From assembly GCA_017511645.1 (NCBI GenBank), contig JAFWJH010000002.1, positions 1-46,675 of the forward strand: a stretch of DNA of 46,675 nt. Reading direction: 5' to 3'. Position numbers and translations under genes: made by a program. How positions within the stretch are numbered: the first letter of the stretch is position 1; every line of letters begins with the position of its first letter. Shown here one piece after another: positions 1 to 46,675 of the stretch. The notes under the pieces are model-generated. The model saw only the letters and a program-made list of their open reading frames with translations, was not told where the DNA came from and did no database searches. This DNA comes from Candidatus Saccharimonadota bacterium. GTDB taxonomy: Bacteria > Patescibacteriota > Saccharimonadia > Saccharimonadales > Saccharimonadaceae.

Positions 1-7
1 ACCGCAC
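1..7 (-). CDS. Start of a gene leaving the window (5' fragment)
   Basis: Only the first codons are inside the window. On the minus strand an AAGGAG ribosome-binding site (complement 15-20) is followed 7 nt later by GTG (complement 5-7). An alternative in-frame ATG lies at complement 29-31 but has no ribosome-binding site in front. A good promoter and a hairpin lie upstream. The product cannot be identified. Confidence 0.4.
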
Positions 8-34
8 GGGTGGTCTCCTTAGGTCATACATATG

Positions 35-69
35 ATTTTAAGTAGCCTCGCAGTTTAATCTACTTAAAA
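35..69 (-). promoter_or_regulatory. Hairpin in the leader of the left-edge gene
   Basis: A perfect 10-bp inverted repeat with a 14-nt loop lies between the promoter and the ribosome-binding site of the outgoing gene. There is no T run after it, so it is more likely an mRNA-stabilising or regulatory hairpin than a terminator. Confidence 0.5.
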
Positions 70-77
70 CTACCTCT

Positions 78-106
78 ATTTTATCTCACGATATGCATAA
101 TGTCAA
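78..106 (-). promoter_or_regulatory. Sigma70-type promoter reading leftward out of the window
   Basis: On the minus strand TTGACA (complement 101-106) is followed after 17 nt by TAAAAT (complement 78-83). Transcription would start near position 72 and run to the gene at the left edge. The leader carries a 10-bp perfect inverted repeat, TTTTAAGTAG and CTACTTAAAA, within about 35-69. Confidence 0.7.
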
Positions 107-195
107 CACCATTTTTCCACAATTTGTGCAGAACTTCTAAAAATAGTGTTCGGATTATATAAATAAATTAAAACATATTTTTAAGAAAAAGCATA

Positions 196-224
196 TTGAC
201 AAAACTAAAGCGGTATGATATAAT
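196..224 (+). promoter_or_regulatory. Consensus promoter of the KGG protein gene
   Basis: TTGACA (196-201), a 17-nt spacer and TATAAT (219-224) with an extended -10 (TGA before it). It is the best consensus promoter in the window, which suggests strong expression. The predicted start near 231 gives a leader of about 65 nt with AAGGAG at 284-289, six bases before the ATG. Confidence 0.85.
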
Positions 225-295
225 GTAGATATTCACTCGTAAAAGGGTGGTAGTTTATCAATTCATAAGAAACTGGTGGGCAGAAGGAGTTCTGG

Positions 296-499
296 ATGTC
301 TGGAACTAAAGCTGGTGGCATGAAAGCTGCTGCTACTAACAAAGCCAAATACGGCAAAGAGTTTTATGCTCGTATCGGCAAAAAAGGTGGCCAAAATGGT
401 CACACCGGCGGTTTTGCTGCTAACCCTGCTCTAGCTCGCGTAGCTGGCGCTAAGGGTGGTCGTATCTCTCGTCGTGGTCCAGCTAAAAAAGCTGCCTAA
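296..499 (+). CDS. KGG-repeat small basic stress-type protein
   Basis: This 67-residue, very basic, Gly/Ala/Lys-rich protein has two KGG motifs (about residues 30-32 and 53-55) in the pattern of the KGG (GsiB/Con-10-like) stress-protein repeat. Such proteins are soluble, probably disordered, and linked to stress or desiccation in other bacteria; here the function is inferred. The start is fixed by a strong AAGGAG six bases upstream. It is a monocistronic unit: consensus promoter before it and a terminator directly after. The C-terminus (RRGPAKKAA) is histone-tail-like, so nucleic-acid binding is an alternative role. Confidence 0.8.
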   Translation: MSGTKAGGMKAAATNKAKYGKEFYARIGKKGGQNGHTGGFAANPALARVAGAKGGRISRRGPAKKAA

Positions 500-506
500 A
501 TTATAT

Positions 507-540
507 AATCAACCTCTATCTTATAGGGGTTGATTTTTTA
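507..540 (+). terminator. Rho-independent terminator after the KGG gene
   Basis: AATCAACC (507-514) pairs with GGTTGATT (528-535), with an inner CTAT/ATAG stem, followed by a run of T. It overlaps the last codons of the convergent minus-strand gene and may serve both. Confidence 0.85.
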
Positions 541-945
541 GATCAAATTTTCACACCTTGGGCAATGATATCTTCCGTCCGGGGTCTGGTAGCGGGTTAG
601 TCCGCACGCTTTGCACTTTGATTTATTATGCAGCCAATCTCTGTAAGTATCTAGTTCATCCTGAATCAAATCTTCATTTATTTTTATACCGTATCTGTCA
701 GCTAGCTCTTGCGCCTTTTCCCAAGCTGCACTCTCCATTTTAAGCCGCTCCACGTCCATTTTAAAGGTCTTATGTTTTAAGACCGCGTGTGACACCTCGT
801 GTAGAGCCAAAAGCTCTGAAAACGGCTCTGGTGGCCCTAGAATGATGGTTTTTGGCGGCCGAAAGGCAAACTTAGCCCCATCTCTAAACCTAAACTCCGG
901 AAAGTCACCCTTAAGCCGCTCTAAAAACGCCTCGTTCACAGTCAA
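538..945 (-). CDS. HExxH metallopeptidase-like protein with C-terminal zinc ribbon (ImmA/IrrE-like)
   Basis: The 135-residue protein has an HEVSH motif at residues 49-53, typical of zinc metallopeptidases of the ImmA/IrrE or SprT-like kind. The C-terminus has two CxxC pairs (Cys 111, 114, 128, 131), a zinc ribbon. No signal peptide or membrane segment is seen, so it should be cytosolic. The start is uncertain: TTG at 945 or GTG at 939, with a purine-rich site 14-20 nt upstream. It follows the ROK gene by 8 nt and is probably cotranscribed. ImmA-type proteases cleave repressors; no HTH partner is visible here, so a regulatory role is only inference. Confidence 0.6.
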   Translation of the reverse strand: MTVNEAFLERLKGDFPEFRFRDGAKFAFRPPKTIILGPPEPFSELLALHEVSHAVLKHKTFKMDVERLKMESAAWEKAQELADRYGIKINEDLIQDELDTYRDWLHNKSKCKACGLTRYQTPDGRYHCPRCENLI

Positions 946-953
946 ACAGGGAA

Positions 954-1721
954 TTACTCCCTCTCCTTTTGTCTAGCGTAGATATAGCAGCCGTAAATTA
1001 CCGACTCGTTGGGGCGCTTGGGCCGACGATATCTTACCAATGGTATTTTGGGCAAGTATTTACTATACAGCCGAAAAATCTTGCCCATCGGACCACCCAA
1101 AATGATTGTATCGGGATGAATTTTTTTCACTATATCTGGCAACCCAAGGTATACACGCGCTGCTACATCTTCTAAGATTTTCTTACCACGTAGATCTGTT
1201 GCATAATCCACATGGTAAAACTTTTCTAGCGCGCTCGCCGCCGCGATATCCTCCCATTCGGCAGTCCTGCCGTCATATTCATATATTTTATGGCCCGGCT
1301 CAAACTTGTCAGATATCAATTTGCCATTTTCTACCACGCCGCCACCAATACCTGTTGAAAAAGTCAAAAACACCGTCCGTCCAGGCAGTTGATAGCCTTC
1401 ATAAATTGCCGCCAGATTGCCGTCATTTTCAAAATAGATTGAGCATCCGAACAAGGATTCTATAGGGGTAAGAAGATCAATGTCTCCCCAGTCACGATTA
1501 CCAAATTTGACCGTATAATTTTTTTGTACAATGCCCGGCACTGCTACCACGATAGATTTAACTTTGTATTTTTGAAATGGTCGTAGATTTTCAATAACAT
1601 CATTAATGAATACTTTTGTGCCTCGCGCGGTGTGAAACTTCACACGCTTCATCACACGCCCGCGCTCCGAGAACAGCGCAATTAAAGTTTTTGTTGCTCC
1701 AATATCGATAGCCAGATACAT
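954..1721 (-). CDS. ROK-family sugar kinase (glucokinase-like)
   Basis: A 255-residue ROK protein. The N-terminal phosphate-binding loop is DIGATKTLIALF (about residues 5-16), a second nucleotide motif FSTGIGGG lies mid-protein, and the third region DTIILGGPMGKI sits near the C-terminus. ROK enzymes phosphorylate glucose or N-acetylated amino sugars using ATP or polyphosphate; the substrate cannot be set from sequence. It is shorter than typical glucokinases (about 300 aa) and I do not see the CxCGxxGC zinc site of ROK repressors, which favours an enzyme. It is first in a two-gene unit with the HExxH protein. The -10 box is exactly 6 nt from the ATG, so the mRNA is probably leaderless. Confidence 0.75.
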   Translation of the reverse strand: MYLAIDIGATKTLIALFSERGRVMKRVKFHTARGTKVFINDVIENLRPFQKYKVKSIVVAVPGIVQKNYTVKFGNRDWGDIDLLTPIESLFGCSIYFENDGNLAAIYEGYQLPGRTVFLTFSTGIGGGVVENGKLISDKFEPGHKIYEYDGRTAEWEDIAAASALEKFYHVDYATDLRGKKILEDVAARVYLGLPDIVKKIHPDTIILGGPMGKIFRLYSKYLPKIPLVRYRRPKRPNESVIYGCYIYARQKERE

Positions 1722-1727
1722 ATCTTG

Positions 1728-1733
1728 ATTATA
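1728..1733 (-). promoter_or_regulatory. Extended -10 of the ROK gene (leaderless)
   Basis: TGATATAAT on the minus strand ends six bases before the ATG at 1721. The expected transcription start coincides with the A of the start codon. Confidence 0.65.
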
Positions 1734-1747
1734 TCATGCATTTTTGA

Positions 1748-1837
1748 TATAATTACAATAGTTTAGGCTCATTCATAAATGTCGCCACAACTCCAAGCGA
1801 CTTTTTTGAATGGGCCTAAGGAAGGAAAATATTAAAT
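1748..1837 (+). promoter_or_regulatory. rpsA promoter and structured 5' leader (possible attenuator)
   Basis: An extended -10 (TGATATAAT, box 1748-1753) puts the start near 1760. The leader holds a 13-bp stem with one G-U pair: 1763-1775 with 1807-1819. Inside it, GTCGC and GCGAC form a smaller hairpin directly followed by six T. The 3' arm of the long stem runs into the Shine-Dalgarno AAGGAAGGA (1818-1826). The small hairpin plus T run resembles a terminator, and the long stem could mask the ribosome-binding site. Autoregulation by S1, known in E. coli, is a reasonable inference. Confidence 0.6.
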
Positions 1838-2905
1838 ATGGCAAATGCCAAAAAAATCACAATGGACGAGCTTCTGAACGCTAACGAAGATTCGTTCAAA
1901 AAAGTTATCGCAGGGGACACCATCAAGGGAACTGTCCTCTCAGTCAAAAAACACGAAATACTAATCGATCTCGGTTCGCAAGGTGTGGGCTTGGTCCCAC
2001 GCAGGGAAGCGTCTTTTGCGCGCAACTTGAGCGTTGGTGACGAAGTTACTGCTTCTGTCATTGAAGCCGAGATGAAAGATGGCTATGTATTACTTAGCCT
2101 TCGCAAGGCCGTTAAGGATAAGGGCTGGGACGAAATTCAAACCAAGCTCGACAACGCCGAGACGGTAGAAATTGTGCCATTTGATGCTAATCGCGGCGGT
2201 CTTTTGGTGGAATACGAAGGTATTCGCGGCTTCTTGCCAGTATCTCAACTTTCGGCAGAGCACTATCCACGCGTAGGGTCGGCCGACAAAGACGAGATCT
2301 TGCAGCGCCTTAATTCATTGGTTGGCAAGTCTATCAAAGTTCGCATTCTCGATGCCAATAAAAAAGAAAATAAGCTCATCTTTTCCGAGAAGGAAGCTAT
2401 CCGTGACGGCCTCGCGGCTCGCTTTGCTGAGCTTAAGGTTGGTGACGTCGTCAAGGGTATAGTTACTGGTGTAGTAGATTTTGGTGTATTTGTTAATGTT
2501 GATGGCATCGAAGGGCTGGTTCACATTTCCGAGATTTCTTGGGAGCGTGTCAACAATCCTTCGGATTACGTCAAGGTTGGCGATACTATCGAGGCCAAGA
2601 TCATTGCTATCGACAAAGAACGTCTCTCGCTTTCGATGAAACAGCTTGTGGAAGATCCATGGATCTCCGAAGTCGAAGGTCTCAAAAAAGGCTCAAAGGT
2701 AGAGGGTACAATTACTCGTATTACTCCATTTGGCGCTTTTGTGCAGATTTCACCAGCTGTTGAAGCCCTAGTTCACGTATCTGAACTCGGCGAAGGTTCT
2801 GATGTCGACCCAGAAAAGATCTTTACTCTAAATGAGCGCAAAGATTTTAAGGTACTAGATATCGATAAAGAAGGTCGCAAGATTTCTCTTTCTATCGCCA
2901 AGTAA
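1838..2905 (+). CDS. rpsA: 30S ribosomal protein S1
   Basis: 355 residues with four S1/OB-fold repeats, roughly residues 23-91, 106-173, 190-259 and 275-353. Repeats 3 and 4 carry the classic GxVxxxxxFGxFVxxxxxxGLVHxSE pattern. S1 binds mRNA on the small subunit and helps initiation. Four repeats is the short form found in many Gram-positive and CPR bacteria (E. coli has six). It is monocistronic, with its own promoter, folded leader and strong terminator. The start is fixed by AAGGAAGG upstream. Codon use is highly biased, as expected for a ribosomal protein. Confidence 0.95.
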   Translation: MANAKKITMDELLNANEDSFKKVIAGDTIKGTVLSVKKHEILIDLGSQGVGLVPRREASFARNLSVGDEVTASVIEAEMKDGYVLLSLRKAVKDKGWDEIQTKLDNAETVEIVPFDANRGGLLVEYEGIRGFLPVSQLSAEHYPRVGSADKDEILQRLNSLVGKSIKVRILDANKKENKLIFSEKEAIRDGLAARFAELKVGDVVKGIVTGVVDFGVFVNVDGIEGLVHISEISWERVNNPSDYVKVGDTIEAKIIAIDKERLSLSMKQLVEDPWISEVEGLKKGSKVEGTITRITPFGAFVQISPAVEALVHVSELGEGSDVDPEKIFTLNERKDFKVLDIDKEGRKISLSIAK

Positions 2906-2913
2906 CAGCGCAT

Positions 2914-2942
2914 AAAAGACAGGCCCAGCGCCTGTCTTTTTG
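2914..2942 (+). terminator. Rho-independent terminator after rpsA
   Basis: AAAAGACAGGC (2914-2924) pairs with GCCTGTCTTTT (2930-2940), a 5-nt loop, and a T tract. It works in both directions by composition. Confidence 0.92.
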
Positions 2943-2965
2943 TTTATGTAAAACCCGTTTTGTGG

Positions 2966-2984
2966 TATAATTAGCGTAAGGAGA
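2966..2984 (+). promoter_or_regulatory. Promoter and ribosome-binding site of the acyl ligase gene
   Basis: Extended -10 TGGTATAAT (box 2966-2971) is followed by a very short leader with TAAGGAGA (2977-2984). This decides for the GTG start at 2989. Confidence 0.7.
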
Positions 2985-2988
2985 TTTT

Positions 2989-4707
2989 GTGAAAAAAAGT
3001 AAAAAAGAATACAAGGAACGCCCTTGGTTGAAATTTTATGACGAAGAAGGCATTCCGGGCAATATTGAATATCCAGACTGTTCTATGGTGGATATGATTC
3101 TACAATCGGCCGAAAAATGGCCAGACAACACCGCTTATACCTACTATGGCCACAAGGTCACTTACAAAAATTTTGTCAAAAAGATTGAGAAAGCTGCTCG
3201 TGCTCTCAAGAATTACGGCGTTAAAGAAGGCGACCGCGTCACAATTTGTATGCCAAACACGCCAGAGGGGATCACGATGGTTTACGCCGTCAATATGGTT
3301 GGCGCTATTTGCAATATGGTCCACCCCCTTTCATCTGAAAAAGAATTGGAGTACTATATCAAGGTCGCAGAGTCTAAATACATTCTCGTAATTGATGCAG
3401 TTTTTGATAAAATCTACAAACTTCGTGATACCGCCCAACTCGAACGCATCATTGTGGTACGCCCGTCAGACGGTCTTGGCTTCCTTAAAAAGAAGCTCTA
3501 TAATACACTTCACATCAAAAAAGTTCGTCTTCCATCCAACGACAATCGCGTAGTGTTGTGGGAGGATTTTATTGCGAACTCTTACTTCTATCAAGGAAAT
3601 TACCACGAAGAGCGCGGTGGAGCTGACCCAGCAGTTATTATGTATTCTGGCGGCACTACGGGAGCGCCAAAAGCTGTTATGTTGTCAAACCTCAACATCA
3701 ACGCTGAGTCGTTATGTGACGCATCGGTAATTCGTCAAATTGTGCCAGGTGCTACAGTGTTATCTATTTTACCGCTATTCCATTGTTTTGGTCTAGGTGT
3801 CTGCATCCATACTCCACTTTGTAAAGGTATGGGTTGCATCTTAATCCCGGCCTTTTCACACAAACAGTTTGCTGAGATTATCCGAAAAAATGAACCTAAC
3901 TTCATTGTCGGCGTACCAACTCTTTTTGAGGCTTTGATTAATACCAAGCTAAAAACTGATGATCTTAAATCTGTCACTGCTGTAATTTGTGGTGGCGACG
4001 CCTTAAATCAGACTCTGCGCGATAAAATTAATAATTACCTTAAAGTTCATGGCTCTGATGCCAAGATTCGCGTCGGCTATGGCCTGACAGAGGGGTCTGG
4101 CGCAGTTTGTCTTTCTCCTGAGAACTCTTTCAAAGACGGCATTATCGGTGCCCCAATGCCTAGTACTGATCTCAAGATCGTCAAAAACGACACCTTTGAT
4201 CAGCTACCAGTTGGCGCAGAGGGCGAAATTTGTATTTCTGGTCCTTTGGTGATGATGGGGTACCTCGGTGATGACGCCGAGACCGCTCAAGCACTTCGCG
4301 TGCATCCAGATGGTAAACTCTGGCTACATACTGGCGACATTGGTTATCTTGGCGAAGACGGGTTTATCTACTTTGCCCAACGCCTCAAACGTATGATTAT
4401 CTCCTCTGGTTACAACATTTATCCTACTCACCTCGAATCTATTATTAATTCTCATGAGGGCGTACTCACGTCTACCGTTATTGGTATTGATCATCACTAC
4501 AAAGGCCAGGTACCAAAGGCTTTCATCGTATTAAAGCCTGGCTACAAAGCAGGGAAGAAAATCGAACGCGAAATTCGCTCCCTTCTTGAACGCAACGTTC
4601 CAATCTACGCCTTGCCAGTGGCTTACGAGTTTCGTGATAAATTACCACAAACTCTTGTAGGCAAAGTCGCCTTCAAAAAACTCGAAGAAGAAGAAAAGCA
4701 AAAATAG
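2989..4707 (+). CDS. AMP-forming acyl-CoA synthetase / fatty-acid ligase family protein
   Basis: A 572-residue member of the ANL (AMP-binding) superfamily. Visible motifs: the phosphate loop YSGGTTGAPK (about 219), GYGLTEGSG for adenylate binding, LHTGD (about 446), the RLKRMIISSGYNIYP hinge, and the C-terminal catalytic lysine in LVGKVAFKK (about 559). The family activates carboxylic acids as acyl-AMP and usually passes them to CoA. The general form suits medium- or long-chain fatty acids, but the acceptor cannot be read from sequence. CPR bacteria usually lack fatty-acid synthesis, so a role in using host-derived fatty acids is plausible inference. It starts with GTG and is monocistronic, with no other lipid gene nearby. 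Confidence 0.82.
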   Translation: MKKSKKEYKERPWLKFYDEEGIPGNIEYPDCSMVDMILQSAEKWPDNTAYTYYGHKVTYKNFVKKIEKAARALKNYGVKEGDRVTICMPNTPEGITMVYAVNMVGAICNMVHPLSSEKELEYYIKVAESKYILVIDAVFDKIYKLRDTAQLERIIVVRPSDGLGFLKKKLYNTLHIKKVRLPSNDNRVVLWEDFIANSYFYQGNYHEERGGADPAVIMYSGGTTGAPKAVMLSNLNINAESLCDASVIRQIVPGATVLSILPLFHCFGLGVCIHTPLCKGMGCILIPAFSHKQFAEIIRKNEPNFIVGVPTLFEALINTKLKTDDLKSVTAVICGGDALNQTLRDKINNYLKVHGSDAKIRVGYGLTEGSGAVCLSPENSFKDGIIGAPMPSTDLKIVKNDTFDQLPVGAEGEICISGPLVMMGYLGDDAETAQALRVHPDGKLWLHTGDIGYLGEDGFIYFAQRLKRMIISSGYNIYPTHLESIINSHEGVLTSTVIGIDHHYKGQVPKAFIVLKPGYKAGKKIEREIRSLLERNVPIYALPVAYEFRDKLPQTLVGKVAFKKLEEEEKQK

Positions 4708-4708
4708 T

Positions 4709-5635
4709 TTATTTATAATAATTTAGCCTTACTCGTATTTTCAATTTTAAAGGTTTTTGTCGTAAGAAACGATTTCGTCGCCAGTTTGGAAAATACCTTC
4801 GCAACATCTCACGTGAACGTTCAAAACCGGGTTTTCCTTCTGAAAACTTGCCAAAATCTTTTGCCGAATCTATCAAGAGATTCCAAATAAAAAACCACTC
4901 TAATTCATCATGATATTCTTTGTCGGCTTTTGCATTGACAAATCTTTGGTATAGCCCCTCTAGTGCTGGAAAAATATCAAAAATGTGCGGATTAAAATCT
5001 TTTTTGTGTAGTACTGATTCGGGGTTTTCGCAGTAGTAATAGAGAGGCTCATTTATACTAGCAAAGTTATCAGTATAAAGAATTAGAGAAGACATTAATT
5101 CCATGTCTTCATGAATTATTCCCTCACGAAACTTAAAATTGTGATCTAGCCACCACTGCCGGCGAATCAGTACTTGCCATGGTCCCATACCATAGCGCAC
5201 AAACCTGCTTTTGCAGTCTGAACTATTCGGATCTATCGCTGAAAGATCTGAGGTGAGACCATTGCTAGCAACCCTTCTAGCTCGCATCATTACTAAATCG
5301 GCTGACGTTTTGTCTGCTTTTGCTAACAATTTGGATATTGCATCTTTGCTAATATAATCATCTGCATCCACAAACCAAAGATACTCGCCTTTAGCAACCT
5401 CGGCTCCCAGATTTCGCGCGGCGCTCGCCCCGCGCGTGTTACTTCGTAACACGCGCACTAATTTTAAATGCTTTTCCCGATAACTTTCGATTATTTCTAA
5501 AGTTTTATCTGTCGAACCATCCTCTACCAACAAAATCTCACCCTTAATTTTTCCAAGCGATTTTATTACCGAATCTAAACATCGACTTAGATATTTTTCT
5601 GCATTGTGTACTGGTATAATTACTGAAATAACCAT
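4709..5635 (-). CDS. Family 2 glycosyltransferase
   Basis: A GT-A fold glycosyltransferase of about 308 residues. The N-terminus VISVIIPVHNAEKYLSRCLDS, EDGSTDKT and WFVDADDY (the DxD metal and nucleotide-sugar site) are diagnostic. The C-terminal third is variable and likely binds the acceptor. No membrane segments are seen. The family builds polysaccharides or decorates lipids; donor and acceptor are unknown. An in-frame ATG exists at 5650, but the -10 box lies between it and the ATG at 5635, so the start at 5635 is correct and the mRNA leaderless. It is divergent from the export protein gene, and the two -10 boxes are only 5 bp apart. Confidence 0.85.
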   Translation of the reverse strand: MVISVIIPVHNAEKYLSRCLDSVIKSLGKIKGEILLVEDGSTDKTLEIIESYREKHLKLVRVLRSNTRGASAARNLGAEVAKGEYLWFVDADDYISKDAISKLLAKADKTSADLVMMRARRVASNGLTSDLSAIDPNSSDCKSRFVRYGMGPWQVLIRRQWWLDHNFKFREGIIHEDMELMSSLILYTDNFASINEPLYYYCENPESVLHKKDFNPHIFDIFPALEGLYQRFVNAKADKEYHDELEWFFIWNLLIDSAKDFGKFSEGKPGFERSREMLRRYFPNWRRNRFLRQKPLKLKIRVRLNYYK

Positions 5636-5641
5636 GTTTTT

Positions 5642-5647
5642 ATTATA
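5642..5647 (-). promoter_or_regulatory. -10 box of the glycosyltransferase gene (leaderless)
   Basis: TATAAT on the minus strand, six bases before the ATG at 5635. The upstream in-frame ATG at 5650 lies before the box and could not be in the transcript. Confidence 0.65.
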
Positions 5648-5652
5648 CATGA

Positions 5653-5658
5653 TATAAT
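5653..5658 (+). promoter_or_regulatory. Extended -10 of the export protein gene (leaderless)
   Basis: TGATATAAT with the box at 5653-5658, six bases before ATG 5665. It lies almost back to back with the divergent glycosyltransferase -10. Confidence 0.65.
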
Positions 5659-5664
5659 ATGGAT

Positions 5665-6153
5665 ATGCTTTGGAAGATTCTCATTGTTTTTATTATTTCG
5701 ATGATACCGTTAATTGAACTGCGTGGCGCTATCCCGGTAGCCATCGGCATGGATCTCGGCTTGCCAGAATGGCTAGTATTAATTATCGCAATTATTGGCA
5801 ATATGGTCCCGATTCCATTCATCTATTTCTTTGCGCGTAAGTTTTTGGAGTGGGGGGCCAAAAGGAAATGGAAACCACTTAAACAATTTTGTAATTTCTG
5901 TCTTAAAAAAGGCGAAAAAGCCGGCAACAAACTACTCAAAAAAGCAGGGAATTACGGCACCTATTTCGCACTATTTCTCTTCGTGGCGATTCCAATTCCA
6001 GGTACTGGCGCCTGGACCGGCACATTGGCTGCCAGTATTCTCAATTTGGACTTTAAAAAAACCACGCTCGCAATTATCACTGGAGTATTAGTGGCAGGGC
6101 TCATCATGCTTGCTGTTTCACTAGGCTTTTTCAAAGTCATTTTCGGCGGCTAA
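5665..6153 (+). CDS. Small multidrug-export-type membrane protein (COG2426-like)
   Basis: A hydrophobic protein of about 162 residues. The pattern is an N-terminal helix followed by PLIELRGAIPVAIG, a second helix with GNMVPIPFIYFFARK, a basic cytoplasmic loop (about residues 70-100), then two further helices with FVAIPIPGTGAWTG. The ELRGAIP and PxPGTG motifs match the COG2426 small multidrug export family, distantly related to DedA. Transport activity is not well proven for the family. The start at 5665 is chosen because the -10 box ends six bases upstream; the ATG at 5659 would overlap the promoter. Confidence 0.75.
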   Translation: MLWKILIVFIISMIPLIELRGAIPVAIGMDLGLPEWLVLIIAIIGNMVPIPFIYFFARKFLEWGAKRKWKPLKQFCNFCLKKGEKAGNKLLKKAGNYGTYFALFLFVAIPIPGTGAWTGTLAASILNLDFKKTTLAIITGVLVAGLIMLAVSLGFFKVIFGG

Positions 6154-6162
6154 TTTTATTGT

Positions 6163-6190
6163 TATAATCTAATTAATAACATAAGGATTT
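6163..6190 (+). promoter_or_regulatory. Promoter and weak ribosome-binding site of the frameshifted membrane-protein gene
   Basis: Extended -10 TGTTATAAT (box 6163-6168), start near 6175, and TAAGGAT just upstream of ATG 6196. Confidence 0.6.
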
Positions 6191-6195
6191 TAGCA

Positions 6196-6677
6196 ATGCC
6201 AAAGAAGACTTCTAAATCTAAAAAAGCCACAAAAAAGTAGAGTCATGTTCTAAGTTTTGTCAACCAAGCACTTGGCTTATCACTATCTTAGCGATAGCTT
6301 TTGTAGTTGTTGCCTGTATTGCGGCTCATGCTGCCAGAATCTCAAAGCCCACGGCTCTAGATTTAGCCAAACTCGAGACTTTTGACCATATTTCCGATAG
6401 TTATATTAAGGATATGGAATTTACGGTGGCGGATCAGCCAACCATGAAAAATATTACTGGCTACGGTATTTCAGATGAAGATGGAGCATTCTACATTACT
6501 TTTGATTTTGTGCCGTATAGTGTAGAAGACAATAATCGTGTACCGGAGTCGGAGCCGCGTCACGCAATTATTTATTTTTGGAAAGATGCCGAACGAGACG
6601 CATACGGCCATGCTTTCAGCTACCACGATGATGCCGACTATCATCCAGATGGTGTATATGTAGATCTGAGAAAATAA
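6196..6677 (+). CDS. Membrane-anchored or lipoprotein-like protein encoded across a -1 frameshift
   Basis: Frame 1 starts at ATG 6196 with a Lys-rich 14-residue peptide (MPKKTSKSKKATKK) and meets TAG at 6238-6240. The codons just before the stop form A_AAA_AAG (6231-6237), the classic slippery heptamer in the correct phase. A -1 slip continues from GTA at 6237 through a hydrophobic segment (STWLITILAIAFVVVAC) and a soluble domain to TAA at 6677. The second frame has no start codon before an internal ATG at 6414, so the membrane segment is only made after frameshifting. VVAC could be a lipobox. The C-terminal domain (about 130 residues, acidic) is not recognised. A one-base sequencing error in the A tract would give the same picture. 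Confidence 0.6.
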
Positions 6678-6690
6678 CTTTTGAATCTAA

Positions 6691-6728
6691 CAAAATAGGC
6701 GCACAAGGGGGGTTGTGCGCCTATTTTG
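6691..6728. terminator. Bidirectional terminator between the membrane-protein gene and tRNA-Asn
   Basis: A 16-bp perfect stem (6691-6706 with 6713-6728) and a six-G loop, with A-rich and T-rich ends. It terminates the plus-strand gene and also sits directly at the 3' end of the minus-strand tRNA, overlapping the encoded CCA by two bases. Confidence 0.9.
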
Positions 6729-6801
6729 GCTCCCGGGACTGGACTCGAACCAGCAACCTCGAAGTTAACAGCTTCTTGCTCCACCATTGAGCTACCCGGG
6801 A
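6727..6801 (-). tRNA. tRNA-Asn (anticodon GTT), CCA encoded
   Basis: On the minus strand the acceptor stem TCCCGGG pairs with CCCGGGA. The D arm contains TAGCTCAATGG, the anticodon loop is CTGTTAA (anticodon GTT), and the T arm contains the canonical GGTTCGAGTCC. A discriminator G is followed by an encoded CCA (6727-6729). The anticodon stem has four clear pairs and one A-G mismatch. The terminator begins immediately at the CCA. Confidence 0.93.
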
Positions 6802-6892
6802 CTGCCTTACCATTATAGCATATTTTCGCGTTTTGTGGTAAAATTAAGGGAGTTTATATATTTTTTGTACTAAGAAAACAGAAAGGAGAGTT

Positions 6893-8659
6893 ATGGAAGA
6901 AAAAACTATTCAAATCGCTGGCTCTATTACCGTAGACGAGCTATCTCAAGCGCTCGGCCTTTCTGTTACCGAGCTAATCGGCACTCTCTTTAAAAACGGC
7001 ATCGTCGCCACCATTAATCAACGTCTAGACTACGAGACCGCATCTATTATTATCGACGAGCTAGGCCTTAAAAATGTCAAACTAGAGCGCAAAAACACCG
7101 CTACCAAGACTTCTGATGTCCACAGGGAATTATCTGACAAAGCCGTCACTCGTCCACCAGTGGTGGCAGTAATGGGCCACGTCGATCATGGCAAAACCAC
7201 TTTGCTTGATACTCTACTCCATAAGAAGACCGTCGAGGGTGAAGCTGGCGGCATTACTCAACACATCTCTGCCTATCAGCTAAAACACGACGATCGGCTA
7301 ATCACTTTTCTTGATACTCCTGGCCACGAAGCCTTTGCGGCGATTCGTCAGCACGGTGCCATGCTTACCGATATTGTAGTTATCGTAGTGGCCGCCGACG
7401 ACGGTGTCAAGCCGCAGACGATTGAGGCGATCAACTTTGCCAAATCTGCCAACGCTAAGATTATCGTTGCTATTAACAAAATCGACCGCGAAGGTGCCGA
7501 TATCGAACGCACCAAGGCCGACTTATCTAATCATGGACTTCAGCCAGAAGAATGGGGCGGCGACATTGTAATGGTGCCGATTTCCGCCAAAATGAACCAA
7601 AATCTCGATAAGCTCCTAGATATGATCCTGCTTACCGCCGATATCGAAGAACTCAAAGCAGATATTGATATCCCAGCTGAAGGCCTTGTGATCGAATCTC
7701 ACATGGAAACCGGCAAAGGTTCAGTAGTGAATCTTTTAGTTACCGGTGGGGAGTTAAAGACGGGTGAATTTATCGTGGCTGGTTCTACCTATGGCAAAGT
7801 CCGTACTATGCTGGATTGGCGCGGCCGCCCTAAGGGTAAAGCTACCCCATCTACTCCAGTTACCATCACTGGTTTCAAAGAGCTTCCAAACTTTGGCGAT
7901 CGTTTTACCGAAGTTAAAGACGAAAAAACCGCTCGCAAAATGGCTCTTCTTAATGCCCAAAATCTCGCTAATGAATCAGCTAGCGCCAATGTCACTAGCT
8001 CAGATCTCCTTCGTATGATGAACGTGGCAGACAACTCCAAAGTCTTTAACGTAATCATAAAAGGCGATGTGCTTGGCTCGGTCACCTCTGTAGTAGACAG
8101 TCTAAAACTCATTGACACTAAAGGTGAAGTTACGCTCAATATTGTGTCTACCGGTGTTGGCGACATCAACGAGAACGATGTCTATATGGCTGCCGGTGGC
8201 GATACGGTGATTTATGGCTTCAACGTCTCTGTGCCAATCAATATTTCCAAGATGGCCGCTCGTGACGGCGTGCCGATCCGTACATACCGCGTGATTTATG
8301 AACTACTAGACGACGCTAAGCATGGCATGGAAGATCTCCTCGATGCCGAAATCGTCGAAGAAGACAAGGGCGAAATGAAAGTGCTCGGCGTATTCCGCAC
8401 TGAAAAGACCTCTATTATCGCCGGCGGCGAAGTGTTAAAAGGCGACGTAAAGCCTGGCTTCCTCGCTCGTGTAGTCCGGGACAAGCAGTATCTTGGCGAA
8501 GCCGAAGTCACCTCCGTCCAAAAAGAAAAGATCGACGTCAAAGAGCTTACCGCTGGCGAAACCGGTGGCCTCGCTCTGAGAACTACATCTAAAATCGACC
8601 TTCAAATCGGTGACCGCCTCAAGTTCTTTACCCGCGAGTCCAGAAAACGTACATTGTAG
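6893..8659 (+). CDS. infB: Translation initiation factor IF-2
   Basis: 588 residues. A short N-terminal IF2_N-like domain (about 1-55) precedes the G domain: GHVDHGKT (about 95-102), DTPGHEAF, NKID and a SAK motif. Then come domain II, domain III and the C-terminal domain that binds formyl-Met-tRNA. It is much shorter than E. coli IF-2 (890 aa) because the long N-terminal region is missing, which is usual in reduced bacteria. GAAAGGAGAG directly upstream sets the start; a weaker extended -10 (TGGTAAAAT, about 6834-6842) lies near the tRNA 5' end. def and fmt, which supply the formyl-Met pathway, are 2 kb downstream. Confidence 0.96.
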   Translation: MEEKTIQIAGSITVDELSQALGLSVTELIGTLFKNGIVATINQRLDYETASIIIDELGLKNVKLERKNTATKTSDVHRELSDKAVTRPPVVAVMGHVDHGKTTLLDTLLHKKTVEGEAGGITQHISAYQLKHDDRLITFLDTPGHEAFAAIRQHGAMLTDIVVIVVAADDGVKPQTIEAINFAKSANAKIIVAINKIDREGADIERTKADLSNHGLQPEEWGGDIVMVPISAKMNQNLDKLLDMILLTADIEELKADIDIPAEGLVIESHMETGKGSVVNLLVTGGELKTGEFIVAGSTYGKVRTMLDWRGRPKGKATPSTPVTITGFKELPNFGDRFTEVKDEKTARKMALLNAQNLANESASANVTSSDLLRMMNVADNSKVFNVIIKGDVLGSVTSVVDSLKLIDTKGEVTLNIVSTGVGDINENDVYMAAGGDTVIYGFNVSVPINISKMAARDGVPIRTYRVIYELLDDAKHGMEDLLDAEIVEEDKGEMKVLGVFRTEKTSIIAGGEVLKGDVKPGFLARVVRDKQYLGEAEVTSVQKEKIDVKELTAGETGGLALRTTSKIDLQIGDRLKFFTRESRKRTL

Positions 8660-8675
8660 CATAAGCACAATGTGT

Positions 8676-8681
8676 TATAAT
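8676..8681 (+). promoter_or_regulatory. Extended -10 of the DUF5663-like gene (leaderless)
   Basis: TGTTATAAT with the box at 8676-8681, a possible -35 TTGTAG at 8654-8659, and the ATG exactly six bases after the box. Confidence 0.65.
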
Positions 8682-8687
8682 TAGGTT

Positions 8688-8975
8688 ATGAAATTCGACG
8701 AAAACTTTTTACAAGAAATGGGGCTTTCGGCCATGCCGGAGGATCAGAAACAAGCTTTTCTAGATTATGTCCAAGAGGAGTTAGAAGTCCGCATTGGTGA
8801 GCGTATTTCTAAAGGTCTCACCGAGGTCCAGCTCAACGAGTTCGACCTTATCACCGACCAAGCCGAAGCCGCCAAGTGGCTAGAGGTCAACCGCCCAGAT
8901 TACCGCGAAATCGTTGCCCGCACTATCGAAGAAATGAAAGATGAGATTCGCGCCAACCGCTCAAAATTAGTCTAA
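8688..8975 (+). CDS. Small acidic helical protein, DUF5663-like
   Basis: A 95-residue, all-helical, acidic protein with no Cys, no membrane segment and no signal. The pattern FxxxMGLsxMPEDQKQAFLDYVQEELEVRIG near the N-terminus is what I associate with DUF5663 proteins of Saccharibacteria and related CPR; this assignment is from memory. The function is unknown. It has its own leaderless promoter just after infB, and its stop is one base before the convergent fmt stop. The arrangement suggests an independently expressed small cytosolic protein. Confidence 0.6.
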   Translation: MKFDENFLQEMGLSAMPEDQKQAFLDYVQEELEVRIGERISKGLTEVQLNEFDLITDQAEAAKWLEVNRPDYREIVARTIEEMKDEIRANRSKLV

Positions 8976-8976
8976 A

Positions 8977-9753
8977 TTACTTCTTGTAGCCATTTAGAAA
9001 ACTTTTTGCATCCATCGGCTTTTTGCCGTCAGGCTGTAATCTGTCAATCGCAATAATTTGTCCGTCAGCGCACTCTAGCGGCAGCACTGCCGTCTCACCT
9101 CGCTTTGCTATATGTGCCTCTAAAATGGAGCAATTTTTGCCGCAAAACGCATATTTGGCCTTTGGAAAGCCTTGAAATGCCACGATTTTACGATAAATCT
9201 CTGCCGCGCCCTCTGTGTCAGGATGTAAAACCCCCATAGATTTCTCCATTTTTCCGCAAAAAGTCGCTCTGGCTCCGTTCTGTTCTACGGGAGTAGGTAG
9301 ATTATCGATATTCTCACATATCCACTTAGCGCCCGCCTCGGCCAGTTCTCTATAAATCACCGTTTTATCTAGAGGTAAGCCAGAGATAGTAGTCTGATAA
9401 TATAACGGTCCTGCATCCATTGCTTGCGCTAATTTCATAATAGAAACGGAAAACTCCGTATCTCCGGCTAAAATTGCACTTTCTATCGGTGAAGCACCTC
9501 TATAAAGTGGTAATAGGGAAGGGTGGATATTTAGTATCCCCTCCGGCTCAAACAATTCCAAAACATCAGACTGAATTATCACCCCAAAGCTCGCCAGCAC
9601 TCCATGTGCTTCTGGCATTTCGCGCTTTATTTCTTTAACTTTCTCTAGGTCCTCTCTGGTGCGAGCATGAAAAACTACCTCAAAATGTTGCTTTATTACC
9701 TCTAGTGCCGCATCCGCCAAAGGTCCATTTCCAAAGAAAATAACCTTATTCAT
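8977..9753 (-). CDS. fmt: Methionyl-tRNA formyltransferase
   Basis: 258 residues. The formyltransferase core shows IHPSLLPLYRGASPIESAILAGD (formyl-THF and catalytic region with Asn/His upstream: GILNIHPS) and MDAGPLYYQ. The C-terminal OB-like domain is present but short. E. coli Fmt is 315 residues; this form lacks part of the N-terminal Rossmann strand region and linkers. It formylates Met-tRNA for IF-2. It follows def, overlapping by 8 nt (9746-9753), so the two are translationally coupled. Confidence 0.9.
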   Translation of the reverse strand: MNKVIFFGNGPLADAALEVIKQHFEVVFHARTREDLEKVKEIKREMPEAHGVLASFGVIIQSDVLELFEPEGILNIHPSLLPLYRGASPIESAILAGDTEFSVSIMKLAQAMDAGPLYYQTTISGLPLDKTVIYRELAEAGAKWICENIDNLPTPVEQNGARATFCGKMEKSMGVLHPDTEGAAEIYRKIVAFQGFPKAKYAFCGKNCSILEAHIAKRGETAVLPLECADGQIIAIDRLQPDGKKPMDAKSFLNGYKK

Positions 9754-10318
9754 CAGGGAACAGCTTCTTGTTGTTAGCGATTTTTTTGTCGTAATCTACC
9801 GGCTCAAGGTCGCCTTTGTCGTTCATCTCATAAAACGCATCTTTTTTGCCCTTGATGTGGTCGATAAACAGCACTCCGTCTAGGTGATCAATCTCGTGTA
9901 GCAGGGTACGCGCCAGCTCATCTGTGGCTTTGATGCGCACCTCTGTACCATCCTCTAGCTTGGCCTTTACGCGCACCTTGGTAGCGCGGGGCACCATACC
10001 ATAAATAGATGGCACCGAAAGGCAGCCTTCATAATCTGTTTTTATCTTGCCCTCGGCCTTAATCACCTCTGGGTTAATTAGTGCCGTAAAAGAAGCATTA
10101 GATTTGTCTGCCATATCGTCGCGTACAATGATGATGCGCTTGTTTACCCCCATCTGAGGTGCCGCCATTGCCGCCGATAGCTCATAGGGATGGTCTTTTT
10201 CCCAATCTAGGGAAAGTTTGCGCATATTCTCGATAATATCGAGAATCTCGTCGTCGATCTTGCCAACTTTTTCGGACTTTTCCCGAAGCCTCGGGTCGGG
10301 CGTGGTAATTATTTTCAT
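9746..10318 (-). CDS. def: Peptide deformylase
   Basis: 190 residues. Motif II is EGCLS (metal Cys) and motif III is HEIDHLDG (two metal His plus catalytic Glu). Motif I reads SAAMAAPQ rather than the canonical GxGxAAxQ: both glycines are replaced. The zinc/iron ligands are intact, so activity is expected. The enzyme removes the formyl group that Fmt adds, and the gene is paired with fmt. The -10 box lies six bases before the ATG, so a leaderless mRNA is expected. Confidence 0.92.
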   Translation of the reverse strand: MKIITTPDPRLREKSEKVGKIDDEILDIIENMRKLSLDWEKDHPYELSAAMAAPQMGVNKRIIIVRDDMADKSNASFTALINPEVIKAEGKIKTDYEGCLSVPSIYGMVPRATKVRVKAKLEDGTEVRIKATDELARTLLHEIDHLDGVLFIDHIKGKKDAFYEMNDKGDLEPVDYDKKIANNKKLFPDE

Positions 10319-10324
10319 AAGCCT

Positions 10325-10330
10325 ATTATA
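10325..10330 (-). promoter_or_regulatory. Extended -10 of def (leaderless)
   Basis: TGATATAAT on the minus strand, ending six bases before ATG 10318. Confidence 0.65.
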
Positions 10331-10375
10331 TCATAGAATGAATATTTCGTAAAATAACAGGGAAGAAAAAAGATC

Positions 10376-10405
10376 TTGAAATCTGCTTTTTGCTCGTGGT
10401 ATAAT
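10376..10405 (+). promoter_or_regulatory. Promoter of the structured leader and FISUMP gene
   Basis: TTGAAA (10376-10381), an 18-nt spacer and TATAAT (10400-10405) with extended TGG. Transcription would begin at about 10411, exactly where the long terminal stem of the leader RNA starts. Confidence 0.75.
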
Positions 10406-10410
10406 GAAGA

Positions 10411-10584
10411 TGCTATAACTTAATTACGGCGAAAGCCACGTTTTATTATATCTACGGAAACGTTAATAATGGCACCGCGAGGTTACCATTCAAGATGTTT
10501 GCGTAGATGAACGCGGCTATCGTGATTAGGTTATAGCACCCCTTGCGGTGCCATTTTTGTTAATTCCCGTTAATAAATGGCACC
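10411..10584 (+). ncRNA. Structured leader RNA with mutually exclusive stems (riboswitch or attenuator candidate)
   Basis: An 18-bp closing stem (10411-10428 with 10521-10538, two G-U pairs) encloses a GGC-GAAA-GCC tetraloop hairpin (10428-10437), an ACGTTT/AAACGT stem (10438-10463) and an AATGG/CCATT stem (10468-10490). The 3' side holds GCACC/GGTGC (10536-10551) followed by CATTTTTG, a terminator-like hairpin that shares bases with the closing stem. The element GGTGCC can instead pair with 10471-10482 (12 bp) or with 10575-10584 (10 bp). Such competing folds are typical of riboswitches or attenuators. I do not recognise the class. It could also be an independent small RNA. Confidence 0.6.
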
Positions 10585-10627
10585 ACAAGAGTTTAACGCT
10601 TAAATAAATCTAAGTGAGGTAAAAAAG

Positions 10628-12247
10628 ATGGGCCACCAATTAGTTAAGATATATCTATATAGTATAGTATTGTTAATATTAGGCTTTATAGCGAGTATTA
10701 GTTCTTATAGTTCTTATCTTAATACTTCTGTCTTTGCGGATACTTCTGGAGTAGACAATTTCATTCTCACACTACCCAGTTCTTGTACTATCCAAAGTGT
10801 CAACAACACTCATACTGCTAATCTAGAGAATAATACACGTAATACTAATCTAGGTGGTAATCCTACTACTTTTACAGTTTATTGTAATGATAAGGATGGT
10901 TATATTATCTATACTATCGGCTCTAGTAATGGTACAGAAGGTAATACTAACCTTATTGGTAGTACCGGTAGTAATATCCCTACTGGTATATATAGTGGTG
11001 AAGACACTACTTCTTCTTGGTCCTTTAGAATCACATCTCTAGATAATACTCTTACTACTAACCCTACTTATGCTGTAGGAGAACCTAACTTCGCTACTAT
11101 ACCTAGTACCTGGGATTGGGTAGCCAAAAAAGAATCTGGTACTGTAGATAGTGCTACTGGTTCACAAATTACTGCTACCTACTCCGCCTATATCAGTGGC
11201 ACTCAAGCTTCTGGTACGTATACTGGTCAAGTTAAATACGTCATGTTTCATCCGTCCTCTGCCACTAGACCTATTACTCTTGCCAAAGCCTTTGAGAATG
11301 CTGGAAAATCTAAGGTACCAGTAGTAGATCCTACCTCGGGGGATACCAACTATTATTACAAGATGCAGGATATGAGCTCATCTATTTGTAATGCGGCTAA
11401 TGTCTTTGGTGCTGCATCAGAGCTAGAATTGGTAGATACTAGGGATAATAGCATTTACTGGGTAACTAAACTCCAAAACAACATTCTAGATAGTAATGAA
11501 GGTCAGTGTTGGATGACAGAAAATCTAGACCTAGACTTCAATACCACCAACCCAGATGGTAGTATTGCTATGCGTACCTTTACGTCTAATGATACTAATC
11601 TTACTTTCTATGGTTCTACAGGTTATGATGCAAGCAATGGTTATACGTGTTCTAATACAGCTACTACTACCAACTGTACAGCTAGTGGCGAAACCATCTC
11701 TTGGACACCAGAAAGAGCTACCATAGCTCCAACAGACTTAAACTCTACTACTTGGAAGAATGATAAAAGTAACCCTTATTCCTATGATAGAGGCAACGTT
11801 GAACCAGATGGCTATAAAGATGGCCATGGTAAAGCTGGCAACTATTACAACTGGACTGCAGCAGTAGCATCCAATAATTCGTCTAGCTATAGTGGTGGTA
11901 ATGCTGCTAACTCCATTTGTCCTAAAGGCTGGAGATTGCCAAATACTAGAACTTATGAGTTTTCTAAAATGCTTTATGCTTATGGAGTAACCAAGGACGA
12001 TAAAAACACGGCAGGATATGCTACAGGTGGTTACAATAAGATGGTAGCTAGCCCGCTTTACTTTGTGCGGTCCGGCATCGTCAATAATGGTTCCCTTGGC
12101 GGTCCAGCTAGCTACGGCTACTATTGGTCTAGCGCGGTAGACAGTGGTTCTAGCGCCTTCGACCTGGGCTTCGATTCTGGTAATGTTGGCCCGGCCAACT
12201 CCAACAGCAGGTACTACGGCTTTTCCGTCCGTTGTGTGGCAGAGTAG
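10628..12247 (+). CDS. Secreted FISUMP-domain surface protein with DGR-type variable C-terminus
   Basis: 539 residues. An N-terminal hydrophobic segment (about 9-38) acts as signal peptide or anchor. Next comes a Thr/Asn/Ser-rich beta region (about 40-220), then a FISUMP-type domain (about 240-538) with GQCWMTENLDLD, CPKGWRLPNTRTYEF and the closing pattern YYWSS...GFSVRCV. This is the C-type-lectin-like fold family used by diversity-generating retroelements. The ribosome-binding site GTGAGGT precedes the ATG. Codons in the body are AT-rich, but the last about 65 residues use many GGC, GAC, AGC and TTC codons. A likely role is adhesion to a host or prey cell (inference). It ends one base before priA. 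Confidence 0.82.
   Translation: MGHQLVKIYLYSIVLLILGFIASISSYSSYLNTSVFADTSGVDNFILTLPSSCTIQSVNNTHTANLENNTRNTNLGGNPTTFTVYCNDKDGYIIYTIGSSNGTEGNTNLIGSTGSNIPTGIYSGEDTTSSWSFRITSLDNTLTTNPTYAVGEPNFATIPSTWDWVAKKESGTVDSATGSQITATYSAYISGTQASGTYTGQVKYVMFHPSSATRPITLAKAFENAGKSKVPVVDPTSGDTNYYYKMQDMSSSICNAANVFGAASELELVDTRDNSIYWVTKLQNNILDSNEGQCWMTENLDLDFNTTNPDGSIAMRTFTSNDTNLTFYGSTGYDASNGYTCSNTATTTNCTASGETISWTPERATIAPTDLNSTTWKNDKSNPYSYDRGNVEPDGYKDGHGKAGNYYNWTAAVASNNSSSYSGGNAANSICPKGWRLPNTRTYEFSKMLYAYGVTKDDKNTAGYATGGYNKMVASPLYFVRSGIVNNGSLGGPASYGYYWSSAVDSGSSAFDLGFDSGNVGPANSNSRYYGFSVRCVAE
12041..12240 (+). repeat. Candidate DGR variable region 1
   Basis: The segment encodes the FISUMP C-terminus from about SPLYFVRSG to FSVRCV. 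In related DGR targets the template reads N-rich at these positions (for example LNFNSGNVNPANNNNRYYGFSVR); here the same slots are D, G, S, F and A through GAC, GGC, AGC, TCC, TTC and GCC codons, as adenine-directed mutation of AAC and TAC codons would give. The 3' end (ggcttttccgtccg) has almost no A, as the invariant end of a variable region should. No template repeat is found in this window. Confidence 0.6.
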
Positions 12248-12248
12248 C

Positions 12249-14192
12249 CTAGAGTAGTGTCGCCGGGTCGAAAGTCACGCGGAAATTCGGGTCTAGCCCA
12301 GCACAGGCCTCTACTAGGGCTTTTCGTGACCTAGCTCGCACTACAATCTGCCAGGTATACCCCCTACTATTGCGTTCATGAAACGCTGGCATCGGCGGGG
12401 AAACAATCAGTCGTTTATCTTCGCCTAGCATTTTTGCCGCCTCACGCACTTTTTTTAGCACTGTTGCCTCTGTCTTCATAGTAATTTCTAGCTTCGCCAC
12501 AAACATAAATGGTGGCAACCCAGCCCTGCGCCGCTTTTCTATCGTGTACTCATAAAACCCCTGATAATCTACCGCCGCCGCTAGCTGTATCACCGGGTTA
12601 TCTGGCCGAAAAGTCTGAATAAACACCTCTGCTTGGTCGCTATGCCCGCGCCCTACCCGGCCAATTACTTGTGTAATCAGCTGAAAAGTCCGTTCCTCTG
12701 CCATAAAATCTGGTAGATTTAGTCCCGCATCGGCCTGCGCCACCCCTACAGTAGCTAGCCTAGGCAAATCTAGCCCCTTTGCCAAAGTCTGCGTCCCCAC
12801 CAGTATATCTACTTCGCCGTCTCTTACTTCTGAATACACCGCGTCCAGCCCCTCACCCTTCTTGTTGTCCGCATCAAATCGCTTAATTCGCGCGCCAGGG
12901 AAGAGTTTTTTTAGCTCGCTCTCTAACAGCTTCGTCCCAAACCCCTTGTGTACCAAATCCGGCGTACCACATTTAGGACAGGTCATTGGTACTCTCTCCC
13001 TATATCCACAGGTGTGGCACGCTAGCTCATAATTGTCAGCGTGCAGCGTTAGGGGTAAATAGCAATTTGGGCAGATGATCTCTTCGCCGCAGTTTTCACA
13101 AATCGTCAGGGGCGACGACCCTCTACGATTATGAAAAATTAACGTCTGTCGCCCCTGTTCTAGATTGTTTTTGATTGCGGCAAGTAAGGCATTAGAAAAA
13201 TACCGATTTTTACTAAAATTGTCCCTATTTTTGGAATCTACTATCTTAATCTCGGGCGCTATGGCAGTAGATTTGGCCTTTTCGGCTAGCGTTACCACCG
13301 CATCCTTTTTATCTGCCAGATAATAATCTTCTACCACAGGGGTAGCTGACCCTAACACTAAGTCTATCCCCAGCTTTCCAGCCATAAAACTTGCCACCCG
13401 GATCGCCGAATATTTTGGCGTGTTCTCCTGGCGATACGTACCCTCGTGTTCCTCATCTATAATGATTAACCCAAGGTTACTCAGCGGCGCAAACAGAGCA
13501 GAACGCGGCCCAATCACTATCTTAGGATCATCTGAGCTGAGGAGGGAATTAAAGATTAGATGTCGCTCGGCCTCAGTCTGCTGTGAGTGTAGCAATACTA
13601 CTTTGCCACCAAAATATTTCGCAAAAACCCGAACAAGTTGCCCCGTAAGTGCTATTTCCGGCACCAAAAGTATGGTAGATTTTTGCCGTAAAAGGGCATT
13701 TTTAGCCATTTTAAGATAGATATTAGTTTTTCCGCTTCCGGTCACGCCATGCAATAGTTTCGTGGGTCCTGGCGCTTGCTGGAGGGCTTCTAGGGCCTTT
13801 TTCTGGGCCTGGTTGAGTGGAATTTGCGGTGTGTTGATGCTATGTTCGGTTTTTTCGCTACTTCCGAACATTTGTTCGGTTTTTCGTCGCTTTTTCTCGA
13901 CCCCTTTTGGCAGTATCAGCCCAAGAGTGCTAGCCAACGGCACTCGATAATATTCCGCCACAAATCTCACCGTCGCCAAAAGATGCGTTGGTAACGGCAT
14001 TGAATACAAAACTTTCAAGATCTTTTTGGTGGTAAAATCCGGTTGAGCAACTTTTTTATTAATCACTCCAATCGCACGGCCGCGTCCTAGCGGCACCTCT
14101 ACGATTTGTCCCGGCAAGAGAGAACTATCAGCCGCATAGGTCAAAACCTCGCTTTTGCCAAACATTTTTCCCACTATCACCTCATAAAACAT
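12249..14192 (-). CDS. priA: Primosomal replication helicase PriA
   Basis: 647 residues. An N-terminal DNA-binding domain (about 1-105) is followed by a superfamily 2 helicase core: Walker A GVTGSGKT (about 149), DEEH (about 245), and QVIGRVGRG. A zinc-binding Cys cluster (about 363-410) reads CENCG, CPNC, CHTCG, CPKCG. PriA reloads the replisome at stalled forks. Length is close to the family norm (about 730 in E. coli). It is convergent with the FISUMP gene and leaves no room for a terminator. The -10 is six bases from the ATG (leaderless). Confidence 0.95.
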   Translation of the reverse strand: MFYEVIVGKMFGKSEVLTYAADSSLLPGQIVEVPLGRGRAIGVINKKVAQPDFTTKKILKVLYSMPLPTHLLATVRFVAEYYRVPLASTLGLILPKGVEKKRRKTEQMFGSSEKTEHSINTPQIPLNQAQKKALEALQQAPGPTKLLHGVTGSGKTNIYLKMAKNALLRQKSTILLVPEIALTGQLVRVFAKYFGGKVVLLHSQQTEAERHLIFNSLLSSDDPKIVIGPRSALFAPLSNLGLIIIDEEHEGTYRQENTPKYSAIRVASFMAGKLGIDLVLGSATPVVEDYYLADKKDAVVTLAEKAKSTAIAPEIKIVDSKNRDNFSKNRYFSNALLAAIKNNLEQGRQTLIFHNRRGSSPLTICENCGEEIICPNCYLPLTLHADNYELACHTCGYRERVPMTCPKCGTPDLVHKGFGTKLLESELKKLFPGARIKRFDADNKKGEGLDAVYSEVRDGEVDILVGTQTLAKGLDLPRLATVGVAQADAGLNLPDFMAEERTFQLITQVIGRVGRGHSDQAEVFIQTFRPDNPVIQLAAAVDYQGFYEYTIEKRRRAGLPPFMFVAKLEITMKTEATVLKKVREAAKMLGEDKRLIVSPPMPAFHERNSRGYTWQIVVRARSRKALVEACAGLDPNFRVTFDPATLL

Positions 14193-14198
14193 ATCTAT

Positions 14199-14204
14199 AT
14201 TATA
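14199..14204 (-). promoter_or_regulatory. Extended -10 of priA (leaderless)
   Basis: TGCTATAAT on the minus strand, ending six bases before ATG 14192. Confidence 0.65.
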
Positions 14205-14218
14205 GCATGTCAGAACTG

Positions 14219-14248
14219 TTGTATTTTTTACACTTCCCGTGCTATAAT
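14219..14248 (+). promoter_or_regulatory. Promoter of the winged-helix gene and recJ
   Basis: TTGTAT (14219-14224), an 18-nt spacer and an extended -10 TGCTATAAT (box 14243-14248). The leader has GCGAGGT (about 14261-14267) four bases before ATG 14271. Confidence 0.7.
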
Positions 14249-14270
14249 AGAGGAAGTTAAGCGAGGTAAT

Positions 14271-14561
14271 ATGTTAGATATATTTGTCACTTCTCGAGTG
14301 CGCCGCAAAATTATTGTAGTTTTTGCTAAATATCCAGATTTCAAAACTCACGTGCGTGGCCTAGCCAAGCTCATCAAAGAAGACCCCGGCAACATCCAGA
14401 GAGAGTTAAATCGCATGGCAGAGGGCAAGTTCCTCATCGTCACCAAAAAAGGTAAGACCAAAATCTACCAGACCAACAAGCAATTCCCGATCTTAAAAGA
14501 GCTTCAGAGTATTGTCATTAAGAGCCAAAAGGGCAGTAAACCCTCTAAGACTATCGGCTAA
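14271..14561 (+). CDS. Winged-helix DNA-binding protein
   Basis: 96 residues if the ATG at 14271 is used; GCGAGGT just upstream supports it, and a longer in-frame reading would run through the promoter. The sequence fits a winged helix: helix 1 RRKIIVVFAKYPDF, helices 2-3 HVRGLAKLIKEDPGNIQRELNRMAEGKFL, and a wing VTKKGKTKIYQTN. The layout is ArsR/MarR-like but there are no metal-binding Cys. It may regulate transcription, perhaps of its own operon (inference). Its stop abuts the recJ start (TAAATG), so the two are cotranscribed. Confidence 0.7.
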   Translation: MLDIFVTSRVRRKIIVVFAKYPDFKTHVRGLAKLIKEDPGNIQRELNRMAEGKFLIVTKKGKTKIYQTNKQFPILKELQSIVIKSQKGSKPSKTIG

Positions 14562-16184
14562 ATGGATAAATTATTTGAACGCTTACTAGAAATACGTGGG
14601 CTAGACAAGGCTTTTTTACGCCCCAAATATGAAGACCTCACCGACCCCTTCCTCTTACCAGATTTAGAAAAAGCGGTAGATAGAATAGTGCAAGCGGCCA
14701 AAAACGGCGAAAAAATACTTATCTATGGCGATTATGATGTGGACGGCGTTACTGCTAGCACTGTAATGGCTGACACCCTTACCCTAGCAGGAGTAGAGTC
14801 AGGCAATATCGATATTATGCTGCCAGATCGCTTTGCTGACGGCTACGGCATGAGCCCGCGCTTGATTACTCGTGCCCAGGAACAGGATATCACGCTAGTA
14901 ATTACAGTAGATTGTGGCTCGAGAAATCACGCTATTATAGACGAACTCAACACCCTAAATATAGATACTATCGTTACCGACCACCACGAGTGCGGCGCAG
15001 ATCTCCCTAGTGCCGTAGCCGTAGTTAACCCTAAGCGCCCAGATTTTGTTGATAGTAAAACTGGCCTAAGAGACCTTGCTGGCGTAGGCGTAGCCTTTAA
15101 GGTAGCGCAAGGATTGGTAAAAAAAGGCCTGATTGCCACCGGCCAAGAGAAATGGCTCTTAGATTTGGTGCTAATCGGCACTATCTGCGATAACATGTTA
15201 CTCACCGGCGAAAATCGTATCCTCGGCTACTACGGCGTAAAAGTATTAGATAAGACTCGCCGTGCCGGATTAAGAGAGCTTATGTCACGTGCTCGAGTAA
15301 AAAAGTTGACCTCCGAAAGTATCGGTTTTCAGATCGGGCCTAGACTAAACGCCGCCGGCCGTCTAAAATCTGCCGATTTGTCACTTCAATTACTCCGCGC
15401 CAAGTCTTCTGCTGACGCTGCCGCTCTAGCCGAACAGCTAGAAGAGCTCAATCAAAAACGCAAAACCGAGCAACAATCTGCCATGAAAGAAATTTCCACC
15501 CGTGGCGTGTCGGACGATCCGGTGATTATCGAGACCGGCACCTGGCATGAAGGCATCCTTGGCCTTATCGCTAGCCGCCTGGTAGACGAGCACCACCGCC
15601 CCGCTTTTGCACTAACGGAGGTAGAAAACGGTGTTTTCAAGGGCTCAGGTCGCAGCTTTGGCGAGTTTAGTTTAGCTAAGGCTTTGGATTTTGCTAAAGA
15701 CGTTATTATTAGTGGCGGTGGTCATGCTGGCGCTGCAGGCGTACGGATAGACGGCAAAAATCTCTATGCCTTCCGCGAAAAAATCAACGCATATTACCGC
15801 AGTCTCAAACTTGTTAACCAAGAAAAATATCTTAGGCCTCATGCAGACTTGGATATTGCGGACCTTTCTGATTTATCTTTGCAATTCTTAAACGAGCTTA
15901 AACTTCTTGAGCCTTTTGGCGCAGGGAATGAAGAACCGATTTTCCGCCTAGTCGACATAGATATTGTTAATGTTTCTCATATGGGTGCCGAGCAAAACCA
16001 TCTCCGCTTAGACATCAAAGACAAAAGTGGCCACAATCTCAAACTAATTGCTTTTTACGCGCCAGAAAATTGGCTCGCTCTTACTCCAGAATACAAAATA
16101 ACCCCACTTGTTAAGTTGATCGAAAATGATTTTAACGGTGTAAGGTCCGCCGAAGCCCGCATCGTAGACCTGGATGTGCTATAA
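14562..16184 (+). CDS. recJ: Single-strand DNA exonuclease RecJ
   Basis: 540 residues. DHH domain motifs: YGDYDVDGVTAS (about 56-67), VDCGSRNH, VTDHHECG (about 140). The DHHA1 domain follows with SGGGHAGAAGVRI (about 385), then a C-terminal OB domain (about 430-540). RecJ degrades 5'-ended single strands in recombination and mismatch repair. Its start has no separate ribosome-binding site; the preceding stop TAA touches the ATG, so translation is coupled. Its own stop codon lies inside the -10 box of the next gene. Confidence 0.95.
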   Translation: MDKLFERLLEIRGLDKAFLRPKYEDLTDPFLLPDLEKAVDRIVQAAKNGEKILIYGDYDVDGVTASTVMADTLTLAGVESGNIDIMLPDRFADGYGMSPRLITRAQEQDITLVITVDCGSRNHAIIDELNTLNIDTIVTDHHECGADLPSAVAVVNPKRPDFVDSKTGLRDLAGVGVAFKVAQGLVKKGLIATGQEKWLLDLVLIGTICDNMLLTGENRILGYYGVKVLDKTRRAGLRELMSRARVKKLTSESIGFQIGPRLNAAGRLKSADLSLQLLRAKSSADAAALAEQLEELNQKRKTEQQSAMKEISTRGVSDDPVIIETGTWHEGILGLIASRLVDEHHRPAFALTEVENGVFKGSGRSFGEFSLAKALDFAKDVIISGGGHAGAAGVRIDGKNLYAFREKINAYYRSLKLVNQEKYLRPHADLDIADLSDLSLQFLNELKLLEPFGAGNEEPIFRLVDIDIVNVSHMGAEQNHLRLDIKDKSGHNLKLIAFYAPENWLALTPEYKITPLVKLIENDFNGVRSAEARIVDLDVL

Positions 16185-16185
16185 T
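16180..16185 (+). promoter_or_regulatory. Extended -10 of the CYTH gene, overlapping the recJ stop (leaderless)
   Basis: TGCTATAAT (box 16180-16185) contains the TAA stop of recJ (16182-16184) and ends six bases before ATG 16192. Confidence 0.65.
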
Positions 16186-16191
16186 TAGCTT

Positions 16192-16722
16192 ATGAAAAAG
16201 GCAATCTTAAAATGCAAACTTACCAGTCGCGACAAGTTTGAAGACAAATTGTCCGACATTGATTTAGATTTTTCGGCCATTTATTGGCAGCACGACAGAG
16301 TCTATGTGCCGCGCGGCTACAAGCGGGGTATGAATCTCCCGCGACTCGTGATGCGTACCGAGATGAAAGCGGTGGACAAGCCACCCAAATACTCGCTTAT
16401 CCTCCGTCGCCATATCGAAGATTCTGGCGTGGATGTCGTAGAGGAAACTATCGTCAAAGATTACGAAAATACTGCAAATATCATCCTGCAGCTCGGCTTC
16501 AAACCGGCTGGTGAAGTTTCGCGCCGCCGTCAAGACCTCAAAATGGGCGAGGGTACCTATATTTATCTAGACAAAATTGACGGCAAAAACGGTTACTACG
16601 CCAAGATCGAATCTAACCTCGCCGCTAATGACTCCGTCACGGACGCTAAAATTGATCTCCAGAAAACTTTCGAAACTCTCGGCGAATCTAATTTTACTGA
16701 TAACGCTTATTTCGAGCTATAA
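16192..16722 (+). CDS. CYTH-domain protein (CyaB / thiamine-triphosphatase-like)
   Basis: 176 residues. The start MKKAILKCKL is an alternating-residue beta strand in the position of the CYTH ExExK signature, though here the acidic residues are replaced (KAILKCKL). Later strands carry MRTEMK, YSLILRR, EETIVKDYENTANIILQLGF, SRRRQDLKMGEGTYIYLDKIDG and YYAKIES, the normal tunnel-fold order with alternating charged residues. CYTH enzymes hydrolyse triphosphates (polyphosphate, thiamine-PPP) or make cAMP. With the first motif changed, activity is uncertain. It is expressed from its own leaderless promoter. Confidence 0.7.
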   Translation: MKKAILKCKLTSRDKFEDKLSDIDLDFSAIYWQHDRVYVPRGYKRGMNLPRLVMRTEMKAVDKPPKYSLILRRHIEDSGVDVVEETIVKDYENTANIILQLGFKPAGEVSRRRQDLKMGEGTYIYLDKIDGKNGYYAKIESNLAANDSVTDAKIDLQKTFETLGESNFTDNAYFEL

Positions 16723-16725
16723 ATC

Positions 16726-17703
16726 CTAGCCTCTCGGCGGTTCGCCATCCGGTTCGCCGAGTAATTTTTTGGACTTAATCTCGTAGCGGCGCCCATTTAC
16801 CGGCGACACGTAATAATCTTCGTTGAGCAAATTTACGAACATTGTAAGATCTTTATCGTCCATAATAATAATCGAGCCGTCGTCATCTGTCATTAATTCT
16901 AACTGCATCTCGTCAGCGTAATCTAGTAGTTTATCTTGTGGCATTTCTTCGGCAATGTCCATAGCTTGGACCTTTTTTAAAATCGGTTTTTTGTCCGCCA
17001 AAAGGGAATCAAGCGTTAAACCTTCCGCAAAAGACAATTTATACTTTTCGGTCAATTCCTTCGCCTTCGCCTCGGCAATCACTTGCGATTTATAATCATA
17101 CTGAAACAAATTTTCAAACTTTGCCTGGTTAAACACAATAATCGTGCCATCCACTATTGCCACTTGGTTATCATCTGGCATCTTGAGGGCAATCTCCGCC
17201 GAAAACGGCTCAAAGCTCTCTCCGTTAATCTCCCAAGATTGTGCTCCCTTCAGAGCCGCCGATGCCGGCAAAATCTTCGCAATATAGAAAGTTTTCATAC
17301 CGTCTTCGCCTGGGTAGGTAAACTTTGCGATAATACCCTTAACTTTCTTAAAATCATATTCGTTTTCCGAGAAGTAATCGATATCTTTATACTCATTTTC
17401 AATCAGGTGGATTAAAGTTTCGGCGCGACCAACCTTAGAAAGGGAAGTGCGATAGATCACTTTCTCCTCGCCGTCTGCCCGCTCATACTCGCGGCACTCT
17501 AGGCCCTTATCCGCCTCCTCGATAATGTAATGTACTGCTTCTTGCATAAACATAGACTTTACGGCGCCAGTTAGATTGTCAGAATACTTTATCTTATATG
17601 GCGTGTAATTTTTATTAAACAAAAATAATTCTGCTGAAACATTATTTTTGATTTCATCAACTTCGTTTGCCCATAGAAACACATCAAACGGCTCTTTTTC
17701 CAT
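16726..17703 (-). CDS. DUF4868 (KwaB-like) protein without a KwaA partner
   Basis: 325 residues, acidic, no signal peptide or membrane segment. The middle-to-C-terminal part has the layout I associate with DUF4868: a beta-rich core ending in QVAIVDGTIIVFNQAKFENLFQYDYK, followed by a helical segment (QVIAEAKAKELTEKYKLSFAEG) and KKVQAMDIAEEM. DUF4868 is the KwaB component of the Kiwa anti-phage system, where it acts at the membrane with the four-helix KwaA. No KwaA-like gene is next to it: neighbours are a CYTH gene and a 0.5-kb non-coding stretch. Start by GTGAGGT ribosome-binding site. Assignment from memory of the family, so moderate confidence. Confidence 0.5.
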   Translation of the reverse strand: MEKEPFDVFLWANEVDEIKNNVSAELFLFNKNYTPYKIKYSDNLTGAVKSMFMQEAVHYIIEEADKGLECREYERADGEEKVIYRTSLSKVGRAETLIHLIENEYKDIDYFSENEYDFKKVKGIIAKFTYPGEDGMKTFYIAKILPASAALKGAQSWEINGESFEPFSAEIALKMPDDNQVAIVDGTIIVFNQAKFENLFQYDYKSQVIAEAKAKELTEKYKLSFAEGLTLDSLLADKKPILKKVQAMDIAEEMPQDKLLDYADEMQLELMTDDDGSIIIMDDKDLTMFVNLLNEDYYVSPVNGRRYEIKSKKLLGEPDGEPPRG

Positions 17704-17818
17704 GATTTACCTCACTTATTTTCTTTATTATATCACATCTGATAATAATTACATGTTCGGTTATTAAAAAATAATTATATAAAAAATCAACTACATTTGT
17801 TCGGGAAAATAACAGGGA
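17704..17818. other. AT-rich spacer upstream of the DUF4868 gene
   Basis: Contains the ribosome-binding site of the minus-strand DUF4868 gene and two GTTCGG motifs (about 17755 and 17791). No gene is seen. One AGGGAA copy lies at its right end. Confidence 0.5.
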
Positions 17819-17842
17819 AGTTTTCCACAATTGTGAAAAACT
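17819..17842. promoter_or_regulatory. 24-bp dyad, operator- or DnaA-box-like
   Basis: The two halves AGTTTTCCACAA and TTGTGAAAAACT are inverted copies with one mismatch. Each half contains a TTTTnCACA sequence, matching the relaxed DnaA box TTWTNCACA. It could bind a dimeric repressor or two DnaA molecules. A partial copy (TTTTTCCACAATTTGTG) lies near 113-129 in the window. Confidence 0.4.
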
Positions 17843-17929
17843 AAAGCTTGAAAAATGTTGAAAAAAACTCTTGCTTTTTGTAAAAAATTATCATAAACTT
17901 AAATCAGCGAATAAAAAAACAAAAACGCT

Positions 17930-18180
17930 AAAAGAAAGTCGTACATTAACAAAGTTTGAGATCGACCAACTAGGAGCTATGGCGCGCATTAAATATTAGC
18001 GAGATGCGAAACCAAAATCGTGCGCTCTTTCCTTAAAACACACCTCCCAATAAAACTCTATAATGGTCGAAAGACTATACACAATAATCTCTCAACGGCT
18101 ACAATCTATGGCTCACCTAGCGTGAACCAATCATTGTAGTGGATATATTGTGAAATAAATAAACAACGAACAAAAACAAA
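17930..18180. ncRNA. Folded non-coding region upstream of rsmH (possible structured RNA)
   Basis: No convincing gene. Stems seen: GGAG (17973) with CTCC (18044), GCGCGC (17982) with GTGCGC (18020), CGCAT (17985) with ATGCG (18004), GTC-GAAA-GAC (18067-18076), and a long two-part hairpin 18099-18139 made of CTACAAT/ATTGTAG and GGCTCAC/GTGAACC around a 4x4 internal loop. Strand is unknown. It does not show the conserved signatures of tmRNA or RNase P RNA that I know. Confidence 0.4.
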
Positions 18181-18217
18181 CCCGCTGCAGTTTCTAGTTG
18201 AACGATCTCAAACAATG

Positions 18218-18223
18218 TATAAT
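18218..18223 (+). promoter_or_regulatory. -10 box of rsmH (leaderless)
   Basis: TATAAT six bases before ATG 18230. An upstream in-frame ATG (18215) overlaps the box and cannot be used from this promoter. Confidence 0.65.
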
Positions 18224-18229
18224 AGATAT

Positions 18230-19102
18230 ATGGAGAAACTACATATACCTGTATTATTGACAGAAGTTCTAGCTGGCCTCGCGCCTCAGCCGGGTAAATC
18301 ATATTTAGATTTAACGGCAGGTTATGGTGGGCACGCTAGCAATATTTTGGATGTAACACAGAACTATAAAGACTCAATTTTGGTAGATCGTGATGAATTT
18401 GCTGTAGATTATTTAAAACAGAAGTTCCCACCAGCTACCAAAATCAAACACACAGATTTTTATAGTGAGGTGCTACAGTTAACCGAGTGTGGAAAAACTT
18501 TCGATATAATACTAGCAGATTTTGGAGTTTCTTCTCCGCAGATAGATATGGAAGAACGTGGTTTTTCGTTTAAACACGATGGCCCGCTCGACATGCGCAT
18601 GGATAGGAGTCAAGTCCTCACTGCCGACACTATTGTCAACTCGTCTAGCGAAAGGGAATTAGCCGAGATTTTTGTAAAGTTTGGTGAAGAAAAGCCAGGC
18701 CGCGCCAAAATGCTCGCTCGCGAGATTGTTCATAGTCGTCCGGTAAAAAGCACTAAGGAGCTTGCCGATATTATTCTAGCCAAGTCCAAGTATAGCAAGA
18801 CTCATCCTGCCGCGCGCATCTTTCAGGCTATTCGGATAGCCGTCAACGACGAACTCGGCGAGATCGAAAAAACCTTACCGCTTTTGCCGAAACTTCTCAA
18901 CAAAAATGGTCGTTTAGGCATTATTACCTTCCACAGTCTAGAAGATCGGTTGGTCAAAGATTTTTTCAAATCAGCGTCTAGCTATGGTGAAGAGTCGGAG
19001 TTAAAAATTATCACTAAAAAACCAATCACTGCGGAAAATCAGGAGTTAGTTATCAACCCGCGCGCTCGTAGTGCCAAGCTACGTATAGCTGAGCGGAATT
19101 GA
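18230..19102 (+). CDS. rsmH: 16S rRNA (cytosine1402-N4)-methyltransferase RsmH
   Basis: 290 residues from ATG 18230 (MEKLHIPVLLTEVL). SAM-binding motif YLDLTAGYGGHASNIL, then DIILADFGVSSPQID, the RGFSFKHDGPLDMRMD signature of the MraW family, and FHSLEDRLVKDFF near the end. It methylates C1402 of 16S rRNA. It opens the division/cell-wall cluster here; mraZ is absent. The next genes are a 21-aa ORF with folded RNA and then ftsL. Confidence 0.96.
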   Translation: MEKLHIPVLLTEVLAGLAPQPGKSYLDLTAGYGGHASNILDVTQNYKDSILVDRDEFAVDYLKQKFPPATKIKHTDFYSEVLQLTECGKTFDIILADFGVSSPQIDMEERGFSFKHDGPLDMRMDRSQVLTADTIVNSSSERELAEIFVKFGEEKPGRAKMLAREIVHSRPVKSTKELADIILAKSKYSKTHPAARIFQAIRIAVNDELGEIEKTLPLLPKLLNKNGRLGIITFHSLEDRLVKDFFKSASSYGEESELKIITKKPITAENQELVINPRARSAKLRIAERN

Positions 19103-19136
19103 TAAAAATAAAAACATAAAAACAAAAGGAGGCAAT

Positions 19137-19202
19137 ATGCCAAAGCAAATCGTAGTTGCGAACAAATCTCGCGCTCAAAAAGTTAAGGTACATTTCCGCT
19201 AG
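19137..19202 (+). CDS. 21-residue basic leader peptide
   Basis: AAAGGAGG stands a few bases before ATG 19137. The ORF encodes MPKQIVVANKSRAQKVKVHFR and stops at TAG 19200-19202. It is strongly basic with no membrane segment. Such a good ribosome-binding site on so short an ORF suggests real translation. It may be a regulatory leader peptide for ftsL or a small nucleic-acid-binding protein; no homologue is known to me. Confidence 0.5.
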   Translation: MPKQIVVANKSRAQKVKVHFR

Positions 19203-19421
19203 TCTTCCTTTTCGGGTGGGGCAGTATAAAACTCCACCCGAGTTCCACGACTTGCGATATGGGCTTTTGGCCCGCCAAAATATAGAGTTTCACAGAGAGT
19301 GTGAAGTGTATGACCTTCCCGAGAGACTTTTGCCAAGTTACTTGTAGCTCTGCTCGGCTCAAGTTTCTCGGACTAAGACAAGGCAAAAATATCAAACAAA
19401 AACAAACATTAGCGAGGGAAA
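19203..19421 (+). ncRNA. Folded RNA segment between rsmH and ftsL
   Basis: Starting right after the 21-aa ORF: a 10-bp hairpin (TCGGGTGGGG with CTCCACCCGA, about 19217-19248), GGGC-TTTTG-GCCC (about 19261-19273), TTCACA-GAGAG-TGTGAA (about 19289-19305), and CAAG-TTA-CTTG (about 19333-19344). The order peptide, strong hairpins, ftsL resembles an attenuation region. There is no clear T run, so translational control or RNA processing is as likely. No real gene is seen in it. Confidence 0.45.
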
Positions 19422-19760
19422 ATGCATCAAACTTATACCACCAGACGAGAAGCGAGCAATAGTTTTGCGCGCAACCGTAATACCGTTCGTCACACTAAAA
19501 AGAGCCTAGGCTCTATCTCCCAAATAGTTATCGTTAGTATGCTTACGTTAGTTTTTGGACTTATTTATGTAGCTGAAGGCACTAAAGCCACTAGCTTTGA
19601 TTATGAAATCTCCAATGTTGAATCTGAAATTACCGAAATGAACGCCAAAAAAGACGACCTTGCGGTAGAAAAGGCACGTCTAAATTCGGTCGCTGCAGCA
19701 AAAAACAGCACAGTTGCCGCCGCGATGGAAGACGCGACGGTTACGGGTTATGCGGACTAA
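19422..19760 (+). CDS. ftsL: FtsL-like division protein
   Basis: 112 residues: a basic cytoplasmic N-terminus (about 1-30), one membrane helix (about 32-50, IVIVSMLTLVFGLIYVA), then a coiled-coil-forming extracytoplasmic stretch (YEISNVESEITEMNAKKDDLAVEKARL). This is the FtsL/DivIC plan, and the position between rsmH and ftsI is the standard ftsL place. FtsL links FtsQB to FtsWI in the divisome. Sequence identity in the family is low, so position is the main argument. GCGAGGGAAA serves as ribosome-binding site. Confidence 0.8.
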   Translation: MHQTYTTRREASNSFARNRNTVRHTKKSLGSISQIVIVSMLTLVFGLIYVAEGTKATSFDYEISNVESEITEMNAKKDDLAVEKARLNSVAAAKNSTVAAAMEDATVTGYAD

Positions 19761-21531
19761 TTATCAGCACCTAGTTGCCAACCCTGTCGCCTCTATGCCA
19801 CGACGGATTAAGATTTTGAAAAATGTTGTATTGATTGCGCTGACGATTATCGCGGTGCGGCTATTTTTTATCCAAATTATCGAGCATGATGCTTGGGTAG
19901 CCAAAGCCGACGAGCAACACACCTTGCTCGAAACTATTGTAGCCAAGCGCGGCGAAATCTACATGATGGACCAAGGCGAGCCAGTCGCGGTAGCGTTGAA
20001 TCACACTACTTATCAAATTATTATCGACCCAGCCGTTACTGACAAAGACGGCATTAAACATGCACTCGAAACTTATGCTAAAGATTATATTACTGCCAAT
20101 CTTGATGAAGTGTATAATTCTGAGGGTTTGCGTTATTCCATCGTCGCCAAGAATGTCCCGCGTGATACGGCTAACAAAATCGCCGAAGAAAATCTTTCCG
20201 CCGTATGGTTTCAAAAAAACAATCAGCGTGTTTACCCAGAAGGCGAGATGGCCTCCGGCCTACTTGGTTTTGTTAACGCCGACGGTCTTGGCCAATACGG
20301 TGTCGAGGGGTCGCTAAACAACCTACTTTCTGGTAAAGACGGCTTACTTAAAGCTACCGCTGATGTCAACAAAGTAGCGCTCTCTATTGGCAACGACAAT
20401 GTCCGCATCCCAGCCGAAGACGGCAAGAATGTCGTCTTATCAGTGGACCGTGGCCTAGAAAAGGGAATTGAAGATTTGGCGATGGATGCTATCAATTCGA
20501 CTCGGGCTACCAATGCCGCCGCTCTTATTATGGATCCTAACACTGGCGAAGTCATCGCTATGGCGAATTTACCAAACTACGACCCAGCTAATTACGGCGC
20601 CGTCAAGGACGCCTCCGCCTATATCAATAACGTCACTGAAGTTCCTTACGAGCCGGCCTCGATTTGTAAAAGCTTTGCTTTTTCGGCGGCGATTAATGAG
20701 GGTGTTATGACTGCTGAAACCACCTACTTTAACCAAGGCTACGAAATTGTCGATGGCTGGAAAATCCAAAACGCCGAGCAGCGCTCGTCTATTTATGGCA
20801 CCATCGATATGCGCACCGCGCTTTATTGGTCGCTTAATACTGGCTCGATTTACGCACTGAAACTCTTAGGTGGCAACCCCAGCGCTATCACTCAGCAAGG
20901 CCGCGAAAAACTTTACGATTATTATTATAATAAGTTTCGGCTTGGCCAGGCTACCAATATCGAATTAATTGAAGCTGAAGGTTACATTCCTGATCCTAAT
21001 GAGGGATGGGGCCGTGATTCGGTTTATGCTAACATGACTTTCGGCCAGAACCTCGGCATCACTATGATTCAAACTGCCACTGCTTTTTCTGCTGTTATAA
21101 ATGGTGGCACTTACCGTACTCCAACTATCGTTAAGGGTACTCTCGAAAACAGCGAAATTATCGAAAAAGAGCCAGAAAACATAATCGAAGACAAGATTTT
21201 ATCCGACGACACCAGCGCCGCTATGCGCGAGATGCTAATCCACAACCGTAATTACAAAGTGCGCGGCGGTATCGATAAACCCGGCTATGCTATTGGCGGC
21301 AAATCTGGCACCGCTCAGGTGGTGCGTGACGGCGCCTATGACGACACTTATGCAGAGCTAGTCGGCTCATACATCGGCTTTATCGGCCCGGAGGGGGAGT
21401 TGCCAAAATATGTGATAATGGTTAAAATGTGGGGAGAGGGGCAAAGTATTGATAGCGGCGAAGCTATGAATCTATTTGACAAGATTTCTAACTACACGAT
21501 TAATTATTTAAAGATAAAACCAAAGGTATAA
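19750..21531 (+). CDS. ftsI: Division-type penicillin-binding protein (FtsI/PBP2 transpeptidase)
   Basis: About 593 residues from ATG 19750, which overlaps the ftsL stop by 11 nt; an upstream TTG start would add 12 residues. A short cytoplasmic tail and membrane helix (about 18-42) precede the PBP dimerisation domain and the transpeptidase domain. Active-site motifs are SICK (SxxK, about 304), SLN (SxN, about 361) and KSG (KTG-type, about 517). It cross-links septal peptidoglycan with FtsW. No PASTA repeats. The stop codon lies inside the -10 box of mraY. Confidence 0.93.
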   Translation: MRTNYQHLVANPVASMPRRIKILKNVVLIALTIIAVRLFFIQIIEHDAWVAKADEQHTLLETIVAKRGEIYMMDQGEPVAVALNHTTYQIIIDPAVTDKDGIKHALETYAKDYITANLDEVYNSEGLRYSIVAKNVPRDTANKIAEENLSAVWFQKNNQRVYPEGEMASGLLGFVNADGLGQYGVEGSLNNLLSGKDGLLKATADVNKVALSIGNDNVRIPAEDGKNVVLSVDRGLEKGIEDLAMDAINSTRATNAAALIMDPNTGEVIAMANLPNYDPANYGAVKDASAYINNVTEVPYEPASICKSFAFSAAINEGVMTAETTYFNQGYEIVDGWKIQNAEQRSSIYGTIDMRTALYWSLNTGSIYALKLLGGNPSAITQQGREKLYDYYYNKFRLGQATNIELIEAEGYIPDPNEGWGRDSVYANMTFGQNLGITMIQTATAFSAVINGGTYRTPTIVKGTLENSEIIEKEPENIIEDKILSDDTSAAMREMLIHNRNYKVRGGIDKPGYAIGGKSGTAQVVRDGAYDDTYAELVGSYIGFIGPEGELPKYVIMVKMWGEGQSIDSGEAMNLFDKISNYTINYLKIKPKV

Positions 21532-21532
21532 T
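21527..21532 (+). promoter_or_regulatory. -10 box of mraY, overlapping the ftsI stop (leaderless)
   Basis: TATAAT at 21527-21532 contains the ftsI TAA (21529-21531) and ends six bases before ATG 21539. It lacks the TGn extension found at most other promoters here. Confidence 0.55.
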
Positions 21533-21538
21533 AAATAT

Positions 21539-22564
21539 ATGGGTGAAATAAACGAAGAAGTATTTTATGGACTATTGCTAGCAGTGGCGGGGTTTTTGTT
21601 TGCTATGTTTTTGACCCCGATTTACACGCACTTTGCCTATAAATACAAGTTCTGGAAAAAACAAAAACAAACCACAGTAGATGGCAAAGCTTTGCCCATT
21701 ATGACCAAACTTCACGCGCATAAGTTTAAACGTGTCTTTCCAACTATGGCTGGGCTAGTTGGCGTAATTTCTGTCACTGCTGTTACCTGGATTTTCAACT
21801 TAGATCGTGGGCAGACTTGGTTACCACTGGTTGGTTTCTTGGGCGGGGCATTAGTTGGCGTGATTGATGATGTAATTAATATTTTTGGCTCAGGGCGTGG
21901 CGCTGCTGGCTTGCGCGGTCCGGTAAAGTTTTTCTTAATTTCCGTAGTAGGGTTGGCGCTCGGTTGGTTCTTTGCCGCTAAACTTGGCTGGATTACTATT
22001 TTAGTTCCGTTTGTCGGCAATTTTGAAGTTGGCATTTTCTGGATGATTTTGATTTTTGCCTTTGCAGTAGTTGCCACAGCCAATGCTGTCAATATCACCG
22101 ATGGTCTTGACGGCCTCTCCGGTGGTCTCGCTATGATGGCCTACGGCGCTTTTGGCGTCATTGCTCTGTTTCAGGGTAATATTATGCTGTTTGGCTTTTG
22201 TCTTACCGTAGTCGGCTGGCTGCTTAGCTACATTTGGTTTAATGTACCACCAGCTCGTTTTATGATGGGCGACACTGGCTCGTTTGCGCTGGGCGCAGGG
22301 CTCGGCGTGGTTGCCATGATGACTAACTCATTTTTACTACTACCAATTATCGGCTTGCCATTTGTGGTGGAGACGGGCTCTAGTTTGATTCAGTTAACAT
22401 CCAAAAAATTATTCCACAAAAAAGTCTTCATTTCTGCGCCGCTTCATCATCATCTCGAAGCCAAAGGCTGGGGTGAGGCCAAGATTGTAATGCGGTTTTG
22501 GATCGTGGCGGGAGTTTGTGCTATTCTCGGTATCTTTATCGCGGCTACCGGAGGCGCTATTTGA
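21539..22564 (+). CDS. mraY: Phospho-N-acetylmuramoyl-pentapeptide-transferase
   Basis: 341 residues with about ten membrane helices. Signature parts: GVIDDVINI (DDxxN metal site), NAVNITDGLDGLSGG, MGDTGSFALG, and the C-terminal HHHLEAKGWGE. It transfers phospho-MurNAc-pentapeptide to undecaprenyl phosphate to make lipid I, the substrate of MurG three genes on. Its TGA stop overlaps the ftsW ATG (TGATG). Confidence 0.96.
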   Translation: MGEINEEVFYGLLLAVAGFLFAMFLTPIYTHFAYKYKFWKKQKQTTVDGKALPIMTKLHAHKFKRVFPTMAGLVGVISVTAVTWIFNLDRGQTWLPLVGFLGGALVGVIDDVINIFGSGRGAAGLRGPVKFFLISVVGLALGWFFAAKLGWITILVPFVGNFEVGIFWMILIFAFAVVATANAVNITDGLDGLSGGLAMMAYGAFGVIALFQGNIMLFGFCLTVVGWLLSYIWFNVPPARFMMGDTGSFALGAGLGVVAMMTNSFLLLPIIGLPFVVETGSSLIQLTSKKLFHKKVFISAPLHHHLEAKGWGEAKIVMRFWIVAGVCAILGIFIAATGGAI

Positions 22565-23796
22565 TGTCAATCATTCGCAAACACAAATCCGACCTGGTGA
22601 TTTTATTTGCCACATTAGGCTTAATGGCGCTAGGTCTTATCGTAATTTATGCCATTGGTCCCATGCGCGCCAATGTCTTAAACAATACCTACGGCACCGA
22701 TTACGACTCAAACTTCTTTTTCATCGGGCAGTTGCGCTCGGTTGGTTTGTCGCTTCTCGCATTTTTTGCTGCGTTTAAATGGATACCATACAAATACATC
22801 AAAAAATTTGCTAAACCTCTGATGATTGCTGCGCTAGTATTATCAGGCCTACTTTGGATCTTGTCTATGGTTGGCTCGTCACTCGTCAAATGTGAACTCG
22901 GCGAATGTCGGTGGTTTAATTTTGGCGGGCTAAGTTTTCAGCCAGCCGAGTTTTTGAAACTCGCCATGGTAATATATCTGGCTGATTTTCTTGCCCGCAA
23001 AAGGGAAGAAGGCAATATTGGTAAATGGCAAGAGTTTTGGTTGCCACTTTCTATTGTCTGTGGTTTGTCGCTTTTTTTGGTGGTAATCGCTCAGGGCGAT
23101 CTAGGTACCGGTGTAGCGCTAATCGCAATTATCTTTGGCATGCTTTTGATTGCTGGCGTGCCAGCTCGACAGTATCTCATTATGCTAGCCCTGGTTCTTG
23201 CCGTAGCTGTCGGCTCGGTGGCGACTTCTTCGCACCGCATGGAACGTGTCGACGCCTGGCTCACTACTCTTACTGGCGGCGAAAGTACCGACTCTACTTA
23301 TCATGTCGAAAACGCCATGCTCGCTATCGGCACTGGTGGTATGTTTGGCGTAGGGGTAGGGAACTCTGTCCAGGCTACCGGTTATTTACCCGAGTCTATT
23401 AATGACTCTGTCTTTGCAATTATGGGCGAAACTTTTGGTTTTGTCGGGCTATTCTTGATTATTGCTATCTTCGGCGTGATTTTGTTGCGCATGCTAAAAG
23501 TCGCCGAACACACTGCCGAGTCTAACGATCGTCTTCTGGTCGTGGGAGTATTTTCTTGGACACTTGCGCAGGTAGTGGTAAATATTATGGCCATGACTAG
23601 CCTCGTGCCGGTCACCGGCATTACTCTACCGCTACTCTCTTATGGCGGCACCAGCATGGTCTTTATTGCTTTTGCTATTGGTGAAGTTTGTCAACTTTCA
23701 TGTTATACTAGTAGAGAGGTAAATACAAATGAAGATATTAGTAGTAGGCGGGGGATCGGGGGGTCACGTCACTCCGGCAGTCGCCGTAGTTCGTGA
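22564..23796 (+). CDS. ftsW: Lipid II polymerase / division protein FtsW
   Basis: About 410 residues from ATG 22564 (MSIIRKHKSDLVILF), coupled to mraY by TGATG. A SEDS-family membrane protein with about ten helices: WFNFGGLSFQPAEFLKLAMVIYLADFLA, AQGDLGTGVALIAI, and the conserved end PLLSYGGTSMV. It polymerises glycan strands together with FtsI. Unusually, the reading frame continues 68 nt into murG, giving a hydrophilic Arg/Ser-rich tail (about 35 residues) that is the out-of-frame reading of the MurG N-terminus. Confidence 0.93.
   Translation: MSIIRKHKSDLVILFATLGLMALGLIVIYAIGPMRANVLNNTYGTDYDSNFFFIGQLRSVGLSLLAFFAAFKWIPYKYIKKFAKPLMIAALVLSGLLWILSMVGSSLVKCELGECRWFNFGGLSFQPAEFLKLAMVIYLADFLARKREEGNIGKWQEFWLPLSIVCGLSLFLVVIAQGDLGTGVALIAIIFGMLLIAGVPARQYLIMLALVLAVAVGSVATSSHRMERVDAWLTTLTGGESTDSTYHVENAMLAIGTGGMFGVGVGNSVQATGYLPESINDSVFAIMGETFGFVGLFLIIAIFGVILLRMLKVAEHTAESNDRLLVVGVFSWTLAQVVVNIMAMTSLVPVTGITLPLLSYGGTSMVFIAFAIGEVCQLSCYTSREVNTNEDISSRRGIGGSRHSGSRRSS
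23704..23709 (+). promoter_or_regulatory. Possible internal promoter of murG
   Basis: TGTTATACT inside the ftsW coding end, followed by GAGAGGT and ATG 23729. It may allow separate transcription of murG and the ftsQ-like gene. Confidence 0.4.
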
Positions 23797-24964
23797 GATT
23801 TTACAGCAAAAACCCCGAGCCGAAATTGAGTTCTGGACGGATTTTAAATATTACAAAAATGTTACCAAACTTACCACCGAAATCGGTGTATCTTGGGGCG
23901 ACGAAATCAAAGCCACTCACCGTGGTCGTGGCCCATATATCCGTGTCCGTCGCATCTTAGCGGGCAAATTTCACCGTTATTCCAATTGGCATCTTCGCGA
24001 TTATTTTGTGCATCTAGATATCACTTTGAAAGATTTTATTTTTGGCAATATTATGGGCTTTCTCGGTTTTATCGGCGGCATTGTGACGGCTTTTTGTCGC
24101 TTGGCTCGCAAATCTTCACGCCCCAATGTGATCTTTCTAAAAGGCGGCTATGTTTGTTTGCCAGTAGGTCTTATCGCGCGACTATTTCGCATCCCCTATA
24201 TTATTCACGAGTCTGATGTCGTAGCGGGCCTTGCCAACCGTGCTTTGATGCGTCGTGCGAAGAAAGTTGCTTTTGGTATGCCGATCCCTGAAGAGATGCA
24301 AGAAAAGCACCCTAACTATGTTTGGACTGGTATTCCAGTAGGTCCAGAGTTTAAAGCTGTTTCACCCGCTAAGCAGCTTTCACTCAAAAAAGCCTTTTCT
24401 TTTAATCCTGAGAAACCTCTCGTAGTTATCACCGGCGGCTCACAAGGCTCCGAAAATCTCAACGAGACTACCCGTCAGATTTTACCAGAGTTGCTCAAAT
24501 TCACTTCAGTTGGGCTAGTAGCAGGGCGTAAACATTACGAAGATATGATCGACCTCAAAAAATATGAAAATTGGGAAAAAGCTAATCTCGAGTCTAACTT
24601 CCGGATGTGGGAGTTCAACACTACTATGAATGAACTTATGGGTGCTGCTGATGTGGTAGTGTCGCGTGCCGGTGCTACTACTATTGCCGAAATGGCCGCA
24701 TTGAAAAAGGCTACTATTCTAGTACCGTTCGAACGCCTCCCCGGTGGCCATCAAGTCAAAAACGCCGAGCGTCTCAAGGCTACTAACGCTGCCGCCGTGG
24801 TCAATGATTCTGTCATGATGGAACATCCCGATAAGTTGCTCGAAGAAATTCGCCATCTCGTCAAGTCCCCACGCCTCCGTGCTGACATGGCTGATAGTTT
24901 AGCCAAAGAAGCCAGGTCTGACGCCGCAAAACGCCTAGCCGAGATAATCCTAGAGGAAGCCTAA
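23729..24964 (+). CDS. murG: UDP-GlcNAc:lipid I N-acetylglucosaminyltransferase
   Basis: 411 residues, GT-B fold. The N-terminal lipid-binding loop GGGSGGHVTPAVAV, then HESDVVAGLANR, VVITGGSQGSENLN, and the UDP-sugar site SRAGATTIAEMAALKKATILVPF are all standard. It is longer than E. coli MurG (355) because of insertions after the first strand, including a basic region (about 60-110). It makes lipid II for FtsW. GAGAGGT upstream fixes the start. Confidence 0.95.
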   Translation: MKILVVGGGSGGHVTPAVAVVREILQQKPRAEIEFWTDFKYYKNVTKLTTEIGVSWGDEIKATHRGRGPYIRVRRILAGKFHRYSNWHLRDYFVHLDITLKDFIFGNIMGFLGFIGGIVTAFCRLARKSSRPNVIFLKGGYVCLPVGLIARLFRIPYIIHESDVVAGLANRALMRRAKKVAFGMPIPEEMQEKHPNYVWTGIPVGPEFKAVSPAKQLSLKKAFSFNPEKPLVVITGGSQGSENLNETTRQILPELLKFTSVGLVAGRKHYEDMIDLKKYENWEKANLESNFRMWEFNTTMNELMGAADVVVSRAGATTIAEMAALKKATILVPFERLPGGHQVKNAERLKATNAAAVVNDSVMMEHPDKLLEEIRHLVKSPRLRADMADSLAKEARSDAAKRLAEIILEEA

Positions 24965-24966
24965 AA

Positions 24967-25563
24967 GTGGAAGAAGAGCCCAAATTAGTTCGTCGGCGCG
25001 AGCATCGCAAATCTACCATGAAATCTGGTCGCACTATTGGCGAGCGCAGGGAAAAGCTCGAGACTTCCAATGAGCGCCTCGCTGCTCGCAAGCAAGCCAA
25101 GCGTCAAAAACGTTTGCGTGTGTTTTTCGTCAGTGTTGGTTTTTTCATCTTGGTGGCTATCCTTGCTGCGGTTTATTTTATCTTTTTCGAAAAAAGGGAA
25201 GAGGTGTTTTTCCAAGCTGCCGATAATGAGGTCTATGTGCCCACTATCGAAGTGATAGACGAAGACGCGGCCGCCACTAGCGGCGAGATTACTGGTCGTA
25301 TGAGTGAATATATTGGTCAGGTAGAATCTGAGCTTCGCGCGCTCAATTATCAGCCCACCAAAGCCGTACTGCCCACTGGCTCTATCCGCGAAGTGGATTT
25401 TTATCTAGACGGCTATAATGGCTATATCAAAATGATCACCGATCGCGGTGCTGCTGTATCGGTAGAAGATGCCGACCGTATGTTGCGCTATCTCACCGGC
25501 CAGGGAATTAGTGATTTTTCTTATATCGACGTCCGCATTTCCGGTAAAGCTTATTGGAAATAA
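24967..25563 (+). CDS. FtsQ/DivIB-like bitopic division protein
   Basis: 198 residues from GTG 24967. A long, highly basic cytoplasmic segment (about 1-52), one membrane helix (about 53-73, VFFVSVGFFILVAILAAVYFIFF), then an extracytoplasmic domain of about 120 residues. The C-terminal part (SIREVDFYLDGYNGYIKMITDRGAAVSVEDADRMLRYL...YIDVRISGKAYWK) resembles the end of FtsQ beta domains, and the position after murG is that of ftsQ. A complete POTRA domain is not obvious. It ends the cluster; ftsA and ftsZ do not follow. Confidence 0.65.
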   Translation: MEEEPKLVRRREHRKSTMKSGRTIGERREKLETSNERLAARKQAKRQKRLRVFFVSVGFFILVAILAAVYFIFFEKREEVFFQAADNEVYVPTIEVIDEDAAATSGEITGRMSEYIGQVESELRALNYQPTKAVLPTGSIREVDFYLDGYNGYIKMITDRGAAVSVEDADRMLRYLTGQGISDFSYIDVRISGKAYWK

Positions 25564-25583
25564 TTGTTTTTATTATTCTGCGC

Positions 25584-25613
25584 TTGCTAAAATTATTATG
25601 GTTATGTTATAAT
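25584..25613 (+). promoter_or_regulatory. Promoter of the second surface-protein gene
   Basis: TTGCTA (25584-25589), an 18-nt spacer and an extended -10 TGTTATAAT (box 25608-25613). The leader is about 84 nt. Confidence 0.65.
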
Positions 25614-25618
25614 AAAAT

Positions 25619-25705
25619 AGCAAAATAGGTCATACATTTTGCAGTAGTCTTTGATAGGCTATATTAAAAACAATATAAAATAACACAAAAACAAAGGTCA
25701 TACAT
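25619..25705 (+). promoter_or_regulatory. Leader with a duplicated 11-mer, one copy in a hairpin loop
   Basis: AGGTCATACAT occurs at 25627-25637 and again at 25695-25705, where its last bases are part of the start codon. The first copy is mostly displayed in the loop of GCAAAAT/ATTTTGC. A second hairpin TATATT/AATATA lies between. The AGGT in each copy could be a Shine-Dalgarno mimic. Confidence 0.45.
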
Positions 25706-27947
25706 GTTTTTGAATAAACGGCATTTTTATGCTAACGGTTTTTCAATCTCTTCGTTAGCACTGTTAAGGCGTCATTTATTTTGGTTGCCCATATTATCGT
25801 TAATTACTATTATTTTTGTATTTTTACTTGGGCCGTCGATTATATTAAGTCGTACCTCTGCTGCAGGAGAGCCTGAAGCGCCGGTACCAGTAGGCTTGCC
25901 TACTCTTTCTCTATCTATTTCAGACGGCGCAAACGACATTTCACTAGACATAGCCCCAATTAACCCTAATGGTACTTTTAGGACTTCCGACACTACCAAC
26001 AATAACATCGAGGTTAGCACTACTAACTATACTGGCTACACTCTAGGTATAACTGCCTCAGTGGATGGTGACAACGCTCTGTCTTACACTCCGACCGGCG
26101 GTACTACTTCAACTATTCCATCTATCACATCTTCCGTTTCAGCTTCTGACTACGCAGATGATGCATATGCAGAAAACAATCACCTAAACAATACTTGGGG
26201 CTACAGGCCAAGCACTTTATATGATTCTATTAATGATACAAATGTCTCAAATACAGACTATATGCCAGCCCCCGCTAGCACCATAGACCAAGTAGCCATC
26301 GCTAAAACCGATAGTGCCACTACTCCTTCAGTTCCAGACGGCTACAATATAGCTATCGGCGCTAGGGTAGATAGCAATACAGTGCCAGGCAATTACGCCA
26401 ACACCTTTGTTATCACCGCTACTACTAATTTAGTGCCATACAGCATTACTTACAATCAAAATGCTACAGACACTGTAATGAGCATGCCAAATCCTAACCC
26501 ACAGACAGGTAATGCAGATACTACCACCAATACCGTCGCCTTAGCTAGTGCCCCAACTAGATCTGGCTACACCTTTAGAGGTTGGTGCACAGTCCAAGTA
26601 GCGGATGATGCAGCCTGTACTGGCACTGAATATGCCGCTGGTGCAAACTACGACATAGACTATACTACTGGCAATAATACTTTTACTTTGTATGCTAGGT
26701 GGAGCCAGCCAACTATTTATGATGAAGTAATAGCAGAATGGACGACTGGTGGCTCTAGAGTACAAACCAATGATACAGATGAAAACACTGGTATCCAAGC
26801 TACCATCACCACAGCTAATTCAGGAGTATTTAAATACAATTCTGCTACTGATGCTTTTGGCGCAGATAGTGATAACACTAAGCCAGATGGTGCCAAAGCA
26901 GATATTTATTACTTCCGTGGCATATTGGATAGCAACCTAAGCGGCACTAGTGACGATAGTAGCTATGGTTCTATGGGTGATGGTGTAACTTGGCCAAACT
27001 ATGTTAGACTAGGTGACACTTGCTGGAGAATAGTCAGAACTACCGCCAGTGGCGGTGTAAAGATGGTCTATAATGGCTTATATTCTACTGGTACTACAGC
27101 TAATTCTTGTGCAAATGCTACTGATAATGCTCAGATTACTACTTCGCCATTTAATAATGGTTCTGCTACAGTATCTGGTAAGAGCTATACTGGCCTACAA
27201 TACCAAAACATCCACGCCGTAGGCTATACATATAGCTCACTCGCAGCTAGCACTACTACCGCCAAAACAGTGAGCACCATCTTTGGCGCTACTGGTAACG
27301 ATACAACTACCAACACTAATCCATCAATTATTAAACAATTTATAGAAGATTGGTATTCTACCAATCTATCATCATATACTAACATCTTAGAACCAAATGC
27401 TGGTTATTGCAATGATCGTACCTTGAACAGCGGTACTTCTTGGACTACTCCGCTTGGGGACTCTGCTACTATAGTTCCATATGGTACCAGTAATCTAACT
27501 CAATACTACTTTGGATCGTATATTAGGAACACGACAACAACTAACCCTCCAACGCTCAACTGTCCTCGTGGCATAGTAGATATTTATAGTACTACTACAA
27601 GCAACGACAAGAACAACGGCAACGGCCAACTCACTTATCCAATTGCTCTTCTTACAGCAGATGAAGTAAGCTTTGCTGGGTCTGGTAAATCTACTGCATC
27701 TCAAGGTTCCGCCTACCACGCTAATTCTTACCTGCGTTCTGGTAGCTATTTCTGGCTGCTTTCGCCTACTACCCGTTACTCGAACGGTTACGCTTTCGAG
27801 TTCGCCTTGACCTCGGATGGCTACCTGGGCTACAACCGCGTGAACCGCACGTACGGGGTGCGCCCGGCCATTTCACTTAATAACAATACCACAATTAAAT
27901 CTGGCAATGGCACTGCGGTGAGCCCATGGGTGGTAGATGCACCGTAG
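25704..27947 (+). CDS. Large secreted surface protein with InlB-type repeat and probable DGR variable C-terminus
   Basis: 747 residues. A basic N-terminus and hydrophobic segment (about 28-50) form a long signal peptide ending near SRTSAA. Next comes a Thr/Asn/Ser-rich beta region (about 60-245). One Listeria/Bacteroides InlB-type repeat (about 250-335) has YNQNATDTV, PTRSGYTFRGW and FTLYARW. The C-terminal domain (about 390-745) has CWRIVRT, SYLRSGSYFWLLSP and a closing TYGVRPAISL, like lectin-fold DUF6273/FISUMP-type ends. Codon composition of the last about 50 residues switches to C/G-ending codons. A likely role is contact with a host cell. The start lies in the repeated AGGTCATACATG element. 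Confidence 0.75.
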   Translation: MFLNKRHFYANGFSISSLALLRRHLFWLPILSLITIIFVFLLGPSIILSRTSAAGEPEAPVPVGLPTLSLSISDGANDISLDIAPINPNGTFRTSDTTNNNIEVSTTNYTGYTLGITASVDGDNALSYTPTGGTTSTIPSITSSVSASDYADDAYAENNHLNNTWGYRPSTLYDSINDTNVSNTDYMPAPASTIDQVAIAKTDSATTPSVPDGYNIAIGARVDSNTVPGNYANTFVITATTNLVPYSITYNQNATDTVMSMPNPNPQTGNADTTTNTVALASAPTRSGYTFRGWCTVQVADDAACTGTEYAAGANYDIDYTTGNNTFTLYARWSQPTIYDEVIAEWTTGGSRVQTNDTDENTGIQATITTANSGVFKYNSATDAFGADSDNTKPDGAKADIYYFRGILDSNLSGTSDDSSYGSMGDGVTWPNYVRLGDTCWRIVRTTASGGVKMVYNGLYSTGTTANSCANATDNAQITTSPFNNGSATVSGKSYTGLQYQNIHAVGYTYSSLAASTTTAKTVSTIFGATGNDTTTNTNPSIIKQFIEDWYSTNLSSYTNILEPNAGYCNDRTLNSGTSWTTPLGDSATIVPYGTSNLTQYYFGSYIRNTTTTNPPTLNCPRGIVDIYSTTTSNDKNNGNGQLTYPIALLTADEVSFAGSGKSTASQGSAYHANSYLRSGSYFWLLSPTTRYSNGYAFEFALTSDGYLGYNRVNRTYGVRPAISLNNNTTIKSGNGTAVSPWVVDAP
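27728..27878 (+). repeat. Candidate DGR variable region 2
   Basis: Encodes from SYLRSGSYFWLLSP to YGVRPAISL. Codons at exposed positions are cgt, tcg, ggt, ttc, gcc, ggc, cgc and acg, in a protein whose body favours AT-rich act/aat/tct codons. The 3' end (ggggtgcgcccggcc) contains no A. The pattern NRVNRTYGVRP fits a template NNVNNTYGVRP after A-directed change of AAC to CGC. No template repeat is present in the window. Weaker case than region 1. Confidence 0.45.
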
Positions 27948-28400
27948 TTAACAATAGATTCTTGGAACAGGGAATTGTTCGGTTTTTGTTCTAGTTGTGA
28001 TAATTCCAACAATTCTCTTCCCTTGTTCGGTTTTTGTTCGGAAAAGAACAAGGTAAAATACATCAAAGGGAACTAAAACCTCTCCGCAAACAGGGAAAAT
28101 ACAAAATAGGGAAATAAACATAGGGAATTGTCAAATCGGCAAATTTGCCCAAAAATCCGCAAAAACTCCTTAAAATCGGCTTAGTCGATAGATAGCTAAT
28201 CATAAATCTATTCCATGAATATAAATAGATTTAGGCTGTTGTATTTTTCATCAAAATCTTAGTCATGTAAACGCCCTCGAGTATTTTATAACACCATTTA
28301 GCGTCACTATAGAGTGGAGTGAGAATATGGATTATGGAGCAATTCTCCGTTCGCCAGAATTATTTCTCCATTTTACACGATAACTTAACCGTCTGATAAA
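27948..28400. other. Non-coding region left of the dif-like site, rich in AGGGAA and GTTCGG motifs
   Basis: No gene is seen. Five plus-oriented AGGGAA copies (27969, 28067, 28092, 28108, 28122) and one reversed copy (28018) lie within 160 bp. Two copies of TTGTTCGGTTTTTGTTC (about 27977 and 28023) are present; the second forms the CCTTGTTC/GAACAAGG inverted repeat (28021-28053), a plausible terminator or protein site for the upstream gene. Confidence 0.6.
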
Positions 28401-28448
28401 CATAACCTTAATGTCCTAAAAGGTATATTGTACGACATTAAGGTTATG
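28401..28448. other. dif: dif-like chromosome dimer resolution site (candidate)
   Basis: Perfect 15-bp inverted repeat: CATAACCTTAATGTC (28401-28415) and GACATTAAGGTTATG (28434-28448). The centre can be read as a XerC/XerD site: ATGTCCTAAAA - GGTATA - TTGTACGACAT (28411-28438), arms of 11 with a 6-bp spacer. The arms are inverted copies at 9 of 11 positions. By eye it matches B. subtilis dif at 17 of 28 positions, including TCCTA and TATATT. No T run follows, which argues against a terminator. It sits where gene orientation and AGGGAA polarity both switch. Confidence 0.55.
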
Positions 28449-28580
28449 GTAAAAAGCCGATTGCGAGTGCGTCCATTTTTTATTCATATTTTTATATTTC
28501 ACCAAAAATCTGGGCTTTTTGAATTTTTTAATTCTCTGCCCAGATTTATCATTAAGTTCTAGCGATGATTAGTGTTTTGA
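28449..28580. other. Short spacer right of the dif-like site
   Basis: AT-rich, no gene seen. It includes the 3' flank of the minus-strand VirD4/TraD-like gene and T-rich stretches; no strong terminator hairpin is obvious. Confidence 0.4.
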
Positions 28581-31500
28581 TTAGTGCTTGATCGACAAAA
28601 ACCCATCTACCGAGTTGTCTTTCTCGGCGAAATCCTCTGTGTGTTTAACAGGGGCAGACAGGGGTAGAGAATCATGTGATGGCTTTATTTCTACGGTTGA
28701 TTTCTCCTGATATTCCACCTCCGGTTTTATAGAGGTAACAGAGGGAACTACAGGGGTAGATTTTGCTGATCGATCAGGTTTTTCGCTCCGCTTCTTTCCT
28801 TTTTTTGCATTCTTGCCGCGGGCTTTGTTGCCGTTTTTCCCTTTCTTTGTCGCTGGCGTAGGTTTTTGCTCAGTGTCATTTCCCTGGTTCTCATTAACTA
28901 ATTTTGCTAGATCCTTTAATCCCATCCGCTCTTTGCCTTCGGCGGTATTTGGGCTAATATTTTGCCGGCGAAAATCAGTCTGCAGCGACGTGCTCTTGTA
29001 TCTTAAGTTCGGTTTTTGTTCGGTAGAAAAATTAGGGCCTTTGGTTCGGATATCAGTAGAAAACTCCTTATTCTCGCGCGTTACTGGCTTAAACACTGGC
29101 TGACTTTTACTATCTATCACCAGCTTGGGCTCTTGGCGGCCCGAATCTGATAGATTCTTTTTATATTTCTCGGATTGCTCAATCGTCTCGCGAATTTCTG
29201 CCTCTACCTCTAATCTTGGCCGAGCATAATTCTCGCGCGACCAAGCTACAATATCATCAAAATTATCTTTCGGCGTATCAGGGATAGAAAGCGTAGTGGC
29301 TGAGAAGGCCGGCACTTTCTCACCGTTGATGATCATTGATATCACAAAGTGGCGGTTGTTGAGCTGGATAATATCAGACTCCTCAAAAGTCGGCTCAAAT
29401 TGCTTGACCAGCACTGGCGCATCATCTGCTGATACCCGGAAGCTAATCGTAGTACCAACGTTGCCAAACACCGCATCGCGCACGCTATCGGTCATCTGAG
29501 CTACATATTGGTTGGCAACTGTCAGATTTAGGCCGTATTTGCGCGCCTCAGATAAAATCACCGCAAACGAATCTGTCGCAAAGTTCTGAAACTCGTCTAC
29601 ATAGAGATAAAACGGTCGCCGATCCGCTACATCTGGGATATCCGAACGCGACATTGCAGCCAACTGAACCTTGGTTACGAGGAACGCCCCCAGTATGCCA
29701 GCGTTATCTTCGCCAATTAGGCCTTTTGATAAGTTTACTACCAAAATCTTGCCTTCATCCATAATCTTGCGGATGTCAAATGACGATTTTGGCTGGCCGA
29801 TAATATTGCGAATAATCGGGTTAGCAGTAAAAGCACCTACCTTATTGAGCACTGGCGCGATCGACTCGTTGACTTGTTTTTCGTTCCACTGGCCGAACTC
29901 GTGCTTCCAGAACTGCAATACCGTCACATCTTTACAATATTCCAAAGTCTCTTTACGAAACTCCTTGTCCGTCAAAAGCCGCGAGATATCCAATAAAGTC
30001 GTCTCTGGTCGGTCTAGTAGTGCTAGCAGGGTATAACGCAGAATATGCTCTAGTCTAGGGCCCCACGAATCGCCGAACATCCTTTTTAGTACGCCAATTA
30101 CTTCAGAACAAATGTTCGGCTTGCGTGACGGATCGGTGATCTCGAGCGGGTTAAACGCCACTGGAAATGCCGTGTCGGCCGGGTTAAAATACACTACATC
30201 TTTTACCCGCGACTCTGGCACAAAACGTAGATTGTCAATCGCAAAATCTCCGTGCGGATCGATAATACAGTAACCCTGATTATAAAATACGTCGGATAGC
30301 GCCATTAACTCGAGTAAGCCACTTTTCCCTGCTCCAGTCTGGCCAATAATATACACGTGGCGCGAACGGTCGCGGCGCAGCAAGCCAAACTGATGATTGA
30401 TCCCCCGGAAATTGGTTAGCCCAAAAGCGGAAATGTTTTCATCCGTAGCGGTGTCGCCAGTAAGTACTGGTAATTTAGCCGGTGGTTCAGCCGTCTTTGA
30501 AGAAGCCCATACAATATTTGGCGTCTCTACCGAAGTGTGGGGCAGATGATACACGGAAGCCAGCTCGGAAATATTCAGGATGAACCCACGACTAGAAAAT
30601 TGTCGCATTTTGTAAGAGTCTAGATCTGTTGGATTAAAGCTGCCGCCGATCTGCTTAAATCCGTTTAGGTTAGTAGAGTTAAATTGTTTAAATGTCCCTA
30701 CTAACGCCTGCATATTGAGCTTAGCATCAGTCTGGTTTTGGCCCAGGTAAGCCAGGCGGATTTTTACCTCGTAGCCTAGCTTGGTAGCTTTTTCTTCGGC
30801 CTTAGCGATCCGAGTCTTGTCGCGCTCAGATAACTCTATCTTAGTATCAGAATTGGTCCCCCCAGCCGGTGGGCGAAATAGCGCACCTAGTATTTCTACT
30901 AGCCAAGTCCAATCTATCCCAGTGCCGCCAAAGAGTGACTTTTTGCCTGATTTGACTTTCCGCACCCAGCGATCTGTAGTATTTTTATGCCAATCATCTG
31001 GAATCGGTCGTGCCAAAATTTGCACCCACATTTCTTCTGAATGCTCTGGGTCAAGCTTGGCCAAAGTCCCAGTGATGCCAGCCAGCGGGTCTACCTCAAA
31101 ACTATCAAAAGTTTTGATCGGTAAAGCCTCGTTCTCGGTAAGAGACAGTTCGGTAGAATAGCTTACTGGATATTTAGTGCGCGCATCGACGTAATCTTCG
31201 TTCATCTTGTAGATCTGTACCGTCGGGTATTGTGAATAAATCTGCCCTTCAACAAAACTCTGTAATACTTTTGGCACCCATACGTAAAATCGTATTTGCC
31301 CAGATGTCGATACAATTTCAAACGACAAATGTTCTTGTACGCCGCCGCTGTTTTTTAATTCCCTTTTGTCACGAAGAATACCGTGCAACGAAGCGAATAA
31401 CTGCTCGGCCGCGAGCTCTTGCTTGTCATTGGTACGCGGAATCTCTAGCATTAGCAACACCGAGTCGACATTCAAAACTTTTAATTGATTCAACTTCTTA

Positions 31501-31586
31501 TAATTACGATAAGTTAAAAACGCCAAAACACCCACCACGGGAATCCAAAATATCGGCATTAAAATAAAATGTATGACTTGTTCCAT
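28581..31586 (-). CDS. VirD4/TraD-like (HerA-FtsK superfamily) membrane ATPase
   Basis: 1001 residues. An N-terminal membrane helix (about 4-26), a soluble domain (about 30-390), then an ATPase core: Walker A GQTGAGKSG (about 412), DPHGDFAID, and Walker B FYLYVDEFQNF (about 658), followed by SEARKYGLNLTVANQYVAQM, the TraD/VirD4 coupling-protein pattern. The last 200 residues are Lys/Glu/Pro-rich and disordered. It could pump DNA or protein through the envelope; in CPR such ATPases occur without a full type IV secretion set. No VirB gene is beside it. The -10 (TAAAAT) is six bases from the ATG. It is the first gene right of the dif-like site. Confidence 0.75.
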   Translation of the reverse strand: MEQVIHFILMPIFWIPVVGVLAFLTYRNYKKLNQLKVLNVDSVLLMLEIPRTNDKQELAAEQLFASLHGILRDKRELKNSGGVQEHLSFEIVSTSGQIRFYVWVPKVLQSFVEGQIYSQYPTVQIYKMNEDYVDARTKYPVSYSTELSLTENEALPIKTFDSFEVDPLAGITGTLAKLDPEHSEEMWVQILARPIPDDWHKNTTDRWVRKVKSGKKSLFGGTGIDWTWLVEILGALFRPPAGGTNSDTKIELSERDKTRIAKAEEKATKLGYEVKIRLAYLGQNQTDAKLNMQALVGTFKQFNSTNLNGFKQIGGSFNPTDLDSYKMRQFSSRGFILNISELASVYHLPHTSVETPNIVWASSKTAEPPAKLPVLTGDTATDENISAFGLTNFRGINHQFGLLRRDRSRHVYIIGQTGAGKSGLLELMALSDVFYNQGYCIIDPHGDFAIDNLRFVPESRVKDVVYFNPADTAFPVAFNPLEITDPSRKPNICSEVIGVLKRMFGDSWGPRLEHILRYTLLALLDRPETTLLDISRLLTDKEFRKETLEYCKDVTVLQFWKHEFGQWNEKQVNESIAPVLNKVGAFTANPIIRNIIGQPKSSFDIRKIMDEGKILVVNLSKGLIGEDNAGILGAFLVTKVQLAAMSRSDIPDVADRRPFYLYVDEFQNFATDSFAVILSEARKYGLNLTVANQYVAQMTDSVRDAVFGNVGTTISFRVSADDAPVLVKQFEPTFEESDIIQLNNRHFVISMIINGEKVPAFSATTLSIPDTPKDNFDDIVAWSRENYARPRLEVEAEIRETIEQSEKYKKNLSDSGRQEPKLVIDSKSQPVFKPVTRENKEFSTDIRTKGPNFSTEQKPNLRYKSTSLQTDFRRQNISPNTAEGKERMGLKDLAKLVNENQGNDTEQKPTPATKKGKNGNKARGKNAKKGKKRSEKPDRSAKSTPVVPSVTSIKPEVEYQEKSTVEIKPSHDSLPLSAPVKHTEDFAEKDNSVDGFLSIKH

Positions 31587-31592
31587 AAAACT

Positions 31593-31598
31593 ATTTTA
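31593..31598 (-). promoter_or_regulatory. -10 box of the VirD4/TraD-like gene (leaderless)
   Basis: TAAAAT on the minus strand, ending six bases before ATG 31586. Confidence 0.5.
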
Positions 31599-31605
31599 TC
31601 ATATA

Positions 31606-32634
31606 TTAAGCTAGGGTATAAGAGTTCTTGCTAATTTTTTTAAACAAGGTTTTGTTCTGTAAATTCAGAAGAATAGTGGTCTCTTTTACTTTACGCACTT
31701 TCAGTACTTGCTTTACGATCTCCTCGCGCGACAAAGGCTGTTCAGACTTCTCGAGAATAGACTTAATAATATCAGAGATAGTCCCCTTCTTATAACCCCA
31801 GCTACTCAGCGCGTAGATTCCACGCCCGATTAGTACAAATCTATCGTCCTTTATCAATTCGTTGTGGATTGCCTGGATTGTAACATTTTTGCGTTTGAAG
31901 TTAGATGAAGATATTTCTTTGGCGATCTCAGAAAAATGCATCGGCTCTTTTTTAGTTTCTAAAATTACGAATATTTTGTCACGAATGTTCTTCGGGTTTA
32001 CGGATGGCCATTTTGCCAAGCCCCACAACCCGTTTAAGGTAGCAAGCAGTTTAGAAATTGACGCTACGGCCTTAATATAGTCTGGGTGCTCATAATTTAG
32101 CTTATTGTCAAGCTCGTCTATGCTCATCGGCTTTTTATTCTCTTTGACCACCTTCACTACTTCGTCGACCTTCTCGCGAATCGCTTTGCTGTCACCGTAT
32201 TCGGCGATTCCTACAGCTGCATAATAACGGTCATTTTCTTCCACTACAGCAAGACTTTTTGAAAAAGTCGCAATAAAATAAATGCCAGTCTTTTCAGGTG
32301 TGGTAGTATCCCTACCATATACTTTATCAGCAAGGTCAGAAATCTTTGCCACACGGCCCATTTCAGTAAGATTACGAATCAATATTTTTTCAGCAGCGGC
32401 TAACTCCGGTATCTGGTTCTCCTCAGCGGAAATTTGGAGACGGATAAGAATTGCTTTTTCAAGCTGGCGAACGCGTTCTCTAGTAATTGACAACATTTCG
32501 CCAATTTGTTCAAGAGTTTCTTTAGAGCCGGTCAGCCCGAAGCGGCGTGAAATGATTTCTTTTTCACGGTCTTGTTCGATAATTCTTAGACTGCCGGATA
32601 TTGCATTTTTGAGGATTTCCGCATTTTGGTCCAT
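31606..32634 (-). CDS. Sigma70 region-4 / HARE-HTH fusion protein
   Basis: 342 residues. The N-terminus (about 22-62) is a sigma region-4-like helix-turn-helix: REKEIISRRFGL...TLEQIGEMLSITRERVRQLEKAIL. A winged-helix region follows, then HARE-HTH-type repeats (about 165-215, 225-275 and 285-342), as in RpoE (delta) of Firmicutes: KKPMSIDELDNKL, KEPMHFSEIAKEI...NVTIQAIHNELIKDDRFVLIGRGIYALSSW and EQPLSREEIVKQVLK. There is no region 2, so it cannot be a full sigma factor. It probably binds RNA polymerase or promoter DNA (inference). The ribosome-binding site AAGGAAA and a clear promoter lie upstream. Confidence 0.75.
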   Translation of the reverse strand: MDQNAEILKNAISGSLRIIEQDREKEIISRRFGLTGSKETLEQIGEMLSITRERVRQLEKAILIRLQISAEENQIPELAAAEKILIRNLTEMGRVAKISDLADKVYGRDTTTPEKTGIYFIATFSKSLAVVEENDRYYAAVGIAEYGDSKAIREKVDEVVKVVKENKKPMSIDELDNKLNYEHPDYIKAVASISKLLATLNGLWGLAKWPSVNPKNIRDKIFVILETKKEPMHFSEIAKEISSSNFKRKNVTIQAIHNELIKDDRFVLIGRGIYALSSWGYKKGTISDIIKSILEKSEQPLSREEIVKQVLKVRKVKETTILLNLQNKTLFKKISKNSYTLA

Positions 32635-32681
32635 CAGTATATTTCCTTATCCCACTACTGTTAATATTGTTAATTTTACTT

Positions 32682-32710
32682 ATAATATCATAGTTTTCAC
32701 GTAATGTCAA
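32682..32710 (-). promoter_or_regulatory. Promoter of the sigma4-HARE gene
   Basis: TTGACA (complement 32705-32710), a 17-nt spacer and TATTAT (complement 32682-32687). One of the few -35/-10 promoters here with a consensus -35. Confidence 0.7.
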
Positions 32711-32809
32711 CTATAGATTCTATAATTACTAAGTACTATTGTAGCACATTTTTTACATTTTTGAAAAAAAATGTAAAAACATAAACATTATACCGAAACT
32801 TGAGTAAGA

Positions 32810-35800
32810 TTAATTGGTTTTTACCTTCTCATCCCCCACCAATTCTTTTAACTTTCCTAGCAAATCATCCGATACTTCTACCTTAAACGGCATTCTAAGC
32901 GGCCGTTTTCGTTCCCCGTCTTTTAGCACCAACACTACCTCTTGGAAGCCTGGGTTTAAATCTGCCAGTCGACGTATGGCGCTTAGGGTTTCCATATCAT
33001 CAGGATTCTCGATCAAGATATACAACCTCTCTTTGCGTGGGTCTTTGGGTGGTTCTTTTAGTACGCGTGGTGCATCTATCGTCGGAGAAACATTACGCGC
33101 TTCATTCGCGCCACTACCTCTGTTATACACCCGTTCGGCTGAAGTCTTCCCTCGCCTCCGGTTATTGCTTGTTGCCGGCGCCGGCGCAGCTAATTTAGTG
33201 CCGGTAGATTGATAATTTTCCAAAATATCATCCGATACCAGCTCTATCGTCTCAGCCAATATCTTTACATCAGAGGTCACATTGCCATCTTTATCGGTGG
33301 CATTGACTTTACCCTGCACCCTCACTACATTGTCTACCTCTAACTTCCCACCATATTCTGCAAAAGTACTCGGAAACACGATAAACTCTGTCTCGTCCGA
33401 CTTGTTTTCAATCTTTACAAAGGCCATCTTGTCGCCTTTTTTAGTCAAAATTGTCCGTACCGCCGTGATGATACCTCCAATTGTTACCATGCGATTATTG
33501 TTTTCGGCTGTAATTAGGCTCATCGGGTGGGTCTGCTCTTCAAAATAGGTGTCATACTTATCCAGCGGGTGTGCCGAGAGATATAATCCCATTAGATCGC
33601 GTTCCCAAAGTAACTGCTCTTTTTCTGGGTGCTGTACCGGCGCTGTTTTAATTTCTACTTCCGGCACCGCTCCAGCTTCACCCATCATGCCAAAGAGGTC
33701 GGTTTGCCCAGAGCCTAAATCTTTTTGGATTTTAGATCCATAAGCTTGTATTGCCTCGAGATTAAACAATAAATCTGATCTAGAGGCCCCAAATCTATCG
33801 AACGCCCCAGTTTTGATCGCTGCTTCCCACGATTTTTTGTTAAACTTGGTGCTATCCACACGCTTAGCAAAATCACAGATCGATTTAAACGGTCCATTTT
33901 TATCGCGCTCGGGAATTACAATATCTTCCACAAGAGATTTACCCATACTCTTGATGCCAGACAAGCCAAACCGAATTGTCTTCTCCCCACCTACAATGCC
34001 AAAATCACCGTAAGATTGGTTAATATCTGGCCCAAGCACCTTTAGTCCCATGCGCTTACATTCTGACATCTCTATTGCTAAGCGGTCCGTCCAACGCATA
34101 TCTGCTGTCATTAGTGCCGCCATAAAAGCATCTGGGTAATGTGCTTTGAGATATGCTGTCCAGTAAGCAATCAGGGCATAGCACGCCGCGTGAGACTTAT
34201 TAAAGCAGTAGTTAGCAAATTCGAGCAATTGCTCCCAAAAAGTCTCGGCGATTTCCTTAGTGGCGCCACCTTTTGTGATCGCCCCTTCGATAAATTTCGG
34301 CTTCAATTTCTTCATCAAATCTACCTTTTTCTTCCCCACCGCCTTACGCAAAGTATCCGATTCGCCACCAGTAAATCCACACCATTCCCTAGAAATCTGC
34401 ATGAACTGCTCTTGGTAAATCATAATACCATAAGTGCTCTTGAGTGAGTTCTCGAGACCTGGGTGCAGATAAGTGATTGGTTCTTCGCCGTGTTTTCGCC
34501 GAATAAAAGAATCGATAAACTGCATCGGACCCGGACGATACAAAGCTACCATAGCGATAATATCTTCAAATGACGACGCTTTTAGATCTTTCAGGTATCG
34601 CTTCATACCAGCAGATTCTAGTTGGAACACACCGGTAGTCTCGGCTCGCTGCAAAAGCGCGTAAGTCTCGGGGTCGTCTAGCGGTAGAGATGACAAGTCT
34701 ATATCATTATTATAGACTTTACGTATCATCCTGAGTGCATTATTAATCACCGATAGGTTGGATAACCCCAAAAAATCCATTTTAAGTAGCCCTAGCTCTT
34801 CCACTTGTCCCATTGGGAATTGTGCCGCAATTGGTCCTTTGGCTGATACCTCTAGTGGCAAAAATTTCACTAAATCATCCGGCGCAATGATCACCCCACA
34901 GGCGTGTACACCGTGGTTGCGAATAGTCCCCTCCAGTCGCGAAGCAAAATCTATTACTTCTTTGGCGGTAGGGTTAGTTTCATACTCTTGTTTCAAATCT
35001 GGTACGTCACGAATAGCGTCGGCTAGATGTACATGGTGACCCATCACCGGGTCTGGCACCATCTTAGCCAACCGATCTGCCTCAGCATACGGCACCTCTA
35101 GTACCCGCGCCACATCGCGCACTGCGTTTTTGGCCATCATTTTACCAAAGGTCGCAATATTAGATACTCTATCATGCCCGTATTTATTACTACAATACTC
35201 AATTACCTCATCTCGTCTAGTATCCTGGATATCAGTATCGATATCTGGCATAGAAATACGATCTGGGTTTAAGAATCTCTCAAAAAGTAGATCATACTTT
35301 AGTGGATCTAGTTCGGTAATACGAAGCGCATAAGCGAGAATAGACCCAGCTGCCGATCCACGTCCAGGTCCATACACGATTCGCTGCGACTTACCCCAGT
35401 TAATAAAATCTTGCACGATTAAGAAATATCCGTTGTAGCCCATTTTGTCTACCACAGATAACTCATAATCGATACGCGGTAGAATCTGATGTGCTTCGTC
35501 ACGTTCCTTATCTACCTTTTCCAAAATATCGCGGCATTTTTTTACAGTCAGGTCTGTAACTTCTTTGAGTTTTTTACCACCATATCTGTAAACCAGCCCC
35601 CGGAATACTAGTTTATCTAGGTAAGTTTTTTCGTCTTCCCCCTCTGGTACCGGAAACTTTGGGATCAAGATTCGCCCTAGTTGCAAGTCTACATTACATC
35701 TATCTGCGATCCGTTTAGTATTTCTTACCGCCTCTGGGCAAGTGTCTTGCCAGTGTTCAATAATCTCGGTTGCTGGGATCACATGTAAATCATAATCTTT

Positions 35801-36553
35801 TAATGTCATGCGATTTGTGTCAGATAGATTTGCCGCCGTGCCAATACAAAGCAGCACCTCATGCGCGTCTTGATCTTCTTTAGTAAGATAGTGTGCATCA
35901 CACGTCACTACTAGTGGCAGGCCTAACTCGTCTGCATGCGCCATTAGCCAATCATTTACGCGTTTTTGTTCGGCCGAATGAGTAGTAGATTTTGGATGGC
36001 CATGGTCCTGCATCTCTAGATAAAAGCGATCTTTAAATACATTGCGATACCAATCTATTAGCTCATAGGCGCGCTTATCATCTCCGGCACGAATTGCTTC
36101 CGAGATCTCTGACCCCATACAGCCAGACAAACAAATAATTCCTTCGCTGTATTTTTCTAATTCGTCGTGGTCGGTGCGAGGCTTATAGTATTTACCATAT
36201 TCCTCGGCATTGCTCATGATCCGGCAGAGATTTTCAAATCCCTTATTATTCATAGCGATTAATGTAATATGAAACCGCTGTTTATCATGCGCGGGATCTT
36301 TGTCGGTCAATTTGCGTGCGGCAACATAGGCCTCTAACCCAAGTAGGGGTTTGATGCCTGCTGCGTTGCATTCTTTGTAGAGCTCTACCAATCCAGACAT
36401 GGTGCCGTGGTCAGTTACAGCCACAGCCTCCATGCCCTGTTCTTTAACATACTTTACAAGTTCTGGAACTTTAGTTAGCCCATCTAGCAGCGAATAATGC
36501 GTGTGATTATGCAGGTGTACAAAATCACTCGGTTTTAGCTGCGTTTTAGGCAT
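32810..36553 (-). CDS. dnaE: DNA polymerase III alpha subunit
   Basis: 1247 residues. The PHP domain comes first (HLHNHTHYSLLDG about 13-25, VTDHGTMSG), then the polymerase core with GPGRGSAAGS and the catalytic PDIDTDIQD (about 434), YQEQFMQI, and helix-hairpin-helix and OB domains at the C-terminus (VTIGGIITAVRTILTKKGDKMAFVKIEN). It is the replicative polymerase of the DnaE1 type. The C-terminal about 120 residues include a variable linker and a small domain. The start overlaps the upstream YtxH-like gene by 8 nt, so dnaE is translated from a three-gene operon. Confidence 0.97.
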   Translation of the reverse strand: MPKTQLKPSDFVHLHNHTHYSLLDGLTKVPELVKYVKEQGMEAVAVTDHGTMSGLVELYKECNAAGIKPLLGLEAYVAARKLTDKDPAHDKQRFHITLIAMNNKGFENLCRIMSNAEEYGKYYKPRTDHDELEKYSEGIICLSGCMGSEISEAIRAGDDKRAYELIDWYRNVFKDRFYLEMQDHGHPKSTTHSAEQKRVNDWLMAHADELGLPLVVTCDAHYLTKEDQDAHEVLLCIGTAANLSDTNRMTLKDYDLHVIPATEIIEHWQDTCPEAVRNTKRIADRCNVDLQLGRILIPKFPVPEGEDEKTYLDKLVFRGLVYRYGGKKLKEVTDLTVKKCRDILEKVDKERDEAHQILPRIDYELSVVDKMGYNGYFLIVQDFINWGKSQRIVYGPGRGSAAGSILAYALRITELDPLKYDLLFERFLNPDRISMPDIDTDIQDTRRDEVIEYCSNKYGHDRVSNIATFGKMMAKNAVRDVARVLEVPYAEADRLAKMVPDPVMGHHVHLADAIRDVPDLKQEYETNPTAKEVIDFASRLEGTIRNHGVHACGVIIAPDDLVKFLPLEVSAKGPIAAQFPMGQVEELGLLKMDFLGLSNLSVINNALRMIRKVYNNDIDLSSLPLDDPETYALLQRAETTGVFQLESAGMKRYLKDLKASSFEDIIAMVALYRPGPMQFIDSFIRRKHGEEPITYLHPGLENSLKSTYGIMIYQEQFMQISREWCGFTGGESDTLRKAVGKKKVDLMKKLKPKFIEGAITKGGATKEIAETFWEQLLEFANYCFNKSHAACYALIAYWTAYLKAHYPDAFMAALMTADMRWTDRLAIEMSECKRMGLKVLGPDINQSYGDFGIVGGEKTIRFGLSGIKSMGKSLVEDIVIPERDKNGPFKSICDFAKRVDSTKFNKKSWEAAIKTGAFDRFGASRSDLLFNLEAIQAYGSKIQKDLGSGQTDLFGMMGEAGAVPEVEIKTAPVQHPEKEQLLWERDLMGLYLSAHPLDKYDTYFEEQTHPMSLITAENNNRMVTIGGIITAVRTILTKKGDKMAFVKIENKSDETEFIVFPSTFAEYGGKLEVDNVVRVQGKVNATDKDGNVTSDVKILAETIELVSDDILENYQSTGTKLAAPAPATSNNRRRGKTSAERVYNRGSGANEARNVSPTIDAPRVLKEPPKDPRKERLYILIENPDDMETLSAIRRLADLNPGFQEVVLVLKDGERKRPLRMPFKVEVSDDLLGKLKELVGDEKVKTN

Positions 36554-36929
36554 TTTTAATAGTCTTCTCTACTTTTTTAGCGCTGTTTTTTATAGTATTA
36601 CCAACTTTTTTAGCACTAGATTCTACAGTCTTCCCAACCTTTTTAGTCTCTTTTGTAGCAGTTTTTTCTACTTTTTTATTTTCGCTCTCTACTGCCTTAC
36701 TTACTTTTTCAGCCTTATTTTTGACCTCTTCCACCTTATCAGCAGCCTTTTCTTTGACTTCTTCTACTTTTTCGCCTACTTCGTCAAGTTTTTCTTTGAT
36801 TTCACCTTCGTTTTCTTCGACTTTTTTAGAGACAAACTTGCCAGCAATTGCCCCAGCTAGTGCACCGAGCGCTGCACCTAAGAAAAACTTCCCTGTTCCA
36901 CCTTTTTTACACTTATTTTCCTTCGTCAT
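36546..36929 (-). CDS. YtxH-like Lys/Glu-rich coiled-coil protein
   Basis: 127 residues. A Gly/Ala-rich hydrophobic segment (about 13-33, GKFFLGAALGALAGAIAGKFV) is followed by Lys/Glu/Val heptad-like repeats (EKVEEVKEKAADKVEEVKN) and a Lys/Thr-rich tail. This resembles YtxH and apolipoprotein-like stress proteins, probably membrane-associated with a long amphipathic helix. The function is unknown. It lies between a DUF948-like gene (17-nt overlap) and dnaE (8-nt overlap). Confidence 0.7.
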   Translation of the reverse strand: MTKENKCKKGGTGKFFLGAALGALAGAIAGKFVSKKVEENEGEIKEKLDEVGEKVEEVKEKAADKVEEVKNKAEKVSKAVESENKKVEKTATKETKKVGKTVESSAKKVGNTIKNSAKKVEKTIKNA

Positions 36930-37215
36930 TTTTAGTTCCTTCCTTTTTCTCTTTAACTTCTTTAATTTTTTCTTTCAATTTTGGTGTGACATATTTGTCT
37001 ACAAACATCTCCATTGTACCGCCAATCGAGGTCATACCCTTAACATTCGATACAATGCCATTGGTATTTTTAGCAATGTCTTGACCTTCTATTACTACCT
37101 TTTTGACTTCCTTGCTGAGCCCAATTAGTTTAGCTAGTAGTACTATTCCGACAATTAAAAACACTAATAGCGTTAAACTCAGAATAATTACTAGTATCCA
37201 CTCCGCTGTATTCAT
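36913..37215 (-). CDS. DUF948-like small membrane protein
   Basis: 100 residues: an N-terminal membrane helix (about 6-30, WILVIILSLTLLVFLIVGIVLLAKLI), then a helical stretch with Asn/Thr/Gly and a Lys-rich end. The DUF948/YtxH pair is a common tandem in Firmicutes and matches here. GGAGGAAAAGC is the ribosome-binding region, and an extended -10 TGATATAAT lies at complement 37235-37240. First gene of the operon with dnaE. Confidence 0.65.
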   Translation of the reverse strand: MNTAEWILVIILSLTLLVFLIVGIVLLAKLIGLSKEVKKVVIEGQDIAKNTNGIVSNVKGMTSIGGTMEMFVDKYVTPKLKEKIKEVKEKKEGTKNDEGK

Positions 37216-37247
37216 GCTTTTCCTCCTTTACTTTATTATATCACTGA

Positions 37248-38126
37248 TTATTTGTAAGCCTCTATGGCTTTTTTTACATCTTCACCGTAATCGGTTTCAG
37301 ATAGCACATATTCCAAGTGTGCCAAGAAATAATTTTTGGGATCACCGGTAGTCATCCAGTGCCCGGTGGTTTCTTTCACATATACTTTGCCAGTTGGAAT
37401 AAGATGTGCAATTGCATCAGCCGTCCATAGCTCACCATCTAGTCCAGTAAAATCTGGGTTTAGATATTCGAACACAGCCGGAGTTAATAGGTAGCGCCCA
37501 TAAGATGCGAGATCCGAGGCTGCATCTTCTGGTTTTGGTTTCTCTACTAGTCCGTGCAATATACCAGTCTCTTTGTCGTAATCAATAGAAGCATACTTTT
37601 TGATTTCTTCATGTGGCACTAACTGTCCAGAAATAATTGCTGCCGCATCTGGGTGTTTTTCATAAGCTTCAATTAATTCTTTTACAGCTGAATTGCCAAA
37701 TACTACGTCGTCCGAGTACAACACTACAAACGGCTCATTTTCGCCAATAAAGCTTTTTGCTGTTGCGATCGGCGAACCATTACCATATGGTAGGCTAGGG
37801 TCTTGCTCTATCACTGTAATTTTTGGGAAATTCAAGATTTTTTCTACTGCTTCGAAACGATCAGATTTACCTTGTTTGTCTAATAAAGTTTTTACATTTT
37901 CGGCTTTATTATGAAAATAATCTTCGTAGATTTCTTTAGATTTCGTGTTTGGTGTGGCTACGATGATGATTTCTTCAATTCCAGCACTAGCACATTCCTC
38001 TACGCAAAGCTGCATCACTGGCTTTGCTCCGATCGGGATCATAGCTTTTGGAATAGTTTTAGTGATTGGTAAATAACGACTGGCAAACCCAGCGTCAGTT
38101 ATAATTGCTTTTTTGATAGCTGACAT
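37248..38126 (-). CDS. galU: UTP-glucose-1-phosphate uridylyltransferase (GalU-like nucleotidyltransferase)
   Basis: 292 residues. The nucleotidyltransferase start is ITDAGFASRYLPITKTIPKAMIPIGAKPVMQL; the usual GLGTR is FASR here, so the Gly-rich loop is altered. Further motifs: VLYSDDVVFG (DD metal site), GLVEKPKP, GRYLL. It makes UDP-glucose for glycan synthesis. The changed loop may alter nucleotide preference. AAGGAG and an extended -10 TGCTATAAT (complement 38149-38154) precede it. Confidence 0.8.
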   Translation of the reverse strand: MSAIKKAIITDAGFASRYLPITKTIPKAMIPIGAKPVMQLCVEECASAGIEEIIIVATPNTKSKEIYEDYFHNKAENVKTLLDKQGKSDRFEAVEKILNFPKITVIEQDPSLPYGNGSPIATAKSFIGENEPFVVLYSDDVVFGNSAVKELIEAYEKHPDAAAIISGQLVPHEEIKKYASIDYDKETGILHGLVEKPKPEDAASDLASYGRYLLTPAVFEYLNPDFTGLDGELWTADAIAHLIPTGKVYVKETTGHWMTTGDPKNYFLAHLEYVLSETDYGEDVKKAIEAYK

Positions 38127-38148
38127 AATAAGATCTCCTTGAAACCTT

Positions 38149-38154
38149 ATTATA
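38149..38154 (-). promoter_or_regulatory. Extended -10 of galU
   Basis: TGCTATAAT on the minus strand, with AAGGAG (complement 38135-38140) before ATG 38126. Confidence 0.65.
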
Positions 38155-38165
38155 GCATAGTCGAG

Positions 38166-38756
38166 CTATTTTTTCTTTTTCCTTGCTTGTTTTCTTGCGA
38201 TTTTATCTTCGATATTTTGTGCACGATTGTGCACGCCATAAATCAAACTTGTCACCCCGACGATCAGTATATAAGCACCAAAGAATCTAATAAACGTCGT
38301 CATTTCAAAGTCCCCAGCATTCAAGATTACTACACCGATGATACAGCCACAAGCGCCGGCCAGTATACGGATAAATCTGTCAGTTGGATCTAGAGTAGAA
38401 AAAAAACCGTGGAAGATGTCGATTAACCCCGACACGATTGTATATACTGACAAGACAATTACGCTATTAACCAAATCATTCCGCGCAAAGAATAATAATA
38501 CTACTGCTGCCACTACGTCTACTGCTGCATCGATCACCGAATTGATCCAACCATGTTTTTTGGTGGAGTTATAAAGAGCACTTACGGAATCTACTATGCC
38601 CATCACTAATAGAAAGATACTCAGCACTGCTACAACGCTTTCAATGTTTGCCATTCCGCCAAATAATGCGAGCAAGCCAAACAACCCAGCCAAAGCTCCA
38701 CGCATAATAAACACTATCCAGTGCTTATCAATATATTTACGATTAATTTTCGCCAT
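38166..38756 (-). CDS. HdeD/DUF308-like membrane protein
   Basis: 196 residues with about six membrane helices arranged as a repeat: ALAGLFGLLALFGGM, VVAVLSIFLLVMGIVDSVSALY, VVAAVVLLFFA, VIVLSVYTIVSGLIDIFHG, ILAGACGCIIGVVIL, FGAYILIVGVTSLIYG. The IVSGLIDIFHGF pattern fits DUF308/HdeD. HdeD is acid-stress linked in E. coli; here the role is open. A Lys-rich C-terminus is cytoplasmic. Own promoter (extended -10 TGCTATAAT, complement 38781-38786). Confidence 0.75.
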   Translation of the reverse strand: MAKINRKYIDKHWIVFIMRGALAGLFGLLALFGGMANIESVVAVLSIFLLVMGIVDSVSALYNSTKKHGWINSVIDAAVDVVAAVVLLFFARNDLVNSVIVLSVYTIVSGLIDIFHGFFSTLDPTDRFIRILAGACGCIIGVVILNAGDFEMTTFIRFFGAYILIVGVTSLIYGVHNRAQNIEDKIARKQARKKKK

Positions 38757-38780
38757 AAAAATCCTTTATTACTTATGCCT

Positions 38781-38786
38781 ATTATA
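38781..38786 (-). promoter_or_regulatory. Extended -10 of the HdeD-like gene
   Basis: TGCTATAAT on the minus strand followed by a leader of about 20 nt with an AAGGAT-type ribosome-binding site. Confidence 0.6.
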
Positions 38787-38892
38787 GCACATATTTTACA
38801 TACGCTCTTCTGCTTTTAATTATCGTAAAAATATGAAGAACAAAAATTCACGAAAACAGGTATGATTAGATAGCTCAGATACAATATCACAA

Positions 38893-39912
38893 TTATACGT
38901 GGCGAATCTTCTTGCGTACAGTTTCTACGATTTTCGTAATTTGATATTTTACTGGTTTTAATATCATATCGTGCGCTGGCGTGTATTTTAACTCTTCGCA
39001 GCCAAATGAGCGCTTAAATTCGCTTACACCATAAAACCGATGCGATTTTTCTTCTAGCCCCACAATCCCCCACAAATTATATCTTATGCAGCCACGCTCC
39101 CTAGCCTCTTTCATTGCAGCCATATGTAGTAGTGGCGCCGCCGAATATTTGGTGCCAAGCTGCGATGACACGCCATAATGATAGCTCGCCTCCGGCCCAT
39201 AAAAAATCATAAAGTTTTGCGCCAGTATTTCCCCGTCTTTTCGCGCTGTGTATATTAGCACCTCGTTATTATTAGCAAATGCGTCAAATTGTTTGGTAAG
39301 AAAACTCTCCGAAAACGCCACATATTTTTGCCGCTCGGCGTGTTTTTTCTCTAACTTACAAAACTCTTCGATAGACCTGCGCTCTGTATCGGCAGTAATC
39401 TCAATATCGTTTTTCTCGGCTTTGCGCAGTTTCCGCCGAAAGCCTTGCGATGCTCCGGCTAGTATCTCTTCCTCAGATTTTTTGAGGTCTAGCACCCCCG
39501 CATATTCTACTGATAGGTACATCGGCGCTTTTTTCAGCCCCAACTCACGCATTAATTTCAGCGAATTGTCAGATAGTGGCAGCTGTGGCCGCACCCGCAC
39601 AAACACACATTTATGTTCTTGCCCCATTTTTTTGATATCATCAAAAATCTCGCGCACTAACTTTTTGTCTTTAAAATCTATAATTGGTCCGCCCGCAACA
39701 GCAAGATAAGTACCACGTTTGGCAGTCTCTACCACTCCGGCATAAGCAGCCAAAATCTTCCCTTTATCATCTACCGCTGCTCGCCGTACGATTTTTTTGC
39801 CGCGAGACTTATGGAACTCGTAAAAATCCCACGACTGTAAAAAATTTGCCTCTTCGTGTGATTTGATAAAATCATCCCACTTTTTTCGTTCTTCAATCGT
39901 TACTATTTTCAT
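38893..39912 (-). CDS. FemAB-family peptidoglycan bridge aminoacyltransferase (second copy)
   Basis: 339 residues, two GNAT-like halves. Motifs: EANFLQSWDFYEFHKSRGKKIVRR, AVAGGPIIDF, KCVFVRVRPQL, GASQGFRRKLRKAEK, and the C-terminal YNLWGIVG...HRFYGVSEFKRSFG. FemA/B/X enzymes add amino acids from aminoacyl-tRNA to lipid II. The last of five genes, overlapping the first femAB copy by 4 nt (ATGA). The two copies are clear paralogues, so each may add a different residue. Confidence 0.85.
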   Translation of the reverse strand: MKIVTIEERKKWDDFIKSHEEANFLQSWDFYEFHKSRGKKIVRRAAVDDKGKILAAYAGVVETAKRGTYLAVAGGPIIDFKDKKLVREIFDDIKKMGQEHKCVFVRVRPQLPLSDNSLKLMRELGLKKAPMYLSVEYAGVLDLKKSEEEILAGASQGFRRKLRKAEKNDIEITADTERRSIEEFCKLEKKHAERQKYVAFSESFLTKQFDAFANNNEVLIYTARKDGEILAQNFMIFYGPEASYHYGVSSQLGTKYSAAPLLHMAAMKEARERGCIRYNLWGIVGLEEKSHRFYGVSEFKRSFGCEELKYTPAHDMILKPVKYQITKIVETVRKKIRHV

Positions 39913-40883
39913 AGATGCCTCTTTTTGCGTCGTATAGTTTCTACAAACCAGTTTTTTATATATTTTATGGGGTCTATGATTAGATCGTGCGCTGGCACAT
40001 ATGCTACCACCTCGCCACCAAAGCCAGTTTTAAAAGTAGTTACACCAGCATAACGGTGATTCGGCTGACCAGCCGGGGCAATTCCCCATAGATTAAACCT
40101 CTCATACCCTTCGTTTTTTAGATCTCTTGTTGCCTGCCATAGCAAAGCATGTGCACCCGGCATTTTACGGTTTAGTGGGGTTGAGGCGGCTTCATAATAA
40201 TCGGCTTCCTTGCCATCCTTAATAATCATGCCGTAAGCGATCGGCTCGCCTTCATTAGTTTTTGCTATGTAAATTATAATATTTTTACCAAATGCTTCCC
40301 TCTCGGCCAGCAAAGTCTTGAGGTTTGGCGGAATGAAGTTTTGCCGCCTGGCCGTATCGGCCTGAACCTCGCGAAACTCTTTAAATATCGCCTCGTCATT
40401 GCTTTTTTCTACTTTTATTTCTAGTTTATCTGCTCGGCGCACGTCGTATCTGGTCTGCCGGCGCATATTACTAAGTAGCTTATCTTCTGACTGAGTCAAA
40501 TCTATAATCACAGTGTGCTCCGCCGCAAGGTGCATCGGTGCTTTCTTGAGCCCCATTTCCGCTAGTATCTGTAAGTTTTTGGTATTTTCAATTAGCTGCG
40601 GGCGTATTCGCACAAACACACACTTTTCGCGCTTAGCGATTTGCTTGATTTTGTCAAACACTGCCTTTACAGCCTTTTTATCATCCCAGTCAATCAGTGG
40701 CCCACAAGGTATCTCTAAATATCTACCCCGTTTGGCGTCGCGCACTATCATCAGCGCATACCCCTTGTCGTCAAAATTTTCGACAATTACTTTGTGTCCC
40801 AAGATTTCGTTCATCTTACCATAGCCCGGAGATTGTAAAAAGTTCGCTTCGGGGTGTTTTTTTGCTACTTCTGGCCAGCTCAT
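39909..40883 (-). CDS. FemAB-family peptidoglycan bridge aminoacyltransferase (first copy)
   Basis: 324 residues, same two-domain plan as its downstream paralogue: EANFLQSPGYGKMNEILGHKV, LEIPCGPLIDWDD, KCVFVRIRPQL, LSNMRRQTRYDVRRADK and RFNLWGIAPAG...HRYAGVTTFKTGFGG. FemX-like enzymes start the interpeptide bridge on lipid II at the membrane. It overlaps the upstream aminotransferase and the downstream copy by 4 nt each. Confidence 0.85.
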   Translation of the reverse strand: MSWPEVAKKHPEANFLQSPGYGKMNEILGHKVIVENFDDKGYALMIVRDAKRGRYLEIPCGPLIDWDDKKAVKAVFDKIKQIAKREKCVFVRIRPQLIENTKNLQILAEMGLKKAPMHLAAEHTVIIDLTQSEDKLLSNMRRQTRYDVRRADKLEIKVEKSNDEAIFKEFREVQADTARRQNFIPPNLKTLLAEREAFGKNIIIYIAKTNEGEPIAYGMIIKDGKEADYYEAASTPLNRKMPGAHALLWQATRDLKNEGYERFNLWGIAPAGQPNHRYAGVTTFKTGFGGEVVAYVPAHDLIIDPIKYIKNWFVETIRRKKRHL

Positions 40884-41983
40884 TTTATCTCCTCCCTATA
40901 TTCTGCGACAATTTCGTGCGCTTTTTTCAAATCTTTTTTGCTGTAAAAAGTTGGGTAATTAGTGATTTTTTCTGCCACCTCTACCGCTACCGGGCACTCA
41001 TTTTCCGGAAAATGAACTTTTTTGTAATACCGCTCAGGCGACACCGGCTTCTCGTACCAAACCCCACCAAAATAATAGCCAGATTTTTGTAGTTTTTTCA
41101 GCACCTCTTTTCTGTCGCGCACCAGGCAAAACTCTCTCAGTGGCTTTTCGCCCGACTTTTTTAAAGCCTTAAACTGCCGTAGGGCTAATTTCGCTTCAAA
41201 CTTCGCAATCTTGCGGTCTAAGTCTAGCGTATTGTCCGCCGATTTTTCTACCCAGTGAATCTTAACTAAGGCGCGCATCCAGGCGCCGCTAAGGTATATG
41301 TATGACAAACCCTGCGCGACAGCGCCAAACAGCGGGTAAAATCTCGCCCTCAAAGTGTCAGAGATTTTCGGAAGTTTGCTAGGCGCTTTAATGACGTTTT
41401 TATGGGGGTAACGCAATACTACCGCCCCGCCAGATATTGTATCAATTGCCTTGTCTTTGCCAAACGAAAACGCCGCTGCCGCCCCCACTGTGCCGGCCTC
41501 CCGCCCGTCTGGGTATTTCACCCCCGCCGAGTGCGCGAGATCTTCAATGATTGTCAAATTGTGCTTTTTGGCAAACTTTTCCACCGTCGCTACATCCACC
41601 GGGTTTCCGAGCGAGTTTTGGATAATAATGCCTTTAACGTTTTTAGATATTTCAAGTCTGCCCAAAGTTGTTGCATTATAATTCAAATCTTCACTTGAAA
41701 TATCCGCCCAGACTGGTGTAAGATGGGCTGCTTTTATGGCTTCGTATACAGCATAACAAGTAAACCCATTTACGATCACTGCATCCCCCGGTTCAAAATA
41801 AGCTTTAAGCGCTAATGCTAATGCCGAGCGCCCATTTTTGGTTAGTATTGCTTCCCCTTCATATTTTTGCCTCAAAAACTCACTAAGCTCTTGGTAGTCT
41901 TTTTTTCGCCCTACCGCAAAAGTATGCGCCAGGCGCTCTTTTCTACTATAGTTTGCCGCAAGCCCTAGAAAGTGGTGTTTCAC
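40880..41983 (-). CDS. DegT/DnrJ/EryC1-type PLP aminotransferase-like protein
   Basis: 367 residues, PLP fold type I. VIVNGFTCYAVYEAIKAAHLTPVWADI is the DegT substrate/PLP region, IIEDLAHSAG has the PLP-binding Asp, and SFGKDKAIDTISGGAVV carries the likely Schiff-base Lys. DegT enzymes transaminate nucleotide-linked keto sugars. Here it sits inside a MurF/FemAB operon, so it may act on a wall precursor or sugar. It overlaps its neighbours by 4 nt each side. Confidence 0.75.
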   Translation of the reverse strand: MKHHFLGLAANYSRKERLAHTFAVGRKKDYQELSEFLRQKYEGEAILTKNGRSALALALKAYFEPGDAVIVNGFTCYAVYEAIKAAHLTPVWADISSEDLNYNATTLGRLEISKNVKGIIIQNSLGNPVDVATVEKFAKKHNLTIIEDLAHSAGVKYPDGREAGTVGAAAAFSFGKDKAIDTISGGAVVLRYPHKNVIKAPSKLPKISDTLRARFYPLFGAVAQGLSYIYLSGAWMRALVKIHWVEKSADNTLDLDRKIAKFEAKLALRQFKALKKSGEKPLREFCLVRDRKEVLKKLQKSGYYFGGVWYEKPVSPERYYKKVHFPENECPVAVEVAEKITNYPTFYSKKDLKKAHEIVAEYREEIK

Positions 41984-42660
41984 TTTTTAATCCTCTGAAT
42001 TAGAGCCGTTAGCACTCGCGCTAGCTCATCTGGGCTAGAAATATATGGCGCATGAGTCCAATTGGCATAAAACTTCAATTCCGCATTTGGTAGTTTTTCG
42101 TACATAACGGTAGCTTGCCGGGGTGGTGTTACCGTGTCTTTTTTGCCCCACAGGATAAAAGTTTTGGTCTCCACTTTACTAAAATCTAGATTTTTGTCTG
42201 ACTCGAGCATGTTTGTTAGGGTTTGCTTCATATTCTCCGGAGCTTTAGAATAATCAGTCGAACCGGTAATTTTGTGGAATACTTTATCTGCTAATGGGAT
42301 TTTCTTTAAGGGTTTACCAATTTTGGCTATTTTTTCTATAACCTTTTTCTTAGCAGAGGACTCATATACGCCAGCTGCATCTAATAGAATTAAATATTTT
42401 AGCTTTTCTGGCTTTTCTGCACAGAGGTTTAATAGGATTCTTCCCCCATTAGAATGTCCTAAAGCGACTGCGCCATCTGGGATGTTTTTGTTCGCCCATT
42501 TTACGTAATCATCGATCGTAAAAACCTTTTTTGAATCTTCTGTAAGCCCTGGCACATGCAACATTTTTACACTAATGCCATTATCTCGTAAGGTCGCGAG
42601 AGTAGTTTTCCACGGCTCCACTGTATATGTCCAACCATGAATAATATATAAATCAGCCAT
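41980..42660 (-). CDS. Alpha/beta hydrolase
   Basis: 226 residues. LYIIHGWTYTVEPW (oxyanion region), nucleophile elbow GHSNGG (Ser at about 70), a cap region (about 115-160), acid in LWGKKDTVTPP and catalytic His in NWTHAPY. No signal peptide, so cytosolic. The substrate is unknown. It lies in the wall-precursor operon, 39 nt after the murF-like gene with GGAGGGAAGA as ribosome-binding site, so an ester- or amide-hydrolysing role in precursor or lipid metabolism is possible. Confidence 0.75.
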   Translation of the reverse strand: MADLYIIHGWTYTVEPWKTTLATLRDNGISVKMLHVPGLTEDSKKVFTIDDYVKWANKNIPDGAVALGHSNGGRILLNLCAEKPEKLKYLILLDAAGVYESSAKKKVIEKIAKIGKPLKKIPLADKVFHKITGSTDYSKAPENMKQTLTNMLESDKNLDFSKVETKTFILWGKKDTVTPPRQATVMYEKLPNAELKFYANWTHAPYISSPDELARVLTALIQRIKK

Positions 42661-42699
42661 TTCTTCCCTCCTTTTTTATTTTGCACCCAAACCTCAAAA

Positions 42700-43971
42700 T
42701 CACGAATCCAGCCCCCAGCTCTTACGCCGATTTACGGCAGCTTTTTCGCGCCGGCATAGTTTCTTTGCGTCTTTGGGGTCGGCCAGCAATTTTTCGATCA
42801 CCCATTCTAAATATTGGCTGCCCTTAAATATCAAAGTCTCGTGGCCTTTGCTGCGCTTCTCGATATACTCTAAAGCCTTTCTTGGGTCAGAGGTTGCCAC
42901 AGCTGATACCCCTATTTTTTTCAGCTCTGGTGCGGTGTATTTTTTGGTGCGGCGCCCTACCAAGATTACCTTTTCCGGCTTTACATCGGCGATTAGCTTA
43001 GCTAGTTTCTTATGCTCTTGTTCCTCTGTTGAGCCTTGGTCTACGATATCACCAATCACTAACCACTTGTGGTCGGCATGCATCCGTTTGGTCATATCAA
43101 GGATTGATGCTACTGATATTAGATGCGCGTTATAGCTACTATCTACAATTTCGAGCCCATTTTTACCCTTGAAATACGAACTTCTGCCTGGTGCCAGCCG
43201 CATATTCGAAAAATCTGTCTTAAATGGCATCTTGAGGTATTTCATCAGATCTTGTAATACCAACAAATTAAAAGCAATATCTTTTGGCTCGGGGTGATCA
43301 AAATGGAAAGTCGTGTCCCCGTAGGTAAAATCGGTTGAGTTAGGATAAACTACATATTTTTTGATCTCAGTCTTCTTGATTGGTATCACTTTAGCGGTGA
43401 TATCTTTGGTCGCGGTCTTCATTACCTTAGAATCCGCGTCGATATATACTCGCTTGGTGGTATTTTGTGGTAAATTAGCAAACTCTGCCGCAATTGCTTC
43501 ATCTAGGCTCTTAAATCTACCATCTTTCACCTCTTTTTCAAACTGTGCCGCATGCGACCTCCCAATCGATACCCAGATCGTCACCTCTGGTTTCAACCAT
43601 TCGGCCAAAAACTCCGTCTCGTGTGGGCGTTCACCGTCGATCTCTACCACATAGAACTTCTCCTTGTGGCGATGAAAAACTGACCTAAACGGCGCCGCTA
43701 TCAGAAGATAAATCCAGCGTAATTTAGACCCTCGGATCCCCTTGAGCCCTAAGATATCAAAAGACACCCCAAAGGCCGAATTAGCATCATGCGAATAATG
43801 CGCTTTTTTACCCATTTCACTCTCTACGAGGTTCAGCATCGTAGTCTTGCCGGCCGAGCCAGTAATAGCAATTACGCGTGGCTTCCATCTCTGTAGAGCT
43901 CGGTCCGCAAAATGCCGAAAATATTTCGCCGCTACGAAATAAAAACGCTTTTTAAACTTAGCAAAAGACAT
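42700..43971 (-). CDS. murF: MurF-like Mur ligase (UDP-MurNAc-tripeptide:D-Ala-D-Ala ligase family)
   Basis: 423 residues. P-loop ITGSAGKTTMLNL (about 36-48), NSAFGVSFDIL, VVEIDGERPHETEFLAEWLKPEVTIWVSIGRSHAAQF (equivalent of the MurF EMGAN..NIGxAHxxxF block), the ATP/adenine motif VDSSYNAHLIS and a C-terminal domain with GDIVDQG. It should complete the pentapeptide stem. Compared with standard MurF (about 450) the first uridine-binding domain is nearly absent (about 30 residues), so the substrate may differ. First gene of the five-gene operon; leaderless promoter. Confidence 0.8.
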   Translation of the reverse strand: MSFAKFKKRFYFVAAKYFRHFADRALQRWKPRVIAITGSAGKTTMLNLVESEMGKKAHYSHDANSAFGVSFDILGLKGIRGSKLRWIYLLIAAPFRSVFHRHKEKFYVVEIDGERPHETEFLAEWLKPEVTIWVSIGRSHAAQFEKEVKDGRFKSLDEAIAAEFANLPQNTTKRVYIDADSKVMKTATKDITAKVIPIKKTEIKKYVVYPNSTDFTYGDTTFHFDHPEPKDIAFNLLVLQDLMKYLKMPFKTDFSNMRLAPGRSSYFKGKNGLEIVDSSYNAHLISVASILDMTKRMHADHKWLVIGDIVDQGSTEEQEHKKLAKLIADVKPEKVILVGRRTKKYTAPELKKIGVSAVATSDPRKALEYIEKRSKGHETLIFKGSQYLEWVIEKLLADPKDAKKLCRREKAAVNRRKSWGLDS

Positions 43972-43977
43972 ACGTCA

Positions 43978-43983
43978 ATTATA
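43978..43983 (-). promoter_or_regulatory. Extended -10 of the murF-femAB operon (leaderless)
   Basis: TGGTATAAT on the minus strand, ending six bases before ATG 43971. Confidence 0.65.
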
Positions 43984-44044
43984 CCACAGGCTAGTCCAAA
44001 ATACGAGACTGAGACAAAATACTTGCAAAATACACAAAAGTGTG

Positions 44045-44113
44045 CTATAATAATAAATGGCCGTGGATAAGGCCTAATTTTTATCTTATCCACGAGTACT
44101 TTCAAAAGAGGAG
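44045..44113 (+). promoter_or_regulatory. manC promoter and hairpin leader
   Basis: Extended -10 TGCTATAAT (box at about 44045-44050). The leader forms a perfect 10-bp hairpin, CGTGGATAAG (44062-44071) with CTTATCCACG (44085-44094). TTATCCACG is one base from the DnaA box. GAGGAGGT (about 44108-44115) is the ribosome-binding site. Confidence 0.6.
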
Positions 44114-44123
44114 GTCCTATGAT

Positions 44124-45320
44124 ATGGAAAGAGGACACTTATGGGTGGCCGTCATTGCTGGTGGCCAGGGCACGAGATTATTCCCAATCTCACACTTAGA
44201 GAGGCCAAAACAGTTCTGTCAACTTGATGAACACAACAGTTTTATTCAAGCAGCCACCGAAAATTTCAAATCAGTCGGCATCAAACCTACTCAAATGTTC
44301 GTCGTGACTACTAATGACAACCAACTTCAGTTGGCCAAGGATCAATGTCTTGAAAGAGGGGTTCTTTCTCAAAACATCAAAGAGTTCAATCCTTCGCTCG
44401 GCTATGCTGGTAGTATGATTGAAGCAGCAAAAGAAATTTATGCGATGGATCCGGAAGCGATCATTATCAATACACCGTCGGACCAGTATGTGGATGCAGA
44501 TGATTCATTCTATGTTGCCATCGAAGATGCTGTCACGGCAGCTAAGAATGGCAAAGCAGCGATCGTTTGTGTCAAGGTGAACGATATTGTTACCGCTATG
44601 GGCTGCGGCCATGCGGTCTATGACGAAAATTCACCTGGCCCTTGCTTTAGGTTGACTGGCGAGAGATTTATTGAAAAACCTGTTCGCGAGATTGCTGATA
44701 AGCTGATGCGCCAAGGCAATTCTGCCGTTAATACTGGCATTAATGTCTGGAAAGCGAAACTTATTGTCGATACCTTTGCTAACAGAGATTATGTTGGCAT
44801 CGAGACAGACGAACTGATGGATTCATTCGGTGATAACATTGAAGTGTCAGTCGGCACCTTCAAGTGGCGCGATTGCGGTACGTTGAAATCTCTTTATGAG
44901 ATATCCAAGAAATCAGCCAACCACAAGAATGTTCGTCTCGGCGGCGGCACTCTCGAGTACGATAATTGTCGCAACAGCCTGCTTTATGCCGGCAGAGGAA
45001 TGAATTTGCGCATTTATGGCGCCGATGGCGACGCTGTGATTGCTACAAGCGTTAACGAAAAAACCATTGTCGTTATCGCAAAACTGTCTGACAGCCAAAA
45101 AATCAAACTTTTGGCCGAAGATTATTACGATCATGCAGAAATCTTGAGTGATGATTTTTCAATGGGCGCCCGTAATAACATGGTGCTCGAATCAAATATC
45201 TCGGACGAAGTTGTGATCGGCTTTGTAGGTGTCAACAAGTACGCCGTTTATGCGCACCGCGAGCCTAATGGTGAAATTACCATAGTAGTTTCTCAGCAGC
45301 TTACTACTAAAACCTCCTAA
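44124..45320 (+). CDS. manC: Mannose-1-phosphate guanylyltransferase
   Basis: 398 residues from ATG 44124 (MERGHLWVAVIAGGQGTRLFP); GAGGAGG lies about ten bases upstream, and longer in-frame starts run through the leader hairpin. Motifs: AGGQGTRLFPIS...RPKQFCQL (nucleotide loop), NTPSDQYV, FIEKP, NTGINVWKA. It makes GDP-mannose. The AlgA-type isomerase cupin is missing. A C-terminal left-handed beta-helix-like region is present. It is the only plus-strand gene right of the dif-like site. Confidence 0.9.
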   Translation: MERGHLWVAVIAGGQGTRLFPISHLERPKQFCQLDEHNSFIQAATENFKSVGIKPTQMFVVTTNDNQLQLAKDQCLERGVLSQNIKEFNPSLGYAGSMIEAAKEIYAMDPEAIIINTPSDQYVDADDSFYVAIEDAVTAAKNGKAAIVCVKVNDIVTAMGCGHAVYDENSPGPCFRLTGERFIEKPVREIADKLMRQGNSAVNTGINVWKAKLIVDTFANRDYVGIETDELMDSFGDNIEVSVGTFKWRDCGTLKSLYEISKKSANHKNVRLGGGTLEYDNCRNSLLYAGRGMNLRIYGADGDAVIATSVNEKTIVVIAKLSDSQKIKLLAEDYYDHAEILSDDFSMGARNNMVLESNISDEVVIGFVGVNKYAVYAHREPNGEITIVVSQQLTTKTS

Positions 45321-45335
45321 CCCTCATAGGGCAAT

Positions 45336-45366
45336 ACCCTCGCTCTTGTGGCGGGGGTTATTTTTA
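45336..45366 (+). terminator. Rho-independent terminator after manC
   Basis: CCCTCGC (45337-45343) pairs with GCGGGGG (45351-45357), followed by TTATTTTTAT. Confidence 0.85.
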
Positions 45367-45387
45367 TCTCGCATTATTTTTACATCA

Positions 45388-45414
45388 AAAATCCCCGACT
45401 TAGCCGGGGATTTT
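45388..45414. terminator. Bidirectional terminator between manC and rpsJ
   Basis: AAAATCCCCG (45388-45397) and CGGGGATTTT (45405-45414), loop of 7 nt, with T and A tracts on both sides. It mainly ends the minus-strand rpsJ transcript. Confidence 0.92.
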
Positions 45415-45417
45415 GTT

Positions 45418-45744
45418 TTACATCTTGATTTCGGCATCTACGCCAGCTGGGAGGGAGAGATTTTGCAAGCTCTCGATCGTCTTTGGAGTAGCGTTGCTGA
45501 TGTCGATCAAACGCTTGTGGACTTTCATCTCAAAAGCTTCACCGCCAGTCTTATAGACGTGTGGCGACTTCACTACGGTGAAAGTGCTACGCTTGGTAGG
45601 TAGAGGAATTGGCCCACTTACACTTGCGCCGGTACGGATCGCAGTATCTACGATCTGACGAGCACTTTGATCGATCACGCGGTGATCATAAGCCTTCAAT
45701 CTAATACGGATCTTGAGACCTTCATTTTTCTTTGCTTCTGCCAT
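45418..45744 (-). CDS. rpsJ: 30S ribosomal protein S10
   Basis: 108 residues: [71 protein letters not shown] is the standard S10 sequence including the RNA-binding loop. S10 is part of the 30S head and of NusB-S10 antitermination. Here it is not followed by rplC; a terminator follows directly, so the usual S10 operon is broken. GGAAAAA precedes the ATG and an extended -10 TGGTATAAT lies at complement 45834-45839. Confidence 0.97.
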
Positions 45745-45839
45745 TTTTTCCTTTCTTCCCTATAACCTTAGGTTTACGCTTAGATGGTAGCCGTTAAGTT
45801 TTTAGGGGTAGATAATTAGTTTACTATAACCCCATTATA
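45745..45839 (-). promoter_or_regulatory. rpsJ promoter and leader
   Basis: Extended -10 TGGTATAAT (complement 45834-45839), then a leader of about 85 nt containing the direct repeat GGTTATAG and an AGGGAA copy near the ribosome-binding site. A regulatory role is possible but not shown. Confidence 0.55.
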
Positions 45840-45867
45840 CCACACTTCTTCCCAAAAATCAAACTAG

Positions 45868-46155
45868 CTATTTTTTCTCAACGAAGATTCTTAGTTCGTG
45901 ATAATAATAAATATTTCCCAAAATAAACACTGCCACAAACAAGAAGAACGTCCCCAGGATTGGGTAAAACAGATTATATTCTGGCACTACTATTGCCGCT
46001 ACTACTAAACCTAACATCACCAAGAACGCCATCATCGGTACAAAATAAGCCAAGAAAAACACTGTCCTTCCATATAGGGTGCCAGAAAAATCACGTAGTA
46101 ATTTTCGCATCTCCTTAATGTTCAAACTATAAATATTCTTTTTCTCGCTCATCAT
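45868..46155 (-). CDS. Small two-helix membrane protein
   Basis: 95 residues: a basic cytoplasmic start (about 1-30), then two membrane helices (about 32-52 and 60-82) and a short tail. No family recognised. It sits between tuf and rpsJ with its own extended -10 (TGTTATAAT, complement 46177-46182) and AAGGAG ribosome-binding site. An inner-membrane protein of unknown function. Confidence 0.65.
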   Translation of the reverse strand: MMSEKKNIYSLNIKEMRKLLRDFSGTLYGRTVFFLAYFVPMMAFLVMLGLVVAAIVVPEYNLFYPILGTFFLFVAVFILGNIYYYHELRIFVEKK

Positions 46156-46184
46156 ACTCCTTATGCTTATAAAAACATTATAAC

Positions 46185-46210
46185 AAAAAATCCCCCTTTC
46201 GGGGGATTTT
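46185..46210 (-). terminator. Terminator after tuf
   Basis: TCCCCC (46191-46196), TTTC loop, GGGGGA (46201-46206), flanked by A and T runs; works in both directions but lies 18 nt after the tuf stop. Confidence 0.9.
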
Positions 46211-46227
46211 CCGGTATCAAATTAGGA

Positions 46228-46675
46228 TTATTTGATAACTTTTGTGATCACACCGGAACCAACGGTCTTGCCGCCTTCACGGATAGCAAAACGATCTTGC
46301 TCGTTCATAGCCACTGGAGCGAGCAACTTAACCTTGAAGGTTACTTGGTCACCAGGCATGACGATTTCCTTGTCAGCTGGAAGCTCTACTTCACCAGTCA
46401 CGTCAGTGGTGCGGAAGTAGAATTGTGGCTTGTAGCCCTTAGAAAATGGAGTGTGGCGACCACCTTCCTCTTTCTTAAGGATATAGACCTGTGCTTCAAA
46501 CTCAGTGTGTGGAGTAATCGAACCAGGAGCAGCGATAACTTGACCGCGCTCGATTTGATCACGCTCGATACCACGAAGTAGAAGACCAGCGTTATCGCCA
46601 GCTTGGCCTTGATCAAGAGTCTTGTGGAAGGCTTCGATACCAGTCACGACAGACTTTTGAGTGTCTTTAAGACCA
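46228..46675 (-). CDS. tuf: Elongation factor Tu, C-terminal part (runs off the window)
   Basis: Domains II and III of EF-Tu: [97 protein letters not shown] and [21 protein letters not shown]. The G domain is beyond the right edge. EF-Tu delivers aminoacyl-tRNA to the ribosome. Order tuf, small membrane gene, rpsJ is a relic of the str/S10 arrangement. Confidence 0.97.

Follow-up and report, generated by a model that had tools for sequence, protein, structure and literature searches.

In Escherichia coli, residues N1296, R1300, and E1303 of the DNA translocase FtsK have been shown to read the polar guide motif KOPS (PMC2680272, PMC2533119), and R1289 contacts the recombinase XerD (PMC5052618). 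The FtsK gamma domain and its motif can diverge together, for which Lactococcus offers a precedent (cited in PMC5357621). At the archaeal dif site, HerA has been proposed as a possible FtsK analogue (PMC2958812). For the Saccharibacteria, a widespread group of reduced epibionts, a search of the open literature returned no paper combining "dif site" with the name of the group; a dif and its guide motif therefore appear to be undescribed there.

We analyzed a window of 46,675 nucleotides, the entire contig C9 of a draft assembly (G000; 523,738 bp, 9 contigs, 77% complete). Its host genus is Candidatus Nanosyncoccus (Saccharibacteria), a tiny symbiotic bacterium, and proteins with the same FtsK C terminus occur in other Saccharibacteria, many of them from ruminant guts. 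A perfect 15-bp inverted repeat with an 18-bp loop (arms CATAACCTTAATGTC at 28401-28415 and GACATTAAGGTTATG at 28434-28448) lies between convergent open reading frames at 25704-27947 (+) and 28581-31586 (-); its DNA folding z score is -6.4, which none of 200 shuffles equaled. A sequence-only reading had noted this repeat, its place between convergent genes, and the switch of gene orientation from mostly plus to mostly minus, and all three were confirmed (the share of coding sequence on the plus strand drops from 0.74 on one side of the site to 0.15 on the other). So did the proposed 11+6+11 split, two inverted ~11-bp arms around a 6-bp core as in a dif site, and a search of the G000 contigs found the site once. 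The features of what we call dif, on grounds given below, are as follows.

28410-28439, + strand: putative dif site, AATGTCCTAAAA-GGTATA-TTGTACGACATT, single copy in the genome, kept across genus and order
28410-28421, + strand: left arm (AATGTCCTAAAA)
28422-28427, + strand: core (GGTATA)
28428-28439, + strand: right arm (TTGTACGACATT)
28411-28438: 28-bp form of the site
28401-28448, no strand: 15-bp inverted repeat, formed by the outer parts of the dif arms and 9 bp beyond on either side
28387-28394, + strand: left flanking box AACCGTCT; YCGKCT in 23 of 41 genus sites versus 0.4 in shuffled flanks
28452-28463, + strand: right flanking box AAAAGCCGATTG; AGHCGA in 21 of 41 genus sites versus 0.6 in shuffled flanks

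The two arms, AATGTCCTAAAA and AATGTCGTACAA when read in the same sense, are identical at 10 of 12 positions in the window and at 9 of 12 in the consensus; for the dif sites of E. coli and Bacillus subtilis the figure is 6 of 11. A 17-of-28 match to the B. subtilis site had also been offered as support. The count is reproducible, but 12 placements in the window score 17 or more, two of them 19 to 20, so the match is no evidence, and we dropped likeness to B. subtilis or E. coli dif as an argument. The outermost part of the inverted repeat is conserved only partly, with complementarity of 0.4 to 0.8 at most positions more than 15 bp from the center. The flanking boxes (AACCGTCT and AAAAGNCGATTG) are mutually inverted and accompany roughly half of the dif sites in the genus; in the flanks inspected from other families of the order they were not obvious. 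They are possible binding sites for a putative accessory protein.

Conservation of the arms was evaluated with sites found by BLAST, since invariance within the 41 to 42 pattern-selected sites is built into letters that the pattern itself fixes. With a 91-bp query, related sites came up in roughly half of the 60 genus genomes searched; they carried the same arms without selection for arms. A two-arm pattern with a free core and at most 2 mismatches matched 159 of 174 genus genomes, mostly exactly once, and left 15 without a match; its reversed control gave one match. At the level of the order, a slightly shorter pattern matched 211 of 241 good genomes, in most cases once, and some of these single matches will be chance because the control of that pattern also yields a few. 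Across the order the arms are conserved around a variable 6-bp core. The site is single copy and conserved among relatives, as in a dif, and the exceptions inspected are dif-armed repeats in surface-protein genes. Its surroundings are also conserved, with a TraG/HerA-like ATPase gene or a HARE/sigma-r4 gene on one side and murG and ftsW on the other.

28581-31586, - strand: TraG/TrwB/HerA-like DNA-pump ATPase, 1001 aa (Pfam), conserved neighbor of dif
22498-24964, + strand: ftsW and murG of the division/cell-wall cluster (Pfam), conserved neighbors on the other side of dif

Most members of the genus, and several further families of the order, have the ATPase gene next to dif; murG typically lies 1 to 3 kb from dif across the order, and ftsW/murG remain nearby order-wide. 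The division/cell-wall cluster in the window extends over 19714-24964 (PBP, glycosyl transferase 4, ftsW, and murG).

The recombination machinery expected to act on such a site is present. G000 encodes one FtsK with a C-terminal gamma winged helix (PF09397, above cut-off) and one tyrosine recombinase (PF00589), the latter on contig C5. This Xer retains all six catalytic residues (R148, K172, H244, R247, H270, and Y279), has Pyrococcus abyssi XerA as its nearest solved structure, and barely passes the curated XerA model (222.7 bits; cut-off, 220); it missed the XerC and XerD equivalog cut-offs, although its raw scores there were higher than for XerA. The separate XerC and XerD of a two-recombinase XerCD system were not found in G000. 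Nor does the gene form an XerS/XerH module, being away from the site and scoring 126 bits for XerS against a cut-off of 267. Because the assembly is 77% complete, a second Xer could be missing from it; among 40 relatives the top-scoring copy recurs in 39, further copies score lower and vary between genomes, and about half have only one Xer, as do about half of the relatives that are >90% complete. A single recombinase suits a site with two near-equal arms, both of which it may bind.

The hexamer AGGGAA behaves as a guide motif converging on the site. It occurs 44 times in the window versus 24 expected (none of 100 shuffles had as many) and flips polarity at the site, from 29+/3- on the left to 1+/11- on the right; the best changepoint, 28742|28837, is ~0.4 kb to the right of the site. 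This flip, which is also that of a dif, and five copies close by on the left were already in the sequence-only reading, and both were confirmed.

948-28747, + strand: left side of the polar AGGGAA array, most copies being on the + strand
28837-45761, - strand: right side of the polar AGGGAA array, copies on the - strand
27969-28127, + strand: dif-proximal AGGGAA cluster, copies at 27969, 28067, 28092, 28108, and 28122 on the + strand and at 28018 on the - strand

The ratio of copies pointing toward dif to copies pointing away is 40:4 in the window; for six further genomes of the genus it is 268:14. Ranked by polarity, AGGGAA comes first among hexamers in 6 of 7 genomes of the genus, the exception being G088, whose right flank is very short. 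Another species, G001, has a 232-kb contig on which AGGGAA is uniform in direction over 195 kb and then reverses between 194,872 and 195,659, a span that includes dif at 195,356. TAGGGAA was mapped in two Nanosyncoccus drafts, G027 and G034; the map of the former is in agreement, although its arms are unequal in length (25:5 on one strand across 449 kb). Elsewhere in G000, a dense AGGGAA cluster on contig C7 (L070 6311-8464) diverges in orientation at ~7.1 kb, a candidate origin-side switch near which no origin genes were recognized by eye.

Conserved arms around a variable core, about one copy per genome, a polarity flip in independent genomes, and intact Xer and FtsK genes bear out the dif reading, and we conclude from these sequence data that the palindrome is, with high probability, the one dif site at which Nanosyncoccus resolves chromosome dimers. 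In the mechanism we propose, the XerA-like recombinase would bind both arms of the two dif sites on a dimeric chromosome. Septal FtsK would load on AGGGAA through its gamma domain and pump DNA dif-ward from both sides, bringing the two sites together, and the recombinase would exchange strands at the 6-bp core; dif would be the point on which FtsK translocation converges. We have considerable confidence in this account as a whole, namely, a chromosomal dif with a XerA-like recombinase on both arms, FtsK pumping guided by AGGGAA, a gamma recognition helix without the KOPS-reading residues of E. coli, and replication forks that need not meet at the site.

The sequence-only reading had also made the site the replication terminus, a claim that our data do not support. 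It is unlikely that forks meet here, even though KOPS-like polarity and gene orientation both flip at the site and a small GC-skew step of the expected direction crosses dif in most genomes. The skew extremum predicted near 28.4 kb is absent, skew being negative on both sides in the window, and neither a change of skew sign nor a location across from the origin, as a terminus would show, was found. Once the coding strand is separated out, 22 of 22 genomes sampled show no change of sign in the strand component of GC3 skew from one side of dif to the other, although gene orientation flips there. Nor is dif opposite dnaA: in five single-contig relatives, taken as complete circles (two lengths are known only as rounded values), the two are 0.27 to 0.32 of the circle apart (about 95 to 115 degrees). 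In the same five, AGGGNAGGG agrees better with a partition at dnaA and dif (66:18) than with one at dnaA and its antipode (49:35), G330 alone being without the signal. In G290, the one genome sampled for whole-chromosome skew, skew becomes positive at dnaA (522 kb) and remains so at 900 kb, beyond dif (807 kb). A closed Saccharibacteria genome has been reported with symmetrical skew (PMC6031116), which suggests a terminus nearer the antipode, and the dif of Thermococcales is likewise off the antipode. Given the dnaA-dif distance and a skew that continues past dif, the skew-based terminus would lie nearer the antipode, with dif displaced from it. That distance and the constant GC3 sign argue for dif as the convergence point of KOPS rather than the meeting point of forks: dif need not be the fork-meeting place, and skew and dnaA position suggest that it is not.

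Less likely still is an origin of the AGGGAA polarity in strand composition or coding bias, with no guide motif involved. Many purine-rich words are polar around dif, as this would predict, but generic ones lose or reverse their direction in genes running away from dif (AAAAAG, 73:133; GAAGAA, 48:73), whereas AGGGAA still points dif-ward in such genes (63:2) and in non-open reading frame DNA (58:6), and we rejected coding bias on this ground. Among the 20 permutations of A3G3, AGGGAA stands at 17:1 and every other at 4.6:1 or below. Its density in the genus also climbs near dif, from 0.5 to 0.8 per kb at 2 to 40 kb to 4.0 per kb within 500 bp.

A perfect 15-bp stem between convergent genes would also suit an RNA hairpin, such as an intrinsic transcription terminator, but we rejected this reading as very improbable because the repeat lacks a T-run, occurs once per genome, and has arms that are conserved order-wide in sequence, beyond mere pairing, and differ from each other at a few positions that are the same in almost every genome. 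Equally hard to credit is an attachment site of a Xer-exploiting mobile element, which extra same-arm sites in some relatives might suggest, since the main site lies in conserved synteny across the order, at the polarity flip and with no inserted element, and no second, better conserved site was found at the flip.

Those extra sites are of interest in themselves. They occur in G032 (nine matches), G070, G074, G109, G021, and others, and every one that was read sits in frame in a gene encoding a Fib_succ_major domain, for which reason insertion elements were rejected for G032, G070, and G074. Some form inverted pairs ~1.3 kb apart, whose core hexamer is identical within a pair and different between pairs.

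L226 (G032 contig C9), 669-698 and 1972-2001: dif-armed inverted pair inside a Fib_succ_major gene
L227 (G032 contig C2), 658 and 2017: dif-armed inverted pair
L231 (G070 contig C19), 127 and 1400: dif-armed inverted pair
L228 and L230: dif-armed repeats at contig ends

In the pair on G032 contig C9, only one of the two members connects with a reading frame upstream, and two G032 contig ends share 140 identical bases from the site onward, preceded by unrelated sequence. This pattern is the trace that site-specific inversion would be expected to leave; two identical cassettes would give the same picture. The repeats are probably Xer-driven inversion switches for surface-protein domains.

The guide motif differs between Nanosyncoccus and its relatives. 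Eleven genomes from other genera and families, the canonical group, have E. coli-like KOPS, GGGNAGGG, as their polar motif (68:5), and the KOPS-reading residues are retained in nearly all members; in Nanosyncoccus the polarity of GGGNAGGG is lost (23:13). Since AGGGAA is itself moderately polar outside the genus (241:42 in the canonical group), the change is a shift of weight among related motifs, not a clean replacement. The gamma domain has changed as well. Its PF09397 E values are 1e-9 to 1e-11 in Nanosyncoccus, against ~1e-20 to 1e-31 for almost every other genus. The fold is kept (AlphaFold model pLDDT, 95; top PDB matches, the FtsK gamma structures 2j5p, 2ve8, and 2ve9), and the recognition helix has gone from GYARAARLIETME in relatives to GHGFVSGLAIWFE, with G, G, and I at the counterparts of N1296, R1300, and E1303 and T at that of R1289. 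The combination of R1300, E1303, and polar GGGNAGGG that defines E. coli-type KOPS reading is not found in Nanosyncoccus. The rewritten helix fits the shift to AGGGAA. Two intermediate genera match the pairing of helix and motif loosely: g36 (helix GHGRAARAVLELE) keeps R1300 and has polar GGGNAGGG (11:0), and g26 (helix GYGKAAAVIDHLE) has A for R1300, nonpolar GGGNAGGG, and AGGGAA at 53:3. That g26 shares AGGGAA polarity despite a helix change different from that of Nanosyncoccus counts against the explanation. G362 (L165-L168) has a diverged helix, GFSRAKRIIMMME, and its top polar hexamers, AGAGGT (29:1) and TGAAGA (59:6), are possibly a further guide motif.

Relatives with an E. coli-like helix keep polar GGGNAGGG, and Nanosyncoccus has neither, which makes the genus a natural experiment in how a protein that reads DNA changes jointly with motifs scattered in their hundreds. 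The displaced dif offers a system for separating replication termination from chromosome dimer resolution. More tentatively, one XerA-like Xer and FtsK may serve a dif uncoupled from forks, the change from GGGNAGGG to AGGGAA may have gone with the rewritten gamma helix, and inversion switches with dif arms, set apart by their cores, may exchange surface-protein domains. If so, different core hexamers would keep the switch sites apart from dif in some species.

Of known systems, E. coli XerCD/dif-FtsK-KOPS shares the 28-bp 11+6+11 architecture, a KOPS-type polarity flip, and the FtsK gamma domain, and its KOPS, GGGNAGGG, is the polar motif in most sampled genera of the order. It differs in having two recombinases and arms identical at 6 of 11 positions, against one recombinase and 10 of 12 in the window; Nanosyncoccus further differs in its motif, AGGGAA, and in the replaced KOPS and Xer contact residues of gamma. 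The Thermococcales XerA/dif system (PMC2958812) has, likewise, a single XerA, near-perfect arms, a 6-bp core, conserved flanks of ~23 bp, polar words peaking at or near dif, and a dif 122 to 142 degrees from oriC. Its arm sequences are different, and the archaea have no FtsK and 4-nt polar words, whereas the system described here has FtsK with gamma and a hexamer or octamer word. The Lactococcus/Streptococcus XerS/difSL system (Nolivos et al. 2012, as related in the review PMC5357621) also combines a diverged gamma domain and guide motif with a single recombinase; as described there, it has another motif, another recombinase family, a 31-bp site, and xerS linked to the site, unlike Nanosyncoccus, whose xer and site are on separate contigs. 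Finally, in Ureaplasma mba/UU172 (PMC3599477), a Xer-type tyrosine recombinase inverts surface-antigen segments at short inverted repeats; those repeats are not dif, whereas the putative switches described here carry dif arms.
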